DNA from: Nitrospirota bacterium
GTDB taxonomy: Bacteria > Nitrospirota > Thermodesulfovibrionia > UBA6902
DNA length: 52,778 bases
Direction of reading: 5' to 3'
NCBI GenBank assembly: GCA_016213945.1
Contig: JACQZF010000089.1
Coordinates: 1 to 52,778 of the forward strand
In this document: in pieces, positions 1 through 52,778 of the stretch
Layout of the letters: each line of letters starts with the position of its first letter
Position numbering within the stretch: position 1 is the stretch's first letter
The notes under the pieces: generated by a model
Told to the model about the DNA's origin: nothing
The model's database searches: none
Seen by the model: the letters and a program-made list of their open reading frames with translations, nothing else
Program-made: the position numbers and the translations under genes

Positions 1-85
1 ACGTGTGAAGGGCTATAAGGAAATTCCAAAATTAGTGGCTGCCTTCAGGCAGAAAACTCTTGACGGAAAGGAGATGGCTGCTTAA
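1..85 (+). CDS. C-terminus of a probable IS transposase (partial, cut by window edge)
   Basis: The frame beginning at base 2 is open from the window edge and ends with TAA at 83-85, giving 27 residues that start RVKGYKEIPKL. A 'VKGY..(I/L)P.L..A' tail is common at the C-terminus of IS256/mutator-like transposases; that assignment is from memory and the fragment is very short. The stop lies 2 bases from the stop of the TIR-domain gene on the other strand. This is expected if the right end of an insertion sequence sits just inside that gene. The family is not certain. Confidence 0.4.
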   Translation, partial: RVKGYKEIPKLVAAFRQKTLDGKEMAA

Positions 86-87
86 AA

Positions 88-1293
88 TCATGAAGCCGAG
101 GTCCTTCCCACTTCAACGAAAGAAAGGGACAAGTTCGAAAATCTTGAATCTTTATCGTCGGGTTTAATATCAAGCATCCTTTCTGTAAATGCCAAATATT
201 TGTCATTATTATTCCCGATTGCAGCAATATCTCTTAATGCCCTTAAAAGTCTAAATTCCCAACCGTCAGGGTTAGGGATCAACGTTCGTACATTATTTAA
301 CAGCCAGTCTTCACTATTATTAGAACCATTTTTACATTTAGCCACTGCAGCATCACAATAACGATCAAGCTTGTCTTCAAGGCTTTGCGCATGCTCTGCA
401 GATGTTTCATATTGAACAGCAGCTTTATCATTGTCTTTATATTCCTCGTATGCTTTTCCTAAGTAATAAGAAATTTCACTCTTATTAGGATGTTTGTTGG
501 CCAGTGCTTTTAGTTCTTCTATGAATATTCCCTTACCGTGCAATCTTCGGAAATAGTATTTTAAGGCCTCAAAAGAAGCTTTGTTAGAGTCTTTTTGTCC
601 TTCTTCTGAATCGTTATATGCCTTAATTATTTTCTGTTCCTGCTCTTTATCATCTTTTCTAATAGCTCGAAACAGTGCAAAATCATAATCATTTTTTCCC
701 CAAGCAGCAGAAGGTTCTACTTTCTCCTCTTTCCCTTGCTGAATTGACTCAATTTCTGTTTTTTCAGATGATTCCGATTGAGAAGCTTTGATCAATGTCT
801 CCTTTGGTGAAAGTGCTGTTAACATCTCAATTATTTTATTAAAGGATTTTGATGGCTCGTTACGTTTAAAAAGAATATATTCTAAATCTCCTTGGAGTCC
901 TCCAGGTTTTCTTAACCCCTCTTCAAGTAAAATAATTTTCTCCATTTTCTTCCCAACAGCAACTCCTATTTCTTGAATAATCCAGTCAGATGTTTTCCAA
1001 TTAAAAGCATCTTTTTTTGCTTTCAAAATTGTCTTATTTAGCCATGATTCTTTTAGATTCTTTGGATCTATGACCTGTTCCTTTGCCGTACATATTGCAA
1101 TAAACAGATTTTTATCTTCCATTAATCTTAATACTTTCTCAGAAAGAATCTTTGGAGCAGCAGGCTCAGCATGATCCCATGTGAATCCGAGCCCCATCCT
1201 TTGAACTCGATCAAAAAAATCAAGGAACTCACGAACTACATCTTTATCATTATCTGTAAAGCTATGACCTACAAAGGCTCTTAGATTACTCAT
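88..1293 (-). CDS. TIR-like domain protein with helical repeat tail, probably truncated
   Basis: 401 aa. The N-terminus (about 1-145) looks like a TIR-type fold: a first strand RAFVGHSF as in TIR box 1, and an SDWIIQE segment at 102-108 that matches the 'S.W...E' region holding the catalytic Glu of TIR NADases. A charged, Gln/Glu-rich linker follows (about 165-200), then a TPR-like helical region (about 215-385). Prokaryotic TIR proteins are often NAD-cleaving defence effectors; that role is inferred here. The ATG has a GGAG ribosome site 6 bases upstream. The gene is visibly AT-rich against its neighbours, which suggests transfer. The last dozen residues break the TPR pattern and run into the presumed IS end, so the natural C-terminus is probably lost. 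Confidence 0.7.
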   Translation of the reverse strand: MSNLRAFVGHSFTDNDKDVVREFLDFFDRVQRMGLGFTWDHAEPAAPKILSEKVLRLMEDKNLFIAICTAKEQVIDPKNLKESWLNKTILKAKKDAFNWKTSDWIIQEIGVAVGKKMEKIILLEEGLRKPGGLQGDLEYILFKRNEPSKSFNKIIEMLTALSPKETLIKASQSESSEKTEIESIQQGKEEKVEPSAAWGKNDYDFALFRAIRKDDKEQEQKIIKAYNDSEEGQKDSNKASFEALKYYFRRLHGKGIFIEELKALANKHPNKSEISYYLGKAYEEYKDNDKAAVQYETSAEHAQSLEDKLDRYCDAAVAKCKNGSNNSEDWLLNNVRTLIPNPDGWEFRLLRALRDIAAIGNNNDKYLAFTERMLDIKPDDKDSRFSNLSLSFVEVGRTSAS

Positions 1294-1317
1294 GCTATCT
1301 CCTACAACTTTATTGCG

Positions 1318-1479
1318 TTAGGTATTTCTCATAGTGTTATAGTTTTTCTCCTGCTCTACAAGCCTCCCCGAAAACGCCTTCTTCAGTATCGACTGCCGCA
1401 AGCGTTCAGCGTGTTTGAGATTGGTAATAAGCTTCTCATCAATAACTTCACATGCTTTGTCTTCGGGTTTGTTCAGCAT
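1318..1479 (-). pseudogene. HsdS C-terminal remnant (type I restriction specificity subunit)
   Basis: A 53-codon open frame, ATG at 1477-1479 and TAA at 1318-1320. Its middle reads AERLRQSILKKAFSGRLVEQ, the hallmark end of type I restriction-modification specificity subunits (the last conserved helix plus 'AF.G.LV'). Full HsdS proteins are about 400 aa, so only the distal part remains. A GGGGG run precedes the ATG, so the fragment might still be translated. It lies 24 bases upstream of the TIR gene in the same direction. Together they look like the leftover of a defence island. Confidence 0.65.
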
Positions 1480-1570
1480 TTCCCCCTTAAAACTTAATCG
1501 CTTAATTTTAGTTCAACTCCCAGAGAAACAGCAAGACGATAATAGTGCAGAAGCGCAAAAGAACAGAAAC

Positions 1571-1606
1571 CAAAAGAACGAAATCGCGTAAGGCTGAAAG
1601 CGCGAT
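1571..1606 (-). terminator. Possible terminator after dnaJ
   Basis: ATCGCG at 1583-1588 pairs with CGCGAT at 1601-1606. In the minus direction the hairpin is followed by a T-rich stretch with interruptions. It lies 27 bases past the dnaJ stop. The stem is only 6 bp, so this is tentative. Confidence 0.3.
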
Positions 1607-1632
1607 GGGGTAAAGGATTAAGCGGATAGTAG

Positions 1633-2757
1633 CTACTTCGCCTGTTCTTTATGATTGAACAGGTCTTTGACTTTGTCCATGAAGCCTTTTGAGGTGTCTT
1701 CTCCGCTTAGCCTGGAGAACTCCATGAGCAGCTCTTTCTGCCTGGGGGTGAGTTTCTTGGGGACGTCAATGAAGACGGTTATATACTGATTGCCTTTGCC
1801 GTACCCGCCGAGCTTGGGAGCGCCTTTGCCCTTCAGATGAAAGACCGTGCCTGAAGGCGTGCCTGCGGGGATTTTAACTGAAGCGGACCCGTCCATTGTC
1901 GGCACTTCGATCTCAGAGCCGAGGGCCGCCTGGACAAAAGAGATAGGAACTTCGCAGAGGAGGTCGTTGCCTTTTCTTTTGAAGAAGGGATGCGGGGTGA
2001 CATTGAGGATCACATATAAATCACCGGACGGGCCTCCGTAGTATCCTGCCTCTCCTTCGCCTGAAACCTTCAGCCTGATGCCGGTATCAACTCCGGCTGG
2101 TATTTTCAGCGATATGGAGCGCTCTCTTCTAACCTTGCCCTGGCCTTTGCACTTGGCGCAAGGGTCAGTGATGATCTTGCCGTGGCCTCCGCACTTGCCG
2201 CAGGTCTTTGAGATCGTGAAAAAGCCCTGCTGCATCCTCATCTGCCCTGTGCCTTTGCAGTTCGGGCAGACAGCAGGCCCTTTGCCCGGCCTTGAACCGG
2301 TGCCTTCACATTCAGGGCAGTTTTCCCATCTTGGGATCTTTATCTCTTTTTCCACTCCGAAGATCGATTCCCTGAGCGCTATTTCAAGGTCGTAACGCAG
2401 GTCCTGCCCTTTTGTCGGGCGCGACTTTCTTCTCCCCGTGAACTCGCCGAATATGTCTCCAAAGACATCTCCAAAGATGTCCCCGAAATTTGAAGAAGAG
2501 AAGCCGCCGAATCCAGCGCCGAAATCAAAGCCCGCGCCCGCGCCTTCAGATGTGCCGAACCTGTCGTAGTTGGAACGCTTCTCGGCATCGCTCAGGCACG
2601 AATAGGCCTCGTTTATCTCTTTGAATTTGTCCTCGGCTGCCTTGTCTCCGGGATTTATGTCGGGATGGAATTTTAACGCAAGCTGCCGGTATGCCTTTTT
2701 AAGATCGGCATCCGTCGCGTCTTTATCTACGCCAAGTGTCTGGTAATAGTCTTTCAT
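1633..2757 (-). CDS. dnaJ: Chaperone DnaJ (Hsp40)
   Basis: 374 aa from the ATG at 2755-2757; an in-frame upstream codon exists, but MKDYYQ is the normal DnaJ start. It is the co-chaperone that delivers unfolded proteins to DnaK and stimulates its ATPase. Visible parts: J-domain with HPD at residues 31-33, a Gly/Phe-rich linker (about 70-110), four CxxCxGxG zinc-binding repeats ([32 protein letters not shown]), then the substrate-binding C-terminal domains. It is the last gene of the hrcA operon. Oddly, no ribosome site is visible: the gap to dnaK is filled by an inverted-repeat element that ends about 10 bases before the ATG. Confidence 0.97.
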
Positions 2758-2847
2758 TTTAGCTGTCAGCAATTAGCTGTCAGCGGTCAGCTTTATTTTG
2801 CATAAATATAACTTACTGCTAATCGCTGACAGCTAACCGCTAATTGT
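2758..2847. repeat. AGCTGTCAGC-type inverted repeat between dnaK and dnaJ
   Basis: The dnaK-dnaJ gap consists of copies of AGCTGTCAGC on the left and GCTGACAGCT on the right, around a short AT-rich centre (about 2800-2815). The same word family recurs at 30688-30778 and 43150-43186. It can fold into a long hairpin in the mRNA just before the dnaJ start. Confidence 0.75.
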
Positions 2848-4767
2848 TTAACTTTCTTTCTTGTCCGTTTCTTCAAATTCGGCTTCGACAACGTCCTCTT
2901 TTTCTTTCTGTCCGCCGTCTGAAGTTGAAGCGCCTGCACCTGCCTGCTGCGCTCCAGCTCCTTGTGATTTGTACATTTCTTCGGCGATCTTGTGCGACGC
3001 TGTTGTCAACTCCTCAGTTGCCTTCTTAAGCTCATCAGGGTCGGTTGCGGTGTCCTTTGCCTTTTTGCATTTTACAAGCGCCTCTTCTATTTTCTGCTTG
3101 TCAGCAAGAGATACCTTGTCGCCATAATCCTTCAAAGATTTTTCAACCGTGTATATGAGCGTGTCAGCCTCATTTCTCGCCTCTGCAAGCTGACGCTTCC
3201 TGTGGTCTTCCGCGGCGTGGGCTTCTGCGTCGCCTGTTGTCCTCTTTATTTCTTCTTCGCTTAAACCACTTGACGCGGTTATCCTGATGGACTGCTCTTT
3301 TCCGGTGCCCTTGTCTTTTGCGGACACATGAAGAATGCCGTTTGCGTCAATGTCAAAGGTGACTTCAATCTGAGGGACCCCCCTTGGCGCCGGCGGGATG
3401 CCGACGAGTTCAAAATTACCAAGGAGCTTGTTGTCCGCGGCCATTTCCCTTTCGCCCTGGCATATCTTGATTGTCACAGCCGGTTGATTATCGGATGCTG
3501 TGGAAAATACCTGGCTCTTTTTTGTAGGGATCGTTGTGTTGCGTTCAATGAGTTTGGTAAATATTCCGCCGAGGGTTTCAATGCCCAGAGAAAGCGGAGT
3601 GACGTCAAGAAGGAGCACGTCTTTGACCTCGCCCTTCAGAACGCCTGCCTGGATCGCTGCGCCCGCGGCAACTACTTCATCAGGGTTAACTTCCTTTGAA
3701 GGCTCTTTGCCGAAGAACTCCTTAACCACCTGCACGACCTTCGGCGTCCTCGTCTGTCCGCCGACAAGTATTACTTCATCAATGTCCTTTGCGCTCAATC
3801 CGGCATCGGCAAGCGCGCGTTTGCACGGCTCAACGGTCCTTTGGATCAGGTCATCAACAAGCTGTTCAAACTGTGCACGAGACAGTTTCTTTACCAGATG
3901 CTTGGGACCTGTTGCATCCGCTGTGATAAAAGGCAGATTGATCTCAGTCTCCATCGCGGATGATAATTCTATCTTTGCCTTCTCAGCGCTTTCCTTTAAT
4001 CTCTGAAGCGCCATCTTGTCATTGCGGAGGTCAATGAAAGAATCTTTCTTGAATTCAGTAACAAGCCAGTCCATTATCTTGATGTCAAAATCATCTCCGC
4101 CAAGATAAGTGTCGCCGTTTGTTGATTTTACCTCAACAACGCCTTCGCCTATTTCCAGTATTGATACGTCGAAAGTGCCGCCGCCGAGATCATAAACGGC
4201 GATCTTCTCTTCCTTCTTTTTGTCCATTCCGTATGCGAGAGACGCGGCGGTCGGCTCGTTGATAATTCTAAGTACGTTCAGTCCCGCGATCCTGCCTGCG
4301 TCCTTTGTGGCCTGGCGCTGGCTGTCGTCAAAATACGCGGGCACGGTTATGACCGCGTCAGTGACAGGCTCGCCTAAATAATCTTCCGCAGCCTGTTTTA
4401 ATTTCTGCAGGATCATGGCGGAGATCTCAGGAGGCGAATAAGTCTTGCCGTGCGCCTCAACATGGGCGTCTCCGTTTGGCGCGCTGACTATTTTGTAAGG
4501 AAGCTTTTTCTTTGCCTCATCAGCCTCTCTTGAATTGGACTTCCTCCCCATCAATCTCTTTATGGAGAAGATTGTATTCTCAGGGTTTGTGATCGCCTGC
4601 CTTTTTGCGACCTGCCCGACAAGTCTCTCTCCTTTATCAGTGAAAGCCACAACAGAGGGCGTTGTCCTTGTGCCCTCCTGATTGGCGATGATGGTTGGTT
4701 CTCCGCCCTGCATTACAGCGACTACCGAGTTGGTAGTTCCAAGGTCTATTCCAACTACTTTTCCCAT
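2848..4767 (-). CDS. dnaK: Chaperone DnaK (Hsp70)
   Basis: 639 aa, full family length. It is an ATP-dependent foldase and holdase of the cytoplasm. The N-terminus carries the phosphate-1 motif GIDLGTTNS. Further on are the phosphate-2 motif [10 protein letters not shown], the adenosine motif VGGQTRTP and the substrate-binding domain. The C-terminal lid ends in an acidic tail ([14 protein letters not shown]) after a Gly/Ala-rich linker, as in other bacterial DnaK proteins. It lies between grpE and dnaJ and is co-transcribed with them from the CIRCE-controlled promoter before hrcA. An AGGAGG ribosome site precedes the ATG. The call is secure. Confidence 0.99.
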
Positions 4768-4809
4768 AAATCTATTCCTCCTGTTTAAATCTGTTTTCTG
4801 AGTTTGATA

Positions 4810-5376
4810 TTAGTTCTCTTCTGTTGTAACGGCCTGGTCCTGTGAGACGCCTGCCTGTGCAGCGGACGGTTTCTTCGCAACGCCGACGAGCGTCGCCCTT
4901 AAGACCCTGTCCTTAAACATGTACCCTTTTCTGAATTCCTTGACCACGGTGTTTTCCGCTGCGTCTCCTGCTTCCACCTGTGCCATTGCGTGGTGGACAT
5001 TTGGATCAAAGGGTTTATTCAGTGCGTCAATGCCGGTCAGGCCGTATTTTTCAAATGTGGTTTTTATTTCCTTCAAAGTTAATTGTACCCCTTCAGCGAG
5101 CGGGCCTGATGATTCGTTACCGGAGGTATGCTGAAGCGCAAGCTCCAGATGATCGAGAACGGTAAGGAGGTCTTTCAGAAGACTTTCATTGGCGTACTTA
5201 AGCTGATCTTCTTTTTGCCTTGCAGCAAACCTCTTGTAGTTTTCAAATTCAGCGTAAAGCCTGACGTATTTATCGCCGGCCTCAGACAGGGATTTTTTTA
5301 ATGCCTCGATATCTTCAATGTCGCTGCCGGTTGTCTGTTCCGGCTCTGTTGGTTCTGTATTTTGGTTCTCAGCCAT
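4810..5376 (-). CDS. grpE: Nucleotide exchange factor GrpE
   Basis: 188 aa from the ATG at 5374-5376; a TTG one codon earlier is also possible. It releases ADP from DnaK to restart the folding cycle. An acidic disordered N-terminus is followed by the long dimerising helix (about 20-85), the conserved LLTVLDHLE(L/R)AL segment, and the beta-domain with the FDPNVHHAMAQVE signature and VLR..LV.V. The AAGGAG ribosome site overlaps the hrcA stop codon, so translation of the two genes is probably coupled. Confidence 0.97.
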   Translation of the reverse strand: MAENQNTEPTEPEQTTGSDIEDIEALKKSLSEAGDKYVRLYAEFENYKRFAARQKEDQLKYANESLLKDLLTVLDHLELALQHTSGNESSGPLAEGVQLTLKEIKTTFEKYGLTGIDALNKPFDPNVHHAMAQVEAGDAAENTVVKEFRKGYMFKDRVLRATLVGVAKKPSAAQAGVSQDQAVTTEEN

Positions 5377-5390
5377 CAATGCGATGCTCC

Positions 5391-6425
5391 TTAGATTTCG
5401 GTCAATATCCTTGTTAATGCCCTGGCGGTATGGTCTACCATCGGGATCAATTTTTTATAGTTCATCCTTGTCGGGCCTATTATTCCGATGGCCCCGTTGG
5501 CCTGCTTTCCGTCCTTGTATGTGGAAATTACCAGGCTCAGCTCCCTCAATGAAGGGATAATATGTTCCATTCCCACGAATACCTGAGTGCCTTGAGAGCC
5601 GCTCATTTGATGAAGTAATTTTAGCATAAATTGTTTGTCTTCAATAGCTCTGAGGATTTCCTTTATCTGCTTCATTGTCGCGAAGTCCGGGAGGTTGGAC
5701 GCGCCGGAAAGCATGTTCAGGGTGAGATCTTCAGTCTCTGACGTAAATACCTCTCTGCAGAGCGCGATCAGATTGGCGATCAACCGGTCGCAGGCCGCTT
5801 TGTCCAGGTGAAGCTGGCCGGTTATCTCCTCCCTTATTATTTTTATAGTCAATCCATGAAATTTGCCGTTCAGGTAACTGGACGCGTTATCAAGCTGTTT
5901 CTGTGAATATGTCCTGTCGAGCTCGATGATCTTGTTGCTGATCATCCCCTCTTCAGACACCAGGACGGCCAAGACCTTTCTGTCTTCATACTTGATGAAC
6001 TTGATGTGCTTAAGAACAATGTCCTCTGTCTTCGGCGGGATCGCAAGCGCGAGATAATGTGAAAATAAAGAAAGGGTATTTGCCGCTTCCTTTACGATCT
6101 TGCCGTTGTCCTTTTCCGTAAGCATGAGTTTGCCTGACAACTCGTCAGAAAGCTCCGAATTACCTGCCAATGTCTGTTCTTCTAAAAGTGTGCTCACAAA
6201 AAACCTGTATCCTTTTTCAGTCGGCACCCTTCCGGCGGAGGTGTGGGGTTGAGAAATATAGCCCAACTCTTCCAATTTCGCCATCGTATTTCGAATGGTA
6301 GCGGAGGACAAGCCGACTGAGAACTTTTGGGTTATAAAGAACGAGCCTATCGGGATGTTAAGGTCGATGTGGCTTTGAATTATTGCACAGAGTATTTTTT
6401 TACGTCTTTCATCAAGGGTTTCCAT
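5391..6425 (-). CDS. hrcA: Heat-inducible transcription repressor HrcA
   Basis: 344 aa. It binds CIRCE operators and represses the groE/dnaK heat-shock genes; its folding depends on GroEL. The N-terminal winged helix (about 1-75) holds the typical run SSATIRNTMAKLEELGYI, followed by QPHTSAGRVPTEKGYR. The rest is the GAF-like and dimerisation region ending with the conserved GIIGP.RM.Y segment. It is the first gene of hrcA-grpE-dnaK-dnaJ. A CIRCE element starts 6 bases before its own ATG, so it controls itself. No strong ribosome site is visible because the operator occupies that space. Confidence 0.98.
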   Translation of the reverse strand: METLDERRKKILCAIIQSHIDLNIPIGSFFITQKFSVGLSSATIRNTMAKLEELGYISQPHTSAGRVPTEKGYRFFVSTLLEEQTLAGNSELSDELSGKLMLTEKDNGKIVKEAANTLSLFSHYLALAIPPKTEDIVLKHIKFIKYEDRKVLAVLVSEEGMISNKIIELDRTYSQKQLDNASSYLNGKFHGLTIKIIREEITGQLHLDKAACDRLIANLIALCREVFTSETEDLTLNMLSGASNLPDFATMKQIKEILRAIEDKQFMLKLLHQMSGSQGTQVFVGMEHIIPSLRELSLVISTYKDGKQANGAIGIIGPTRMNYKKLIPMVDHTARALTRILTEI

Positions 6426-6431
6426 CTTTGG

Positions 6432-6458
6432 TTAGCACTCTTAAGCGTTGAGTGCTAT
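6432..6458. promoter_or_regulatory. CIRCE operator (HrcA binding site)
   Basis: TTAGCACTC, 9 bases, GAGTGCTAT: this matches the CIRCE consensus (TTAGCACTC-N9-GAGTGCTAA) at 17 of 18 arm positions. It lies downstream of the -10 box and ends 6 bases before the hrcA ATG, so it would cover the transcription start and the ribosome-loading region. Confidence 0.96.
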
Positions 6459-6459
6459 T

Positions 6460-6489
6460 AATATAGCAACAATAATTATTGTGTGTCAA
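6460..6489 (-). promoter_or_regulatory. Sigma-70 promoter of the hrcA operon
   Basis: On the minus strand, TTGACA (6484-6489) and TATATT (6460-6465) are separated by 18 bases. The predicted start falls inside the CIRCE element, as is usual for HrcA-controlled operons. Confidence 0.8.
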
Positions 6490-6553
6490 GGATTAGGCCT
6501 GCGGTTATAACTTAACGTAATTAAAAGAAATCCGAATTCCTGATATGTTGATC

Positions 6554-6691
6554 AACCACGGAGGCACAGAGACACGGAGAAAGAAATCCACAGATTTCGC
6601 AGATGACTCAGATTGAAAAAAAGCTTTCTAATAAATCTCTGAAAATCTGCGTAATATGTGGACGAATATTATTCTCTGTGCCTCCGTGGTT
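6554..6691. repeat. Nested inverted repeat (CCACGGAGGCACAGAG family)
   Basis: AACCACGGAGGCACAGAG at 6554-6571 is mirrored exactly by CTCTGTGCCTCCGTGGTT at 6674-6691. Inside it, a second pair (ATCCACAGATTTCGCAGA near 6587-6604 and TCTGCGTAATATGTGGA near 6646-6662) forms an inner imperfect stem. This is a palindromic interspersed element filling most of the 302-base gap between hrcA and the lipid kinase gene. Beyond this element, the CIRCE site and the promoter, I see nothing else in the gap. Confidence 0.85.
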
Positions 6692-6727
6692 AATAAAAGT
6701 TGAGACACGAACGAAAGATATGATCGC

Positions 6728-7600
6728 TTACCAGACAAAATTAAGCGCATCCTTCACGACGTCTATCTTTGCGGGCAGTGTCCCGAAGTAGTCGCCGTCT
6801 ATCTGAATATGGACTTCGCCGCCGGAGGTGAGTTCGAGTCCGGAAGTTTTCTGGCATAAGACATCTTTGAATTTCAAATGCCTTCCGCTGATAACGCCGA
6901 TGATAAACCTCAAGAGGTCTTTTCTTGTTTTGCCTTTGAATATGCATACCTCAAGAAGTGGTTCGATGATGGATGCATGTGGAGTAATTGAAAATTGTCC
7001 GCCGTAATTCTTCGCATTGCCTGCGACAACCGTATAGCCGGTAAATTCATTCTCAGGGGTTTTAATATTTATGAGCGGAGGACCATATTGTGTTAAGACC
7101 TTAAACCCTGAAACGACATGCGCGGCCTTGCCTGAGATTTTTTTTATCAGGTTATTTTTAACGCCCAATACAGCTTCTGCGTCAAAACCGATCCCTGCCA
7201 TTGACGCAAAATACCGGCCGTTGATCCTTCCAAGACAGATATTTCGAGCAGTGCCGGTCAGCGCGAGCTCGACAGCTTTTTCAATGTCTTCAGGAATGAG
7301 GAGTTCTTTTGCAAGGACATTTGTAGTCCCAAGCGGAATAAGGGCCAGGGGAACATTTGCCGGATCTGTGTTCTCCGGGGAAAGGACTCCGTTGATCACT
7401 TCATTCAATGTGCCGTCGCCTCCGACGGTTATGATGCGGTCAACGCCGGAGAGACTTTTTGCGAATTGAAAGGCGTCTCCCTTTTTTTCGGTAATGAAGG
7501 GGGTGAGAGATGCCCTTTGCTTTAACAGCCTCTCAATTTTATCTATTGACCTGTAAGCCCTGTTACCGGCTATGGGATTTACGATGAGACTTACGTTCAA
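6728..7600 (-). CDS. Diacylglycerol/lipid kinase family protein (YegS/DagK-like)
   Basis: 290 aa. It probably phosphorylates a lipid alcohol such as diacylglycerol at the membrane. The N-terminal half has the NAD-kinase-like fold with the VNPIAG start and the nucleotide-binding motif GGDGTLNEVINGV (about 60-72). ALIPLGTTNVLAKEL follows, as in DagK/YegS/BmrU proteins. The C-terminal beta-sandwich ends in the QIDGDYFGT.P segment found in soluble bacterial lipid kinases. Its start overlaps the end of bioW by 38 bases, so the two are likely co-transcribed. The exact substrate is not evident. Confidence 0.9.
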   Translation of the reverse strand: MNVSLIVNPIAGNRAYRSIDKIERLLKQRASLTPFITEKKGDAFQFAKSLSGVDRIITVGGDGTLNEVINGVLSPENTDPANVPLALIPLGTTNVLAKELLIPEDIEKAVELALTGTARNICLGRINGRYFASMAGIGFDAEAVLGVKNNLIKKISGKAAHVVSGFKVLTQYGPPLINIKTPENEFTGYTVVAGNAKNYGGQFSITPHASIIEPLLEVCIFKGKTRKDLLRFIIGVISGRHLKFKDVLCQKTSGLELTSGGEVHIQIDGDYFGTLPAKIDVVKDALNFVW

Positions 7601-8378
7601 GGATTTCCTTTAAGGTTAAGGTACCCTCGCAGGGTTTGATGTTGTCGATCAGGACAGGCGTTGTCTGGAGGTATTTAATAAGCTCCTTCACTTCCCCGCC
7701 TGTAATAAAGAACGCCCTGCCTCCATACGGCAGGCCCCTCTTTTTTATGTGCGGAAGCCGGATGTATCCGAAGCTGCGGGAGGCAATATAACCTGTCGTA
7801 TAATTCGGGTCATCGGATATGCACAGCTCCCCAAGCACCATCGGATATTTGTGGACCTTGCTTGCTAAAATAAGGGCCTCTTGAACGGTGTCATTTTTGA
7901 GGCCGAGTTTGGCCAACTGTTTTGAAAGCACTGCATCCGCATTCTTTGTGATGCCCATCCGCGTGACCCGCACCCCGCGCAAAAGGTCCGGCTCAAGCCT
8001 TACTCCTTCGATGTCCATTAACATCGCCCCCCTCATCGTGATGCCGATGTTAAGGGACGTGAAGGCCTCCTCAATCGCCCTTTCGGTAATTCCGATAGTC
8101 GAGAGGATCTTGAACACAGCTTTCCTGACCGCTTCAGTATTTTTTGTATTTAATGTGCAAAGCGGCAGGGAAGATATCTTGCGCGGTTTTTCTTTAAGCT
8201 CCTCTACGGCAAGGCGTATTTCATCCGCCTTGCCTTTGTCATGCGTCAAGGCCCTTTCAGTGTATTCTTTGACGACATTGATGATATCGTCCTTTTCATA
8301 GATCCCCTCGGCGCCTGAAACATGGACACTGTTTTTAGACGCCCTCATCCTTACGCTGTAGTGAATGTGTTTTGACAT
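7563..8378 (-). CDS. bioW: 6-carboxyhexanoate-CoA ligase (pimeloyl-CoA synthetase) BioW
   Basis: 271 aa. It activates pimelate with ATP and CoA to pimeloyl-CoA, the first dedicated step of one biotin route. The N-terminus YSVRMRAS and the SGAEGIYE segment, a central run ending GV(R)VTRMGI, and the C-terminal GGRAFFI with PVLID are typical of BioW. Length fits the family (about 250 aa). It starts in a TAATG overlap with the bioB stop, which supports a biotin operon. No bioF, bioA or bioD is present in the window. The use of BioW implies this organism need not rely on BioC/BioH here; that is inference. Confidence 0.93.
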   Translation of the reverse strand: MSKHIHYSVRMRASKNSVHVSGAEGIYEKDDIINVVKEYTERALTHDKGKADEIRLAVEELKEKPRKISSLPLCTLNTKNTEAVRKAVFKILSTIGITERAIEEAFTSLNIGITMRGAMLMDIEGVRLEPDLLRGVRVTRMGITKNADAVLSKQLAKLGLKNDTVQEALILASKVHKYPMVLGELCISDDPNYTTGYIASRSFGYIRLPHIKKRGLPYGGRAFFITGGEVKELIKYLQTTPVLIDNIKPCEGTLTLKEILERKSHRKSHSR

Positions 8379-9358
8379 TATATTTTAAACCCCATATCTT
8401 TGATCATCTGCAGGTCATCCGCAGGGTTTCTCCCGGTTGTCGTGAGATAGTTCCCTATCAAAAGCCCGTCGGCCCCGGCAAGAAATATAAACGAGTTCAG
8501 GTCCCTGAGGGTCGCAGGTCTGCCGCCGCAGACCCTTATCCCCTTGTCTGGAAGGATAAGCCTGTAGATTGCTATTATCTTCAGAGCTTCCAGTGGGTCA
8601 AGCAGCTCCCTGTTTGACAGAGAGGTGCCGCTGACAGGGGTGAAAAAATTTACCGGCACTGAATCAACGCCGATCTCTTTTAACGCAAATGCCATGTCTA
8701 TGCGGTCTTCCCATGATTCACCGAGTCCGAATATGCCGCCGCTGCAAATGGAAAGTCCGTGGGCCTTCGCGGATTCGATGGTCTTTATCTTATCCATGTA
8801 AGTGTGAGTGGTGCATATTTCGCTGAAAAAGGCCTCGGAGGTTTCGAGGTTGTGATGGTAGCGGTGAAGCCCGGCATCTTTCAACTCAGCAAGCTCCTCA
8901 TGTTCAAGTATCCCGAGCGTGGCGCACGGCAGAAGCCCCAAGCCTCTTATTTCACGAATGAAGCTGCAAATCTCTTTTAGATCTTTGCCTGAAGTTTTTT
9001 TACCGCTGGTAACAATACAGAAACGCTTGACGCCCCGTTGTCCTGCCGAACTTGCAGCTTCGAGGATTTTGTCCTTGTCCACCAGGGGATAAACCCCGGT
9101 ATTTGTTTTATTGTGTGCGGATTGAGCGCAAAAAGAACAGTCTTCTGGACAGGCTCCTGACTTGGCATTAATAATCGAGCATAGATCGACCTTGTTGCCA
9201 CGGAATTGCTCCCTGATTTTGTTGGCCGATGCAAGAAGTTCATAAATTTCGGGACCTGTCCGCTGTGACAGGTGAAGGGCGGTTTGCCTGTCGATCCCTT
9301 GTCCCATAGTCTGAGTTCTGTTCACCGGGCTCTGCGTCACTTGGTCTGTTATTAGCAT
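8378..9358 (-). CDS. bioB: Biotin synthase BioB
   Basis: 326 aa. A radical-SAM enzyme that inserts sulfur into dethiobiotin. The [4Fe-4S]-SAM motif CPEDCSFC sits at residues 70-77, preceded by CSIINAKSGA. YHHNLET and the C-terminal GGR..TLRDL region hold further conserved ligands. It overlaps bioW by one base (TAATG). The first in-frame ATG (9356-9358) lies right at the expected transcription start and lacks a ribosome site. The true start may be the ATG at 9305-9307 (MGQGIDRQ), which would give a 309-aa protein of more usual N-terminal length. Confidence 0.96.
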   Translation of the reverse strand: MLITDQVTQSPVNRTQTMGQGIDRQTALHLSQRTGPEIYELLASANKIREQFRGNKVDLCSIINAKSGACPEDCSFCAQSAHNKTNTGVYPLVDKDKILEAASSAGQRGVKRFCIVTSGKKTSGKDLKEICSFIREIRGLGLLPCATLGILEHEELAELKDAGLHRYHHNLETSEAFFSEICTTHTYMDKIKTIESAKAHGLSICSGGIFGLGESWEDRIDMAFALKEIGVDSVPVNFFTPVSGTSLSNRELLDPLEALKIIAIYRLILPDKGIRVCGGRPATLRDLNSFIFLAGADGLLIGNYLTTTGRNPADDLQMIKDMGFKI

Positions 9359-9363
9359 GTGTT

Positions 9364-9392
9364 ATTATCTATTCATCAAAAGCCGTTGTCAA
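9364..9392 (-). promoter_or_regulatory. Sigma-70 promoter of bioB-bioW
   Basis: TTGACA (9387-9392) and GATAAT (9364-9369) on the minus strand are 17 bases apart. The predicted start is within a few bases of the first bioB ATG, so the mRNA is leaderless unless the later ATG at 9307 is used. I see no clear BirA operator. Confidence 0.75.
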
Positions 9393-9455
9393 TAATGAAT
9401 ATTATTTTGAGATGCTAATAATCTTTTTGATTCAAATTTATGATAAAAAATATAT

Positions 9456-9485
9456 TGCCAAAATGGCAAAATTGCCATTTTGATG
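9456..9485. promoter_or_regulatory. Candidate enhancer (UAS) for a sigma-54 activator
   Basis: A perfect palindrome TGCCAAAATGGCA (9456-9468) is followed 4 bases later by a degenerate copy TGCCATTTTGATG (9473-9485). The first centre lies about 79 bp upstream of the -24 element of the pilZ promoter. The same palindrome occurs at the same distance from the sigma-54 promoter of the tetrahaem cytochrome gene (50054-50066). Confidence 0.6.
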
Positions 9486-9540
9486 CATTCCTTTTAATTG
9501 CTGAAGTTGCTAAACCCGTTAATTAACTTAGATATTTTTC

Positions 9541-9556
9541 CGGCATATTTTTTGCA
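9541..9556 (+). promoter_or_regulatory. Sigma-54 promoter of the PilZ gene
   Basis: CGGCATATTTTTTGCA has the invariant GG and GC separated by 10 bases and matches the TGGCAY-N5-TTGCA consensus except for the first base. It lies 27 bases before the ATG, so the start site would be near 9566. Confidence 0.65.
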
Positions 9557-9582
9557 AACCTAATTATTAGGAATAATAGTCT

Positions 9583-9909
9583 ATGGAACGAAGAGCTTTT
9601 GAGAGAATTGACACAAATATTACCGCAAGATATTTCTTCGGCAATATGTTTTACACTGGAAATATCTTAAACATTTCTGAAAGAGGAATGTTGATAAATA
9701 CCAGGAGATGTCTTCCTTCTGAATCTATGTTTGTTGTAATTATACGTCTGGAAAGTAAGCTTCTTAAGGTGGTTGCCAAGGTCAGGCGTTTAAAGAAAGG
9801 CAATGATCATTACGACGGGATGGGCGTTGAACTTTTAAGTACGTCTGTTGAATATCTGGATTTCATCAAAAGCTTGAAGAATGTGAAGTCCTTCACAAAT
9901 TTATCGTAG
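9583..9909 (+). CDS. PilZ domain protein (c-di-GMP receptor)
   Basis: 108 aa, a stand-alone PilZ domain. The RxxxR motif (R4-A-F-E-R8) and the NISERG form of the (D/N)xSxxG motif (about 30-35) are both present, so c-di-GMP binding is likely. Such small proteins act as adaptors controlling motility, secretion or exopolysaccharide; the target here is unknown. It is a single gene, divergent from bioB and convergent with the acyl-CoA ligase (1 base between the stops). It has its own sigma-54 promoter and upstream palindromes, so it is probably switched on by an NtrC-type activator. Confidence 0.9.
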   Translation: MERRAFERIDTNITARYFFGNMFYTGNILNISERGMLINTRRCLPSESMFVVIIRLESKLLKVVAKVRRLKKGNDHYDGMGVELLSTSVEYLDFIKSLKNVKSFTNLS

Positions 9910-9910
9910 G

Positions 9911-11413
9911 TTATATTTTCCATTTTCGCAATTCGGTCTTTTTAATCTTTCCTGTAGCTGTTTTTGGAAACGCCTCAATAAAAATTGTCCTCTTTGGCAT
10001 CTTATACTGGGCAAAGCGGCCCCTTAAAGAACCTCTTATGTCACTCTCGTTAATGACTGAGTGGTCTTTGGTTTTTATAAAAAGCACGGGTATCTCCGAG
10101 CCTCTGCCGTCCGGTATCCCAACCATCGCGCATTCTTCAATGGATGGGTGTTGAATTACAAGATCTTCTACCTCCCTCGGATACATATTCATCCCGTCGA
10201 TTATGATAAGGTCCTTTTTTCTGTCGACAATATAGATGTACCCGTCTGAGTCAATCTTTGCCATGTCACCGGTATAAAGCCAGCCGTCCTTTAAGACCTC
10301 TTCAGTTTCTTTTTCCCTGTTGTAATATCCCTGCATAACGTTAGCGCCTCTTACGATCAGCTCGCCGGTTTCTCCGTCCGGCAGGTTTTTGCCGTCTTCC
10401 CCGGCAACCGCAACTTCAACTCCGGGGACAGGCAGTCCCACGGAAGAAGGCTTCCGTACCCCCCTCAGCGGGTTTACGGCCACCACAGGAGATGCTTCGG
10501 TAAGCCCGTATCCCTCGATCAACGGGATATTGAAGCGTTTCTCAAACGCATTGATCGTATCCGCAGGCAATGCTGCCGCTCCCGATATACACGCCCTGAT
10601 ATTTACGAGGAACTTAAAAAAGAACCTCAGAAAGAAAGGCATCTTTTTCCTGGAGAGAATATTGTATATCGTAGGGATCGCGACAAAGAGGGTTATCCTG
10701 TCAGTGAAAATACTCTTTATGACCTTTGAAAACGGCTTTACAGACGCCAGCAGTATTATTTGGGCCCCGGCGAATATCGGCAATATAACGCAGACCGTAA
10801 AGCTGAATGAATGAAACAATGGAAGAAAGAGCAATATCCTGTCACTTCCTGAAACCTCCATTGCCTTCATGCTCGCTTCAGCATTTGCAATGAGATTTCT
10901 GTGGCTGAGCATGGCCCCTTTGGGAAATCCCGTTGTGCCTGAAGTATATAAAAACACCGCGACTTCATTTTCATCAAGATCCGCTTCTACTTTTTCTAAA
11001 GGGGAGGCTTTGGGGATTACAGGTATCTCGTCAAACATAAACGCCTTCAAACCGGGAACGGCATTTCTAATTTTTTCAACATGAGGCAAAAACCCGGCAC
11101 TGTAGATCAGGACCTTACAAGCGGAGTCATTAAGGATATAGGATATTTCATCAGGAGTGAGAAATGTATTTAAAGGAACAACAACGCCGCCCGCCCTGAG
11201 GACCGCAAAATATGAGATTATGTATTCAGGGCAGTTGTCCATCAGGACCGCAACCCGGTCCTGATGTTTTAATCCAGAGGTTTTTAACCCTCCGGAGGTA
11301 ATGCTGACAAGCCTGTCTAAATCTGAGTATGTGAATTTTTTCTTCCCGAATTTCAAGCAAATCTTTTTCGGAATTTCCTTTGCCCGTTTTGATAACAAAG
11401 CGCTCAGTGTCAT
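9911..11413 (-). CDS. Long-chain fatty acid-CoA ligase (AMP-binding)
   Basis: 500 aa, a typical ANL-superfamily acyl-CoA synthetase that adenylates a fatty acid and transfers it to CoA. The P-loop-like motif YTSGTTGFPKGAMLSH is at about 155-170, GYGLTEASPVV at about 300, and the hinge/adenylate motif YTGDMAKID...DRKKDLIIIDGMN at about 375-405. The catalytic Lys is in the terminal TATGKIKK. There are no membrane segments. The chain-length preference cannot be read from the sequence. It may serve lipid recycling or beta-oxidation; no other beta-oxidation gene is nearby. Confidence 0.9.
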   Translation of the reverse strand: MTLSALLSKRAKEIPKKICLKFGKKKFTYSDLDRLVSITSGGLKTSGLKHQDRVAVLMDNCPEYIISYFAVLRAGGVVVPLNTFLTPDEISYILNDSACKVLIYSAGFLPHVEKIRNAVPGLKAFMFDEIPVIPKASPLEKVEADLDENEVAVFLYTSGTTGFPKGAMLSHRNLIANAEASMKAMEVSGSDRILLFLPLFHSFSFTVCVILPIFAGAQIILLASVKPFSKVIKSIFTDRITLFVAIPTIYNILSRKKMPFFLRFFFKFLVNIRACISGAAALPADTINAFEKRFNIPLIEGYGLTEASPVVAVNPLRGVRKPSSVGLPVPGVEVAVAGEDGKNLPDGETGELIVRGANVMQGYYNREKETEEVLKDGWLYTGDMAKIDSDGYIYIVDRKKDLIIIDGMNMYPREVEDLVIQHPSIEECAMVGIPDGRGSEIPVLFIKTKDHSVINESDIRGSLRGRFAQYKMPKRTIFIEAFPKTATGKIKKTELRKWKI

Positions 11414-11559
11414 AAAATCTTACCTCCCGAAAATGTATCATAAAAAGGGGAATTAATAAAGACGTCAGAAATGTTGGGATATGATTTAGAACATATTGTT
11501 GAAGCGGTTGAATTGTTTAAAATATGAAAACAAAAAATATTACTCAGGAGGTATCAAAA

Positions 11560-11847
11560 ATGGGAAGTTGCGGCAGTTGCAGTTCCGGGGCAGGGCCGTT
11601 TTCTGAAGGAAAGGATTTAGTTGAGTTTGTCTACAACGCGCATGGGGGAGCAATTAAGGACCAGCCCCTTCCTAACGGCTTGAAGGCAAAATGCCAGGGC
11701 TGCGGAGAGGCGTTCATATTAAAGACATTTGTCGGAAAGTGCCCGAAATGCGGCGGTGTTCATGCGGTGTCTCCACCTCGCTGCGAAGATCCTGCCAACA
11801 TACAGTTTGCCGGAGCCGGGTATAAACTTCCTGAAGACAGAGACTAA
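11560..11847 (+). CDS. Small Cys-rich zinc-ribbon-like protein
   Basis: 95 aa from the ATG at 11560, chosen because a perfect AGGAGG (11546-11551) lies 8 bases before it; an upstream in-frame ATG at 11524 has no ribosome site. The N-terminus is MGSCGSCSSG, and two CxxC pairs (CQGC and CPKC) about 20 residues apart look like a zinc ribbon. A further Cys occurs at PPRCEDP. I do not recognise a named family. The motif pattern suggests a small metal-binding or Fe-S-linked protein in the cytoplasm. It stands alone, followed by a repeat-rich gap. Confidence 0.75.
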   Translation: MGSCGSCSSGAGPFSEGKDLVEFVYNAHGGAIKDQPLPNGLKAKCQGCGEAFILKTFVGKCPKCGGVHAVSPPRCEDPANIQFAGAGYKLPEDRD

Positions 11848-11867
11848 TTCTATTAAGTGTTTAAGTT

Positions 11868-11964
11868 GTCATTCCCGCAAGCGGAGCGCGTCGGGAATCC
11901 TTCTGAAAACAAAGAAAGATTCCGGACAAGCCAACAGTAGGTCGGGCGGAGCCGCCGGAATGAC
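11868..11964. repeat. GTCATTCC...GGAATGAC palindromic repeat, copy 1
   Basis: It begins GTCATTCCCGC and ends GCCGGAATGAC, with GGGAATCCTTC and AGATTCCGGACAAGCC inside. A half copy (AGATTCCGGACAAGCCGGAATGAC) follows at 12072-12096. Other copies are at 17122-17179, 22571-22618 and 27330-27385. All lie between genes. Confidence 0.85.
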
Positions 11965-12121
11965 AAAGGTGTCATCTTGATTGCAAAGTAGAATAAGATA
12001 GTCGTGCATTACTCGGGGAATGAAAGCTGAAGATAATTAGAGTTTGTTTATAAACCCGGCAATCTTGGAGAAAGATTCCGGACAAGCCGGAATGACAGAA
12101 AAAGGCACTTAAAAACAGGCC

Positions 12122-12301
12122 CTATTTACAGCCGATTGTGAATACCGCCTGTGTTAAAAAACTGCAAGCGTTACAATCCTTACAGTGCTTGCAATTTTTT
12201 TCATCTTTGCCCAATAAACATACGAGCATCCTTTCTACTGACTCATACACTTTAGCGTTAATGACAGGATTAACATTATCAGCCCTGATTTTTTCTAACA
12301 T
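12122..12301 (-). CDS. Small Cys-cluster protein (59 aa)
   Basis: ATG at 12299-12301, TAG at 12122-12124; AGGGGGT lies 5 bases upstream as a ribosome site. The protein has an N-terminal helix-like part (MLEKIRADNVNPVINAKVYE) and then a regular CKHCKDCNAC cluster (C-x2-C-x2-C-x2-C, residues 37-46), with extra Cys at 28 and 58. A good sigma-70 promoter precedes it. It is too short for common ORF cutoffs but has every mark of a real gene. The family is not recognised. The Cys spacing suits a metal or Fe-S cluster. Confidence 0.72.
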   Translation of the reverse strand: MLEKIRADNVNPVINAKVYESVERMLVCLLGKDEKNCKHCKDCNACSFLTQAVFTIGCK

Positions 12302-12341
12302 TTGTCACCCCCTGAAGGATTAGTAAACAACTCGTTATTGT

Positions 12342-12370
12342 TTAATACATCCTGTGCTTGTTTAAGTCAA
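12342..12370 (-). promoter_or_regulatory. Sigma-70 promoter of the 59-aa Cys-cluster gene
   Basis: TTGACT (12365-12370) and TATTAA (12342-12347) on the minus strand, 17 bases apart. This gives a leader of about 35 bases before the ATG at 12301. Confidence 0.65.
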
Positions 12371-12472
12371 TAGGGGTTAAGAAGGTTATAAGAATTTTAT
12401 ATTCGCGGAATCGCGCAAATAGCGGAAGTGATGAAATTGTCCGGCAGCAGCCTTCTGTGGCTGCTAACCGTT

Positions 12473-13213
12473 TTACCCGGTTCCCGTTTTGATGCCGTAT
12501 TTTTCCCGGACCTCTTTTATCTTGCCGCAGGCATAATCGCCTTCCGGGCAAGGAGTGTAAAGACAACCCGGGCCTGCTTTATAAAATAAAGTTGGGGCGG
12601 CTTTTTTGACAAGTTTCAACATCTCCTCCGCCATTTTTCTTATCTCCCACTGGGCCCGGTTGCAGCATCTCTGACGGAAGAAATGGATAAGCTCTCTTGC
12701 ATTCATGGTCACCATTATTTTTGTCTCAGCTGCGTTTGGAAGCAGAAAACGCGCATCCTGATTGGCAGACTCACCCTTTATCCCCAGTTCGTTTAACTTC
12801 CTGACCATTTCGTTATATGCCCTTTGCGCGTCTTCCATAAAAGAGACAAAGGCGTTTTTCAATTCTTTATTCCCTTTGATAACAGGCGGTATGATGTAAT
12901 CAAACCCGGCCTCTTCGCTGACATATCTTTGCGACTGCTGGCTGTAAGAGGCAAGGCGGTGCCTTACAAGCTGGTGCGAGCAGGCGCGGGAAATTCCTTC
13001 AATGGCAAACGTAAAAACAGCGTGTTCAATGGGACTCATGTGTCCCATCTTCACAAGCTTTTCAACGAAGGCCTTCTGGTCTTTAGTTCCTATTTTATCT
13101 TTCAGGGATTCAATATCCGAGGGGCTGTAACAGAGCTTCGCGGCCATTGCCACTGTCTCCTCCGGGTCCGGCGTATGGCGCAGAAGAATAACTTTTAATC
13201 TCGCTTCCGACAT
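12473..13213 (-). CDS. thyX: Flavin-dependent thymidylate synthase ThyX
   Basis: 246 aa. It makes dTMP from dUMP using FAD, NADPH and methylene-tetrahydrofolate. The ThyX signature RHRx7S is complete: R84-H85-R86 to S94 in RHRLASYSQQS. MSPIEHAVFTFAIEGISR just upstream is the usual conserved run, and the C-terminal RELIHFFRQRCCNRAQWEIR holds the FAD/dUMP-binding residues. The ribosome site AAAGGAG lies upstream of the ATG. It is a single gene with its own promoter. The presence of ThyX suggests that the classical ThyA is absent, but that cannot be seen from this window. Confidence 0.97.
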   Translation of the reverse strand: MSEARLKVILLRHTPDPEETVAMAAKLCYSPSDIESLKDKIGTKDQKAFVEKLVKMGHMSPIEHAVFTFAIEGISRACSHQLVRHRLASYSQQSQRYVSEEAGFDYIIPPVIKGNKELKNAFVSFMEDAQRAYNEMVRKLNELGIKGESANQDARFLLPNAAETKIMVTMNARELIHFFRQRCCNRAQWEIRKMAEEMLKLVKKAAPTLFYKAGPGCLYTPCPEGDYACGKIKEVREKYGIKTGTG

Positions 13214-13281
13214 AATGTCTCCTTTTTTGGGCAGCCGCAGGTTTCACCCTGCGTTTTCAGTAAAAAATCAGGATGCTGAAA

Positions 13282-13310
13282 TAATAAACATATCCTGTTT
13301 TATAAGTCAA
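13282..13310 (-). promoter_or_regulatory. Sigma-70 promoter of thyX
   Basis: TTGACT (13305-13310) and TTATTA (13282-13287) on the minus strand, 17 bases apart. The leader contains a small hairpin (CGCAGG...CCTGCG, about 13233-13250). It is divergent from the usp promoter. Confidence 0.55.
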
Positions 13311-13323
13311 TTTGATTTAACCG

Positions 13324-13352
13324 TTGACAGGCAGGTGCAATAGTAATATATA
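13324..13352 (+). promoter_or_regulatory. Sigma-70 promoter of the universal stress protein gene
   Basis: TTGACA (13324-13329) and TATATA (13347-13352) are 17 bases apart; the ATG is at 13372. Confidence 0.7.
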
Positions 13353-13371
13353 AATATTAAAGGGGTTTCGA

Positions 13372-14208
13372 ATGTACAAAAAGATTCTTGCAGCAGTAAA
13401 TGAATTTTCAAATTCGGAGATAGCCTCGCGGTATGCGATAACGCTCGCGAAATCTTCTCACGCAAAACTTTATCTCGTGTTTGTTGCTGAAGAAAAGATA
13501 GAAAAGGACAAATTGCGTCATGCCGAGGCCGCGCTTGAGAGGCTCTTTTTAGAAGCCAGGAATACCGGTGTTGACGTTGAAAGTATTACGGAATGCGGCG
13601 AGCCTGTCAGTAAGATAAAAAAATTAGTAAAGGAGCATGACATAGATATTGTCTTTGCCGCCACAAGGAGAGAAGACGTAAAGAAAAGATTTTTTGTAAA
13701 GACACTTTCAAGGCAATTGATGGTAAAGCTTCCGTGTTCGGTGGCGATGGTAAGGGTGGTGAAGATGGCAGGCATTCATCCCAAACACATACTCGTTCCC
13801 TTACGCGGGCACCTGACGGACATTGAAGAGAGAGCATATTTTGTGGCGACGCTTGCGGAAGGCTCCGGCGCGGGTATCACGCTTTTCCATCTGCATAAAC
13901 CGATCACAAGTTTTATTAATGGAGAAATGCACTTAAAACCTGTTCAGAGAGATGAGTATGTCCCGAAGGATGTCGAGAAATTCCGGGAGCATTTAAACAA
14001 ATATAAAATACCGCATGAGAAGAAGACCGGCACAGGCAGCATTGCAAGGGCGATAACACTTGAGGCCGCGCACAGGAAAAATGACCTGATCGTTATGGGG
14101 GCAAGCGAGAGGAGCCTGCTGAGTTCTATTGTTAAAGGAAATCCCGTGGAGACCGTCTTACGGGAGACGCCGTGCAACCTGATAATTTTCAGGGGAAGAA
14201 AAAGCTGA
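13372..14208 (+). CDS. Tandem universal stress protein
   Basis: 278 aa with two UspA-like domains. The first (about 1-125) begins YKKILAAVNEFSNSEIASRYAI and ends LPCSVAMVRV. The second (about 133-278) begins PKHILVPL and carries the ATP-binding-type run VMGASERSLLSSIVKGNPVETVLRETPCNLIIF, close to the GxxGxxxxxxGS(V/T) motif. Tandem Usp proteins of this kind often sit beside transporters and may sense ATP or regulate them. The P-type ATPase gene starts 9 bases after its stop, so the two form an operon. The exact role is not known. Confidence 0.9.
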   Translation: MYKKILAAVNEFSNSEIASRYAITLAKSSHAKLYLVFVAEEKIEKDKLRHAEAALERLFLEARNTGVDVESITECGEPVSKIKKLVKEHDIDIVFAATRREDVKKRFFVKTLSRQLMVKLPCSVAMVRVVKMAGIHPKHILVPLRGHLTDIEERAYFVATLAEGSGAGITLFHLHKPITSFINGEMHLKPVQRDEYVPKDVEKFREHLNKYKIPHEKKTGTGSIARAITLEAAHRKNDLIVMGASERSLLSSIVKGNPVETVLRETPCNLIIFRGRKS

Positions 14209-14217
14209 CGGCCGGCT

Positions 14218-17070
14218 ATGAACATACACAATCTCTCCAAAGATACTGTACTGAAAAATCTTGTTACTTCAGACAAGGGGCTCTCTGAAACTGAAGCGGC
14301 AAAGAGGCTGCATGAATACGGGCTGAATGAGATAAAGGAAGTAAGAAAAAAATCTCTCTTCCACAGGTTCATTGCGCAATTCACGCATTTCCTCGCCATC
14401 CTTCTCTGGCTTGCTGCGGGACTCTGTCTTTTATCTGAATACCTGCATCCCGGAGAGGGGCTGGTTTCCCTCGGTATAGCAATATTCGGGGTCATACTGA
14501 TCAATGCTGTTTTTACTTTTGTACAGGAATACCGTGCTGAAAAGGCGATTGAAGCTCTGAAGAAGCTCTTGCCCTTCAATGTAAAACTTTCAAGAGATGG
14601 TTCAACCAAAGAGATTTGTGCTGAAAATGTAGTACCCGGAGATTTAGTGTTCCTGGGGGAAGGCGACAAGGTGCCTGCTGACGCGCGGCTCATCGAATCA
14701 AATTATTTAATGGTAAACAATGCGCCGCTCACGGGAGAATCCGATACAAGGCCGCGAAGTCATGAGGCATTCGAAGGCGATTATTTTGAAAGTCCTAACA
14801 TCGTCTTTGCAGGCACTCATGTAGTAAGCGGCTCAGGGAGGGCCGTTGCTTTTGCTACAGGCATGTCTACGGAATTCGGGAAGATAGCCCATCTTACAAG
14901 CGGCGTTCAGGAAAGATTAAGCCCGTTGCAGAAAGAGATAATAAAGGTAACGAAAATAATAGCCGTTATCGCCCTGACCACGGGGATATTCTTTTTTGTC
15001 CTTGGGACCTTCATCGGCAGGAGCTTCTGGCATAATCTCCTGTTTGCCATCGGTATCACTATCGCCAATGTCCCTGAAGGACTTTTACCGACGGTCACAC
15101 TTTCTCTGGCTATGGGCAGCCAGAGAATGGCAAAGAAAAATGCGTTGATCAAGACCCTCACATCAGTTGAAACCCTCGGCTCTGTTACGGTGATATGCAC
15201 CGACAAGACAGGCACGCTGACGCAGAATAAGATGGAAGTGCAGGAAATCTGGACACTGTCAGATTCAGATGCCCTCAGAATTCCCTCCCCCTTGAGGGGG
15301 GAGGGTAAGGGTGGGGGTGAGGCTTGGTCTGGTATTTCACCCTCCCCTTCATCCCCTCCCGTCAAGGGAGGGGAGTCTTACAACATGCTCATGCAAGCTG
15401 CATCCCTTTGCAACAATGCGGTTTACGATAACGGGAAATACAAGGGCGACCCGACAGAGGCCGCAATTTTGAAGGCTGCGAGAGAAGCCATAGGAGACAT
15501 GAAAGCCGAGCGCATCCATGAGATACCATTTGACTCGGAGAGAAAGAGGATGACGACTGTTTACAAGTGGGAAGTGGGAAGTGGGAAGTGGGAAGTAAAA
15601 GAAAAGGACTTACTAACATCAACTTCTCACTTCTTACTTCCTACTTCTTACTTTTCTTTTACCAAGGGCGCTCTCGAAACGGTCCTTCCGCTTTGCACAG
15701 ATATTCTCAGGGACAATGAGGTAAAAGCAATCAGCGAAGATGATAATAACTCCCTCATGCACACTTATCACTCCATGATGGATGAAGGGTTGAGGGTAAT
15801 CGCGTTTGCGTATAAAGAAATAGGGGACATAGAACACAGAATACAGAATACAGATAATCCCCCTTTACCCCCCTTTAGTAAAGGGGGGATGGGGGGATTT
15901 GATATTGAATCCGACCTCGTCTTCCTCGGTCTCATGGGGCTTGAAGATCCGCCAAGGCCTGAAGTCCCTGACGCTATAGAGAAGTGTCACAGCGCAGGCA
16001 TTAAAATCATCATGATCACTGGCGATGCAAGCAGGACGGCGGTTGCGATTGCAAAACAGATCGGTCTTGTCAAAAACAATCCTGTAGTGATTGAAGGGCA
16101 TGAAATAAATGTGATGTCTGATAGTGACCTCAGGGGAAAGCTTTTATCAGATGAAATCATCTTTGCGAGGATGACGCCTGTTCACAAGATGAGGATAGTG
16201 ACCATTCTTGAAGATGAAGGGGAGAGGGTCGCGGTGACAGGCGACGGGGTCAACGATGCGCCGGCGCTGAAGAAGGCGAACATCGGCATCGCTATGGGTC
16301 TGACGGGAACTGATGTGGCGAGAGAGGCGGCGGACATTGTTTTGCTGGATGATAATTTTGCCTCCATCGTAAATGCAATAGAGGAGGGGAGAGGGATTTT
16401 TGAGAATATCAGGAAATTTATTACCTACATATTCGCATCCAACATACCGGAAGCTGTCCCTTACATTGCATATGTAATCTTTAACATCCCGCTTCCCCTC
16501 ACCATCATGCAGATACTGGCGGTTGATCTCGGGACCGATATGTTTCCCGCGCTTGCCCTCGGAGCTGAAAAACCGGCAAGGGGCGCGATGAGGCAGCCTC
16601 CCAGAAGCCCTGAAGAAAAGTTGCTGAATTTTAAAATACTCGGCCGCGCATATTTGTTCCTCGGCCCCATTGAGGCGCTTGCCGGGCTTTCCGGATTTTT
16701 CTATGTATTGCATTCAGGCGGCTGGCAGTGGGGAACGATGCTTCCTTCTCATGAAGTGTTGTATATGCAGGCCACAACAGCCTGTCTTGCAGGGATCATC
16801 GTTTCACAGATCGGCAATGTGTTTGCCTGCCGCTCATTCAAAGACTCGATTTTCAGGCTCGGCTTCTTTTCCAACAAACTGGTCATACTCGGAACAGCCG
16901 CCGAGATAATTCTCTCGGCGCTCATTATTTATCACCCGTGGGGCAACAGGATCTTCGGGACCGCGCCCCTAAGAGCGGATGTGTGGCTGCTCTTAATACC
17001 GTTCAGCATCGGACTGCTTTTGGCAGAGGAATTGAGAAAATATTACGCAAGAAGATATAGTAATGCATAA
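14218..17070 (+). CDS. P-type cation ATPase, Na,K-ATPase-like (P2C type)
   Basis: 950 aa integral membrane pump. It has the cation-ATPase N-terminal domain, TGES dephosphorylation loop (about 178), phosphorylation motif DKTGTLT (D329), KGALE nucleotide-binding Lys, the MITGD motif and the hinge TGDGVNDAPALKKA, then six C-terminal membrane segments. TM4 reads NVPEGLLPTVT and TM6 DLGTDM, which match Na,K-ATPase alpha subunits better than Ca pumps (PEGLPAV, TDGLPA). The transported ion is inferred, not proven. No beta subunit is present. Three palindromic repeats lie in frame inside the nucleotide-binding domain (about residues 352-388, 450-481 and 540-563), explaining its extra length. It is co-transcribed with the usp gene. 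Confidence 0.93.
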   Translation: MNIHNLSKDTVLKNLVTSDKGLSETEAAKRLHEYGLNEIKEVRKKSLFHRFIAQFTHFLAILLWLAAGLCLLSEYLHPGEGLVSLGIAIFGVILINAVFTFVQEYRAEKAIEALKKLLPFNVKLSRDGSTKEICAENVVPGDLVFLGEGDKVPADARLIESNYLMVNNAPLTGESDTRPRSHEAFEGDYFESPNIVFAGTHVVSGSGRAVAFATGMSTEFGKIAHLTSGVQERLSPLQKEIIKVTKIIAVIALTTGIFFFVLGTFIGRSFWHNLLFAIGITIANVPEGLLPTVTLSLAMGSQRMAKKNALIKTLTSVETLGSVTVICTDKTGTLTQNKMEVQEIWTLSDSDALRIPSPLRGEGKGGGEAWSGISPSPSSPPVKGGESYNMLMQAASLCNNAVYDNGKYKGDPTEAAILKAAREAIGDMKAERIHEIPFDSERKRMTTVYKWEVGSGKWEVKEKDLLTSTSHFLLPTSYFSFTKGALETVLPLCTDILRDNEVKAISEDDNNSLMHTYHSMMDEGLRVIAFAYKEIGDIEHRIQNTDNPPLPPFSKGGMGGFDIESDLVFLGLMGLEDPPRPEVPDAIEKCHSAGIKIIMITGDASRTAVAIAKQIGLVKNNPVVIEGHEINVMSDSDLRGKLLSDEIIFARMTPVHKMRIVTILEDEGERVAVTGDGVNDAPALKKANIGIAMGLTGTDVAREAADIVLLDDNFASIVNAIEEGRGIFENIRKFITYIFASNIPEAVPYIAYVIFNIPLPLTIMQILAVDLGTDMFPALALGAEKPARGAMRQPPRSPEEKLLNFKILGRAYLFLGPIEALAGLSGFFYVLHSGGWQWGTMLPSHEVLYMQATTACLAGIIVSQIGNVFACRSFKDSIFRLGFFSNKLVILGTAAEIILSALIIYHPWGNRIFGTAPLRADVWLLLIPFSIGLLLAEELRKYYARRYSNA
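15283..15375. repeat. In-frame GC-rich palindromic repeat in the ATPase gene, insertion 1
   Basis: CCCTCCCCCTTGAGGGGGGAGGG at the left and CCCCTCCCGTCAAGGGAGGGG at the right each form a hairpin, and the pieces between are also complementary. It is translated as a Pro/Gly/Ser-rich stretch (PSPLRGEGKGGGEAW...) just after the phosphorylation domain, interrupting normal P-type ATPase sequence. Confidence 0.85.
15565..15656. repeat. In-frame AAGTGGGAAGT/ACTTCTTACTT repeat in the ATPase gene, insertion 2
   Basis: Four tandem GGGAAGT units on the left face ACTTCTCACTTCTTACTTCC-type units on the right, an imperfect long inverted repeat. The translation (KWEVGSGKWEVKEKD...LLPTSYFSF) sits directly before the conserved FTKGALE motif. 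A related AT-richer element is at 30868-30955. Confidence 0.8.
15856..15899. repeat. In-frame AATCCCCC...GGGGGATT palindrome in the ATPase gene, insertion 3
   Basis: AATCCCCCTTTACCCCCCTTT at the left mirrors AAAGGGGGGATGGGGGGATT at the right. It is translated as NPPLPPFSKGGMGGF, placed between the helix ending YKEIG and the conserved DLVFLGLMGLEDPPR. The same element family occurs twice in the methyltransferase gene at 28.8-29.0 kb. Confidence 0.88.
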
Positions 17071-17121
17071 AAAAAGTGAAATGCAATTGATTAAGAATTG
17101 TTGTCAAACCAGCATAGAAAT

Positions 17122-17179
17122 GTCACTCCCGCTTGTCGGGAGTCTTTCTGATGAAAGATTCCCGACAAGCCGGAATGAC
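17122..17179. repeat. GTCATTCC...GGAATGAC palindromic repeat, copy 2
   Basis: GTCACTCCCGCTTGTCGGGAGTC and GATTCCCGACAAGCCGGAATGAC form a near-perfect inverted repeat about 58 bases long, ending 23 bases before the start of the ferritin-like gene. Confidence 0.88.
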
Positions 17180-17202
17180 ACACAAACAGAAAGGAGCAGT
17201 AC

Positions 17203-17676
17203 ATGGAAAAGTTTTCAATAAGTGAAGTGATTGAACAGGCTGTGCAGACGGAGAAGTTAGGCTATCAGTTTTATACCACAATGGCAAAGAGGTTTGAAAA
17301 AGACGAGGGGCTGAAGAAGCTTTTCGACATGCTCGCAACAAAAGAGCTGCGCCATGAGAAAATGTTTACCGAATTAAAGGAGATATCAGGAGAGGAAGAA
17401 CCGGAAGGATGGGAAGAAGCTTCAAGTTATCTGAGGGCGATTGTCGAGTCGGAGTTTTTCCTTGGCAAAAACAGCCACCTCCCTCAGCTTGAGCACGTCA
17501 GGACCGTGGAGGATGCCGTGAACTTTGCCATGGGCTTTGAAAAAGAAACATTGCTTTACTTCCACGCGGTAAGTGAGATCGTTAAAGAGAAGGACGTTGT
17601 TGATGAGATAATCAACGAAGAGAGAAGCCATATCAAATGGCTCGCGAGGTTTAAGGAGAGTTTTAAAGCGAAATAG
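17203..17676 (+). CDS. Ferritin-like (rubrerythrin-type) di-iron protein
   Basis: 157 aa, a four-helix bundle. Likely iron ligands are spread as in rubrerythrin-like proteins: E in TEKLGYQFY (helix 1), E..H in KELRHEKMF (helix 2), E in GFEKETLLYFH (helix 3) and E..H in NEERSHIKWL (helix 4). There is no rubredoxin Cys4 domain, so it is an 'erythrin' rather than a full rubrerythrin. Such proteins detoxify peroxide or store iron; the role here is inferred. The AGAAAGGAG ribosome site precedes the ATG, right after a palindromic repeat. Confidence 0.87.
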   Translation: MEKFSISEVIEQAVQTEKLGYQFYTTMAKRFEKDEGLKKLFDMLATKELRHEKMFTELKEISGEEEPEGWEEASSYLRAIVESEFFLGKNSHLPQLEHVRTVEDAVNFAMGFEKETLLYFHAVSEIVKEKDVVDEIINEERSHIKWLARFKESFKAK

Positions 17677-17773
17677 GGTTATGAGTTATTTTATGGAAGG
17701 GCATATGTCCTTTATGTTGTATTATTAAATACATCACTAAAGGAAAAGGCATAAAAAGACGAAATTATATTGT

Positions 17774-20209
17774 ATGGGTTTTAGTTTTGCATGGAAACAG
17801 CGTAAGCGTTTAACCGTGATCATCGATTTCCTCATAATCGGGGTCCTCGGAAGCACCCTGTATTTAATAGCAGTTCACACAGAAGCGCACCACGCAATTG
17901 ATCAATGGGCAGAAGGCCGGCGTTTTTTAGACCTGGATATTGATGAGGTTATAATCGTATTCGCGTTCCTTGGGATTGCCTTCAGTATCTTCTCAATACG
18001 CAGATGGAATGAGCTTCATCATGAAATCATCAAACGCGAAGAGTCCGAGAAGAAGCTGCTGGAATCGGAAAATAAATTCAGAGCACTGGCAGAAAAATCA
18101 TTAGCGGGTATTTATCTTATACAGGATGGAATATTCAGGTACGTCAATCCGGAACTGGCCAAACTGTTTGGTTATACTGCCGATGAACTGATAGACAGGA
18201 AAGGCCCGGCAGATGTTGTCTTCCCGGAAGATTGGCCTCTCGTTAAAGAGAATTTGCAGAAGCGGATGTCCGGCGAGGCCGGATCTATTCACTACAGTTT
18301 CAGAGTAGTAAGAAAAGATAATGAAATAATTGATGTGTCGGTATATGGCTCCGGAACAATGTATAACGGCAAGCCTGCGGTCATAGGGACTTTGCTGGAC
18401 GTCACCGAGAGCAAGCGAAAGACCATGGAACTCAGCCAGAGTGAAGATCGTTACCGCGCAATAACGCAGTCTGCAACTGATGCAATTGTTTCCATAGACA
18501 GCAGCGGAGCTATAGTTTTCTGGAATGCCTCAGCAGAAAAACTTTTCGACTATTCTGCTGCTGAGACAATTGGCAAATCGCTTAACATTATAATCCCTCA
18601 ACAATTTCGTGAAGCTCATGAAAAAGGGCTTGCACGTCTGACCTCAACCGGGGTACCAAGGCTTATAGGAAGGACAATTGAGGTACCCGTATTAAAAAAG
18701 GACGGCAGCGAATTTCCTGTAGAACTGACTCTTTCAAAGTGGCAGGCAAATAAAGAGACGTTTTTTACCGCTATCGTACGTGACATCACAAGCCGTAAAC
18801 AGACAGAGAAGATGCTGCTGGAATCAGAAGAGAAATTCAGAAATTTAGTTGAAAATGCAAGAGATATAATCTTTACTCTTTTACCGGAAGACGGCACCTT
18901 TTCTTCCCTGAATCCCGCCTTTGAAAAAGTTACAGGATGGCCGTGCAGTGAGTGGATCGGCAAGTCATTTGTGCCGCTGCTTCATCCTGATGAGGCGCTA
19001 TTGGTAAAGGAGATGTTCCAGAGTGCCTTGCGCGGTGAAATACCACCAACCTTTGAATTGCGCATCCTGTCCGAACAGGGTGAATATCTTATGTTTGAAA
19101 TTACTTCCACCCCCTTAATTTCTGACGGAAAAGTTATCAGTGTACTCGGCATCGCTCGTGATATAACAGGTCGTAAACGGATAGAGGAGGATATTGTCAG
19201 TCAGAGTTGTGAGATTGCAAATAAAAACATGGAGCTGTTAACGCTTCACAAAGTTTCATCGGCTATCAGTCAAACAATAGACAGAAAAAGTCTCTTTAAA
19301 AATATTCTGAATACCATTACCGAGCTTAATATACTCAAGGTCAAACGTCAGGCCGGAATATTTGTTTTAGAAGGGGAAAGGTTAAATCTTGTCGCGCATC
19401 TCGGACACCCAAAGGCTTTTTTAGACCTGCATGAAAACATGACAGTAAACGACTGCCTCTGCGGCTTGGCGGCAAGGACAGGAGAGATTGTTATCTGTAA
19501 AGATTCCCATGCTGACTGCCATCACACAATTCAGTACCCCGGCATGGAACTGCACGGACATATAATTATACCGCTGAAAATCGCAGATAAAATTCTGGGT
19601 GTGTTGTACCTCTACCTTGCGCCCGGCACTGAAGTGGGAGAGAGCTTAATTGCCACACTCGGTGCAATAGGAAATCAGATCGGCGCAGCCATCAGCAACT
19701 CCATTCTCTATGAAGAGACGAGAGAGCTTTCACTGCACGACCCGCTTACAGGTCTTGCCAACAGACGTATGATGAGCATTGAATTTGAAAGAAGCCTTGC
19801 AAGGGCCAAAAGGTTTGGAAGTTCCTTTTCAATCATCATGCTGGACCTGGATAATTTTAAAAAATATAACGATACACACGGGCACACCGGCGGAGACAAG
19901 CTGCTTGTTGAAGTCGCGTGCATACTGTCAGAAGAGGTAAGGGCTTTGGACCTTGTTGCCAGATTTGGCGGAGAAGAATTCATAATACTGCTTCCTGAAA
20001 CAGATTTAGCAATAGCCTGCAAGGTAGCAGAGAGGATAAGGAAATCCGTTGAGGCAAAGACGGCCATCACCCTCAGCCTCGGCGTTACATCCTGCTATCC
20101 AGGGACGCAGGATATGAAAGCCTTTATAAAAAAGGCGGATGATGCGTTATACCAGGCAAAGCAAAAAGGCAAGAACAGGGTTGAGGTAACTGAGCCGGGA
20201 TTGAACTGA
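17774..20209 (+). CDS. Membrane PAS-PAS-PAS-GAF-GGDEF diguanylate cyclase
   Basis: 811 aa. Two N-terminal membrane segments (about 14-36 and 57-74) flank a short loop. Then come PAS 1 (about 100-215), PAS 2 (about 222-340), PAS 3 (about 345-470), GAF (about 490-635) and a C-terminal GGDEF domain (about 650-805). The active site is intact as GGEEF, and an RxxD product-inhibition site (RALD) lies 5 residues before it, so an active, feedback-regulated c-di-GMP synthase is expected. Its GAF domain contains Cys-rich DCLCGLAARTGE. No EAL domain is present. It sits 7 bases ahead of a PilZ-domain gene that could respond to its product. Confidence 0.93.
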   Translation: MGFSFAWKQRKRLTVIIDFLIIGVLGSTLYLIAVHTEAHHAIDQWAEGRRFLDLDIDEVIIVFAFLGIAFSIFSIRRWNELHHEIIKREESEKKLLESENKFRALAEKSLAGIYLIQDGIFRYVNPELAKLFGYTADELIDRKGPADVVFPEDWPLVKENLQKRMSGEAGSIHYSFRVVRKDNEIIDVSVYGSGTMYNGKPAVIGTLLDVTESKRKTMELSQSEDRYRAITQSATDAIVSIDSSGAIVFWNASAEKLFDYSAAETIGKSLNIIIPQQFREAHEKGLARLTSTGVPRLIGRTIEVPVLKKDGSEFPVELTLSKWQANKETFFTAIVRDITSRKQTEKMLLESEEKFRNLVENARDIIFTLLPEDGTFSSLNPAFEKVTGWPCSEWIGKSFVPLLHPDEALLVKEMFQSALRGEIPPTFELRILSEQGEYLMFEITSTPLISDGKVISVLGIARDITGRKRIEEDIVSQSCEIANKNMELLTLHKVSSAISQTIDRKSLFKNILNTITELNILKVKRQAGIFVLEGERLNLVAHLGHPKAFLDLHENMTVNDCLCGLAARTGEIVICKDSHADCHHTIQYPGMELHGHIIIPLKIADKILGVLYLYLAPGTEVGESLIATLGAIGNQIGAAISNSILYEETRELSLHDPLTGLANRRMMSIEFERSLARAKRFGSSFSIIMLDLDNFKKYNDTHGHTGGDKLLVEVACILSEEVRALDLVARFGGEEFIILLPETDLAIACKVAERIRKSVEAKTAITLSLGVTSCYPGTQDMKAFIKKADDALYQAKQKGKNRVEVTEPGLN

Positions 20210-20216
20210 GGATGAC

Positions 20217-21125
20217 ATGGCAAAACTGAATTGCTGGGAATTTAAAAAATGCGGCAGGGAGCCGGGCGGCGGCAAGGTGGCTGAATTCGGCATATGTCCG
20301 ACTGCGCTTGAGGACAGGACAGACGGAGTGAATGACGGGAAGCACGCCGGCAGGGCCTGCTGGGTTATTGCAGGGACCTTCTGTGGAGGAAAGATTCAGG
20401 GGACCTCTGCATCAAAGCTCGACACCTGTATGAACTGCGATTTCTACAAGCTGGTTCTTGACGAAGAAAAGCTGGTTTTCCAGAATACAAAAGAGATACA
20501 GGACCGAATGACAAAACAGATATTCAGCGTGGGACTGCCATTACTGCTGAAGACCCAAAAGTATAAAGATGTATGGACCCATTTAACAGGCTGGCAGACA
20601 AATGAATGCCTCATTACACATCTCCCCTTTAAAGGGGGATACCCTATTGACGTGCACAATAACGATAAATGCACAGTCAGTTTTATAAAAGAAGACAGCG
20701 CATTTCTTTTTGAGACAGAGATAATTCATGTGCAGTATGTCCCATTCCCTTTGCTCTTTTTCAAATACCCTCCGGTTATCAAGAAGACGCCTTTCAGAAG
20801 GAACAGGAGATTCAGTGTCAATATTCCCGCTAAATTATATTTTGATGAAGGCGCCGTCGTTGACGTCCTTATTGCAGACATAAGCGCAAGCGGTTGTCTT
20901 TTGAGAATGTTGTCAGAGGATGCAGCAGGGTATGAGACGGTCAAGAGCTGCCGTCTTTCATTCTCAATACTTAATACGTCGCTGGAAAATATCGGGCTTG
21001 CTATTAAGAATACTCATAAACATGAAAACATAGAAATGTTAGGCGCAGAGTTCAGCAATCTTAATTCCGAACATCAGAAGATCATAAAATCGTTTTTGGA
21101 AATTCTTGGAGAAGGAGCGGGATGA
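20217..21125 (+). CDS. Two-CW domain / PilZ domain protein
   Basis: 302 aa. The N-terminus (about 1-80) has the paired 'CW' pattern: NCWEFKKCGREPGG, then CPTAL, ACWVIAGTFCGG and CMNCDFY, probably a metal or Fe-S site. The C-terminus (about 195-300) is a PilZ domain with RRNRRF (RxxxR) and DISASG (DxSxxG), so c-di-GMP binding is likely. It is the second gene after the diguanylate cyclase, suggesting a producer/receptor pair. A short CCCCTTTAAAGGGGG palindrome at about 20627-20641 is translated in the middle (LPFKGGYP) and may be another small repeat insertion. The function beyond c-di-GMP response is unknown. Confidence 0.82.
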   Translation: MAKLNCWEFKKCGREPGGGKVAEFGICPTALEDRTDGVNDGKHAGRACWVIAGTFCGGKIQGTSASKLDTCMNCDFYKLVLDEEKLVFQNTKEIQDRMTKQIFSVGLPLLLKTQKYKDVWTHLTGWQTNECLITHLPFKGGYPIDVHNNDKCTVSFIKEDSAFLFETEIIHVQYVPFPLLFFKYPPVIKKTPFRRNRRFSVNIPAKLYFDEGAVVDVLIADISASGCLLRMLSEDAAGYETVKSCRLSFSILNTSLENIGLAIKNTHKHENIEMLGAEFSNLNSEHQKIIKSFLEILGEGAG

Positions 21126-21150
21126 AATGGGGCTGCCCGCCGCCTGTATT

Positions 21151-22536
21151 TCAGAATTTAATTGTCTGTGGCGCGCGCGGGCATGGGATGACATCTCGTA
21201 TATTGTGCATCCCGGTGATATACTGCACCAGCCTCTCGAATCCTAATCCGAATCCCGCATGAGGCGCGGAGCCGAACCTGCGGAGGTCCAGATACCATTC
21301 AACGTTTTCAAAAGGTATCCCTGATTGACTCATCCTTTCAGTTAACGCTTCAAGCCTTTCCTCGCGCTGGCTGCCGCCGATTATCTCACCGATCTTCGGG
21401 ACGAGCACGTCCATTGCCGCAACGGTTTTCCCGTCGTCATTCATCCTCATGTAAAACGCCTTTATCTCTTTTGGGTAATCCGTCACAATCACGGGCCCTT
21501 TACAGACCTTGTCTGTCAGGTAACGCTCATGTTCAGACTGCAAATCCAGCCCCCATTTCACAGGGAACTCAAATTTCTCTGTTGCCTTCTCCAGCTCTTT
21601 GACAGCTTCGGTGTACGTAATATGGACAAAAGATTTTTCGGAAAGGTTTTTAAGCTCGGAGATCGAGGTGTTCTTATAAAACTTCTCAAGAAATGCGATC
21701 TCGCTCTCGCCTTTCTCAAGGACCTTTCCGCACAGGGTCCTGAAAAAATTTTCAGCCAGCTCCATATCGTCCCTGATATCTGCAAAGGCCATCTCCGGCT
21801 CTATCATCCAGAACTCGGAAAGATGGCGCGTGGTGTTCGAGTTCTCAGCCCTGAAGGTAGGGCCGAAGGTATAAACATCGCCCAGCGACATCGCGAGAAA
21901 TTCCGCCTCAAGCTGTCCGCTCACTGTCAGATAAGCGCGCTTGCCGAAAAAGTCCTGTGAAAAATCAATGCCGTTGTTGTCCCTCGGTGGCTTCTCCAGA
22001 TCAAGCGTTGTCACTGTAAACAGATCACCGGCGCCCTCGCAATCGCTTGCAGTGATTACCGGCGTATGGACCCAGACAAATCCCCGTCCCTGAAAGAATT
22101 CATGCACTGCTTCCGCAAGTATATTGCGCACCCTGAAGACTGCTCCGAACGTGTTTGTCCGTGGTCTCAGATGTCCTATCTCGCGCAGGAATTCCAGAGT
22201 GTGCCCTTTTTTCTGCAAAGGATATGAAGCAGGATCAGCATCGCCGAAAATTTCAATTTCGGATATTTCCACCTCGAACTTTTGCCCCTGTGCCGGAGAT
22301 TCTTTCAAAATGCCTGTGGCTTTAATTGCAGCTCCGGTGTTGCAGCGGGTTAATTTCTGAAAAGCCGGCGATGTTTCAGCAATGACGAGCTGCAGGGTGT
22401 CCTGCGCAGAGCCGTCATTCAGCGCAATGAAGGCAATGCCCCTTGATTCACGCCTCGTCCTCACCCAGCCGCAGACAGTGATCGCCTGCCCGGCATTTCC
22501 GTCAGAAAGAATATTTTTTACCTTAAGCCGTTTCAT
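21151..22536 (-). CDS. asnS: Asparaginyl-tRNA synthetase
   Basis: 461 aa from the ATG at 22534-22536, chosen because GGAG lies 6 bases upstream; a GTG four codons earlier is inside that site. It is a class IIb enzyme that charges tRNA-Asn. The N-terminal OB-fold anticodon domain (about 15-100) is followed by the catalytic core: motif 2 (TFRAENSNTTRHLSEFWMIEPE), and motif 3 at the end (GFGLGFERLVQYITG..NIRDVIPCPR). The NIRD.I..PR ending favours Asn over Asp specificity. It is a single gene with a palindromic repeat just upstream. Confidence 0.97.
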   Translation of the reverse strand: MKRLKVKNILSDGNAGQAITVCGWVRTRRESRGIAFIALNDGSAQDTLQLVIAETSPAFQKLTRCNTGAAIKATGILKESPAQGQKFEVEISEIEIFGDADPASYPLQKKGHTLEFLREIGHLRPRTNTFGAVFRVRNILAEAVHEFFQGRGFVWVHTPVITASDCEGAGDLFTVTTLDLEKPPRDNNGIDFSQDFFGKRAYLTVSGQLEAEFLAMSLGDVYTFGPTFRAENSNTTRHLSEFWMIEPEMAFADIRDDMELAENFFRTLCGKVLEKGESEIAFLEKFYKNTSISELKNLSEKSFVHITYTEAVKELEKATEKFEFPVKWGLDLQSEHERYLTDKVCKGPVIVTDYPKEIKAFYMRMNDDGKTVAAMDVLVPKIGEIIGGSQREERLEALTERMSQSGIPFENVEWYLDLRRFGSAPHAGFGLGFERLVQYITGMHNIRDVIPCPRAPQTIKF

Positions 22537-22570
22537 AGTTGTCTCCACTAACAGTGAGTGTTATTACAGT

Positions 22571-22618
22571 TTGTCCGGAAGCATTCTTCAAAAAGGATTC
22601 CTGACAAGCCGGAATGAC
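22571..22618. repeat. GTCATTCC...GGAATGAC palindromic repeat, degenerate copy
   Basis: The right arm (GATTCCTGACAAGCCGGAATGAC) is well kept. The left arm (TTGTCCGGAAGCATTC) is degraded. It lies upstream of asnS. The remaining gap to 22816 holds nothing I can support. Confidence 0.7.
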
Positions 22619-22816
22619 AACAATTAATGTGGATTCTATAATACCATGAAGATGGATAGATCTAATATATGAGGCTGATTACTGCCCGCGCACTTTTCAT
22701 CCGGGCTCAGCGGAATTTAAATAAGGATGAGGACAGGGCGGAACAATGATTTTTGAGAGAAGCAATTATTTAATAAGTGATAAGGTGAAGGCCCGCAAGA
22801 AGTTACTCAACGGATA

Positions 22817-22945
22817 TTAATGCGGGCCCTGGATCAGCACCGGCAGACATTTTACACAAACAAACAGCGACTCGCCTTTATATTGGCACGACATCAATAC
22901 AACCTGATCGCTTGTAACACCGCAATTCAAGCACTTACTGTCCAT
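22817..22945 (-). CDS. Small four-Cys protein (42 aa)
   Basis: ATG at 22943-22945, TAA at 22817-22819, with AGGGGA about 7 bases upstream. The protein MDSKCLNCGVTSD... has two Cys pairs, CLNC (5-8) and CVKC (about 31-34), plus a Cys at about 20, which suits a small zinc finger. It begins 2 bases after the stop of the DUF1858 gene, so the two are co-transcribed. A GGCCCGCA...TGCGGGCC hairpin (about 22790-22828) spans its stop codon and may end transcription. The family is not recognised. Confidence 0.7.
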   Translation of the reverse strand: MDSKCLNCGVTSDQVVLMSCQYKGESLFVCVKCLPVLIQGPH

Positions 22946-22947
22946 TC

Positions 22948-23160
22948 TTAATCCCCTGCAAGTTTTTTGATTTCATCTACAATTTTATCAGGATCAAGGT
23001 TATGCATGGTTGACCCGAAAGCGATTGTTTCCATGTTGATGCCCGGACAAGTAAAACAGCCTCCGCCGAAATATTTCTGAATGACATCTCTTGCGCCCGG
23101 CACAGACTTGATAACGTCTCCAATAATGGAATCTTTTGTTACCTCAATTTTTGTTGCCAT
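22948..23160 (-). CDS. DUF1858 small disulfide protein
   Basis: 70 aa. It matches the DUF1858 pattern (also called hybrid-cluster-associated redox disulfide domain): an ITKDS(I/M)IGDV(I/V) start, then a central GGGCFTCPGI with a CxxC pair at about 35-38, and the final helix DPDKIVDEIKKL. Such proteins are found in anaerobes near Fe-S and nitrogen-oxide detoxification genes. The exact role is unknown. CTGGAGGA precedes the ATG. It is the first gene of a two-gene unit with the 42-aa protein. Confidence 0.85.
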   Translation of the reverse strand: MATKIEVTKDSIIGDVIKSVPGARDVIQKYFGGGCFTCPGINMETIAFGSTMHNLDPDKIVDEIKKLAGD

Positions 23161-23290
23161 ATGTTTCCTCCAGTTTTTGTATGGTATTTATTCTAACATT
23201 TAACCTTAGTTTTACTTTATTAAAAATAACGAAAACGGTCTATGATTTGAATCATAAATTTCCATTCCTGGAATTGAAAGGAAAAAGACA

Positions 23291-23683
23291 CTACACGGAT
23301 TTGACCGTCTTCAGTATATTGAATGCGAATAAAGCCACTGCGATTAATGAGATGGCTGAAGATATAAGTAATGGGAATGAGGTGCTGCCCGGGTCCGCAA
23401 ACGGCCAGCTTACTGCCATGCCGATGAGGCCTGTGTTTGCAAGCCAGAACTGCATATGCATAATCTTCGGGCTGTATAGCTGCTTTCCGCTGAATCTCGG
23501 CAGGATATGATAACCAACGCCATAGATCATCATGGACATAAAGCCGAGGAGATTCAGATGGGCATGTGATTTTAGATAATAGCCGGAATTCTCCGGCCAT
23601 AAAATCATTACAAAGCCGGCAACAGCGCCTGTAACGAAATAAACAACGCTCATTCTGAGATACCAGACAATTATTTTTTCCAT
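23291..23683 (-). CDS. Small haem-copper-oxidase-subunit-I-like membrane protein
   Basis: 130 aa with four predicted membrane helices (about 8-28, 42-62, 75-93 and 98-123). The second helix reads SHAHLNLLGFMSMMIYGVGYHILPRF, which resembles helix II of cbb3/NOR-type subunit I, where the His binds low-spin haem. The rest of an oxidase (copper site, six or more helices) is missing, so this is not a terminal oxidase by itself. Stand-alone proteins of this kind occur in many anaerobes; their function is unclear, and a b-haem carrier or NO/O2-related role is only a guess. It lies between the NFU and DUF1858 genes. Confidence 0.75.
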   Translation of the reverse strand: MEKIIVWYLRMSVVYFVTGAVAGFVMILWPENSGYYLKSHAHLNLLGFMSMMIYGVGYHILPRFSGKQLYSPKIMHMQFWLANTGLIGMAVSWPFADPGSTSFPLLISSAISLIAVALFAFNILKTVKSV

Positions 23684-23753
23684 AAATAAACCCTCTTTCT
23701 TAGGAACGAACAGTCAACAACGATGACTTGCTCATCGGCTGCTGCTAATTACA

Positions 23754-23978
23754 TCAAACCTGTATAACGGACTTAACTTCCGGGATCTCTTTCTTAATGG
23801 TGTCTTCAATTGCGTTTTTGAGTGTGAGCGTAGACATGGGACACCCTGAACAGGCGCCGGTCAGTTTCACTTTTACTACACCATCAGGCGTAATATCTAT
23901 GAGCTGCACGTCTCCTCCGTCTCTCTGGAGCAATGGTTTCACCTTGGCCAAAACCGCTTCTACTTGTTCTCTCAACAT
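23754..23978 (-). CDS. NFU-type Fe-S carrier (NifU C-terminal domain)
   Basis: 74 aa, a stand-alone NifU C-terminal domain. The start REQVEAVLAKVKPLLQRDGGDV and the CSGCPMSTLTL motif, with its CxxC cluster-binding pair, are diagnostic. It receives Fe-S clusters and hands them to target proteins in the cytoplasm. An AAGGAGG-like ribosome site precedes the ATG. It is the third Fe-S gene in a row after nifU and nifS, with a separating gap of about 130 bases that could hold its own promoter. Confidence 0.93.
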   Translation of the reverse strand: MLREQVEAVLAKVKPLLQRDGGDVQLIDITPDGVVKVKLTGACSGCPMSTLTLKNAIEDTIKKEIPEVKSVIQV

Positions 23979-24108
23979 GATTTTCCTCCTTTTAACATCA
24001 GATTATATTTATTATAGCTTTTGTAAGAAAATATTCTATGATTTTCGTCATAAATTATATTACTGCGCCGGGAAGGTTTTGTGAGGGGCCTCGGTTGCCT
24101 GAATTCAA

Positions 24109-25275
24109 TCAGGTTGCCCTGGCTTCCCTGCCGTACGGGCTCAATTCTCTCAGCTCTTTTATGACTTCCGGCATGATCTTGAGGACGGTGTCAATGTCTT
24201 CATCCGTATTATAAACACTCAAAGAGAATCTGATGGAGCCGTGGATGGCAGTGAAAGGCACGCCCATCGCCCTCAGCACATGAGACGGTTCAAGCGAGCC
24301 GGATGAACACGCGGAGCCTGAAGATGCGCAGATGTTGTATTCATTCAGCCTTAATAAAATCGCCTCTCCCTCAACGTATTCAAAGCTTATATTAACTGTA
24401 TTTGTCAGCCTGTTTGCAACGTCCCCGTTAATTCTTGCGCCGGGACACTTAAGAAGCTCCCGCTCAAGCCTGTCTCTCAGTCCTTTGACTTTTGAATACT
24501 CATCTCCGAGATGTTTTTTGGCAAGCTCACACGCAACACCAAGACCGGCAATGGAAGCAACATTCTCAGTGCCGGCGCGCCTGCCTTTTTCCTGGTGCCC
24601 TCCGATGAGATAGGGAGAAAACCGCACGCCTCTTTTCACATAAAGGACCCCGATCCCCTTTGGAGCATGTAACTTGTGTCCCGATATGGACAGCATATCT
24701 ACCGGAAGCTTTTTCACATCAATAGGCATTTTCCCTACAGCCTGAACAGCGTCAGTATGAAAGAGCACGCCTCTGGATTTCACAATCCCTGTGATTTCTT
24801 CCATTGGGAAGACCACGCCGCTTTCGTTGTTTGCATACATTATTGATACTATCGCCGTGTCATCAGTTATCGAGGACTTCAGTTCTTCAAGGTTTAATCT
24901 GCCGCCTTTGTCAACAGGAAGGAAAGTTATCCTGTAACCCTTTCTGTACATCGTCTTGCAGAAATTCAGGACGGCGGGGTGCTCCACTCTTGTTGTCAGA
25001 ATATGCTTTTTTTGAGGGACAGATTCAAGGGCGCTCATAAGAGCGGTGTTGTCGCTTTCAGTGCCGCAGCTTGTAAAAACTATCTCCTCAGGCTCTGCAT
25101 TCAGCAGGGCGGCAACCTGCTCCCTCGCGACCTCAATCTTCCTGTGTATCTGGCCGCCGAAGGTATGCATGCTTGACGGATTTCCGTAGAGGTCCGAGAA
25201 GTAGGGGAGCATCGCCTCTTTTACTTCATCGGCAACGCGCGTTGTGGCGTTGTTGTCCAGATAGATGACTTTCAT
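24109..25275 (-). CDS. nifS: Cysteine desulfurase (NifS/IscS family)
   Basis: 388 aa. A PLP enzyme that takes sulfur from cysteine for Fe-S cluster building. Seen: DNNATTR near the N-terminus, the PLP Lys in SISGHKLHAPKGIG (about 203), and the catalytic Cys loop CASSGSACSSGSLEPSHVL (about 320-335). The ATG overlaps the nifU stop by 4 bases (ATGA), so translation is coupled. The pairing with a modular NifU suggests the NIF-type housekeeping system used by anaerobes rather than nitrogen fixation; no nif structural genes are near. Confidence 0.95.
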   Translation of the reverse strand: MKVIYLDNNATTRVADEVKEAMLPYFSDLYGNPSSMHTFGGQIHRKIEVAREQVAALLNAEPEEIVFTSCGTESDNTALMSALESVPQKKHILTTRVEHPAVLNFCKTMYRKGYRITFLPVDKGGRLNLEELKSSITDDTAIVSIMYANNESGVVFPMEEITGIVKSRGVLFHTDAVQAVGKMPIDVKKLPVDMLSISGHKLHAPKGIGVLYVKRGVRFSPYLIGGHQEKGRRAGTENVASIAGLGVACELAKKHLGDEYSKVKGLRDRLERELLKCPGARINGDVANRLTNTVNISFEYVEGEAILLRLNEYNICASSGSACSSGSLEPSHVLRAMGVPFTAIHGSIRFSLSVYNTDEDIDTVLKIMPEVIKELRELSPYGREARAT

Positions 25276-26105
25276 TCGGCCTCCACAACGAGTTCTTCAC
25301 TGACCAGGTCTTTTAATTTCTTCTCTATGTTCTTCGCCGTAATATTGGCCATTACGCATTCCCTGCAAACACCTTTTAATGCTACCATCACTTTATTGCC
25401 GTCAACATCAACTAACTCCACGTCACCGCCGTCTGACTGGAGGAGGGGCCTTATCTCCCTTTCAATAATATCCTGTATCATACCAATTTTCTGAATATTT
25501 GTGAGCCTCTTTTTTGGCGCTGCAACCTCTTCAACAACTCTCTCGGCCCATACCTCTTTGATGATCTTTTCAATTTCAGGTATGCAGCCGCCGCAGCCAC
25601 CTCCCGCCTTTGTAAAATTTGTGACGTCCTCCGCGGTGTGCAGGTTGTTCTCCTGGACCACCCGCCTTATCTTCACATCAGTAATTCCGTAACACTGGCA
25701 GACGATCCCGCCTTCTTCAACCTCAGGGAGCTTCTCCCCCCTGTAGTTTGCAACCGCCGCCTCAAGCGCCTCGCGGCCCATTACAGAGCAGTGCATCTTT
25801 TCGCGGGGCAGTCCGCCCAGGTATTCAGCGATATCAGTATTGGCTACTTTCAGCGCCTCGTCAATGGTCTTCCCTTTTATTAATTCCGTCAGCGCGGAGG
25901 AAGACGCTATGGCGCTCGCGCATCCGAAGGTCTGGAACCTGGCGTCGGTAATTTTGTCCGTTCCCCTGTCGATCTTGAGGTATAGTTTCAGCGCGTCGCC
26001 GCAGACAATGCTCCCAACTTCTCCGACTGCATCCGGGTTTTCAATCTCGCCGATGTTTTTTGGATGGAGGAAAAAGTCTCTTACTTTTTCAGTGTATTCC
26101 CACAT
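25272..26105 (-). CDS. nifU: Fe-S cluster scaffold NifU (three-domain)
   Basis: 277 aa. The N-terminal IscU-like scaffold (about 1-125) has the three conserved Cys in VCGDALKL, FGCASAIAS and KMHCSVMG. A BFD-like [2Fe-2S] domain (about 130-185) carries CQCYG and GGGCGGCIPEI. The C-terminal NFU domain (about 200-277) has the CRECVM pair. This is the full NifU layout known from nitrogen fixers and from Nitrospirota and Desulfobacterota anaerobes. It builds clusters with the NifS encoded by the overlapping next gene. Confidence 0.95.
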   Translation of the reverse strand: MWEYTEKVRDFFLHPKNIGEIENPDAVGEVGSIVCGDALKLYLKIDRGTDKITDARFQTFGCASAIASSSALTELIKGKTIDEALKVANTDIAEYLGGLPREKMHCSVMGREALEAAVANYRGEKLPEVEEGGIVCQCYGITDVKIRRVVQENNLHTAEDVTNFTKAGGGCGGCIPEIEKIIKEVWAERVVEEVAAPKKRLTNIQKIGMIQDIIEREIRPLLQSDGGDVELVDVDGNKVMVALKGVCRECVMANITAKNIEKKLKDLVSEELVVEAE

Positions 26106-26133
26106 GATAGATTTTTAACACAGCTACGCAGGC

Positions 26134-26163
26134 TTGTCAAGAATGGAGGACGTATTCTATAAT
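26134..26163. promoter_or_regulatory. Overlapping divergent promoters of fmdB-like gene and nifU
   Basis: Plus strand: TTGTCA (26134-26139), 18 bases, TATAAT (26158-26163), towards the fmdB-like gene. Minus strand: TTGACA (26135-26140) with a weak -10 (TAAAAA, about 26112-26117), towards nifU. The two -35 boxes occupy the same bases. No IscR-like palindrome is obvious. Confidence 0.5.
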
Positions 26164-26198
26164 TAGTTGACATATTAGAATTTGAGCCGGAGGAAGTT

Positions 26199-26480
26199 AT
26201 GCCTATTTATGAATATAAATGCATAAAATGCAATAAAGAATTTGAGGTAATGCAAAAGATAACCGATGACCCTCTCTCTGTTTGCAATTCATGCGGGGGA
26301 GAGTTGAAGAAGCTTATAACCAGCACTTCATTTGTCCTTAAGGGAAGCGGATGGTATGTAACCGATTATCCTTCCGCAGACAGAAAAAATGGGGTCGAGA
26401 AGAAAAAGCCTGCAACTGCGGATAAAGAAACCAAGATTGATCCGAAGACCGACACAAAGAAAGAAGCAGTTAAAGCATAG
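26199..26480 (+). CDS. FmdB-family zinc-ribbon protein
   Basis: 93 aa. The FmdB/CxxC signature is complete: [19 protein letters not shown], then [16 protein letters not shown], two CxxC pairs forming a zinc ribbon, followed by the usual [13 protein letters not shown]. The C-terminus is a Lys-rich disordered tail. These proteins are proposed regulators or small nucleic-acid-associated proteins; their role is not proven. GGAGGA lies 7 bases before the ATG. It is the first gene of a pair with the epimerase-like gene. Confidence 0.93.
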
Positions 26481-26509
26481 TGTCGACACCCCGGAATGGC
26501 GCCATTCAA

Positions 26510-27271
26510 ATGAAACCTCATATCCATGTGCCTTATGACTCTCTGGACAAGTATCTCACGTTTATTAAAAATGAAAAGCTGGACCTTGAGATCTATTTCG
26601 GCTCCAGGACTTGTGACAGGCTGACAAAGGATGACATAGTCGCTCTGAAGGAAAAGCTTGATTACAACCCCGCACTTTCGATCCACTCGCCCTTTATGGA
26701 TCTGTCTCCGGGCGCTGTTGATTCAAGGGTGCGGGAGGTGACCGTCAGGAGATTTTCAGACGTGCTGGACTTCGCTGAGATCCTCAAGCCCAAGGCGATA
26801 GTCTTTCATTCAGGATATGATAAATGGAGGTATGACGGCAGGGTGGATATATGGCTTGAGGGGAGCCTTGAGACGTGGAGGCCTATCAATAAAAGGGCGG
26901 AAGCCATGGGAGTCAGGATCGCGATCGAGAATATCTTTGAAGACGACCCGGAGAATCTCATGGTTCTGGCGCGGGGCATGGGTTCCAAAAACTTCGGCCT
27001 GTGCTTTGACACCGGGCACTTTAATCTCTTCTCAAAACTGCCGCTGCAGAAATGGCTCGCGATGATTAAACCGTATATCGTGGAGCTCCATCTCCATGAC
27101 AATTCCAGATACGCTGATCAGCATCTCTCCATTGGAGACGGGGATTTTGATTTCACGGCCCTTTTCAGGGAAATTCAGGGAATAGACTGTGTCTACACAA
27201 TTGAAGCCCACACAATTGAGAATGTTAAGAAGAGCATGGAGAAGTTGAAGACGTACCTGGAAACCCCTTAA
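26510..27271 (+). CDS. Sugar phosphate isomerase/epimerase-like TIM-barrel protein
   Basis: 253 aa from the ATG at 26510; an in-frame GTG at 26480 would overlap the previous stop, but MKPHIHVPYDSL looks like the natural start. It belongs to the AP-endonuclease-2/xylose-isomerase-like TIM barrels. Metal-binding residues expected in this fold are visible in the IHSPF, VFHSGYDKW, IAIENIFED, LCFDTGHFN, ELHLHDN and TIEAHT strands. The substrate cannot be told. A perfect 14-base palindrome (GAATGGCGCCATTC) lies directly before the start and no clear ribosome site is seen. Confidence 0.85.
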   Translation: MKPHIHVPYDSLDKYLTFIKNEKLDLEIYFGSRTCDRLTKDDIVALKEKLDYNPALSIHSPFMDLSPGAVDSRVREVTVRRFSDVLDFAEILKPKAIVFHSGYDKWRYDGRVDIWLEGSLETWRPINKRAEAMGVRIAIENIFEDDPENLMVLARGMGSKNFGLCFDTGHFNLFSKLPLQKWLAMIKPYIVELHLHDNSRYADQHLSIGDGDFDFTALFREIQGIDCVYTIEAHTIENVKKSMEKLKTYLETP

Positions 27272-27289
27272 TCCCGCTCCCTTTATGAA

Positions 27290-27512
27290 TTATTACACCC
27301 TGTGGTCTCTGCCACAGTTCCAAATTTCAGTCATTCCGGCTTGTCGGGAATCTTTCCAGAAGGATTCCCGACAAGCCGGAATGACACCAATAATAACTTT
27401 CATATAATGGACGACCTGCGGTCTCTGCCGCAGGGTTCTTCACAATGCCCCCGGTTTTTAAGGGGCAAAGACCACCCGTCACGGATTTTGAAAAAAATCC
27501 GTCATGTGAGCG
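27290..27512. repeat. Cluster of palindromic repeats between epimerase and toxin-antitoxin genes
   Basis: The 328-base gap from 27272 holds, in order: hairpin CTGTGG-TCTCTG-CCACAG (27300-27317); a nearly perfect GTCATTCC...GGAATGAC repeat (27330-27385); hairpin CCTGCGG-TCTCTG-CCGCAGG (27415-27434), which keeps the first hairpin's loop but changes both arms in step; TGCCCC...GGGGCA (about 27445-27467); and TCACGGATTTT...AAATCCGTCATGTGA (27479-27509). After them is a possible weak promoter for the antitoxin gene (CTGACA 27534-27539, GATAAT 27556-27561). Confidence 0.8.
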
Positions 27513-27599
27513 ATATAAAATGGGAGCTATGTGCTGACAAGTCCGATATCACTATGATAATCTTAGGGTATATCGGAGAAGAATGGAGGGATATAAAAA

Positions 27600-27827
27600 A
27601 TGTCTTTACCGGAAAAAATTATAACACATATCCAAAACCTTCCTGAGGCGCTTCAGGCTGAGGTATTAGATTTTGTTGAGTATCTTGAATCAAAAATAAA
27701 TAAAGGCGGAAAACATGAAGGCGAGGAGCCAGACTGGTCAGCACTGTCCCTACCATCTGCAATGCGCGACATGGAAGATGAATATTCTCCTTATTCTCTT
27801 AGCGACCTCAAGGAACGCTATACATGA
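27600..27827 (+). CDS. Antitoxin, DUF2281-like
   Basis: 75 aa. The N-terminal half (LPEKIITHIQNLPEALQAEVLDFVEYLESK) is the DUF2281 pattern found in many small antitoxins. The rest is an acidic toxin-binding-like tail with SALSLPSAMRDMEDE. GGAGGG lies 9 bases before the ATG. The stop overlaps the next start by 4 bases (ATGA), the normal arrangement of a type II toxin-antitoxin pair. It would neutralise the MazF/PemK-like toxin and probably represses the operon. Confidence 0.85.
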   Translation: MSLPEKIITHIQNLPEALQAEVLDFVEYLESKINKGGKHEGEEPDWSALSLPSAMRDMEDEYSPYSLSDLKERYT

Positions 27828-28171
27828 TTCAGGAGGGGCATATAGTCCTTTTCAAATTTCCTCAAACCGACCAGACCGTCGGAAAACTTCGTCCAGCACT
27901 CGTGATTCGCAGATTGCCTGGTGTACATGATGACTGGTTAATTTGTATGATCTCATCACAATTGTCACAGCAAATTCCAGATTTTGATGAAGTCGTAAAA
28001 GATAAAGATATGGATTTTAAGCAGTCAGGGTTGAAGACATCCAGTGTTATCAGAATCTGCCGTCTTGCGGTAGTAAATAGAACAATTTTTCTTGGTTCTA
28101 TTGGCAGCATCAGCACGGAGAGGCTGGAGCTAATCAAGAAGAGACTTTCTGATTGGATAAAGAGCACCTAA
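27824..28171 (+). CDS. MazF/PemK-family toxin
   Basis: 115 aa, a PemK/MazF-like fold: start GHIVLFKFPQTD, then GKLRPALVI (the conserved K.RPALV strand), CMISSQ, a central SGLKTSSVIR strand, and the IGSIS....I...L end. Such toxins are mRNA endoribonucleases. The protein is divergent from classical MazF, so the cleavage specificity is unknown. It overlaps the antitoxin gene by 4 bases. The pair is more AT-rich than its neighbours and sits next to a repeat cluster, so it was probably acquired. Confidence 0.85.
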   Translation: MIQEGHIVLFKFPQTDQTVGKLRPALVIRRLPGVHDDWLICMISSQLSQQIPDFDEVVKDKDMDFKQSGLKTSSVIRICRLAVVNRTIFLGSIGSISTERLELIKKRLSDWIKST

Positions 28172-28190
28172 ACCCTTATAAGGCCTCCCG

Positions 28191-29411
28191 CTACAGATTC
28201 CCCTTCTGGTCCCGGATCGAAAACCCGCGCAGGTCCGGCGAATCTTCCCCTTTGTACTGGACCATTACATTATGCGTCTCGCCCATGCCCTGCGGGAATA
28301 TCAGGCCTTTGATCTTTGCCATTTCAAATTCGTAATCCGGGCGGTCTGCGTAAAGTTCTGTGATGACTTCATCAATGCCTGACGCTATGAGAAATATTCC
28401 CTGCTGACAGTAGCCGGTTGTTTTCAGTCCGATCTCTTCTCCCCATTTTTTAAGGGATGAAAAATTAACGTGTGCCGTTATATCCTGCGCGCCGATATTC
28501 TGATAAGGATTTTCATTGACCTGATGTTTGTGATAGCAGAGCAGGGTGCCTTTTGTCCTCTCTTCACTGTAATACTCCTGTGCGGAATATCCATAGTCGA
28601 TTGTCAGAATGAAGCCACGTGAAAGGGCCGCGTTTATTTCTTCAAGCCAGTCTCTGGTCCTCAGGTTTATTTCCGTTCTGTAACCGGATGGGATGTTAGC
28701 GGAAAATGCCTTGAGATAGTCTGTTAATTTTGCTGAACTGACTTTATCTTTTATCTCTACAAATTCCCCGCCGTTAAAGTCGATATAGATCTCTTTTAAC
28801 TGTTTTGAAAATCCCCCTGCATCCCCTTTTTCCAAAGTGGGACTCTCCAACCCCACCTTCTCATCTTCCATTTCAACGAGGTGAACAGGGAATGCGTCGA
28901 GCAGTTCATTGGAAAAGATACAGCCGGTGATCTGTCCTTTGTATTCCTCCAGCGATCTGACCCATGAGATATTACCCACCCGTTGCCCCCCCTTACCAAG
29001 GGGTGGTGCAAGCAACTCCCTCTGCTTTTCCTCAAAATGCGCATACGGCTCAACAATCACATAGCGCAGCGCTTTCAGGAAATCATTTTTATCATCTGAT
29101 GATGATCTTTGCAGATAGTCAAGGATGTCTTTGCAGAGATATCCAGCTCCAGCTCCGATCTCAACAACATGAAACACTGGCGGCCGCTCCATCACCGTCC
29201 ACATCTCCATGAACTGTTTTGCGATCATCGCCCCGAATATCGGGTGCAGATGCGGGCTGGTGTAGAAGTCGCCTGCCCTGCCTATCGCGGTTTTATTTGA
29301 TGAATAATATCCAAGCTCAGGATAGTAGAGCGCCATGTCCATGAAGGCCTCAAACGTGACAGGGCCTGCCTTTCGGATTCTCTCGATGATCTTTTCTTCA
29401 AGGGGATTCAT
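28191..29411 (-). CDS. SAM-dependent methyltransferase, MidA/NDUFAF7 family
   Basis: 406 aa. It begins with the family pattern FEAFMDMALYYPELGYYSS and has the SAM-binding motif VVEIGAGAGYLCKDIL (about 82-97), FSNELLDAFPVHLVE, and ILTIDYGYSAQEYY. The eukaryotic member NDUFAF7 methylates an arginine of respiratory complex I; bacterial targets are unknown. Two palindromic repeats are translated within it, giving APPLGKGGQRVGN (about residue 130-145) and SPTLEKGDAGGF (about residue 186-200). Both look like insertions into otherwise normal sequence. The SAM motif remains intact. Confidence 0.88.
   Translation of the reverse strand: MNPLEEKIIERIRKAGPVTFEAFMDMALYYPELGYYSSNKTAIGRAGDFYTSPHLHPIFGAMIAKQFMEMWTVMERPPVFHVVEIGAGAGYLCKDILDYLQRSSSDDKNDFLKALRYVIVEPYAHFEEKQRELLAPPLGKGGQRVGNISWVRSLEEYKGQITGCIFSNELLDAFPVHLVEMEDEKVGLESPTLEKGDAGGFSKQLKEIYIDFNGGEFVEIKDKVSSAKLTDYLKAFSANIPSGYRTEINLRTRDWLEEINAALSRGFILTIDYGYSAQEYYSEERTKGTLLCYHKHQVNENPYQNIGAQDITAHVNFSSLKKWGEEIGLKTTGYCQQGIFLIASGIDEVITELYADRPDYEFEMAKIKGLIFPQGMGETHNVMVQYKGEDSPDLRGFSIRDQKGNL
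28808..28855. repeat. In-frame AATCCCCC-type palindrome in methyltransferase gene, site 1
   Basis: AATCCCCCTGCATCCCCTTTTTCCAAAGTGGGACTCTCC is a decayed copy of the element seen at 15856-15899. On the coding strand it gives ESPTLEKGDAGGF. Confidence 0.7.
28973..29020. repeat. In-frame CCCCCCTTACCAAGGGG palindrome in methyltransferase gene, site 2
   Basis: CCCCCCCTTACCAAGGGGTGG forms a hairpin core. On the coding strand it gives APPLGKGGQRVG, again the PPL.KGG peptide typical of this repeat family. Confidence 0.7.
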
Positions 29412-29449
29412 GGTAATATTACAGGAAGCAGAAGACCCTGACAGGATTG

Positions 29450-30391
29450 TTATGAAGCGGGTGCTAACTTTCTGAAGTACCTGATCGTCTCTTTAAGCCC
29501 GTCTTCAAGATTTATCTTTGGCTGCCATTTCAATTTCTTTTTAGCAAGTGTAATATCGGGCTGACGTTGTGTAGGATCATCATGAGGAAGAGGTTCAAAG
29601 ATAATTTTGGATTTTGATCTTGTAAGTTTTATAATCTTCTCGGCAAGCTCAAGGATGGTGAATTCTCCGGGGTTGCCAAGATTCACGGGGCCGGTAAAAT
29701 CATCAGGTGTAGCCATCAATCTGATAAACGCCTCGATCATGTCATCCACGTAGCAGAAACTCCTTGTTTGGTGCCCCTTACCGTAGACGGTAATGGGTTT
29801 CCCCTGCAACGCCTGCATGATAAAATTGCTCACGACACGTCCGTCATTGGGGTGCATCCTTGGCCCGTAAGTATTAAATATCCTCGCAACTTTTATCCTC
29901 AATTTATGCTGGCGGTTATAATCAAAGAACAGGGTCTCAGCGCACCTCTTCCCTTCATCATAGCAAGAGCGATAGCCGATAGGATTTACGTTCCCCCAGT
30001 AAGATTCCGGCTGCGGATGAATCTGAGGGTCGCCGTAAACCTCGGAGGTTGATGACTGAAAAATTTTTGCCCTGACCCGTTTTGCAAGTCCAAGCATATT
30101 GATTGCGCCGTGAACGGATGTCTTAGTTGTCTGGACCGGGTCAAACTGATAGTGAATCGGAGAAGCCGGGCAAGCGAGGTTATAAAGTTCATCCACCTCA
30201 ACATACAAAGGGAAACAGACATCATGCCGCATTACTTCAAACAAAGGATTATTAATGAAGCTTACGATATTTGAGCGACGGCCTGTGAAGAAGTTGTCAA
30301 CGCACAGGACTTCATTGCCTTCTTTCAACAACCTCTCGCAAAGATGTGAACCTAAAAATCCCGCGCCGCCCGTAACGAGTATCCTTTTCAT
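29450..30391 (-). CDS. UDP-glucuronate decarboxylase (UXS-like SDR)
   Basis: 313 aa extended SDR. It converts UDP-glucuronate to UDP-xylose with tightly bound NAD. The NAD motif is [10 protein letters not shown] (8-17). The [10 protein letters not shown] strand and the YDEGKR active-site Tyr-x3-Lys (about 144-148) are present. [27 protein letters not shown] and [11 protein letters not shown] are typical UXS sequences. The product is used for polysaccharide or lipopolysaccharide sugars. It is a single gene. A dTDP-glucose dehydratase is less likely because of the CPASP.HYQ..P..T.KT run. Confidence 0.93.
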
Positions 30392-30544
30392 AATGTCTCC
30401 CTTTTAGTTTAAAAAAATTACTGTACATAGAATATTATCTTACTACATTTAATTACATTTTTAATAAGTTATATCGAAGATTTTGAATCTTTACTGAAAT
30501 TTAACGAGATAGAGAATCAGAACCGGAATCTTAGATGCCGGATA

Positions 30545-30573
30545 TTGACGGACAATTATAAAATGGGTAATAT
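30545..30573 (+). promoter_or_regulatory. Sigma-70 promoter of the tRNA pair
   Basis: TTGACG (30545-30550) and TAATAT (30568-30573), 17 bases apart. The tRNA-Gln 5' end lies 35 bases downstream. Confidence 0.6.
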
Positions 30574-30607
30574 AAACAGGTTATATAATTATGTAACAGT
30601 TGAAAAT

Positions 30608-30681
30608 TGGGGAGTCGTCCAACGGCAGGACGGCAGCCTCTGGAGCTGCTTATAGGGGTTCGAATCCTCTCTCCCCAGCCA
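30608..30681 (+). tRNA. tRNA-Gln (anticodon CTG)
   Basis: It folds into a full cloverleaf: acceptor TGGGGAG/CTCCCCA, D-stem GTCC/GGAC, anticodon stem GCAGC/GCTGC around loop CTCTGGA (anticodon CTG), T-arm AGGGG-TTCGAAT-CCTCT, discriminator G and encoded CCA. The U1-A72 pair is typical of tRNA-Gln. Confidence 0.95.
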
Positions 30682-30687
30682 ATTAAA

Positions 30688-30778
30688 CAGCTATCAGCGA
30701 TCAGACGTCAGCAGCGGCCAATGATTCATATACTTAAAGTATTTTTGCTGACTGCTGAAAGCTTATAGCTGATTGCTG
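30688..30778. repeat. AGCTATCAGC-type inverted repeat between the tRNA genes
   Basis: CAGCTATCAGCGATCAG at the left faces CTGCTGAAAGCTTATAGCTGATTGCTG at the right, with AT-rich TATACTTAAAGTATTTTTG in the centre. It is related to the elements at 2758-2847 and 43150-43186. Confidence 0.75.
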
Positions 30779-30786
30779 TTTTTAAC

Positions 30787-30862
30787 GGTCCCATCGTCTA
30801 GTGGCCTAGGACGTGGCCCTCTCAAGGCTGAAACACGGGTTCGAGTCCCGTTGGGACCACCA
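30787..30862 (+). tRNA. tRNA-Glu (anticodon CTC)
   Basis: Cloverleaf with acceptor GGTCCCA/TGGGACC, anticodon loop CTCTCAA (anticodon CTC), T-arm ACGGG-TTCGAGT-CCCGT, discriminator A and encoded CCA. It lies 105 bases after tRNA-Gln, probably in the same transcript. Confidence 0.95.
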
Positions 30863-30867
30863 ATACA

Positions 30868-30955
30868 GAAAGTTAAAAGTTGGAAGGTAAGAAGGCAGAG
30901 TTAAGAGACGAAGACAGCAATTCCTTCATTTTTAACTTTTCACTTTCAACTTAAC
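30868..30955. repeat. AAAGTTAAAAGTT...AACTTTTCACTTT inverted repeat
   Basis: AAAGTTAAAAGTTGGAAGG on the left faces TTTTTAACTTTTCACTTTCAACTT on the right. It is similar in design to the in-frame element at 15565-15656 and fills the gap between tRNA-Glu and the next gene. Confidence 0.65.
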
Positions 30956-30982
30956 CTCTTAACAATATTATTTGGAGGCAGG

Positions 30983-32044
30983 ATGTCTAAAACATATAAC
31001 ATTGCTGTAATACCCGGAGACGGAACGGGCCCGGAGGTGATAGCGGAGGGGATCAAGGTCCTCAATGCTGTTTCCGGAAAGAATGGGTTTAACCTCAAGT
31101 TGACATACTTTGATTTCGGAGGAGAGCGATATCTCAAGACCGGCGAAACCTTGCCTGACGGCGCAATTAATGAACTCAGGAAATATGATGCGATGTTTCT
31201 CGGCGCTATCGGACATCCTGACGTAAAACCCGGGATCCTTGAAAAGGGAATTCTTTTAAGGCTCAGATTTGAACTGGACCAGTATATAAACTTAAGGCCG
31301 GTAAAACTTTATCCCGGCGTTGATTGTCCTCTAAAGGACAAAGATCCGGAGCACATTGATTTTGTTGTCGTACGTGAAAATACCGAAGGACTCTACGCCG
31401 GGGCAGGCGGGGTGCTGAAAAAAGGCACGCCTGACGAAGTGGCTGTGCAGGAATCAATCAATACAAGAAAAGGGGTGGAGCGCTGCATCCGCTTTGCCTT
31501 TGAGTATTGCAGAAAAAGAAAGAAGATGAACAAGCTTACTCTCTGCGGAAAAACAAACGTGCTTACATTTGCCTTTGATCTATGGGAGAGGACCTTTTAT
31601 GAAGTGGCAAAAGAGTATCCTGATGTAAAGCCGGATTATGCTCATGTCGATGCAATCACCATGTGGTTTGTAAAAAATCCTGAATGGTTTGACGTCATTG
31701 TGACGGACAACATGTTCGGCGATATTATCACAGATTTAGGCGCCATGATTCAGGGTGGAATGGGGATTGCCGCCGGCGGGAATATAAACCCGAAAGGTGT
31801 TTCCATGTTTGAGCCGATCGGCGGCTCCGCGCCCAAATACAAAGGGAAGAATATGATAAACCCTCTCGCTGCTATCTGTGCCGGGGGTATGATGCTTGAG
31901 CACCTTGGCGAAGAAAGCGCGGGGAAAGCAGTTGAAGATGCTGCAATGAAGGTTACAGGAAAGCATTTAAAAAGTCTTGCGGCCGGGCAAATGGGACTTA
32001 CCACGACCGAGGTGGGCGATCTTGTTGCAAAGTATGTTTCCTGA
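30983..32044 (+). CDS. leuB: 3-isopropylmalate dehydrogenase-like beta-decarboxylating dehydrogenase
   Basis: 353 aa. NAD-dependent oxidative decarboxylase of the isocitrate/isopropylmalate dehydrogenase family. Seen: start [18 protein letters not shown], substrate loop [15 protein letters not shown], catalytic Lys in [10 protein letters not shown], and the metal/NAD region [24 protein letters not shown]...[15 protein letters not shown]. Leucine synthesis is the most likely role by comparison with similar proteins in Nitrospirota and Geobacter. The VRENTEG loop also occurs in tartrate, D-malate and isocitrate dehydrogenases, so the substrate is not certain. GGAGG lies about 8 bases before the ATG. 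Confidence 0.82.
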
Positions 32045-32064
32045 TACAGCGATATGCCAGGTCC

Positions 32065-32586
32065 TTAAGTGCGTTCCTTGAATATCGATATATAAGGAAG
32101 ATTTCTGAATTTGTTGTCGAAGTCAAGGCCGTATCCGACAACAAAATGATCAGGTATCGAGAAACCGATGTAGTCCAGATCAAGATCGGCTTTCCTGCTG
32201 GATTTCTTGTCGAGGAAGGTGCATATTTTTAAAGAAGCGGGATTTCTTGCGGCAAGCATATCTTTGATATATTTCAAAGTGAGCCCCGTATCGACGATAT
32301 CTTCAAAGAGAAGTACATGTTTACCTTTTATATCTTCTCTTAAGTCGGCATGGACTTTAATTGCGCCTGAGGTCTGGGCCTTAACATAGCTTGACGCAAT
32401 CAGAAAATCTATATTCATCGGCACCTGTATGTGCCGTACAATGTCCGGGAAGAACATAAAGGCCCCTTTCAGGATCCCGACACTCAAAACCTCTTTTCCC
32501 TCGTAATCTTCGGAAATCTTAAGGGCCAGCTCTTTTACCCTCTTTTGAATCTGTTCAACAGTCAGGAACGGTTTGCCGATTACCAT
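32065..32586 (-). CDS. hpt: Hypoxanthine phosphoribosyltransferase
   Basis: 173 aa from the ATG at 32584-32586, chosen because GGGAG lies 5 bases upstream and it gives the normal family length; the frame is open 23 codons further. It salvages hypoxanthine and guanine with PRPP. The PRPP-binding motif is LLFEDIVDTGLTL. VGILKGAFMFFPDI near the N-terminus and DFVVGYGLDFDNKFRNLP-like C-terminal residues (here DHFVVGYGLDFDNKFRNLPYI) are standard for Hpt. It is convergent with the leuB-like gene. Confidence 0.95.
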   Translation of the reverse strand: MVIGKPFLTVEQIQKRVKELALKISEDYEGKEVLSVGILKGAFMFFPDIVRHIQVPMNIDFLIASSYVKAQTSGAIKVHADLREDIKGKHVLLFEDIVDTGLTLKYIKDMLAARNPASLKICTFLDKKSSRKADLDLDYIGFSIPDHFVVGYGLDFDNKFRNLPYISIFKERT

Positions 32587-32757
32587 TGCATCTCCCAATA
32601 TATCTTTTATTAAAGTAATGGTGAATATTATATAACTTATTACGTCATATTTCACGGGAAATATTTAATAAAGAGAATATATTCCCCCGGTATTCTGCCT
32701 GTTTAAAGCTTTTGTTCGTGTTTCAATTTTAATACTAAAAATCATATAATAAAAAAC

Positions 32758-34320
32758 ATGCTGAAAAAACTCGGGAAAAGTATTACAATCGCCAATGCAA
32801 TCGCATTTACAGTAGTAATAATCGTCGGTGGAATAAGTATTTACCTCACCAAAAATATCCTGCACAATACTTATAAAATCGAAAAATTAAGCCAGGATAT
32901 TTTGACGGTTGACAGTATCCATTCGGATGCTTACAGGTTAGTGCTCTCCATGCATCATTTCCTCATAGAACAGGACAGGCTTTATTCACAGGAGGCTATG
33001 GAGGTAATCTCGAAGCTGACGAAAAAAGTTGAGGACTATAAGGACGATGAATTTAAGGAGCTGGCTGAAGGGGAAAATCTGGAAGTCGCGCTGTTGGATA
33101 CAATTCTAAAAGATGTAAAAGGACTCAAGTCTATCCATCAAATAATGGAAGGATTTTCCAGTACCGGCAAGTTTGATAGGGACGAGCTTATAGCTCTGGA
33201 GGAATACGCTTATTCCATTGAGGCAAACACTGCCAGGATTAATAAAATCCATTTGGACAAGATAAACAACTGGACCAGCGAATCGTTGAGCAACATGTGG
33301 CTGATCCTGTTTATATATCTTGTATTTATTACAATAGGCGGATTATCTATTTATGCCGGGCATGTGATCCTTTTGAAAAAGGTGGTGAATCCGATTAAAG
33401 CGCTTGCGACGGCCACTATCGAATTTGCTGAAGGTAAGCTCGACAAGAGGGTCTACACTGATTCCCGGACCGAAATAGGCCTCCTTTATCAGTCCTTTAA
33501 CAATATGGCGGAGAAGCTCCAGGAAAATGATGAGGTCCTGAGAAAGTTCAATGAGGAACTTGAAAGAAAGGTACAGGAGAGGACGCTGGAATTGCAGAAG
33601 GCCAATGAACAACTGCAAAAAACTCAAAAGGCATTGATCAGGACTGAAAAAATAGCCGCGGTAGGGCAGATTGCGGCAGGCGTTACTCATGAAATAAAAA
33701 ACCCGCTGAACTCGTTGTCCATAAACACTCAAATGCTTTTAAGAGAGCTTTCCGCTGAATTCGGTCCGGCCTCGTCTACTGTAGAGACTGCATCTCTTAT
33801 CAAGCAGGAAATATACAGGATTAACAACATACTTGAGGAATTCGTCAAGTTCGCAAAGCTGCCGGAGCCGCAGTTTATCGACAACGACGTCAACCATGTC
33901 ATCGCGGAAGTTGTCGATTTGATCTCCCTCTCCGCGCAGCAGTCCGGGATAAAAATTCAATTATGTCCCCAGGAAAATATTCCAGCGTTTAAATTTGACG
34001 CGCGGCAATTTAAAGAAGTTTTGATAAATCTTGCCCAGAATGCCGCAAGGGCGATGAAAAACGGCGGGGCGATGGAAATAAAAACAAATAAGGTGGATGA
34101 TAATGTTATTATAACCGTGTCTGACACAGGAGAAGGTATCCCCCAGAAAAACCTTGAGAAGATATTTTCACCGTTTTTCAGCACCAGAGAGGGAGGCCTT
34201 GGGCTTGGACTTTCGATTGTCCAGAGGATAGTGGAGAGCCACGGCGGGAAAATAAATTGCTTAAGCAATGTCGGGGAAGGGACAGTTTTTGAAATAACTC
34301 TCCCGCTTGAAAGAACTTAG
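32758..34320 (+). CDS. Membrane sensor histidine kinase (HAMP, HisKA, HATPase)
   Basis: 520 aa. The membrane segment at 12-31 is followed by a helical periplasmic sensor domain (about 32-178, chemoreceptor-like four-helix pattern, with a His pair in LSMHHFLIEQ). A second membrane segment (181-207), HAMP (about 208-260), a coiled coil, HisKA with phospho-acceptor H311 in GVTHEIKNPLNS, and the ATPase domain with NLAQNAARAM, DTGEGIP and GGLGLGLS follow. The cognate regulator gene starts 33 bases downstream. The signal is unknown. Its position next to the cytochrome cluster suggests a role in its control. Confidence 0.93.
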   Translation: MLKKLGKSITIANAIAFTVVIIVGGISIYLTKNILHNTYKIEKLSQDILTVDSIHSDAYRLVLSMHHFLIEQDRLYSQEAMEVISKLTKKVEDYKDDEFKELAEGENLEVALLDTILKDVKGLKSIHQIMEGFSSTGKFDRDELIALEEYAYSIEANTARINKIHLDKINNWTSESLSNMWLILFIYLVFITIGGLSIYAGHVILLKKVVNPIKALATATIEFAEGKLDKRVYTDSRTEIGLLYQSFNNMAEKLQENDEVLRKFNEELERKVQERTLELQKANEQLQKTQKALIRTEKIAAVGQIAAGVTHEIKNPLNSLSINTQMLLRELSAEFGPASSTVETASLIKQEIYRINNILEEFVKFAKLPEPQFIDNDVNHVIAEVVDLISLSAQQSGIKIQLCPQENIPAFKFDARQFKEVLINLAQNAARAMKNGGAMEIKTNKVDDNVIITVSDTGEGIPQKNLEKIFSPFFSTREGGLGLGLSIVQRIVESHGGKINCLSNVGEGTVFEITLPLERT

Positions 34321-34353
34321 AAAGGTTAAAAGCAGAAAAAACAAATTTGTAGA

Positions 34354-35700
34354 ATGAAGCCGTCAATCCTGATAGTAGATGATGACAAGGCCGTTCGCGA
34401 GAATCTGGCAAAATATCTTTCCGGCGAATATATAACCTACACCGCCTCTAACGGTTATGAGGCCATCAAAAAGGTAAATGAGAACAGCGATATCGAAGTC
34501 ATCCTGAGCGATTTAAAGATGCCTGAGATGGACGGTATCGAGCTTCTGGAGAAAATAAAAAGCAGCAACAAGGACGTTGTTACCGTTTTTGTTACCGGAT
34601 TTTCCACGATAGAATCCGCTGTTGACGCGATGCGCAAGGGCGCATATGACTATCTTACCAAACCCATTGACCTGAACAAACTCGAAATAACCATCAAGAA
34701 TGCCCTTGAGAACAAAAAACTAAGGTCGGAAAATATCATGCTGAAGCAGCAAATCAGGGAGAAGTTCGACGCCACTACGCTGATCGGCAGTTCAAGAAAA
34801 ATTAAAGAGATCATGGACCTGGTAAAGCGTGTGTCAAACACAAAGGCAACCGTGCTGATATTAGGTGAGAGCGGAACTGGTAAGGAGCTTGTGGCAAATA
34901 TCATTCACTACAACAGCCTGGTCTCAAACGGCCCCTTTATAAAAGTCAATTGTTCCGCCCTGGCTGAAGGCGTTCTGGAAAGCGAGCTCTTCGGACACGA
35001 AAAAGGCGCATTTACCGGAGCGTTGTACATGAAAAGGGGAAGGTTTGAACTTGCTGACGGCGGCACATTGTTCCTTGATGAAATAGGAGACCTGCCTCCC
35101 TCCATCCAGGTGAAGCTGCTCAGGTTTTTGCAGGAATCCGAATTCGAAAGGGTAGGGGGCACAAAGACGATGAAGGTCGATGTAAGGATCATCTCCGCTA
35201 CCAACAAAGACCTTGAGCATCTCGTTAAGGAAGAAAAATTCAGGGACGATCTTTTCTACAGGCTGAAGGTCGTAACTATAGAGGTCCCTCCGCTCAGGGA
35301 CAGGAAGGAAGACATACAACTGCTTGTGGATTATCATCTCAGGAGATTCTCTGAGATCCACAATAAGAAAGTAAAAGGCATAACCGCCGACGCCATGAAG
35401 GTTATAAAATCATACAACTGGCCCGGTAATATAAGGGAGCTGATGAACTGCCTGGAAAGCGCGGTTGTCATGTCTCTCGGTGACATGATAGATGTCGATG
35501 CATTGCCTCCCTTCCTCACTATCAGGCAGGCGGAACAGTCGGCCCTGCCGAAATCCGCGGCAAATCTTTTTGAGATCGAAAAGAAGGCCATCTATGAAGC
35601 CTTAAAGAAGAGCCAGGGGAATAAAGCGGAGGCTGCCAGGATATTGGGAATCGGCTTAAGGACCCTCTACAGGAAACTGGAACAGTACGGGGAGATTTAG
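34354..35700 (+). CDS. NtrC-family sigma-54 response regulator
   Basis: 448 aa. Receiver domain (1-120) with phospho-acceptor D53 in LSDLKMPEMDG. The AAA+ domain (about 140-370) has Walker A GESGTGKE, the sigma-54 contact loop GAFTGA and the Walker B-like GTLFLDEIGDLP. The Fis-type helix-turn-helix at the C-terminus ends NKAEAARILGIGLRTLYRKLEQYG. All parts needed to activate sigma-54 promoters are intact. It is paired with the upstream kinase. Candidate targets in this window are the two sigma-54 promoters with shared upstream palindromes at 9.5 and 50.0 kb; this link is inferred. Confidence 0.95.
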   Translation: MKPSILIVDDDKAVRENLAKYLSGEYITYTASNGYEAIKKVNENSDIEVILSDLKMPEMDGIELLEKIKSSNKDVVTVFVTGFSTIESAVDAMRKGAYDYLTKPIDLNKLEITIKNALENKKLRSENIMLKQQIREKFDATTLIGSSRKIKEIMDLVKRVSNTKATVLILGESGTGKELVANIIHYNSLVSNGPFIKVNCSALAEGVLESELFGHEKGAFTGALYMKRGRFELADGGTLFLDEIGDLPPSIQVKLLRFLQESEFERVGGTKTMKVDVRIISATNKDLEHLVKEEKFRDDLFYRLKVVTIEVPPLRDRKEDIQLLVDYHLRRFSEIHNKKVKGITADAMKVIKSYNWPGNIRELMNCLESAVVMSLGDMIDVDALPPFLTIRQAEQSALPKSAANLFEIEKKAIYEALKKSQGNKAEAARILGIGLRTLYRKLEQYGEI

Positions 35701-35705
35701 CTTTT

Positions 35706-36281
35706 TCATTTCTGAGCGGTTGTCAGCCTGCTCAACTCTTTTTCAACACTCTCGATCCGGGAAAGTAAAGTTGGGAGATCTTCTTTTTTCAGTCCCTGAA
35801 GATCGCAATCCCCAAGCTTTTCGGAGACTTTCGTATATTTCTCGTTGATGATCCTGAATCTTTCCTTCAACTCTTTCAACATGCTGTCGAGGCATTCCGC
35901 GGTATCTTTAAAATCATCTTTCCCTCTCAATGCTATTTCTGTTGTAAGGTCTCCTTTTGCGGCTTTTGCTATGTCCTTTGACATCCTGTACAACGGGCCG
36001 GAGGATTTTCTCATCATCCATAATGCAATGATAATCAACAATGCGGAGACGAATATGAAACCGGTGATATTGATTTTAATGAACAGCGGCCTGAGGATGT
36101 CCCCTGTTGTTTGGGCGCTGATGTGCGTGCTCCACATCAGCCCCTCCAGTTCTTGCCTAACAAAAAAATTGAAGACCGCGGCGGCCGCAATGCTCCCCAA
36201 AAGCGACACAACCACAAACAGGAGGATGATTTTTACCTGGAAGCTTGCGTCGATGAGATATCTGCGTCTCCTGATTTTCAT
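35706..36281 (-). CDS. HAMP-domain membrane protein without output domain (first copy)
   Basis: 191 aa. Two membrane helices (about 16-38 and 70-89) enclose only about 30 periplasmic residues. Then come a HAMP domain (about 90-145: SSGPLYRMSKDIAKAAKGDLTTEIALRGKDDF) and a coiled coil to the end. There is no kinase, cyclase or methyl-accepting domain. The 'GPLYR' HAMP start is shared with the paralogue at 37101-37670. It is the last gene of the cytochrome operon, 10 bases after the 7-haem cytochrome. The function is unknown; it may be a membrane-signal adaptor or a scaffold for the cytochrome. Confidence 0.8.
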   Translation of the reverse strand: MKIRRRRYLIDASFQVKIILLFVVVSLLGSIAAAAVFNFFVRQELEGLMWSTHISAQTTGDILRPLFIKINITGFIFVSALLIIIALWMMRKSSGPLYRMSKDIAKAAKGDLTTEIALRGKDDFKDTAECLDSMLKELKERFRIINEKYTKVSEKLGDCDLQGLKKEDLPTLLSRIESVEKELSRLTTAQK

Positions 36282-36291
36282 TTAGCGCTCC

Positions 36292-37056
36292 TTATTTAAT
36301 ATGGCATTCAAGACATAACTCGCTGCCTTTGTTATCAATAACAAGCATGGACTTGTTTTTTGAATATACGTTATGGCAGGTGCCGCAGCCTATTTTCCCT
36401 TCATACAGTTTTATCTCCTCCCTGATCGTATCTGAGGGACGGAACCCGCGCATTTTCCTGGTGCTGATGCTTCTGTATGAAATACCTATAGGGTGTTTTC
36501 CCTCTTTCAGATGGGTCCAGATACCGGCGCCGAGAGAATTTCGCGGTTCTGAAATCTGTTTGTCATGGCATTGGATGCATTCCAGCGACATCCTGTCAAT
36601 GCGTGTGGCGTGGTCGGTTTCCTCATAGGTCCCTTTATGGATATTTTCAAAAACAATGTGCCTTTTTTCGTTGATCTTATGACAGGCGCTGCAGAACACG
36701 ACGCCTCTTACAGGCCGTCTGAGAAAGTAATGTTTCCCTGATGATTGTCTGCTTTCATCAATATGCGCGTAATGACATGTGAGACAGGTAAGCCTGCCGT
36801 CAGACAGCGGCATATCTTTGGGAATGGAAATCGTAGGATAAATGTCCGAGGGGTGCGACTGTGTTTTCGCATATTCCTTATGGCATGTCTGACACGCGTC
36901 CGTAATGTCCGCTGTTATATCGGCAGAGGAAGGCGCCGGGTCAAAGTGACAGAGGGCGCACTCTCCTTTTGAAAATTGATGCGGTCCGCGCGAGACGGAA
37001 TACACGAGCGCCGCTATGCTTAAGAGGAAAATTATAAATACAAATTTATCTTTCAT
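36292..37056 (-). CDS. Seven-haem c-type cytochrome (membrane-anchored or periplasmic)
   Basis: 254 aa. An N-terminal hydrophobic segment (about 5-20) serves as signal or anchor. Seven CxxCH motifs follow: CALCH, CQTCH, CLTCH, CSACH, CIQCH, CGTCH and a final CLECH four residues... near the C-terminus. Further His residues (HPSD, HYFL, HKGT, HPIG) could be distal ligands. It is likely a periplasmic electron carrier linking the inner membrane to the outer-membrane conduit. It is sandwiched between two HAMP-only protein genes with short gaps, which suggests the three work together. I do not recognise a named family. Confidence 0.9.
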   Translation of the reverse strand: MKDKFVFIIFLLSIAALVYSVSRGPHQFSKGECALCHFDPAPSSADITADITDACQTCHKEYAKTQSHPSDIYPTISIPKDMPLSDGRLTCLTCHYAHIDESRQSSGKHYFLRRPVRGVVFCSACHKINEKRHIVFENIHKGTYEETDHATRIDRMSLECIQCHDKQISEPRNSLGAGIWTHLKEGKHPIGISYRSISTRKMRGFRPSDTIREEIKLYEGKIGCGTCHNVYSKNKSMLVIDNKGSELCLECHIK

Positions 37057-37100
37057 TTGAGGATGTCATTCCCGGTTTAGCGGGTTGACGTTGATACAGG

Positions 37101-37670
37101 CTACAGTTTTATTCCGCCTATGATATCTTTTATCCTTTTATCAGAACTATGGATTTTTTCAAGCACTGTTTTTGTTTCTTCGTTATTATCAATTAAGGTC
37201 CCGAGTTCGGTGAGGGACCCCTTTAGCCGTTTTATTTCCAGGGCCAGCTCCGTGACTTTATGGCCGTAGCTGCCGGTCATTTCGTTGATCGCCTCCGCGA
37301 ATGCATTGATCGCGTCCCTGCTCCTGAACTTGATGACGGTATCCAGACTCCCCTCAGCAATGGATTTCGCGCACTGTCTGACCCTGTAGAGCGGCCCGGC
37401 TATGCGGTGAGTGTAAAGGAGGGACAATAAGCCCGCCCCCGCTGCTGTTAAGATGAAAAATGCGGCGCCTATTGAAAAGGTTTTTATAACAAGCGATTCC
37501 CTGATGTCAGTGATGATTGTTATTATAGCGCTGTAATGAGTGTCGAGGGGCTTGTGAATATTGAGATAAAAGACCACGGCATAAACAGCCGTCCCAAAGA
37601 AAATAATAAGCAGCAGCGTTAACAGAAAGTTTCTCAGGAAATTCTCTTTTATGACCTTTTCAGGTTTCAA
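37101..37670 (-). CDS. HAMP-domain membrane protein without output domain (second copy)
   Basis: 189 aa, the same plan as the gene at 35706-36281: two membrane helices (about 13-33 and 61-85), a short periplasmic loop, a HAMP domain starting GPLYRVRQCAKSIAEGSL, then a coiled coil (about 130-185). No output domain. The two copies flank the 7-haem cytochrome gene. They are paralogues by layout, with low sequence identity apart from the HAMP part. The role is unknown. Confidence 0.8.
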   Translation of the reverse strand: MKPEKVIKENFLRNFLLTLLLIIFFGTAVYAVVFYLNIHKPLDTHYSAIITIITDIRESLVIKTFSIGAAFFILTAAGAGLLSLLYTHRIAGPLYRVRQCAKSIAEGSLDTVIKFRSRDAINAFAEAINEMTGSYGHKVTELALEIKRLKGSLTELGTLIDNNEETKTVLEKIHSSDKRIKDIIGGIKL

Positions 37671-37735
37671 CAGATGACCTCTTTATTTTTTTTTACTTAC
37701 ACTATAGGCTGATTGGCAAAATCATATAAACCGCT

Positions 37736-38467
37736 TTATTTGCCCTCGATCACTGCATCGTCAATTAAGACTTTGTATTTGTATCCCGACCCAAGATTAA
37801 CGTCTGTTTTTAAAATGCCCTTAACAGTAAGCACGTCGCCGACGTTTGCGTCAGCAGTCGTTACCGCGACAAGCTTGTTATCGGGCGCTATTCCGGTGCC
37901 GTCCTGCAGGGTGAGCCAGTTTTTCATCAAAATATTTTTACTGACCTTCATGACCTTTCCCCGCACTATTACTTCTTTGTCCTTTAACAGATTTCTTTCT
38001 ATAAATACTTCTTTTATGTATTTGCCGGAGGCTGCCTTCGCTATTTCCCCCGCCTTCGGCGCGGTCACCACGGGTTTTTTCGCGGCGTCTTTCCCTGGAG
38101 CTGACGGAAGCAGTCCGCCCTTTTGGGATTCAGCCTGGAGAATTCTTAATCTGGTAACAAACATGATCCTGTCAAAGGTCCTGCCTAATTCCTTGCTCTC
38201 AAAATTCGTCATTTCAACGCCGCCTAAATATTCAATCTTGTCGCCTGTGGAAATCCCCGCGCTCAAAAACTCCGGCAGGGTCGCAAGCCAGACCTCTTTG
38301 CCGTCTTCCTTTAATTTTATGTAGACGTATTTGGTCCCCTTCTTTGATTCCTCTACAGAGCCTATATGCGATTTTTCCTCAATTTGTGCAGGCTCCTCCG
38401 CGTATAACGCAGCGTCCGCAACCGCAAAAGTAAAAAACATCAGCAAAGCAATTTTGATGACTTTCAT
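37736..38467 (-). CDS. Periplasmic protein with OB-fold-like domains
   Basis: 243 aa. A signal peptide (about 1-23, ending ALYAEE) is followed by two beta-rich regions: about 30-115 (GTKYVYIKLKEDGKEVWLATLPEFLSAGISTGDKIEYLG) and about 155-240 (KEVIVRGKVMKVSKNILMKNWLTLQDGTG...VGDVLTVKGIL). Both have the spacing of small OB-type barrels seen in periplasmic 'GKV..V....G.NW..L.DGTG' proteins. It has no haem motif. It may chaperone or tether cytochromes; that is a guess from the operon position. The linker between the domains is rich in Pro, Ala and Lys. Confidence 0.7.
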   Translation of the reverse strand: MKVIKIALLMFFTFAVADAALYAEEPAQIEEKSHIGSVEESKKGTKYVYIKLKEDGKEVWLATLPEFLSAGISTGDKIEYLGGVEMTNFESKELGRTFDRIMFVTRLRILQAESQKGGLLPSAPGKDAAKKPVVTAPKAGEIAKAASGKYIKEVFIERNLLKDKEVIVRGKVMKVSKNILMKNWLTLQDGTGIAPDNKLVAVTTADANVGDVLTVKGILKTDVNLGSGYKYKVLIDDAVIEGK

Positions 38468-38480
38468 TTAATAACTCCTA

Positions 38481-41354
38481 TCATTTATTGTCTAACATTC
38501 TCTGAAATTCGTTCAGATTTTTGAGCGCGACTTCGTCGGCAGGGTTTAACGTCAGGGCGTGCTTGACTTCTCTGAGCGCTTCCTCAAGTTTCCCCTGTTT
38601 TGCAAGTATGACGGCGAGGTTGTTCCTGAGATTGGGAGAATCCTCGCCGTGCGACACCGCATTCCTGAAACTGCTGTATGCATCATCTATTCTGCCTGTC
38701 TGATAAAACAAAATCCCCAGGTTTGCATAAGCGCTGCCTGCGCCGGGATTAAGCTTAACTGCGGTTTGATAAGATTGAATTGCGCCGTACAAGTCTTTGG
38801 TAAGCATCCTCAGATAGCCGAGCTGGAGAAATGTCAGATAATTATCAGGATTAAGTTCAGAAGACCTGAGAAGGGCGCCTTTTGCGTTTGCAGGCAGATT
38901 GTTTTTTGCAAGGGCTTCACCCCATCTGCCCAGCAGCGCGGCCGCCTGGATTTTCTCGCCTGCTGTTACAGAGACAGCCGGGAATGACTCCTGAGACTTG
39001 TTTTTGTAAAGCTCAGTTACGTTGTCATTTAACGCTGTAGACAAATAGAGCGACTTGGGAGCGCGGTATTCAAGCAGAGGCAGGTTGTCCGTGTTGATCT
39101 CCCCGGTGCCTGCAAACCGTATCAACTCGGACTCTCCGAGAAGAAACGCCTTCAGGATGGTCCAGTCTTCAGTGTAGCCTATCCGCGACATGCTGTCTCC
39201 CACTGCAGGATGTTCTTTAAAGATATTTTCCAGCGCGACAGGGGAGAACGGCAGCTCTTTCATACTTCCTACAAAAATGACATCAGCGTATTCAGGGTCC
39301 ATCCAGAACGTCGTATGAGGGAAGACGGACAGGAAGGTGCGCGCAACGAGCTTGAGGGATTCCACACTCGTGCCGTAAAGATGCATCCACTGGACCATTA
39401 CACCGTCCGGCTTCAGAACGTTCTTTGCATTTACAAAGGCTTCGCGCGTGAAAAGCCTTGAGGAGCCGGCCTGCCATGGATTAGACGGTTCGGATATGAT
39501 GAGGTCATACTTTTTCTTTGTCGTGAGCACATAAGAGCGGCCGTCATCGAGGACCAGATTGAATCTCCTGTCCTTCATGATATTGTAATTTTCCTGTTCG
39601 AAGAAGGCACTGGCCTCTTTCATCGCGGGCTCTATCTCGACGCAGTCAATTTGACTTACATCATGCCGCGCCACTGCGCCTGCTGTTATCCCGCTGGCAA
39701 AGCCTATCACCAGCACTTCTTTTGAGTCAGGCTTAAGAACAAGCGGAAGATGGGCGATAAGCGCCTGTGTGGTCATGTCCCTGAAATTGCCGGCGTCTGT
39801 TTTGCCGTCAACGGCGAGGCGCACATGCTTACCTTCTTTTCTGACTGCAACTGTCGCGATAGGGCCTTCCTTGTAGTAGAGAAGCTCTGTCTTTGAAAGG
39901 CGGTCTTTTATGGGCGTGTTCTGGTACTGGACCGCATAGGCATACGGGCCGCTCGTCATTTTCTGTTTGTCCCACCCGGGCTGCCAGACAAATAAGAGAA
40001 GGAGCATGAATGACGCTGATACAGCGGCAAGAACAGTGTCGCTTTTAAGGCGTTTCTTTTTTAATGAAAATACGGCAAGCGCAACTGCGCATCCTAAGTT
40101 GATCATTATGGTCAGCAGTAACGTGCCCTGGATGCTTAAACGGGGCAGCAACACAAACCCGGCGATGAACGCGCCTATGATGGCTCCGACTGTATTGCCG
40201 GCATATAGAAAACCTATCCTCCTGCCGCTTGTGCCGAACCTTTCGACAACAATAGAGCCGGCAATCGGGAATGATGCGCCCATGAATATCGTTGCAGGCA
40301 CCATGACAACAAAACACAGCAGCGCCTGGGCAGTTAGAAAAATACTGAACGTTTCTCCCGTTGCCGCAAAGAGCCTGACAAAGGCCTCCGGCAGCAGCCC
40401 GAAGAAGGCCGCGGTAACAATGGCAAACAAACCGATTAGCACCTGACACAGGGCAAGAAGGCTTATGCCCCGCTCCCTGTTGTAAGAAATTCTGCTTACA
40501 ACGGCGCTGCCCAAAGCGATGCCCGCGAGAAATGTGGCCAACATTACAGTGAAGGCATATGTGGAGGAGCCGATGATGAGCGTAAGCACGCGTGTCCAGA
40601 CTACCTCATAAATCAGGGCGCACAGCCCGGAGAAAAATAGGGCCGCCGCCGCAAGCAGCGCGCTTGCTGACCAGCCCGAAACTGCAGCATCGCTTACTGC
40701 CGGTCCCAGAGCAGGCTTACTCTCCTGCACCTGCATCTTATAAGCCATGACAAATATGCCAATGTTTATCAGGCCGCTTGCCAGCAGGAGCAGGTTGATG
40801 CCCATTGACTGAAGAAGGAACAAACCGGAGGCGATGGTCCCGGTGACAGCTCCCGCCGTATTTATAAAATAGAGAAGCGAGAGCGCCTTGCCGGTGTTTT
40901 CAGTTTTATTATCGAAGAAGACTTTTGATAAAACAGGAAGCGTCCCGCCCATCATGATTGTCGGCGGGAGAAGCAGAAGCATTGATAATAAAAAACGCAG
41001 CATGGCCGCTTCCCAGAAACCGAATGCCTGCGTGCTGTGGATATACACATAGATTTTCCCGATGGCGGAAAAAATCAGGGGCGTTGTTAGGGCAAAGAGT
41101 CCTATGAAAAGCTCAAGCCATGCGTAAAGCCGCACAGGCCGCCGGACTGCGTCGGCCTTTCTTCCGATGAGGGCTGAACCTATTGCAAGCCCGCACATAA
41201 AGGTCGCCAGGACTGTGCTGACCGCAAGCATGGTGGAGCCGAAAAAAAGCGTCAGCAGCTTTGTCCATACGACCTGATAAATTAACGCCGTAGCGCCGGA
41301 GAGAAAAAACAGGCCGTAAAGTTTTTTATTTTTTGGGGTTGATAAATTCAGCAC
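38481..41354 (-). CDS. Fused MFS-like transporter / spermidine synthase-like / TPR protein
   Basis: 957 aa. The N-terminal part (about 1-445) has about 12 or more membrane helices in two similar halves; each starts with an 'ALIYQVVWTKLLTL..GSTMLAVSTVLATFM.GLAIGS' type repeat (compare ALIYEVVWTRVLTLIIGSSTYAF). The spermidine-synthase-like domain (about 480-740) has VLVIGFASGITAGAV, VEIEPAM, DDGRSYV and IISEPSNPW. Three or more TPR repeats close the protein (about 830-950). The aminopropyltransferase reaction is unproven for such fusions. They are common near cytochromes in anaerobes. It begins 3 bases after the 12-haem cytochrome stop, so it is firmly in the operon. Confidence 0.88.
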   Translation of the reverse strand: MLNLSTPKNKKLYGLFFLSGATALIYQVVWTKLLTLFFGSTMLAVSTVLATFMCGLAIGSALIGRKADAVRRPVRLYAWLELFIGLFALTTPLIFSAIGKIYVYIHSTQAFGFWEAAMLRFLLSMLLLLPPTIMMGGTLPVLSKVFFDNKTENTGKALSLLYFINTAGAVTGTIASGLFLLQSMGINLLLLASGLINIGIFVMAYKMQVQESKPALGPAVSDAAVSGWSASALLAAAALFFSGLCALIYEVVWTRVLTLIIGSSTYAFTVMLATFLAGIALGSAVVSRISYNRERGISLLALCQVLIGLFAIVTAAFFGLLPEAFVRLFAATGETFSIFLTAQALLCFVVMVPATIFMGASFPIAGSIVVERFGTSGRRIGFLYAGNTVGAIIGAFIAGFVLLPRLSIQGTLLLTIMINLGCAVALAVFSLKKKRLKSDTVLAAVSASFMLLLLFVWQPGWDKQKMTSGPYAYAVQYQNTPIKDRLSKTELLYYKEGPIATVAVRKEGKHVRLAVDGKTDAGNFRDMTTQALIAHLPLVLKPDSKEVLVIGFASGITAGAVARHDVSQIDCVEIEPAMKEASAFFEQENYNIMKDRRFNLVLDDGRSYVLTTKKKYDLIISEPSNPWQAGSSRLFTREAFVNAKNVLKPDGVMVQWMHLYGTSVESLKLVARTFLSVFPHTTFWMDPEYADVIFVGSMKELPFSPVALENIFKEHPAVGDSMSRIGYTEDWTILKAFLLGESELIRFAGTGEINTDNLPLLEYRAPKSLYLSTALNDNVTELYKNKSQESFPAVSVTAGEKIQAAALLGRWGEALAKNNLPANAKGALLRSSELNPDNYLTFLQLGYLRMLTKDLYGAIQSYQTAVKLNPGAGSAYANLGILFYQTGRIDDAYSSFRNAVSHGEDSPNLRNNLAVILAKQGKLEEALREVKHALTLNPADEVALKNLNEFQRMLDNK

Positions 41355-41357
41355 TTA

Positions 41358-43136
41358 TTAATATGCCCTTGCGTCATGATTGCTGCCATGACATGTAAGA
41401 TAACATCTGCCGCTGAATGTTCCCGTATCTTCAAACAGCAGTCTCCCCAAACTGTCTGGCGTGACAACCGTGGTATCGAAGTTTATCAAATGCGTATTGT
41501 TTATGGAATTGCCCTGAGTAGAGCTTATGCCGTGTGCGTCGTGACAGATGGAGCAGGGGGCGTTTTCAACTGCCACGTGCCTGTTATGTTTAAAACTCTG
41601 GTCGCTCAGGATGCTGGTCCTATCGTGGCACTTGTAACAGAGATCGTAGTTGTACGGGTTTTCCTGGGTATTATCGAGAGTCGTGTAGTTCCTTTCAAGC
41701 AAATACTGATAACTTGACCCGTGAGGGCCGCGGGGGCCGATAGTATTGTCATTACTATGGCAATCCGTACAGAAAATAATACTCGCGGTTGTATAAGGCG
41801 GAAGGAGGCTTGGGATATTCGGATTAACACCCTGGTTCTCTACGGGGTGATATGATGGGTTTAGGGGGGAGAACTCAAGGCGCGTGTTCATCTGCACGAT
41901 CTGCCTGTCAACATAAAATGTGGTCAACACGTTGTTGTCCGCATGGCACTTGTAACATATCTCAAACTGGTTTGGCGCATTAACAATCTGCTGTCCCGCT
42001 GAATTAATGCCGGTAACGCCGGTGGTCATGCCTGATACCTGCGGCGCGCCTGGCGAGGGGGTTGAATTTGACTGGTGCGGATTGTGGCAATCCTCGCATT
42101 CAACGTGTTTCTGCACGGTCACTGTAAAGTTTTCTCTGGGATTGTGGATGTCCGGGTAGTTCTGAACGGCGTGTTTAAAAGGTTTTGTAAGCTCAGTTTC
42201 TATATTGGTGAATGCTACGTTTCCGTTATGGCAAACAATGCAATTGTCTTCCTCAAAAGTATAGTTGAGGAGCCTTTCATGTTTGCCTGCGGTATGGGGT
42301 TTATGACAGTTTTCACAGCCGTTTTCCGCAACGGTCTCATAAGAAGTATGCGGCCATGGATCTGCGCCGATGCTGTTCCATGAGGCAGTTGAAATTGCGT
42401 GTGAAGAAAGAAACCAACCCTGCTTCTGGTGGCATAATGTGCAAAGGTTTGAATTAATATTTTGCACTACAAGGAATTGGCTGTTGATATTATTATGCGG
42501 GTCATGGCATGAGGTGCACTGTAACTGGCCTGAATTGTCAAGTTTTACCTCCGGTGGAAGCGCGGCGGGGAATGCAAGTTCGCCGTTTGCACCTGCGAGC
42601 GCGCTGTCATAAACAAAAGAGACCGGGTGGTCGTCAGAAAGGTCCGTGCCGAGCTTTGAAGCGCCTTCAGGTATAAACCTGATGCCGCCAACGAAAGGGA
42701 CCTCAGCGGGTTTTGATACCAGAGCGCCAAGCGCAATGGTGCCGTCATGACAACTAAGGCACATTTTAGAGGCCCCTGAAGGCTGCCCTACTGTTGCAAT
42801 AAGAGTTGAGCTTTGATAGGGCGTATAGCTTGCCGTTGAATCATAACGGTTCCAGAGATAGGGAGTATCCCGTCTTGCATGGTGAGGCGCGTGGCAAAAA
42901 ATGCATATTTCCTCTTCTGTCGTTGATTTGATAGTGCCCGGACCGCTTATGGATAAATTGTGTTTTGTATCCACAATGCTTGTCGATACCGACGGCGGAG
43001 GCGGCGGAGGCGGCGGCACAGAAGGAGGCGGTGGAGGTGGTGGTGGAGGCTGGGCTATAAGCGAATCGAGACAAAATAACGATGCCGCTCCTGAAATCAG
43101 AAGTATGATTATAATCTTGTATGCAATGCGTTTCAT
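41358..43136 (-). CDS. Twelve-haem cytochrome c with poly-proline stretch
   Basis: 592 aa. Signal peptide (about 1-29), then a stretch of about 20 Pro/Ser/Val residues (about 30-50), then 11 CxxCH motifs and a last CYLTCH (CX3CH). The first four motifs (CIFCH.PH, LWNRYD, CLSCHDGTIAL, DHPVSF.YD, CTSCHDPH, CTLCH) follow the same order as the tetrahaem cytochrome at 49180-49890. The first third therefore looks like a fused copy of that module. The remaining eight motifs extend it. It is probably outer-surface or periplasmic. The Pro run suggests a cell-envelope-spanning or wall linker. It lies directly after an NHL lipoprotein gene. Confidence 0.9.
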   Translation of the reverse strand: MKRIAYKIIIILLISGAASLFCLDSLIAQPPPPPPPPPSVPPPPPPPPSVSTSIVDTKHNLSISGPGTIKSTTEEEICIFCHAPHHARRDTPYLWNRYDSTASYTPYQSSTLIATVGQPSGASKMCLSCHDGTIALGALVSKPAEVPFVGGIRFIPEGASKLGTDLSDDHPVSFVYDSALAGANGELAFPAALPPEVKLDNSGQLQCTSCHDPHNNINSQFLVVQNINSNLCTLCHQKQGWFLSSHAISTASWNSIGADPWPHTSYETVAENGCENCHKPHTAGKHERLLNYTFEEDNCIVCHNGNVAFTNIETELTKPFKHAVQNYPDIHNPRENFTVTVQKHVECEDCHNPHQSNSTPSPGAPQVSGMTTGVTGINSAGQQIVNAPNQFEICYKCHADNNVLTTFYVDRQIVQMNTRLEFSPLNPSYHPVENQGVNPNIPSLLPPYTTASIIFCTDCHSNDNTIGPRGPHGSSYQYLLERNYTTLDNTQENPYNYDLCYKCHDRTSILSDQSFKHNRHVAVENAPCSICHDAHGISSTQGNSINNTHLINFDTTVVTPDSLGRLLFEDTGTFSGRCYLTCHGSNHDARAY

Positions 43137-43149
43137 TTTATAACCCCTT

Positions 43150-43186
43150 GGCTTTATCAGCCAATAGCTGTCAGCTATCAGCTATG
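43150..43186. repeat. AGCTGTCAGCTATCAGC repeat, partial copy
   Basis: GGCTTTATCAGCC hairpin followed by AATAGCTGTCAGCTATCAGCTATGA, related to the elements at 2758-2847 and 30688-30778. It sits between two genes of the cytochrome operon. Confidence 0.6.
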
Positions 43187-43190
43187 ATAT

Positions 43191-44243
43191 TTACGGCGTA
43201 GAAAGCTCTCCCCCTTTTAAATATTGAAATACCTGTATCCTGTTATTGTATGAATCCGATATATATATCCTGTCATTAATGTCAATGAAAATTCCAGAGG
43301 GAAGCCAGAATTCCCCGTAACCGGTCCCGGGTTTCCCGAAATCCATTAGGAGCCTTCCTTCCTTATCGAATATCTGAACATTATCAAAAAGCGCGTCGAC
43401 AACATAGATATTGCCGTCGCTGTCAACGGCAACACCCCTGGGCCTTGAAAAATACCCTGGACCGTCTCCGGCCCTGCCGAATGTCTTTAGGAACCTTCCG
43501 TCTTCGGTAAAGACCTGGACCCTGAAGTTAAGAGAATCAGTAACAAAGAGGCGGCCCTCTTGCGAGGTGAATATATTTGTAGGGGAGTGAAACAGCCCGT
43601 TTGTGTTTCCTTCTTTTCCTATTACACCTTTGACTTTATGAGCTTCAGCGTCATAGCGTATTATTTCTGAATTGAGCGTGTCCACTACAAGAAGCTCTCC
43701 GGTTTTTTCGTTAAACGTTAATCCCGTCGGCCGTCCGAGCAAACCTCTGCCAAGTTCGCCTGCGTATTTTCTTCCGTTTTCTTTAAAGACCTTGATTACA
43801 GCTTCTTGTGAGTCAGAGATATAGAGGGTGCCATGATTGTCAATCGCAATGCCTATCGGTGATATAAAAGCGGTCCCGTCCTTAGGGAAAGTGTAGTAAG
43901 AATTGTGTTCTTCATCCAGCACATGGACCTGTTTGTGAAAATTGTCCACAACGAAAATGCGTCCTTCCCGGTCTGCTGTAATGCCGTAAGGATTAACGAG
44001 AGGTATTTCTTTCTCGCCCTTCAGGAACCTGAAAAATTTGGCGAAGAAATTCTGTCTGATATTTACATCCTCTGCCCCGGATATTGAATTGACAAACCGT
44101 ATGCGGGGGATTGCAGGAGGCTGGGGCCAGATTATATCAGGCAGGGCCTGTCTCGTCTCTGTAACCTGTTTGAAACACCCCTGCGTAACCGGAAGGAGCG
44201 TAAGGACCAGAACAACCGCAGAAAGTTTTATCAATGCTCTCAT
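43191..44243 (-). CDS. NHL-repeat lipoprotein (beta-propeller), copy 1
   Basis: 350 aa. Lipoprotein signal with lipobox VTQGC (Cys about 23). The mature part is a six-bladed NHL propeller; repeats such as NPYGITADREGRIFVVDNFHKQVHVLD, SRPRGVAVDSDGNIYVVDALFDNVQIFD and LPSGIFIDINDRIYISDSYNNRIQVF-type segments are plain. NHL propellers are protein-binding platforms and are often encoded beside multihaem cytochrome genes. It probably sits at the outer membrane and helps to assemble or anchor cytochromes; that role is inferred. It is similar in plan to the lipoprotein at 46983-48074. Confidence 0.92.
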   Translation of the reverse strand: MRALIKLSAVVLVLTLLPVTQGCFKQVTETRQALPDIIWPQPPAIPRIRFVNSISGAEDVNIRQNFFAKFFRFLKGEKEIPLVNPYGITADREGRIFVVDNFHKQVHVLDEEHNSYYTFPKDGTAFISPIGIAIDNHGTLYISDSQEAVIKVFKENGRKYAGELGRGLLGRPTGLTFNEKTGELLVVDTLNSEIIRYDAEAHKVKGVIGKEGNTNGLFHSPTNIFTSQEGRLFVTDSLNFRVQVFTEDGRFLKTFGRAGDGPGYFSRPRGVAVDSDGNIYVVDALFDNVQIFDKEGRLLMDFGKPGTGYGEFWLPSGIFIDINDRIYISDSYNNRIQVFQYLKGGELSTP

Positions 44244-44261
44244 ATAGTTAACCTTTCCCTC

Positions 44262-46253
44262 TTAGAATGATTCCCTTTTTACATTAACCAGAAAGACATG
44301 GTTTAGACGGCTTTCGTCAGATATCTTGTCTTTTTCATCAGAATAAGTATAGCTGATGTCTCCGTGGTATATGCCGTAAAACCATTGGTAAACAGATGAA
44401 AGTCCCTTTTCCTCTGTTCTTACCGCAGGCCCCGACAATGTGTTCCAGAAACTCTCCACTGTGAGAAAGCTGTTGTCCGAAATAATCCTCTGCAAATTAA
44501 TTCTGGCGCCGTTGGCTTTGTCCGTACCGCCCGTCTCTTTGACAGTTGACTGTCCCGTGCTCCCTGAAATGCTTATAAATAATCTGTCCGTCAGGCTTGC
44601 AGAAATTGTTTCAGATGCCCGCCAGGTTTTGATCGAAATGCTCGAGGAGCGGCTGTCGCTGAAATCTATGACGGTCTTACTCCATTTCCACGTTAATGTT
44701 GCGCCGGCAAACTGACCGTAACTGGCGGTCAGGGTTTCAGGCTCCACACCTCTCAGAAAATGCTGTTTGGAGCGGCTGATCCTGTAATAGAAATCGAGCA
44801 TGTCCCATAAGCTGGCGTTGACTCCGTAGGTGCTGTCAAAGACATAATAATCAAAGGGCGGGTTATTGCGATATTTGTAGTGAATAAAAACAGGGGCGCC
44901 GCTGCCGCATTTATCAGTGGGGCCGTCAATGTTCCCTCCGTTAATGCAGGTTATCCTTACAGAGTCCCCTATTTTAGTTGTTTCGTAATCAAGGCCTGAT
45001 GCATAGATTGCTCCGAAACCGTCAAAACCCGACTTCTCTGTGACCACGATTGAATCAAGTTCGATAAGCTCATTTGCAAGCAGCGTTATTTCGCCGAACC
45101 TGAGATTGACAGGCTCGTCAGTCACGGGGATGAACTCGGAGACAAGATTTAAATCGAAATGCCTGTATGTATGCCCCATATGGGCGCCAAGCCTGCCCCA
45201 GGGGATTTTCCTTGAATAATTCCAGCTTAGGCCGGTTGTAAAGATGTTCTCCTTTCCGCTTTGCGATTGGTTCCTGGTCCCCTCGATATCGAGCGAGGTT
45301 GTAAGGTTTTCATAAAGAAGATGGTCCAGCCCAAACCCGATTCCCTTGAATTCCCTTCTTCCCGCGTTTCCCATATTATTTCTCTCATAACGCACGCTGT
45401 AATTAGTAGTAAGATTTTTGCTGTGCCGCAATGACAGGCTGTCAGCCCAATTCAGTATCCTGCTGGAGGAGAAATCACTCCGGGTGTCCCTTAAGACGAG
45501 AGAAGTATTTAGCGATGCTGTTTTATTCTCCGGGAAGCTGTAGAAATTTTGCAAGGTCACATCCTTTATAAGCGTGCTGAAGGAGGTCCCCCTTTGCGAA
45601 GTAATGTTGTCCGAATATAAGGCCGACAGCCTTGTATCTCCCAGGTGCCTGTCATATTTAGTATCCATTCTAACAGCATTTTCTCTGTTGCTGTTTGAAA
45701 AAAACCCCGTCTGTCTGTTTTCAGTATGATTATAAGACAAGGTCGTGGGGAGCGTCTGGTATTTTATATCAAGGATGGCACGGAAGACGTCTGTTTCCCT
45801 TTCGGTCCGTTCGGCAAAGGAGCTATAAAGTGCTGACATGTATTTGGCCCCGTATAAGGTCAATGTATAGGGTTTATACGGCAGGATTGTGAATTTTGTT
45901 AAGTAGCCCTCAAGAGAGCTTCTCGAACTGTCCGTGCCTTCATCTCCTGATTTCCTGTAGGCCTGATTCCATTCCGGGGAAAATATGAGCGTGTATTGAA
46001 GAAGAGCAGGGTGGTAGACCCAGCCTTCTGTTTCGATATCGAGCCGTTCGGAAAAGGAAGTATGGGTGGACGTGCTTGTCACGGCGCCGTCCCTCTGGTC
46101 ATCTTCATATCTGAATGAAAAATCAACTCCAAGCTTCGGCCTTTCAATATGAAAAGTATCAATGGCATATACTTGCCCTCTGCCGGCGAGCAGGAAGATA
46201 ATTATGCACAACAGGCATATCGCATTTCTGATAAACGGCTTCCTGTAAGACAT
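44262..46253 (-). CDS. Outer-membrane beta-barrel of a putative porin-cytochrome conduit
   Basis: 663 aa from the ATG at 46251-46253; an upstream in-frame TTG (46292) is less likely. A signal peptide (about 1-32, ending GQVYA) is followed by a long run of alternating polar/aromatic strands (SFRYEDDQ, LQYTLIFSPEWNQAY, TLSYNHTENR, LSLRHSKNLTTNYSVRYE, DFYYRISRSK), ending in Phe as barrel proteins do. About 20 or more strands are likely. No CxxCH is present. Its place between haem lipoproteins and NHL lipoproteins fits the barrel of a trans-outer-membrane electron conduit, but it has no clear MtrB/PioB signature. One Cys pair (RITCINGG, TDKCGSG) may form a loop disulfide. Confidence 0.8.
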   Translation of the reverse strand: MSYRKPFIRNAICLLCIIIFLLAGRGQVYAIDTFHIERPKLGVDFSFRYEDDQRDGAVTSTSTHTSFSERLDIETEGWVYHPALLQYTLIFSPEWNQAYRKSGDEGTDSSRSSLEGYLTKFTILPYKPYTLTLYGAKYMSALYSSFAERTERETDVFRAILDIKYQTLPTTLSYNHTENRQTGFFSNSNRENAVRMDTKYDRHLGDTRLSALYSDNITSQRGTSFSTLIKDVTLQNFYSFPENKTASLNTSLVLRDTRSDFSSSRILNWADSLSLRHSKNLTTNYSVRYERNNMGNAGRREFKGIGFGLDHLLYENLTTSLDIEGTRNQSQSGKENIFTTGLSWNYSRKIPWGRLGAHMGHTYRHFDLNLVSEFIPVTDEPVNLRFGEITLLANELIELDSIVVTEKSGFDGFGAIYASGLDYETTKIGDSVRITCINGGNIDGPTDKCGSGAPVFIHYKYRNNPPFDYYVFDSTYGVNASLWDMLDFYYRISRSKQHFLRGVEPETLTASYGQFAGATLTWKWSKTVIDFSDSRSSSISIKTWRASETISASLTDRLFISISGSTGQSTVKETGGTDKANGARINLQRIISDNSFLTVESFWNTLSGPAVRTEEKGLSSVYQWFYGIYHGDISYTYSDEKDKISDESRLNHVFLVNVKRESF

Positions 46254-46308
46254 ATCCTGATTATGTATTCTCCTTTGTAACGCAAGGGGCAAGATATTTT
46301 ACCCGAAG

Positions 46309-46986
46309 TCAAAAAGCCTCATCATAATCTTTTTTCAGTAAAAACCTGTTCATGCCGACATGTGGATTATGGCATGAGGTGCAGTCTTCATCCTTTCTGT
46401 GTTCTTCGGTATCCATAATAAAGCCCTTTATGTGGCATTTCGTGCACATATCCTTTGAATTTCCTTTCAGAAGCAGATACGGATACAGGGATTGATGGGG
46501 ATTATGGCAGGCAGTGCAGATGCCTTCGGATACAGGCCCGTGGACCCACAAGCCCAAGTTAAAAGCGGCACTGACGGATTTAGATGTATGGCAGTCTATG
46601 CACAGCTCTTTAACGGGTAATATAAGCCTTGACACTGTATCAAGGGCGGCTACGGACGGGATATTTTTGTCAGGGGTGTCCAGTTTTCTGCTAAAGGTTG
46701 CAGTGCTTGAAGTGGAATGACACTGATTACACTGCGACGCGCCGTAAGGGCCATGGGCATAAGAGGGGATATCCCTTTTGTCTTTTCTTTTTTTGAGCTG
46801 CTCAGCTTTTGTGATACTGCCTCCCGTTTCAACAGGCTCTTCTTTTCCCGCAAGCGGAGGCACGCCGGTAAAGAAAAAGGTCAATATCTTGTAATTGGTA
46901 TACTTGTCACATCCTGCTATGAAGACCGAGAATAAACACAATAAGCTCATACATGCTATAAATTTATTTCTTCCTGTCAGCTTCAA
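46309..46986 (-). CDS. Five-haem c-type cytochrome, lipoprotein
   Basis: 225 aa if read from the TTG at 46984-46986, which overlaps the previous stop as TTGA. This start gives a classic lipoprotein signal (positively charged MKLTGRNK, hydrophobic core, lipobox FIAGC, Cys 25); another TTG at 47031 is possible. Five motifs follow: CNQCH, CIDCH, CTACHNPH, CTKCH and CTSCHNPH. A Lys-rich linker lies between the anchor and the first haem. It is probably attached to the outer membrane, facing the barrel encoded by the next gene. I do not recognise a named family. Confidence 0.87.
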   Translation of the reverse strand: MKLTGRNKFIACMSLLCLFSVFIAGCDKYTNYKILTFFFTGVPPLAGKEEPVETGGSITKAEQLKKRKDKRDIPSYAHGPYGASQCNQCHSTSSTATFSRKLDTPDKNIPSVAALDTVSRLILPVKELCIDCHTSKSVSAAFNLGLWVHGPVSEGICTACHNPHQSLYPYLLLKGNSKDMCTKCHIKGFIMDTEEHRKDEDCTSCHNPHVGMNRFLLKKDYDEAF

Positions 46987-48074
46987 TTTATTTTTTGCGG
47001 CGTAATGCCTGGAAGGGGAGCGCCTGTCCAATCGCCGAAACCGTATACGTTTATTTTATGCTCTCCGAGCATATTGCCTACGAAGACAAGGTATTTCACC
47101 TTGAAATCCTTGTCAATATATTTTTTGAAATAATCTATGTTCTGGTAGTCAATATGGATGCTGTTTGGCATATACATACTGCCTGGCTCAGGCCCGAATC
47201 CGCCGAAGAAAAGCACGAGTCTGGTAGTCTCACCGTCAAATATCTGCACGTTCTCAAAGGCGGTGTCAACAACATACAGGTAGCCTTCGTCATCGACGCT
47301 TATGCCTTTAGGCCGTGCAAATCCTCCGAGGGTGTCTCCCTGGTAGCCGAAGGTCTTTTCAAATTTACCCAGAGAGTCGAATTTCTGCACCCTGAAGTTA
47401 AAGGAATCGTTTACATATATGCTGCCGTATTTGTCTATAACTATGTGAGAAGGCTTGTACAACTTCCCCTCTTCTGATCCCGCCTCCCCGATAGTCTGCA
47501 CAACCTTCCCTGAGTCCCTGTCAAGAATGATTATCTGGTGTTTATCGAAGTCGCAGACATATATCTTGTTTTCATATACAACCACGTCCATAGGTTTGGC
47601 GAACTGCTCCTCTGAGCCGTAAGCCTTGACATAGTTATTCTGTGCATCAAAAACCAGTATCTGCTTCCGTGTCAAATCTGCTATATACTTATATCCGTCT
47701 TCAGTCACCCATATGCCTCCCGGGCTGCTGATCTGGCCTTCCTTTTCATCTTTTATGTAGTCAAACTCCTTCTTGTCGAGATCCAATATAAGTATTTTCT
47801 TGAAGGTCCTGTCAGAGACATAAATCTTGCCTTTTGCCGTTGTAATTCCGACTGCCCTTGCCACCTGTTTCTGGGCTATTGTCTGCCCGACAAGAAATTC
47901 CATAAGGACGTCCTTCTTCTTTCCCAAATCCTCTTCTGTTGAAATGGACATTAAAAACTGAAGCTTGGGGTTCTGCGGCGGCATTGGATAAAAAACGGTC
48001 TGTATCTTCTGTCTATCGGTTGCGCATCCAAACAATAACAATACAGCTAAAAAACCAAAAAAGTGTTTCTTCAT
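46983..48074 (-). CDS. NHL-repeat lipoprotein (beta-propeller), copy 2
   Basis: 363 aa. Signal MKKHFFGFLAVLLLFGC with lipobox LLFGC (Cys 17). Six NHL-like blades follow, for example VGITTAKGKIYVSDRTFKKILILD, KPSHIVIDKYGSIYVNDSFNFRVQKFD and RPKGISVDDEGYLYVVDTAFENVQIFD-like stretches. The C-terminus has a short extra tail. The start overlaps the previous gene's stop by 4 bases (ATGA). It is a paralogue of the gene at 43191-44243 and probably a binding platform for the cytochromes in the operon. Confidence 0.92.
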   Translation of the reverse strand: MKKHFFGFLAVLLLFGCATDRQKIQTVFYPMPPQNPKLQFLMSISTEEDLGKKKDVLMEFLVGQTIAQKQVARAVGITTAKGKIYVSDRTFKKILILDLDKKEFDYIKDEKEGQISSPGGIWVTEDGYKYIADLTRKQILVFDAQNNYVKAYGSEEQFAKPMDVVVYENKIYVCDFDKHQIIILDRDSGKVVQTIGEAGSEEGKLYKPSHIVIDKYGSIYVNDSFNFRVQKFDSLGKFEKTFGYQGDTLGGFARPKGISVDDEGYLYVVDTAFENVQIFDGETTRLVLFFGGFGPEPGSMYMPNSIHIDYQNIDYFKKYIDKDFKVKYLVFVGNMLGEHKINVYGFGDWTGAPLPGITPQKIN

Positions 48075-49060
48075 TGCTTCTCCTGTTTCTTTTCATTAGT
48101 TGTTTTATCTCCATGGCCAAACGATTCCTCTTTGGAATCTTTGATGCCGGTTGGGTTTTGTGCTTTTTCTGCCTGTCGTTTCAGGTCCTCTTCCCTGCTT
48201 CGTTTCAGTTCTTCCACTGTAGCGTCTGTCCCCGGAAGCGGAGAGGTCTTTATCATGTTAAATACAGGGCTGTACCTGTCATATTCGGCGGTCCTGTGAC
48301 AGGTGGTCGCGCATTTGCCACCGGCGTCCTTTTTTTCATAAGTTAAAGGAAGCATTCTGTTGCCGAAGGGAACATTGTCTCTGACAAGCGCAAAATTATC
48401 CAGGCCGTGCGGGTGATGGCATACTGCGCAGGTCCTGCCTTTTGTTTTATTGACATGAAGGAAATGCAGGTTTCGATTGCCGTTTCTGAACAAGGTGAGG
48501 GAAAGCGTCCTCGGCTCCAAAAGCGCCTGGTCAAAACCTTTGTGACACTTTATGCACAGGGTGTATGCTTCAACGGAAAAGGAGGCATACAATCCCTCAG
48601 GATACTGGAACTTAAGGTGTTTGTAGAAATCGCTTTCATGAGCGTCATGGCATTCAGTGCATTTCCCTTCAGCAAACGGAGTATGAAGCTTCCTGTCTTT
48701 ATCTTTTGATATCACCACAGGGGGCGACTTCTTAAGCTCTTTCTTTAATTCGCCGGAGACAGGGAATTCCTCACTGTGGCATTTTTCACAAAAGGGTTTT
48801 GTTATCAAAGTTATTATTTTAAAAACGTGTTCATCTTCTTTTATGGTCTCATGACACCTGTGACACTGTTTACCGTCTACCCCGGCCATATGAACATATT
48901 TTTTCTTGCCCATGGCTGCATGACATGATGCAGAGATACACGATTCGCCGGGGGTCAGAGTAATTAATTTCTTTTCTTCAGCGGAAAAAGCGGATACAAG
49001 CAGGGAACTTCCGAGAATAATACAGACAAAAAAAATAGAATAAGATTTCATAGGATTCAT
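48071..49060 (-). CDS. Seven-haem periplasmic cytochrome c with unusual CX4CH and CX3CH sites
   Basis: 329 aa, first gene of the long cytochrome operon. Signal peptide (about 1-27, ending AFSAEE; the ATG at 49051 is an alternative start). Haem sites: CISASCH (CX4CH), CHRCH, CEKCH, CTECHDAH, CIKCH, CAVCHHPH and CATTCH (CX3CH). The C-terminal 60 residues are a charged, haem-free tail. The non-standard spacings are known in some multihaem cytochromes and are probably used, since His follows in each. The stop overlaps the NHL lipoprotein start by 4 bases. Its likely role is electron transfer through the periplasm. Confidence 0.88.
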   Translation of the reverse strand: MNPMKSYSIFFVCIILGSSLLVSAFSAEEKKLITLTPGESCISASCHAAMGKKKYVHMAGVDGKQCHRCHETIKEDEHVFKIITLITKPFCEKCHSEEFPVSGELKKELKKSPPVVISKDKDRKLHTPFAEGKCTECHDAHESDFYKHLKFQYPEGLYASFSVEAYTLCIKCHKGFDQALLEPRTLSLTLFRNGNRNLHFLHVNKTKGRTCAVCHHPHGLDNFALVRDNVPFGNRMLPLTYEKKDAGGKCATTCHRTAEYDRYSPVFNMIKTSPLPGTDATVEELKRSREEDLKRQAEKAQNPTGIKDSKEESFGHGDKTTNEKKQEKQ

Positions 49061-49130
49061 TGCGATTCTAAATTATATAATAAACGTTCCAGAAATTACT
49101 ATCAGCGGCAATCCTCTAATTTTATAGCTA

Positions 49131-49163
49131 AAAAAAAAGGCGGGGATAACCCCCGCCTTTTTT
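49131..49163 (-). terminator. Rho-independent terminator after the tetrahaem cytochrome gene
   Basis: GGCGGGG (49139-49145) pairs with CCCCGCC (49151-49157). It has A8 on one side and T6 on the other, so it works in either direction. On the minus strand it is followed by T8. It lies 17 bases past the stop. Confidence 0.93.
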
Positions 49164-49179
49164 GATAAAGATTTCGACC

Positions 49180-49890
49180 TTACTTAATATGGCAGGTAAG
49201 GCAGAGTCCTGATGCTGAACCGCCAGTTGCTACGGTCTGAGCAACTCTTAAAAGATGTGTGCCTGCTACAGCTTCCTGGTCATGAACATCATGGCAGGAG
49301 GAGCACTGTACTTTTCCGTTATCAAGAACTTCAGCTATGGTACCGCTTGTGCCTATTGCTGTAGCTGTTGCAACAGCTAAGTTAACATCACCACCGGCAG
49401 CTGGATCATCATTGTAAGTGATCGAGATCGGGTGGGTTCCTCTGAGGTCAAGGTTGGTCCCGTCTAAGAAGCCCGGAATTTTGTATCCGGCATTGTAACC
49501 GCCGATGAAGATGGTACCGCCTGCATATTTGTCGAATGTGTCGATTGCGACTGTACCGTCATGGCAGCCAAGACAGAGTTTTGCTGTTCCATCAGGCTGA
49601 GCTGAAGAAACGCCGTTGATTGAGCTGCTCCATGCATTGTTGTACATGGTGTATGTTGCGGAGCTTACTCCGTGGTTCCACAGCAATCCGTTGAGATAGT
49701 ACTGTGTTGCTAACTGATGGTCGTGAGGCACATGGCATACACGACAGATTTCCTGTCTTGCATTCCATACGTCTGTTGAGAAATCATGCGGGCTTCCTGC
49801 AATACCCATACCAAGACCGTTTGCAAGGGCCATGCTTGCTACCCCGGCTGTCAATAATACAGCCAATGCGAGAATGATTATTTTTTTCAT
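49180..49890 (-). CDS. Tetrahaem cytochrome c, OmcE-type nanowire subunit candidate
   Basis: 236 aa. Signal peptide (about 1-23, cut after ALA). Four CxxCH motifs: C49, C106, C196 and C230. The order PHDFS, CRVCHVPH, LLWNH, CLGCHDGTVAID, THPISITY, CSSCHDVH, LLRV, LCLTCHIK and the total size match what I recall of OmcE of Geobacter and related tetrahaem cytochromes that polymerise into extracellular filaments. Filament formation is inference. It is a single gene with an AGGAGG site, a structured leader, a sigma-54 promoter and a strong terminator, consistent with high, regulated expression. A plain periplasmic tetrahaem carrier is the alternative. Confidence 0.88.
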   Translation of the reverse strand: MKKIIILALAVLLTAGVASMALANGLGMGIAGSPHDFSTDVWNARQEICRVCHVPHDHQLATQYYLNGLLWNHGVSSATYTMYNNAWSSSINGVSSAQPDGTAKLCLGCHDGTVAIDTFDKYAGGTIFIGGYNAGYKIPGFLDGTNLDLRGTHPISITYNDDPAAGGDVNLAVATATAIGTSGTIAEVLDNGKVQCSSCHDVHDQEAVAGTHLLRVAQTVATGGSASGLCLTCHIK

Positions 49891-49914
49891 TCTGCACCTC
49901 CTAAAATTTGATTG

Positions 49915-49946
49915 TACGATAACAGCTAAGCTGTTTTTTTATCGTA
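49915..49946 (-). promoter_or_regulatory. 5' leader hairpin of the tetrahaem cytochrome mRNA
   Basis: TACGAT/ATCGTA outer pairing and AACAGC/GCTGTT inner pairing with an A-rich bulge. It begins about 6 bases after the predicted sigma-54 start site and lies 25 bases before the ATG, clear of the AGGAGG site. A 5' hairpin in this place would be expected to stabilise the mRNA. Confidence 0.5.
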
Positions 49947-49962
49947 TCTGGATTGAGTAAAA

Positions 49963-49978
49963 TGCAAGTGCTATGCCA
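49963..49978 (-). promoter_or_regulatory. Sigma-54 promoter of the tetrahaem cytochrome gene
   Basis: On the minus strand TGGCATAGCACTTGCA fits the TGGCAY-N5-TTGCA consensus at every fixed position, with GG and GC 10 bases apart. The predicted start is near 49952, giving a leader of about 60 bases. Confidence 0.8.
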
Positions 49979-50053
49979 GAATGTAAAGGCTCTAAAATCA
50001 AAAAGTTAGATAACTGAGACTGGTTTTGAACTGCCACTATGACAAGGTAAATT

Positions 50054-50066
50054 TGCCATTTTGGCA
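50054..50066. promoter_or_regulatory. Candidate enhancer (UAS) for a sigma-54 activator
   Basis: Palindrome TGCCATTTTGGCA (the complement of TGCCAAAATGGCA), centred about 82 bp upstream of the -24 element of the tetrahaem gene promoter. The identical 13-mer lies about 79 bp upstream of the PilZ gene's sigma-54 promoter. Confidence 0.6.
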
Positions 50067-50092
50067 TTGACCCTAAAATTATATCAATAAGG

Positions 50093-50136
50093 CAATAAAA
50101 AACGCCTCTTGAACAATATTTCATTCAAGAGGCGTT
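50093..50136 (-). terminator. Rho-independent terminator after the DsbA-like gene
   Basis: AACGCCTCTTGAA (50101-50113) pairs perfectly with TTCAAGAGGCGTT (50124-50136). In the minus direction it is followed by TTTTATTG. Confidence 0.92.
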
Positions 50137-50152
50137 CTTATTGCAGAAGATA

Positions 50153-50965
50153 TTATTTTTTCAGAATAGAATCAATGGACTGTTTGAAATCGTTAAGAGA
50201 TCTTTGCTGCATTCTTTTGCCGTTAATAAAAAGAGTAGGTGTTCCAGTCACCCCAGCGCTTCTTGCAAGCGCCATATCCTGCTGGATCAATTGATCATAT
50301 TTGTTGCTTGAGAAGTCCGCTGAAAATTTTTCTACATTCAACCCGATCTGCTGGGCCAGCTCTTTATAGATGCCGTCATTAAGTTTATTGAAGTTCTGGA
50401 AGATAAGGTCGTGCATTTCCCAGAACTTCCCTTGTTCTTTTGCGGCCTCGGCGGCCTTTGCGGCGTTCATGGCTTGCTGATGGAATGGCAGGGGGTAGTG
50501 TTTAAAAACAAGTTTCGCCTCTTTTGGGTATGCCTTAAGGACCTCACTTAGGGTCTGTTGTAACTGTGAGCAATAGGGACACTGAAAATCCGAGAATTCA
50601 ACAATAGCGGCCGGAGCATTCTTGTTGCCTTTTACCGCTGAACTGACAACCGGCAGGTTATAAATTTTATTGAAATCAACGGTTGGTCTTGCAGGCGCGG
50701 CTTGTGCCTGCACGGTTGAAATCTTTTTCTCGAGATCAGATATCCTGGCGAGTATTTCTTTCTGTGAATTTTGGATGTCTGTCGCCGAGTTTTTAATGTC
50801 CGCGACCGAATTCTGCAAATTTGTCAGGTTGTCTTTGATCTCTTTCAGCGTCTCCATTTCAGGAGAGACGGCTTTAACATCTTTTGGAGTCTCCTTATTA
50901 GTACAACCTGAGATAAAAAGAATAACACTTAAAAGAATAGACAATGCAAAAATAAATCTTTTCAT
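50153..50965 (-). CDS. DsbA/thioredoxin-fold lipoprotein with coiled coil
   Basis: 270 aa. Lipoprotein signal with lipobox LFISGC (Cys 21). A coiled coil (about 35-85, repeated NLQNSVADIKNSATDIQNS heptads) acts as a stalk. The DsbA-like thioredoxin domain (about 105-268) has the redox motif CPYC (129-132) and the cis-Pro in GVTGTPTLFING. It probably forms or shuffles disulfides, or reduces haem-binding Cys, in the periplasm. The neighbourhood of cytochromes makes a role in their folding plausible but unproven. It is a single gene with a strong terminator. AAGGAG lies 8 bases before the ATG. Confidence 0.92.
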   Translation of the reverse strand: MKRFIFALSILLSVILFISGCTNKETPKDVKAVSPEMETLKEIKDNLTNLQNSVADIKNSATDIQNSQKEILARISDLEKKISTVQAQAAPARPTVDFNKIYNLPVVSSAVKGNKNAPAAIVEFSDFQCPYCSQLQQTLSEVLKAYPKEAKLVFKHYPLPFHQQAMNAAKAAEAAKEQGKFWEMHDLIFQNFNKLNDGIYKELAQQIGLNVEKFSADFSSNKYDQLIQQDMALARSAGVTGTPTLFINGKRMQQRSLNDFKQSIDSILKK

Positions 50966-51125
50966 AGCTGTATCTCCTTTAATTTGAAATTGGTTATTGC
51001 AGTATGGAATTAGCGTTCAAAATATATTACTACACTTGCAGAAAAATGTGTAGGTGGCTTTATGCCGGAAATAGTGCAACAATACTAACGCGCCAAGTTA
51101 AAGCAGTTATGCTTTATGCATGGGT

Positions 51126-51278
51126 TTATGCTGCCGCTCTTTTATTTTCAAGAGTAGTCCTTATAATTAATTCAAGCTGGCTTACATCGACCGGTTTAAT
51201 AAGGTATGTGTTTGCGCCCTGTTTCATGGCATCAAATACCTGGTCAGGAGTGGAAAAAGCTGTAATGAAAGCCCCTGC
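51126..51278 (-). pseudogene. Response regulator receiver fragment (C-terminal part only)
   Basis: Reading from about 51278 to the TAA at 51126-51128 gives FITAFSTPDQVFDAM, then QGANTYLIKPVDVSQLEL, the second half of a CheY-like receiver with the conserved Thr/Ala-x-x-x and Lys-Pro. The part with the phospho-acceptor Asp is absent, and a TAG occurs at 51279-51281. The fragment stops abruptly where another broken reading frame begins on the other strand, so this looks like a rearrangement scar. It is AT-rich. The rest of the 560-base gap (50966-51526) holds no other convincing gene. Confidence 0.7.
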
Positions 51279-51391
51279 CTACTAAAAAGCTCGACCGTAA
51301 TATTGAAATTGCAAGAGTTATACCAGCAGAAGGTTATCTTAAAAAACAAATGGATATGGTTTTGAATGAATTTGCAGGCCTGTCACAATGA
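51278..51391 (+). pseudogene. Orphan reading-frame fragment facing the receiver fragment
   Basis: A 37-codon frame (KKLDRNIEIARVIPAEGYLKK in part, trimmed here) ends with TGA at 51389-51391. It has no start or ribosome site and begins at the same point where the receiver fragment breaks off. The codon pattern is protein-like, but I do not recognise the family. It may be the 3' end of a gene joined by the same rearrangement, or chance. Confidence 0.25.
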
Positions 51392-51481
51392 CAGTTTTCC
51401 TGCAGATATGACAGTGGATTGCTGGTTCTTAAAATAAATGCTGAAGCCAAGATCGATTCGCTTGTCTGCAGTAATTGGAAA

Positions 51482-51519
51482 ATAGAAAAGCCGGGAAACC
51501 CGCAGGGGCTTCCCGGCTT
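51482..51519 (-). terminator. Rho-independent terminator after the right-edge cytochrome gene
   Basis: AAGCCGGGAA (51488-51497) pairs with TTCCCGGCTT (51510-51519). On the minus strand the T-rich run TTTCTATTTT follows. It lies 8 bases past the stop. Confidence 0.9.
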
Positions 51520-51526
51520 GAAAAGT

Positions 51527-52552
51527 TTATTCTTCAGCGCTGGTGCCCGGCACCATAAATGATTTGTTATGGTCATGGCAAAGCATGCAGTAGGCGCCGT
51601 CATAATTAATCCCGTCTGCATGTACGCCGTTGCCTGTTCCATCGCCTTTATTATGGCTTGTGTTCGCATGACAAGTTTCGCAAATGTTTTCATTTCGCGG
51701 AGGACCGTCTGCCAGCGAACCCGGCCCAATGCGTTTTGTGTTTACAACGTTGCTGCCTGGAATTACACTAAACTCAATTTGCGGCCTGAGAAGTTTTCTA
51801 TTGCCCTCAACTGAGATCATTGGATCATGGCAGTCTACGCACATGATGCTGTATGTGTAGTTACCGGTTGCAAATTCGTTCCTGGCCGGGTCGCTTGTAT
51901 GCGCATCACGTTCGCCGTGGCATCTCTGGCAGTTTGTATCAGGGATCTTTGCACTGAAGTCAACCCTGCCTCCACTTTCAACATGGCATAACTGACAGTT
52001 GCTGTTAAAGAAGGCAGTATTGTGCGGGCTTTGAGCGACTCCCCCTGATGGATAGAAGCCGTCTGCATGCGGATGACAGTCGGTGCACTTTTTGCCGTCA
52101 AAATGGCCGACATAGCTCCCGCCTTTTGCATCGCCGGGGGCTGAGCCGTCTCTGCGGTGATGGTTGGTCTGTGTATGGCACATTTCGCAAACGTTCTCAT
52201 TGTAAGGCACTCCGTCTGCAAATGAGCCGGTCCCTGTAGGTGCGGTGAATTTCACGAACTCCTGTATGTTCAGGCCTGTAACAGGATTATCGAAACAGAT
52301 ATATTCTTTGATATATTTACCGTAGGTAGTTTTGTATGCGAGATTCTGCTCCTGCTGGTGAGGGTTGTGGCAGGTTGTACAGCTTGTGTCCCAGTTGCCG
52401 TATTTTGCTCCTACTACAATGGATGAGTGCATCTTTACATTAGGCGCTGAGCCGAATCCATATGGCGGGGCGAGCGGGTACTGTGTCTTAAATGTCCCGT
52501 TCAGAGGGTCTGATGTGTCGTTAGGGTCCGCATGGCAGCGCTGGCACTGGTA
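51527..52552 (-). CDS. Multihaem cytochrome c, part downstream of an in-frame TGA
   Basis: The open frame continues for 341 codons after a TGA at 52553-52555; the first ATG is at 52430-52432. Nine CxxCH motifs: CQRCH just after the TGA, then CTTCHNPH, CEMCH, CTDCH, CQLCH, CQRCH, CVDCH, CETCH and CMLCH. Repeats of the type 'FADGVPYNENVCEMCHTQTNHH' and 'LADGPPRNENICETCHANTSHN' show internal duplication. It is in the same frame as the upstream piece at 52553-52777, so the two are one gene. The missing residue would most simply be Trp (TGG to TGA). If the TGA is real, this part may be untranslated. Confidence 0.8.
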   Translation of the reverse strand, partial: YQCQRCHADPNDTSDPLNGTFKTQYPLAPPYGFGSAPNVKMHSSIVVGAKYGNWDTSCTTCHNPHQQEQNLAYKTTYGKYIKEYICFDNPVTGLNIQEFVKFTAPTGTGSFADGVPYNENVCEMCHTQTNHHRRDGSAPGDAKGGSYVGHFDGKKCTDCHPHADGFYPSGGVAQSPHNTAFFNSNCQLCHVESGGRVDFSAKIPDTNCQRCHGERDAHTSDPARNEFATGNYTYSIMCVDCHDPMISVEGNRKLLRPQIEFSVIPGSNVVNTKRIGPGSLADGPPRNENICETCHANTSHNKGDGTGNGVHADGINYDGAYCMLCHDHNKSFMVPGTSAEE

Positions 52553-52777
52553 TCAGACATTGTTCAGGAAATCATTGGGGTCATGACACTTGCCGCAAAG
52601 TAATTGCGAGTTGTCAGGATGAAGCGTGCCGTCAGAGTTCAGAAGGGCAAAGAAGTGCGGCCCGTCATTGGGGTTCGCTTTGGTGCCGCAGGTCGGAGCA
52701 GCACATCCGCCGTCTCCTGCATCAACCTGGTTGTCACAGTCATTGTCCATACCGTCGCTGCAGGTAGGGTCTCCAAA
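52553..52777 (-). CDS. Multihaem cytochrome c, MopE-motif part upstream of the TGA (partial)
   Basis: The frame is open from the right window edge to the TGA at 52553-52555. It encodes a CSDGMDNDCDNQVDAGDGGC stretch, the 'DG.DNDCD' putative metal-binding motif found in MopE-type surface proteins, then a haem site CGKCH. It continues in the same frame beyond the stop. The true N-terminus lies outside the window. The mixture of a MopE-type calcium/copper-binding motif and CxxCH sites suggests a cell-surface cytochrome. Confidence 0.75.
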   Translation of the reverse strand, partial: FGDPTCSDGMDNDCDNQVDAGDGGCAAPTCGTKANPNDGPHFFALLNSDGTLHPDNSQLLCGKCHDPNDFLNNV

Positions 52778-52778
52778 A

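Follow-up and report, generated by a model that had tools for sequence, protein, structure and literature searches.

In Geobacter sulfurreducens, the sigma-54 control of the PilR/RpoN regulon reaches the genes for pili and for extracellular cytochromes (PMC2725144), and IHF, which has been linked to RpoN promoters, is needed in this organism for a normal cytochrome content (PMC7962754). The system described here resembles the PilR/RpoN regulon (PMC2725144) in that genes for enhancer-binding proteins (EBPs) adjoin their targets. It differs from it in that the PilS/PilR region of the present genome lacks a promoter of the kind described below, the candidate activator is not PilR, and PilZ and MopE-like proteins are among the targets. 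Compared with the IHF system of G. sulfurreducens (PMC7962754), the difference is that a single IHF-like site, known from sequence, is found at a constant position in the majority of promoters. The layout is also similar to that of NtrC/NifA-type promoters, with upstream palindromes, an IHF site before the promoter, a -24/-12 element and an AAA+ activator, but here the pair of sites is fixed about 21 bp apart and the targets are surface and PilZ proteins. The sites of NtrC and NifA differ from the palindrome found here, TGYCA-N3-TGRCA. The FleQ-type c-di-GMP-responsive activators are likewise sigma-54-family activators tied to c-di-GMP and to surface products; in our case, however, the PilZ proteins are targets, and the REC-domain protein proposed as activator is distinct from the FleQ-like protein of the genome (L182), which is also found in genomes that lack the motif. 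A search of open-access papers gave no description of this regulon. On the evidence of the genome sequences, this regulon is new but belongs to a known kind (EBP-IHF-sigma-54), and it connects extracellular cytochromes with c-di-GMP-type effectors in Thermodesulfovibrionia.

The window, a stretch of 52,778 nucleotides from a Nitrospirota bacterium (contig JACQZF010000089.1), contains the 13-mer TGCCAAAATGGCA at 9456-9468 (+) and at 50054-50066 (-), and no further exact copy was found in it or in the genome of 3.5 Mb. Both copies are located upstream of a sigma-54 -24/-12 element, CGGCATATTTTTTGCA (9541-9556, +) before a PilZ gene and TGGCATAGCACTTGCA (49978-49963, -) before a tetrahaem cytochrome gene, as the first-pass annotation had described. 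The distances of 79 and 82 bp given there are right when taken from the palindrome centre to the element; counted between the starts, the values are 85 and 88. The possibility raised at that time, that the 13-mer could be frequent in the genome and not linked to sigma-54 elements, did not hold, since the only two exact copies are both linked. Based on the composition of the window, a Markov estimate predicts 0.005 copies in it, so that the two observed there have a probability of about 1e-5. The same estimate predicts 0.35 copies genome-wide, and, exact 13-mers being short, one could consider a coincidence or copies of a mobile element. Against such an origin stand about 84 promoters with fixed phase, the absence of any match to the reversed-pattern controls, and the conservation of the sites at orthologous genes. 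The enrichment in the genome scans together with the fixed spacing in effect refutes it, and we give it practically no weight. By its sequence context, the shared 13-mer is a real control site, part of a recurrent three-part sigma-54 switch.

At the PilZ gene, the copy of TGCCAAAATGGCA constitutes the distal predicted activator site, at -85 from the -24 element, which is kept in G004 and present as TGYCAN3TGRCA in the PilZ orthologues. The degenerate copy that had been reported at 9473 proved to be real: TGCCATTTTGATG (9473-9485, +, at -68), with an imperfect right half, is the proximal predicted site and is conserved in the PilZ orthologues. It is followed by an IHF-like site with 2 mismatches to YAANNNNTTGATW (9512-9524, +, starting at -29) and by the sigma-54 element. 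The gene (9583-9909, +) encodes a PilZ-domain protein of 108 aa (PF07238, E 1.9e-12) with the RxxxR and (D/N)xSxxG motifs of c-di-GMP binding, the latter as NxSxxG, read from the sequence as RAFER and NISERG; the protein is predicted to bind this messenger. Its orthologues in G004, G017, G026, G027, G035, G042, G044 and G046 present both the distal palindrome, with at most 1 mismatch, and the proximal site, and seven of the eight, G044 being the exception, show the latter as TGYCATTWTGATR at -65 to -68.

The cytochrome promoter, on the minus strand, consists of the distal predicted activator site TGCCAAAATGGCA (50054-50066, at -88), a proximal predicted site TGTCATAGTGGCA (50032-50044, at -66) that was missing from the first-pass annotation, the IHF-like site TAACTTTTTGATT (49996-50008, starting at -30), which matches YAANNNNTTGATW perfectly, and the element TGGCATAGCACTTGCA (49963-49978). 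Two TGYCA-N3-TGRCA palindromes and a sigma-54 element, mostly in the -88/-66 layout, were also observed at the cytochrome orthologues of about a dozen genomes from several genera. The exported tetrahaem cytochrome (49180-49890, -) is the first gene of a conserved operon whose remainder (35706-49060, -) has kept its gene order in at least 10 genomes of several genera. This remainder encodes 5-, 5-, 11- and 7-haem proteins, NHL-repeat lipoproteins, two membrane proteins, and a possible porin of 676 aa. Small membrane proteins without Pfam match, encoded by two genes close to the operon's end (35706-36281 and 37101-37670, -), look like kinase-less sensor domains and are kept in most of the relatives that bear the operon. 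The operon also includes a protein of 957 aa that combines spermidine-synthase-like and TPR domains (38481-41354, -), which the operons of most relatives do not have.

The 13-mer is one instance of the palindrome TGYCA-N3-TGRCA, which is usually doubled, with the copies 19-23 bp apart. Whole-genome statistics were obtained by pattern searches of genomes with reversed-pattern controls; several of the motif-bearing relatives are Nitrospirota / Thermodesulfovibrionia metagenome genomes, and SURF_23 belongs to the genus of the window. The pattern of a single palindrome with GGCAY-N5-TTGC behind it matched about 80 times in 61 related genomes, and its reversed form not once. In the order-level scan, 19 of 47 genomes had real matches (reversed control 0); the match in one further genome, G003, falls within coding DNA and was discounted as a chance occurrence. 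When only the paired palindromes were searched, with no sigma-54 element required, they were present in 21 of 230 genomes of the class, and the reversed pattern again in 0. The paired sites of G089 and G090, from another family, generally lack the fixed -88/-66 layout and were not used; in G090, seven pairs of the TGCCAN3TGGCA type without this layout are found at L509-L514. The 84 unique promoters, from about 20 genomes, have site starts that peak at -66/-67, -77, and -85 to -90 from the -24 element, and the 11-bp steps between these positions place the predicted activator sites on one face of the DNA. Promoters with a single site at -75 to -77, before PAS and other genes, form a subclass. 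In addition, an IHF-like match (YAANNNNTTGATW, at most 2 mismatches) starting at -31 to -29 and in a single orientation was found in 52 of 76 promoters, perfect sites number 9 versus 0.3 in shuffled spacers, and the sequence expected of an IHF site, WATCAANNNNTTR, lies between enhancer and promoter above chance. The promoter elements have the GG-N10-GC signature of sigma-54 with TGGCAY-N5-TTGCW, which is kept at the PilZ and cytochrome orthologues, and the sites upstream have the features expected of EBP enhancers, being palindromic and phased with the promoter. Judged by these patterns, the shared control layout is both real and general.

The window holds a third promoter of the same kind, at 51325 (-), of which the first-pass annotation made no mention. 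It presents the predicted activator site TGTCATTGTGACA at -68 (51381-51393, -), a weaker copy of it, TGTCATATCTGCA, at -88 (51401-51413, -), and the sigma-54-like element TGGTATAACTCTTGCA (51310-51325, -); G017 has TGGTATAGCATTTGCA at the corresponding place, with identical layout. The gene behind this promoter (51126-51278, -) is the remnant of a REC-only response regulator gene that is intact at that place in G017. This broken gene has retained its own sigma-54 promoter and predicted activator site (gene and promoter, 51126-51325, -).

The first genes behind the motif promoters (n=72, in overlapping groups) encode MopE-like exported proteins (23), proteins with at least two haem motifs (about 19), PilZ proteins (11), PAS proteins (6), ankyrin proteins (5) and response regulators (4). 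One such promoter, in G026, precedes a MopE-like protein with 22 haem motifs (L521:3371-7000). The co-regulation of PilZ and cytochrome genes by one activator, suggested earlier from the two sites of the window, appears to be the best reading of these data and can be considered well supported by sequence, with 11 PilZ and about 19 multihaem genes carrying the motif. As the same sigma-54 switch stands before the genes of surface cytochromes, exported metal-binding proteins and PilZ proteins, electron-transfer proteins and the second-messenger response are probably switched on together. The regulon would thereby be defined and testable in organisms without genetics, and whether c-di-GMP-type effectors are tied to extracellular electron transfer in Nitrospirota would become directly accessible to experiment. 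It also predicts which exported proteins of unknown role (MopE-like, ankyrin) work alongside cytochromes, and it supplies a search motif for finding further cytochrome systems.

We propose, with a probability of roughly two thirds, that an NtrC-type activator, most likely the protein encoded at 34354-35700, acts with IHF and sigma-54 as a switch that co-activates the cytochrome operon, the MopE-like genes and the PilZ genes. The 13-mer would be the binding site of this sigma-54-dependent activator, whose dimers would occupy two TGYCA-N3-TGRCA palindromes about two helical turns apart, with their centres some 60 and 80 bp before the -24 element. IHF would bend the DNA between the palindromes and the promoter, and the AAA+ ring of the activator would then open the sigma-54 polymerase complex at the -24/-12 element. 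One activator, probably phosphorylated by the kinase encoded at 32758-34320, would in this way turn on the surface cytochrome operon, the exported MopE-like proteins and the PilZ proteins, and electron-transfer proteins and c-di-GMP-type effectors would be made together because all of them depend on it. REC-only paralogues under the control of the activator itself may damp the response by serving as a phosphate sink. The complete scheme, in which a single two-component system governs a surface regulon (cytochrome operon, MopE-like and multihaem exported proteins, PilZ proteins) with REC-only phosphate-sink feedback, and so ties extracellular electron transfer to c-di-GMP-type signalling in uncultured Thermodesulfovibrionia, is offered tentatively, at somewhat less than even odds.

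The candidate activator (34354-35700, +) has the domains of an NtrC-type response regulator: a REC domain, an AAA+ domain (Sigma54_activat) with the FTGA loop in invariant alignment columns, and a Fis-type HTH (HTH_8). Its gene and that of its partner, a HAMP histidine kinase (32758-34320, +), are convergent with the end of the cytochrome operon, an arrangement kept across genera. Orthologues of the regulator are 69-85% identical, with a nearly invariant recognition helix (GIGLRTLYRKL), and paralogues reach at most 50%. Among the 47 genomes, 15 have both regulator and motif promoters, 3 the regulator alone, 4 the promoters alone, and 25 neither (p=2.9e-6 for co-occurrence, a value that ignores phylogeny and is partly driven by operon linkage). 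G023 was counted as regulator-positive since two pieces of the regulator, with 72% identity, were found in it, and it was dropped as a counter-example. Furthermore, the REC-only proteins behind motif promoters in G012, G017, G020 and G027 have as their best match, among the REC domains of 27 EBPs, that of 34354-35700, with 147, 140, 89 and 131 bits, respectively, versus 100, 82, 58 and 85 for the runner-up EBP. The first-pass annotation had pointed to this same regulator; synteny, co-occurrence and the REC-only paralogues speak for it, and the few genomes with sites or regulator alone speak against it. Taken together, it is likely to be the activator.

Sites without a detected regulator were observed in G004, G012, G029 and G035, and also in G042, which has PilZ sites only. 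G004 is the most difficult of these for the proposal: it is 96% complete and of the same genus, has kept the PilZ promoter and several others and lacks both the regulator and the cytochrome operon; given that most EBPs common to it and to the window genome are 90-99% identical, the loss of the regulator may be recent. G012 is an incomplete draft, in which the regulator is absent, and in G029 and G035 the cytochrome contigs end before the place where the regulator is expected. Conversely, the regulator is present in G007, G015 and G031, where no motif promoters were found; in G007 the contig ends before the place.

The sites of G004 and G042 could mean that the regulon is real and is activated by a different NtrC-type protein encoded in the genome, such as a widely conserved one, 34354-35700 controlling something else. 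There are about 26 EBPs in the genome, and one of them, L197 (contig C70), adjoins a regulon promoter in G000 and G004. However, the widely conserved EBPs L197, L192, the FleQ-like L182, L183 and the PilZ-EBP L189 are equally present in motif-less genomes; since they do not follow the distribution of the motif, they were rejected as candidates. PilR (L190) was likewise discarded, as no motif promoter lies around it: no sigma-54 element over the threshold was detected in 19.9 kb of the PilS/PilR locus, unlike what a PilR regulon would lead one to expect. With the REC-only members of the regulon best matching 34354-35700, we regard control by a different EBP as unlikely. The same two genomes would also be accounted for if two or more paralogous activators shared the site, with the cytochrome operon under 34354-35700 and the PilZ genes under a different one, a division with which the single-site subclass at -75 to -77 (PAS and other genes) would agree. 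Of the EBPs profiled, however, no other one had both a closely similar recognition helix and an occurrence tracking the motif, and sequence, spacing and IHF site are common to the PilZ and cytochrome promoters, which makes such a division less probable still than a different EBP; 34354-35700 as the one activator is the reading we prefer. As a separate observation, L189 (G000:C92:4461-5924) is a sigma-54 activator in which an N-terminal PilZ-like domain is accompanied by a zinc-ribbon-like stretch, and it is conserved family-wide.

Follow-up and report, generated by a model that had tools for sequence, protein, structure and literature searches.

Palindromic repeats in frame within loops of a P-type ATPase and other core enzymes of Thermodesulfovibrionia

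Why does a single P-type ATPase gene contain three different palindromic repeats, all of them in frame? A sequence-only reading of the 52,778-nucleotide stretch of Nitrospirota DNA analysed here (the window) had placed three such insertions in the nucleotide-binding domain, likened them to the palindromic elements of Rickettsia and proposed that either this domain tolerates insertion or the elements target it. These proposals were examined using the genome to which the window belongs (3.5 Mb in 101 contigs, 98% complete) and those of related organisms. Most of the sequences come from metagenome assemblies; the relatives named below are Nitrospirota/Thermodesulfovibrionia assemblies, several of them from groundwater.

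The ATPase gene and its three inserts

The gene encodes an intact type II cation P-type ATPase (Table 1), in which the Pfam domains cation ATPase N, E1-E2, Cation_ATPase, Hydrolase and C-terminal were recognized and whose best solved relative is the Na,K-ATPase 2zxe (535.6 bits). The reading frame is free of stops over its entire length and all five catalytic motifs (LTGES, CTDKTGTLT, FTKGA, MITGD and TGDGVNDAPAL) are kept, in line with the sequence-only reading. The three inserts (of 92, 90 and 44 bp, respectively) follow the phosphorylation motif and precede the hinge, and they coincide with parts of the nucleotide-binding domain that align to 2zxe poorly and with gaps. Judging from alignment with solved Na,K-ATPase sequences, they likely encode surface peptides. 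An AlphaFold2 model of the protein, computed together with eight orthologues, reached a mean pLDDT of only 33.6 and was set aside.

Table 1. Features of the ATPase locus, with positions in the window
Feature	Position	Strand	Description
Type II cation P-type ATPase gene	14218..17070	+	950 aa, intact; identified by Pfam domains and alignment
Insert 1 (site 1)	15283..15374	+	two inverted 23-bp hairpins and 15-bp tails, REPIN-like layout; CCCTCCCC family
Insert 2 (site 2)	~15568..15657	+	GGGAAGT repeats facing ACTTCNN repeats, 26-bp stem
Short direct repeat CAGAATACAGAATACAGA	15837..15854	+	directly before insert 3; read by eye
Insert 3 (site 3)	15856..15899	+	44-bp palindrome AATCCCCC...GGGGGGATT
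Further palindromic repeat (GTCACTCCCGCTTGTCGGGAGTC...)	17121..17180	.	just past the ATPase stop codon, outside the coding inserts; inverted repeat I6

Each site holds a hairpin. The DNA of insert 1 folds with -30.7 kcal/mol (z -4.5 against shuffles) and its translation reads approximately IPSPLRGEGKGGGEAWSGISPSPSSPPVKGGE, while inserts 2 and 3 code for WEVGSGKWEVKEKDLLTSTSHFLLPTSYFS (fold z -5.4 against shuffles) and NPPLPPFSKGGMGGF (z -2.6), respectively. The description of three different palindromic repeats in frame in one gene therefore stands, with three dispersed families represented, and the range given for them (15283-15899) is accurate, with the amendments that insert 2 starts at about 15568 and that site 3 also contains a direct repeat. 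The comparison with Rickettsia holds as well, in that palindromic repeats lie in frame within an intact gene. Another palindromic family (GTCATTCCGGCTTGTCGGGAATC...) occurs in the window at positions 11913-12110, 17121-17193, 22591-22632 and 27323-27399, the second of these copies following closely on the ATPase stop codon.

Dispersed repeat families and the enzymes that carry them

Pattern searches of the own genome revealed 62 matches to the AATCCCCC pattern of insert 3 (family 3) versus none for the reversed-pattern control, 18 sites (36 over both strands; control 5+5 matches) for family 1 (CCTCCC...GGGAGG) and 86 overlapping matches at about 44 places (control 2 matches) for family 2 (GAAGT). 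Across 101 genomes, comprising the own genome and its relatives, the AATCCCCC pattern was found 0 to 186 times per genome. The inserts might alternatively be native variable loops, whose palindromes reflect chance or codon bias; loops of P-type ATPases are indeed variable, and long site 1 loops are present in paralogues too. However, copies of the same families are scattered over the rest of the genome, with almost no counterpart among the reversed controls, which already contradicts this reading. Moreover, palindromes are concentrated in the loops (see below), and at these places the most distant orthologue is limited to 2-9 aa. Distant homologues, in which residues of the inserts were looked for as a sign of native loops, lack them, and we consider this explanation extremely improbable.

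A survey of 71 stretches around pattern matches, in which ORFs were scored by codon usage and only the three patterns were counted, showed 82 of 119 repeat copies to be in frame within coding-scored ORFs, which answers the proposal to look for further in-frame copies. Grouped into 109 clusters by ORF-based classes, the three families were found inside genes in 66 cases, between genes in 25 and at gene ends in 18, as compared with 78% of random positions falling inside genes. The ORF-based classes replaced an in-frame test using coding scores of the flanks, which was too conservative and whose 'shift' class mixes in neighbouring genes. The between-gene clusters do not resemble broken genes, since the neighbouring ORFs start or end outside the repeat core.

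Within the surveyed stretches, 56 genes were affected (47 with one cluster, 8 with two and 1 with three); the ATPase, on top of this set, is the second gene with three clusters. Under a uniform rate, three clusters in a gene of this size have a probability of about 4e-5, so that insertions are concentrated in certain genes or regions, which is what tolerance would predict. The contig of the own genome richest in the three families, C83, contains two adjacent genes (L103:1606-7826), one of them AddA-like (double-strand break repair), with five merged clusters.

Many of the affected genes encode core enzymes. Among 20 affected proteins scanned, 19 had an NCBIfam match at E <= 1e-20, and ArgS, HemH, QueA, PurL, CobQ, PrmC, MurD, MurE, HemC and DapF scored above the equivalog cut-offs with their inserts present. 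ArgS carries two inserts and is the only match for this enzyme in the own genome, as it is in most relatives. The ATPase gene and its domain are not peculiar in carrying inserts, and the idea that the elements target this domain was not borne out, as most of the in-gene copies found sit in other genes. The phenomenon is genome-wide and clade-wide, which goes beyond the earlier description.

These observations are very probably explained by non-autonomous palindromic elements that insert widely, with survival of those copies that stay in frame within tolerant loops, and with their quick replacement. Small elements of several unrelated families would spread through the genome, inserting both in genes and between genes; copies within genes would persist if the frame is kept, stops are absent and the loop tolerates extra residues, and the others, including presumably those out of frame, would be purged. 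Since only fitting copies in tolerant loops would persist, such loops would collect element after element, and one loop of the same essential enzyme would come to hold lineage-specific peptides encoded by repeats. We infer that the inserts are translated and harmless. Against this explanation, they might in principle be removed at the RNA or protein level, and most of the sequences stem from metagenome assemblies.

Long family 3 copies in genes tend to fall into a single length class and codon phase, and intergenic ones are spread through all three length classes (small numbers in both cases). On average, 2.7 of 6 frames are open in intergenic copies versus 1.9 in shuffles, which indicates that the elements are rather stop-free by composition. 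Relative survival, that is, abundance in genes relative to outside, was 0.42 (95% 0.29-0.63), whereas about 1/3 is expected if the frame alone matters and about 0.15 if open reading is needed too. The observed value is thus not below the frame-only expectation and exceeds that for frame plus open reading; this in-gene excess counts against the explanation and cannot be accounted for without loss of intergenic copies or an insertion bias (e.g. non-random length).

Turnover of the loops among relatives

In 22 orthologous ATPases of relatives, the three loops hold differing and often palindromic sequences. Site 1 contains different repeats or short loops in other species. Insert 2 is common to G007, another palindrome takes its place in G004, and the site 2 loop has just 7 aa in L032 and L037. 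Site 3 is occupied by AATCCCCC palindromes, GTAGGGGC...GCCCCTAC palindromes, GGGGCGAACGGCCGTTCGCCCC-type sequences, GTCATTGCGAGG...CTCGCAATGAC and others, and in three species a GTAGGGGC-like element occupies a fourth site, directly downstream of site 2. In the most distant orthologue (L037), the loops are 9, 7 and 2 aa long versus 45, 30 and 28 aa in the ATPase of the window. The G004 ATPase shares 85% protein identity outside the loops, yet its loop DNA is unrelated at all three sites; between this genome and the own one (G000), similar flanks with unrelated loop sequences were found in ArgS as well.

With an arm score of >= 11, 19 palindromes were located in the sites (2.5/kb) versus 2 elsewhere in the gene (0.04/kb), and none in seven paralogues. 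This comparison of densities was used in place of per-loop palindrome p-values, which were dropped because their controls included the other loops. A point against the proposed insertion of elements is that no target-site duplication was recognized in comparisons with relatives, whose sites hold other repeats in place of a clean empty site.

A sequence-specific mechanism directing the elements to the ATPase loops or domain would account for the filling of the same site in many species, and for the GTAGGGGC...GCCCCTAC palindromes that occupy one and the same position at site 3 in L012, L019, L020 and L029. Nevertheless, unrelated repeats occupy one loop, and copies of the three families also lie in intergenic DNA and in dozens of further genes, which makes such a mechanism very unlikely. 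Of the two original proposals, it is tolerance, rather than targeting, that the sequence comparisons support as the explanation of loop occupancy: the same three ATPase loops carry unrelated repeats in relatives, and so do loops of ArgS and MurE, which vary by species and in several of them contain repeat peptides. Selfish DNA seems to have altered these loops repeatedly. Tandem 7-bp units (GAAGTCA, AGCAGTC and GGGGCAA), coding for peptides such as QKSEVRS, were also observed in loops of MurE, ArgS and the ATPase (L123-L175, L010-L030).

The persistence of inserts in essential enzymes could suggest that they have been recruited to a function, e.g. regulation or partner binding. We regard this as very unlikely, as both sequence and family differ even among close relatives and unrelated peptides are found in the same loop.

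L019 and L020 (genomes G006 and G008) have near-identical ATPase inserts at sites 2 and 3 in a gene that is otherwise close to synonymous saturation. The two diverge at synonymous sites by 0.05 within the site 2 insert and by 0.20 at site 3, but by 1.6 over the remainder of the gene; the near-identical tracts extend about 17-33 bp beyond the inserts, and a search of 10 genomes for the spacer of the site 2 element gave these two loci and no others. Insert segments may therefore also spread between species by short-tract recombination at the orthologous gene, in addition to the insertion and replacement of elements proposed above. The case consists of a single clear pair with short tracts, and hairpin constraint or self-correction of the palindromes could also keep the tracts alike; this contribution is possible, though we hold it to be the less probable outcome. 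More speculative still, and in our judgement rather improbable, is the notion that palindromic families favour in-frame insertion (3n, stop-free) together with short-tract recombination centred on the palindromes, by which loops of core enzymes would be exchanged as cassettes.

Relation to known palindromic elements

According to reviews (PMC10969869, PMC2229807), in-frame palindromic elements have been reported in Rickettsia, Wolbachia and Methanocaldococcus jannaschii (Ogata 2000, 2002, 2005; Suyama 2005). Rickettsia palindromic elements (RPEs) belong to several palindromic families and lie in frame in genes that are unrelated and often essential, whose protein products are expected to work (PMC10969869, PMC2229807); a guanylate kinase containing an RPE is active (PMC2229807). 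The elements described here likewise form dispersed palindromic families with in-frame copies in unrelated protein genes, which are not destroyed. They differ in their units (44-92 bp versus the 105-146 bp of RPEs; PMC2229807), in their host, a member of Nitrospirota (Thermodesulfovibrionia), in the occupation of one loop by different families depending on the species and in the number of insert clusters per gene, which reaches three. Coding palindromes have mostly been treated as a peculiarity of Rickettsia and Wolbachia; here they occur, in many copies within core enzymes, in a clade beyond these two. The refilling of loops in each species provides a natural record of the sites at which proteins accept insertions and of the pace at which selfish DNA rewrites them, and the many orthologue pairs make it testable whether such insertions play a neutral or a useful role in protein evolution.

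Intragenic GTAG/CGTC REPs are short palindromes in coding regions of several bacteria, and in recB of two Xanthomonas species different REPs are located at about the same site (PMC3733652). In our material, GTAG-tagged palindromes (GTAGGGGC) are present at site 3 in some relatives, whereas inserts 1-3 were read directly as having no GTAG/CGTC tag. Further differences from these REPs are an in-gene share only somewhat lower than for random positions and a turnover extending over 20-odd orthologues. By analogy, the present elements would work like RPEs and intragenic REPs; we do not claim membership for them, as they are set apart by size and tag. A search of the open-licence literature yielded no earlier report of coding palindromes for Nitrospirota, and an Rfam search of the inserts gave no family at the gathering score, only sub-threshold hairpin matches. 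The novel aspects are the host group, the heavy burden on core enzymes and a turnover that recurs at fixed loops.

REPINs are paired with RAYT transposases (PMC3116915). None of the three repeat families was found beside a RAYT at the four Y1_Tnp matches (1.6-3.3 kb per locus), and unlike REPINs the present elements are not mainly extragenic, given the cluster counts above. Of the marks of MITEs, terminal inverted repeats with a target-site duplication, inverted ends were observed here, whereas neither a clean empty site nor a duplication could be recognized because relatives have other repeats at these sites. Insert 1 and the long family 3 copies resemble REPINs in consisting of paired inverted hairpins, and insert 3 does not. 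In L044, L088, L092 and the L021/L026 loops, the second hairpin of family 3 elements contains a further short unit, CCAACAGTAGGTGC(C/T)TTAA (peptide KAPTVGL), nested within it.

Follow-up and report, generated by a model that had tools for sequence, protein, structure and literature searches.

A candidate OmcE-type filament cytochrome and its conserved gene cluster in an uncultured Nitrospirota bacterium

The gene cluster headed by the tetrahaem cytochrome

The window is a stretch of 52,778 nucleotides, positions 1 to 52,778 of contig JACQZF010000089.1 (assembly GCA_016213945.1), from a Nitrospirota bacterium. Its main features are a series of cytochrome, NHL and porin-like genes on the minus strand, followed by a two-component pair on the plus strand:

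49180–49890, minus strand: gene A, 236-aa tetrahaem c-type cytochrome, OmcE-like, with a Sec signal peptide and without a lipobox
48071–49060, minus strand: gene B, 329-aa multihaem cytochrome with five CXXCH motifs, a CX3CH and a CX4CH
46983–48074, minus strand: gene C, NHL beta-propeller lipoprotein
46309–47031, minus strand: gene D, pentahaem cytochrome with a lipobox
44262–46292, minus strand: gene E, predicted outer-membrane beta-barrel
43191–44243, minus strand: gene F, second NHL beta-propeller lipoprotein
41358–43136, minus strand: gene G, 592-aa cytochrome with 11 CXXCH motifs and an invariant CX3CH (41388–41405)
42420–42983, minus strand: OmcE-like subunit domain within G (approximately residues 52–239), a candidate filament-docking domain
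36292–37056, minus strand: cytochrome K, with seven haems, conserved at the cluster end in relatives
37101–37670 and 35706–36281: two HAMP-domain-like proteins flanking K, conserved at the cluster end in relatives
34354–35700, plus strand: NtrC-family sigma-54 activator, a conserved neighbour
32758–34320, plus strand: HAMP histidine kinase, a conserved neighbour

The preliminary description of this DNA had gene A standing alone. This is contradicted by synteny in relatives, which places A at the head of a conserved porin/cytochrome/NHL cluster; the same-strand gene B begins 119 bp downstream of A. Gene A may nevertheless form its own transcript. Gene E has no match in Pfam or the PDB, and its prediction as a beta-barrel is based on this absence of other matches and on a C-terminal Phe, which is present in 37 of 49 homologues.

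Nitrospirota relatives keep the gene order A, B, C, D, E, F, G. In rearranged form, the cluster also occurs in metagenome-assembled genomes labelled Desulfobacterota, Bacteroidota, Calditrichota, Gammaproteobacteria, Verrucomicrobia and others, these phylum labels being record titles of which some are perhaps mis-binned. On one contig of 67% GC, labelled Rubrivivax sp. (L033), the cluster is complete and contains even the H gene, which is missing from most relatives; its tandem activator sites match those of the window, with 53 bp separating them from a sigma-54-like site. This locus may have arisen by transfer between phyla or may be mis-binned.

Three further genes in the window were observed. 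A 957-aa spermidine-synthase/TPR membrane protein is encoded between G and I (38481–41354) and is missing from the clusters of most relatives. A DsbA-like lipoprotein gene lies just upstream of A (50153–50965), as it does in loci L036, L118 and L121. Near the contig end, a multihaem open reading frame without a signal peptide (51527–52432) may come from a larger cytochrome that has been truncated or frameshifted.

Kinship of gene A with OmcE and the subunit-like domain of G

The haem-binding motifs and candidate distal ligands of gene A are distributed along the whole protein:

49786–49788, minus strand: His35, candidate distal ligand, invariant in 41 relatives
49732–49746, minus strand: haem site 1, CRVCH, residues 49–53, invariant in the alignment of relatives
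49723–49725, minus strand: His56, candidate distal ligand
49561–49575, minus strand: haem site 2, CLGCH, residues 106–110
49432–49434, minus strand: His153, candidate distal ligand
49291–49305, minus strand: haem site 3, CSSCH, residues 196–200
49282–49284, minus strand: His203, candidate distal ligand
49189–49203, minus strand: haem site 4, CLTCH, residues 230–234

In the 41-relative alignment, the invariant His residues of the A family are exactly 35, 53, 56, 110, 153, 200, 203 and 234. Four of these belong to the CXXCH motifs and four do not, and all eight align with His residues in OmcE and in 9YUQ. Single-sequence phmmer searches of the PDB with A returned 9YUQ (1.3e-12) and OmcE (7TFS; 1.4e-7), both near full length; the identity between A and OmcE is about 31%. 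A profile search against OmcE-type cytochromes had been proposed as a check in the preliminary description; the A-family profile, built from 41 relatives of many phyla, matched OmcE 7TFS with E=2.9e-44 and 9YUQ with E=1.8e-41, both over their full length. The assignment of the 236-aa tetrahaem protein to the OmcE type was upheld by the full-length profile match and the eight conserved ligands.

Kinship is not orthology in this case. In the tree, OmcE and 9YUQ adjoin the clade of G domains and lie outside the clade of window A, so A is a member of the superfamily and its identification as an OmcE orthologue in the narrow sense was rejected. Membership in the OmcS family was also rejected, as OmcS matches only a C-terminal stretch of the A profile (0.003). 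The best OmcE orthologue in the searched sample reached 65%, and G. sulfurreducens itself was not recognised there. No relatives were found on the viral contigs searched.

A complete OmcE-like subunit is also present as the N-terminal domain of G (E=4.9e-30 against OmcE), and its eight ligands are invariant across 37 sequences. Among 80 loci, many of them truncated, 46 full-length G-type proteins with 10–11 CXXCH motifs were identified. The G N-terminal domains form one clade with a support of 0.995, which indicates that the fusion was probably single and old. From its sequence, the invariant CX3CH of G (41388–41405) is a possible twelfth haem site in this ‘undecahaem’ protein. The OmcE-like domain in G appears to be new; a link between Uet, OmcE and G may have been published outside the open-licence literature.

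Expression signals, leader and regulators

The region around the start and end of gene A contains the following signals:

50054–50066, minus strand: promoter-distal activator site, palindrome TGCCAAAATGGCA
50032–50044, minus strand: promoter-proximal activator site, palindrome TGTCATAGTGGCA
49963–49978, minus strand: sigma-54 promoter TGGCATAGCACTTGCA, a perfect match to TGGCAYRNNNNTTGCW
49915–49946, minus strand: 5′ hairpin TACGATAAAAAAACAGCTTAGCTGTTATCGTA, −9.6 kcal/mol, with the outer stem of the relatives' c-di-GMP-I riboswitch and without its core
49897–49902, minus strand: Shine–Dalgarno sequence AGGAGG of A
approximately 49130–49163, minus strand: intrinsic terminator between A and B, a 13-bp perfect stem followed by a T-run

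Across the two strands of the window, three sites reach a score of at least 10; the sigma-54 site of A is among them, and no other lies in the A leader. The frequency of these signals was measured against shuffles that keep base composition only, and among related loci that are not independent. Of 111 upstream regions, three duplicate loci included, 28 have a sigma-54 site with no more than one mismatch (0.17 in shuffles). In a non-redundant set of 108 upstream regions, 12 have a tandem activator site (0.0 in shuffles), and a terminator follows A in 27 of 59 relatives (0 in shuffles). The distance from the tandem activator site to the sigma-54 site was 53–56 bp in 12 of 12 cases. The sigma-54 promoter, upstream activator site and strong terminator claimed in the preliminary description are present and recur in relatives far above shuffles, and its perfect AGGAGG was located as well. 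A generic terminator scan did not list the terminator at 49130–49163. Four more tandem activator sites occur in the genome (C12:27635, C24:12763, C54:75762 and C83:2331), and those at C12 and C54 precede predicted surface-protein genes with sigma-54-like sites.

Two-component control, which the preliminary description suggested for a filament, is matched by the histidine kinase and NtrC-type regulator, a pair that adjoins the cluster in relatives too. The neighbouring NtrC-type regulator presumably acts on the tandem activator sites. Its identification as AtoC or as the PEP-CTERM response regulator was rejected, the scores falling below curated cut-offs.

Nine relative loci have intact Rfam c-di-GMP-I aptamers in their leaders; eight of these loci are distinct, since L034 and L113 are one contig. 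The leader of L056 contains c-di-GMP-I-GGC. Model R1, which detected the riboswitch in L123, had itself been built with L123. In the window leader, no intact c-di-GMP-I aptamer reached the gathering score. Model R1 nevertheless matched both outer stem strands of the window hairpin with 16.3 bits and, for the window as a whole, E=0.013; this was its best match in the window. The preliminary description was correct that a 5′ hairpin exists, but its role as a stabilising element is not supported, since the structure resembles a c-di-GMP-I remnant.

The alternative is that the hairpin is an ordinary mRNA-stabilising structure unrelated to any riboswitch. The modest relic match would allow this, as a second, unrelated place in the window scores 14.1 bits; the best R1 match, however, sits at the orthologous position, between the promoter and AGGAGG, and the outer-stem sequence AGATACGAT...ATCGTA is common to relatives with intact riboswitches. 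An ordinary hairpin is accordingly given about one chance in four, and descent from a c-di-GMP-I riboswitch is suggested, not proven, by the sequence match. The genome encodes two other c-di-GMP-I riboswitches (C98:5743–5819 and C69:23627–23707), of which the first precedes the gene for a 742-aa predicted surface protein; no link of either to cytochrome genes was found.

Filament formation, alternative readings and known systems

In the OmcE filament, a distal His from one subunit reaches the haem of the adjacent subunit. From its sequence kinship, A is likely an OmcE-type filament subunit. It is proposed that A is secreted and assembles extracellularly into a filament that carries electrons and has four bis-His haems per subunit, and that one distal His of A probably extends to the next subunit, as it does in OmcE. 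Electrons would be carried across the outer membrane by the lipoprotein pentahaem D inside the beta-barrel E, with the NHL propellers C and F serving as a scaffold, and G, which carries a copy of the filament subunit at its N-terminus, would join this conduit to the filament. The kinase and NtrC-type regulator would switch on transcription of A, acting through sigma-54 and the tandem activator sites. In many relatives the leader also contains a c-di-GMP-I riboswitch, of which only the outer stem seems to be left here. The terminator after A would hold subunit output above that of its partners, and A is probably the most strongly expressed gene of the cluster. We infer the relative expression, localisation and direction of electron flow in this A–G system. 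As a whole explanation, the combination of an A filament, a D/E conduit, the joint G and kinase/NtrC-switched sigma-54 expression is assigned a probability of roughly 0.6. Points against it are the low identity of A to OmcE, the place of OmcE beside the G domains in the tree, the lack of G near Geobacter omcE genes and, in the Uet literature covered, the absence of any description of UetA as a filament.

Alternatively, A could remain a monomer throughout and shuttle electrons with its four haems, either in the periplasm or after release, docking on G or on minerals. The conserved ligand set would also be expected if the four distal His residues closed within the chain, the A family is large and sequence-variable, and an A-type domain is also found covalently fused inside G. 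Against this, the only two solved full-length homologues are the OmcE filament (7TFS) and a 16-chain entry (9YUQ), and the promoter and terminator that A possesses at the cluster head fit a subunit made in excess. A shuttle is given somewhat better than one chance in four. The homologous domain in G also makes a heteromeric A–G contact plausible, and tandem A copies (L033, L039, L041 and L062) could form a short, defined stack, as expected if A and G built a surface complex of fixed stoichiometry in which a short A cap sat on G without a long filament. In most loci, however, A is single-copy with its own terminator, which suggests an excess of A and leaves this capped complex improbable.

The AlphaFold models of A (pLDDT 53 from 41 sequences) and G (pLDDT 60 from 37 sequences) are both too poor to place haems or to assign a His to the haem of an adjacent subunit, and a Foldseek comparison of the A model found no matching chain. 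A structure with all ligands in one chain would exclude only joining of the OmcE/OmcS type, because OmcZ polymerises with all haem ligands inside one chain (PMC9473688).

The anchoring and electrical joining of cytochrome nanowires to the outer membrane is, to our knowledge, an open question. The OmcZ paper leaves possible tip proteins aside (PMC9473688). G is a candidate filament base because its N-terminal OmcE-like subunit domain has all eight ligands; judging from sequence, it would contact A. As a tentative proposal, rated at rather less than even odds, G is the nanowire base, a conduit cytochrome with a built-in subunit copy that starts the filament and passes electrons to it, in an arrangement that is ancient and spread over many phyla. 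The subunit domain in this conduit partner offers a specific candidate for the filament–membrane joint. In the A cluster, predicted filament production is also coupled to a sigma-54 switch under two-component control, and in relatives additionally to a riboswitch of the c-di-GMP class. Such regulation links life on surfaces to electron transfer over long distances in Nitrospirota that are uncultured.

Like A, the subunit of the OmcE filament of Geobacter sulfurreducens (7TFS) is a secreted tetrahaem cytochrome with four CXXCH motifs and four further aligned His residues; the rise of the OmcE filament is 34 Å (PMC12954529), and the physiological role of OmcE filaments is disputed (PMC11077965, PMC13194489). 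The entry 9YUQ (‘putative multiheme cytochrome c’, 16 chains) is a 218-aa full-length homologue of A with the same ligands. Geobacter omcE loci share multihaem and NHL neighbours with the window cluster, and a large downstream open reading frame in the orthologue loci may be a barrel. They differ in having one NHL gene and 8/10-haem neighbours, and no G gene lies nearby, which suggests that OmcE filaments can do without a neighbouring G. In Geobacter, GEMM-I cyclic-dinucleotide riboswitches lie upstream of cytochrome genes (PMC6456294). The A relatives are similar in that the leader of a gene for an extracellular cytochrome contains a riboswitch, but theirs is Rfam c-di-GMP-I (a predicted ligand class), and that of the window is degenerate or lost.

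The window cluster also resembles the published Uet cluster, uetA–J, of Ca. Tenderia and Gallionella (PMC10734462, PMC12575090), the two being likened by composition and description. The Uet literature covered calls UetA, the likely counterpart of A, extracellular and does not describe it as a filament. The window cluster differs in its pentahaem D and 5- to 7-haem B, and neither the trihaem UetDEG nor the peptidylprolyl isomerase UetB was recognised among the window open reading frames. Both clusters combine an extracellular tetrahaem cytochrome (predicted to be so for A), a beta-barrel, NHL proteins and an undecahaem cytochrome, and in the window the tetrahaem, the predicted beta-barrel, two NHL proteins and the undecahaem occur together.
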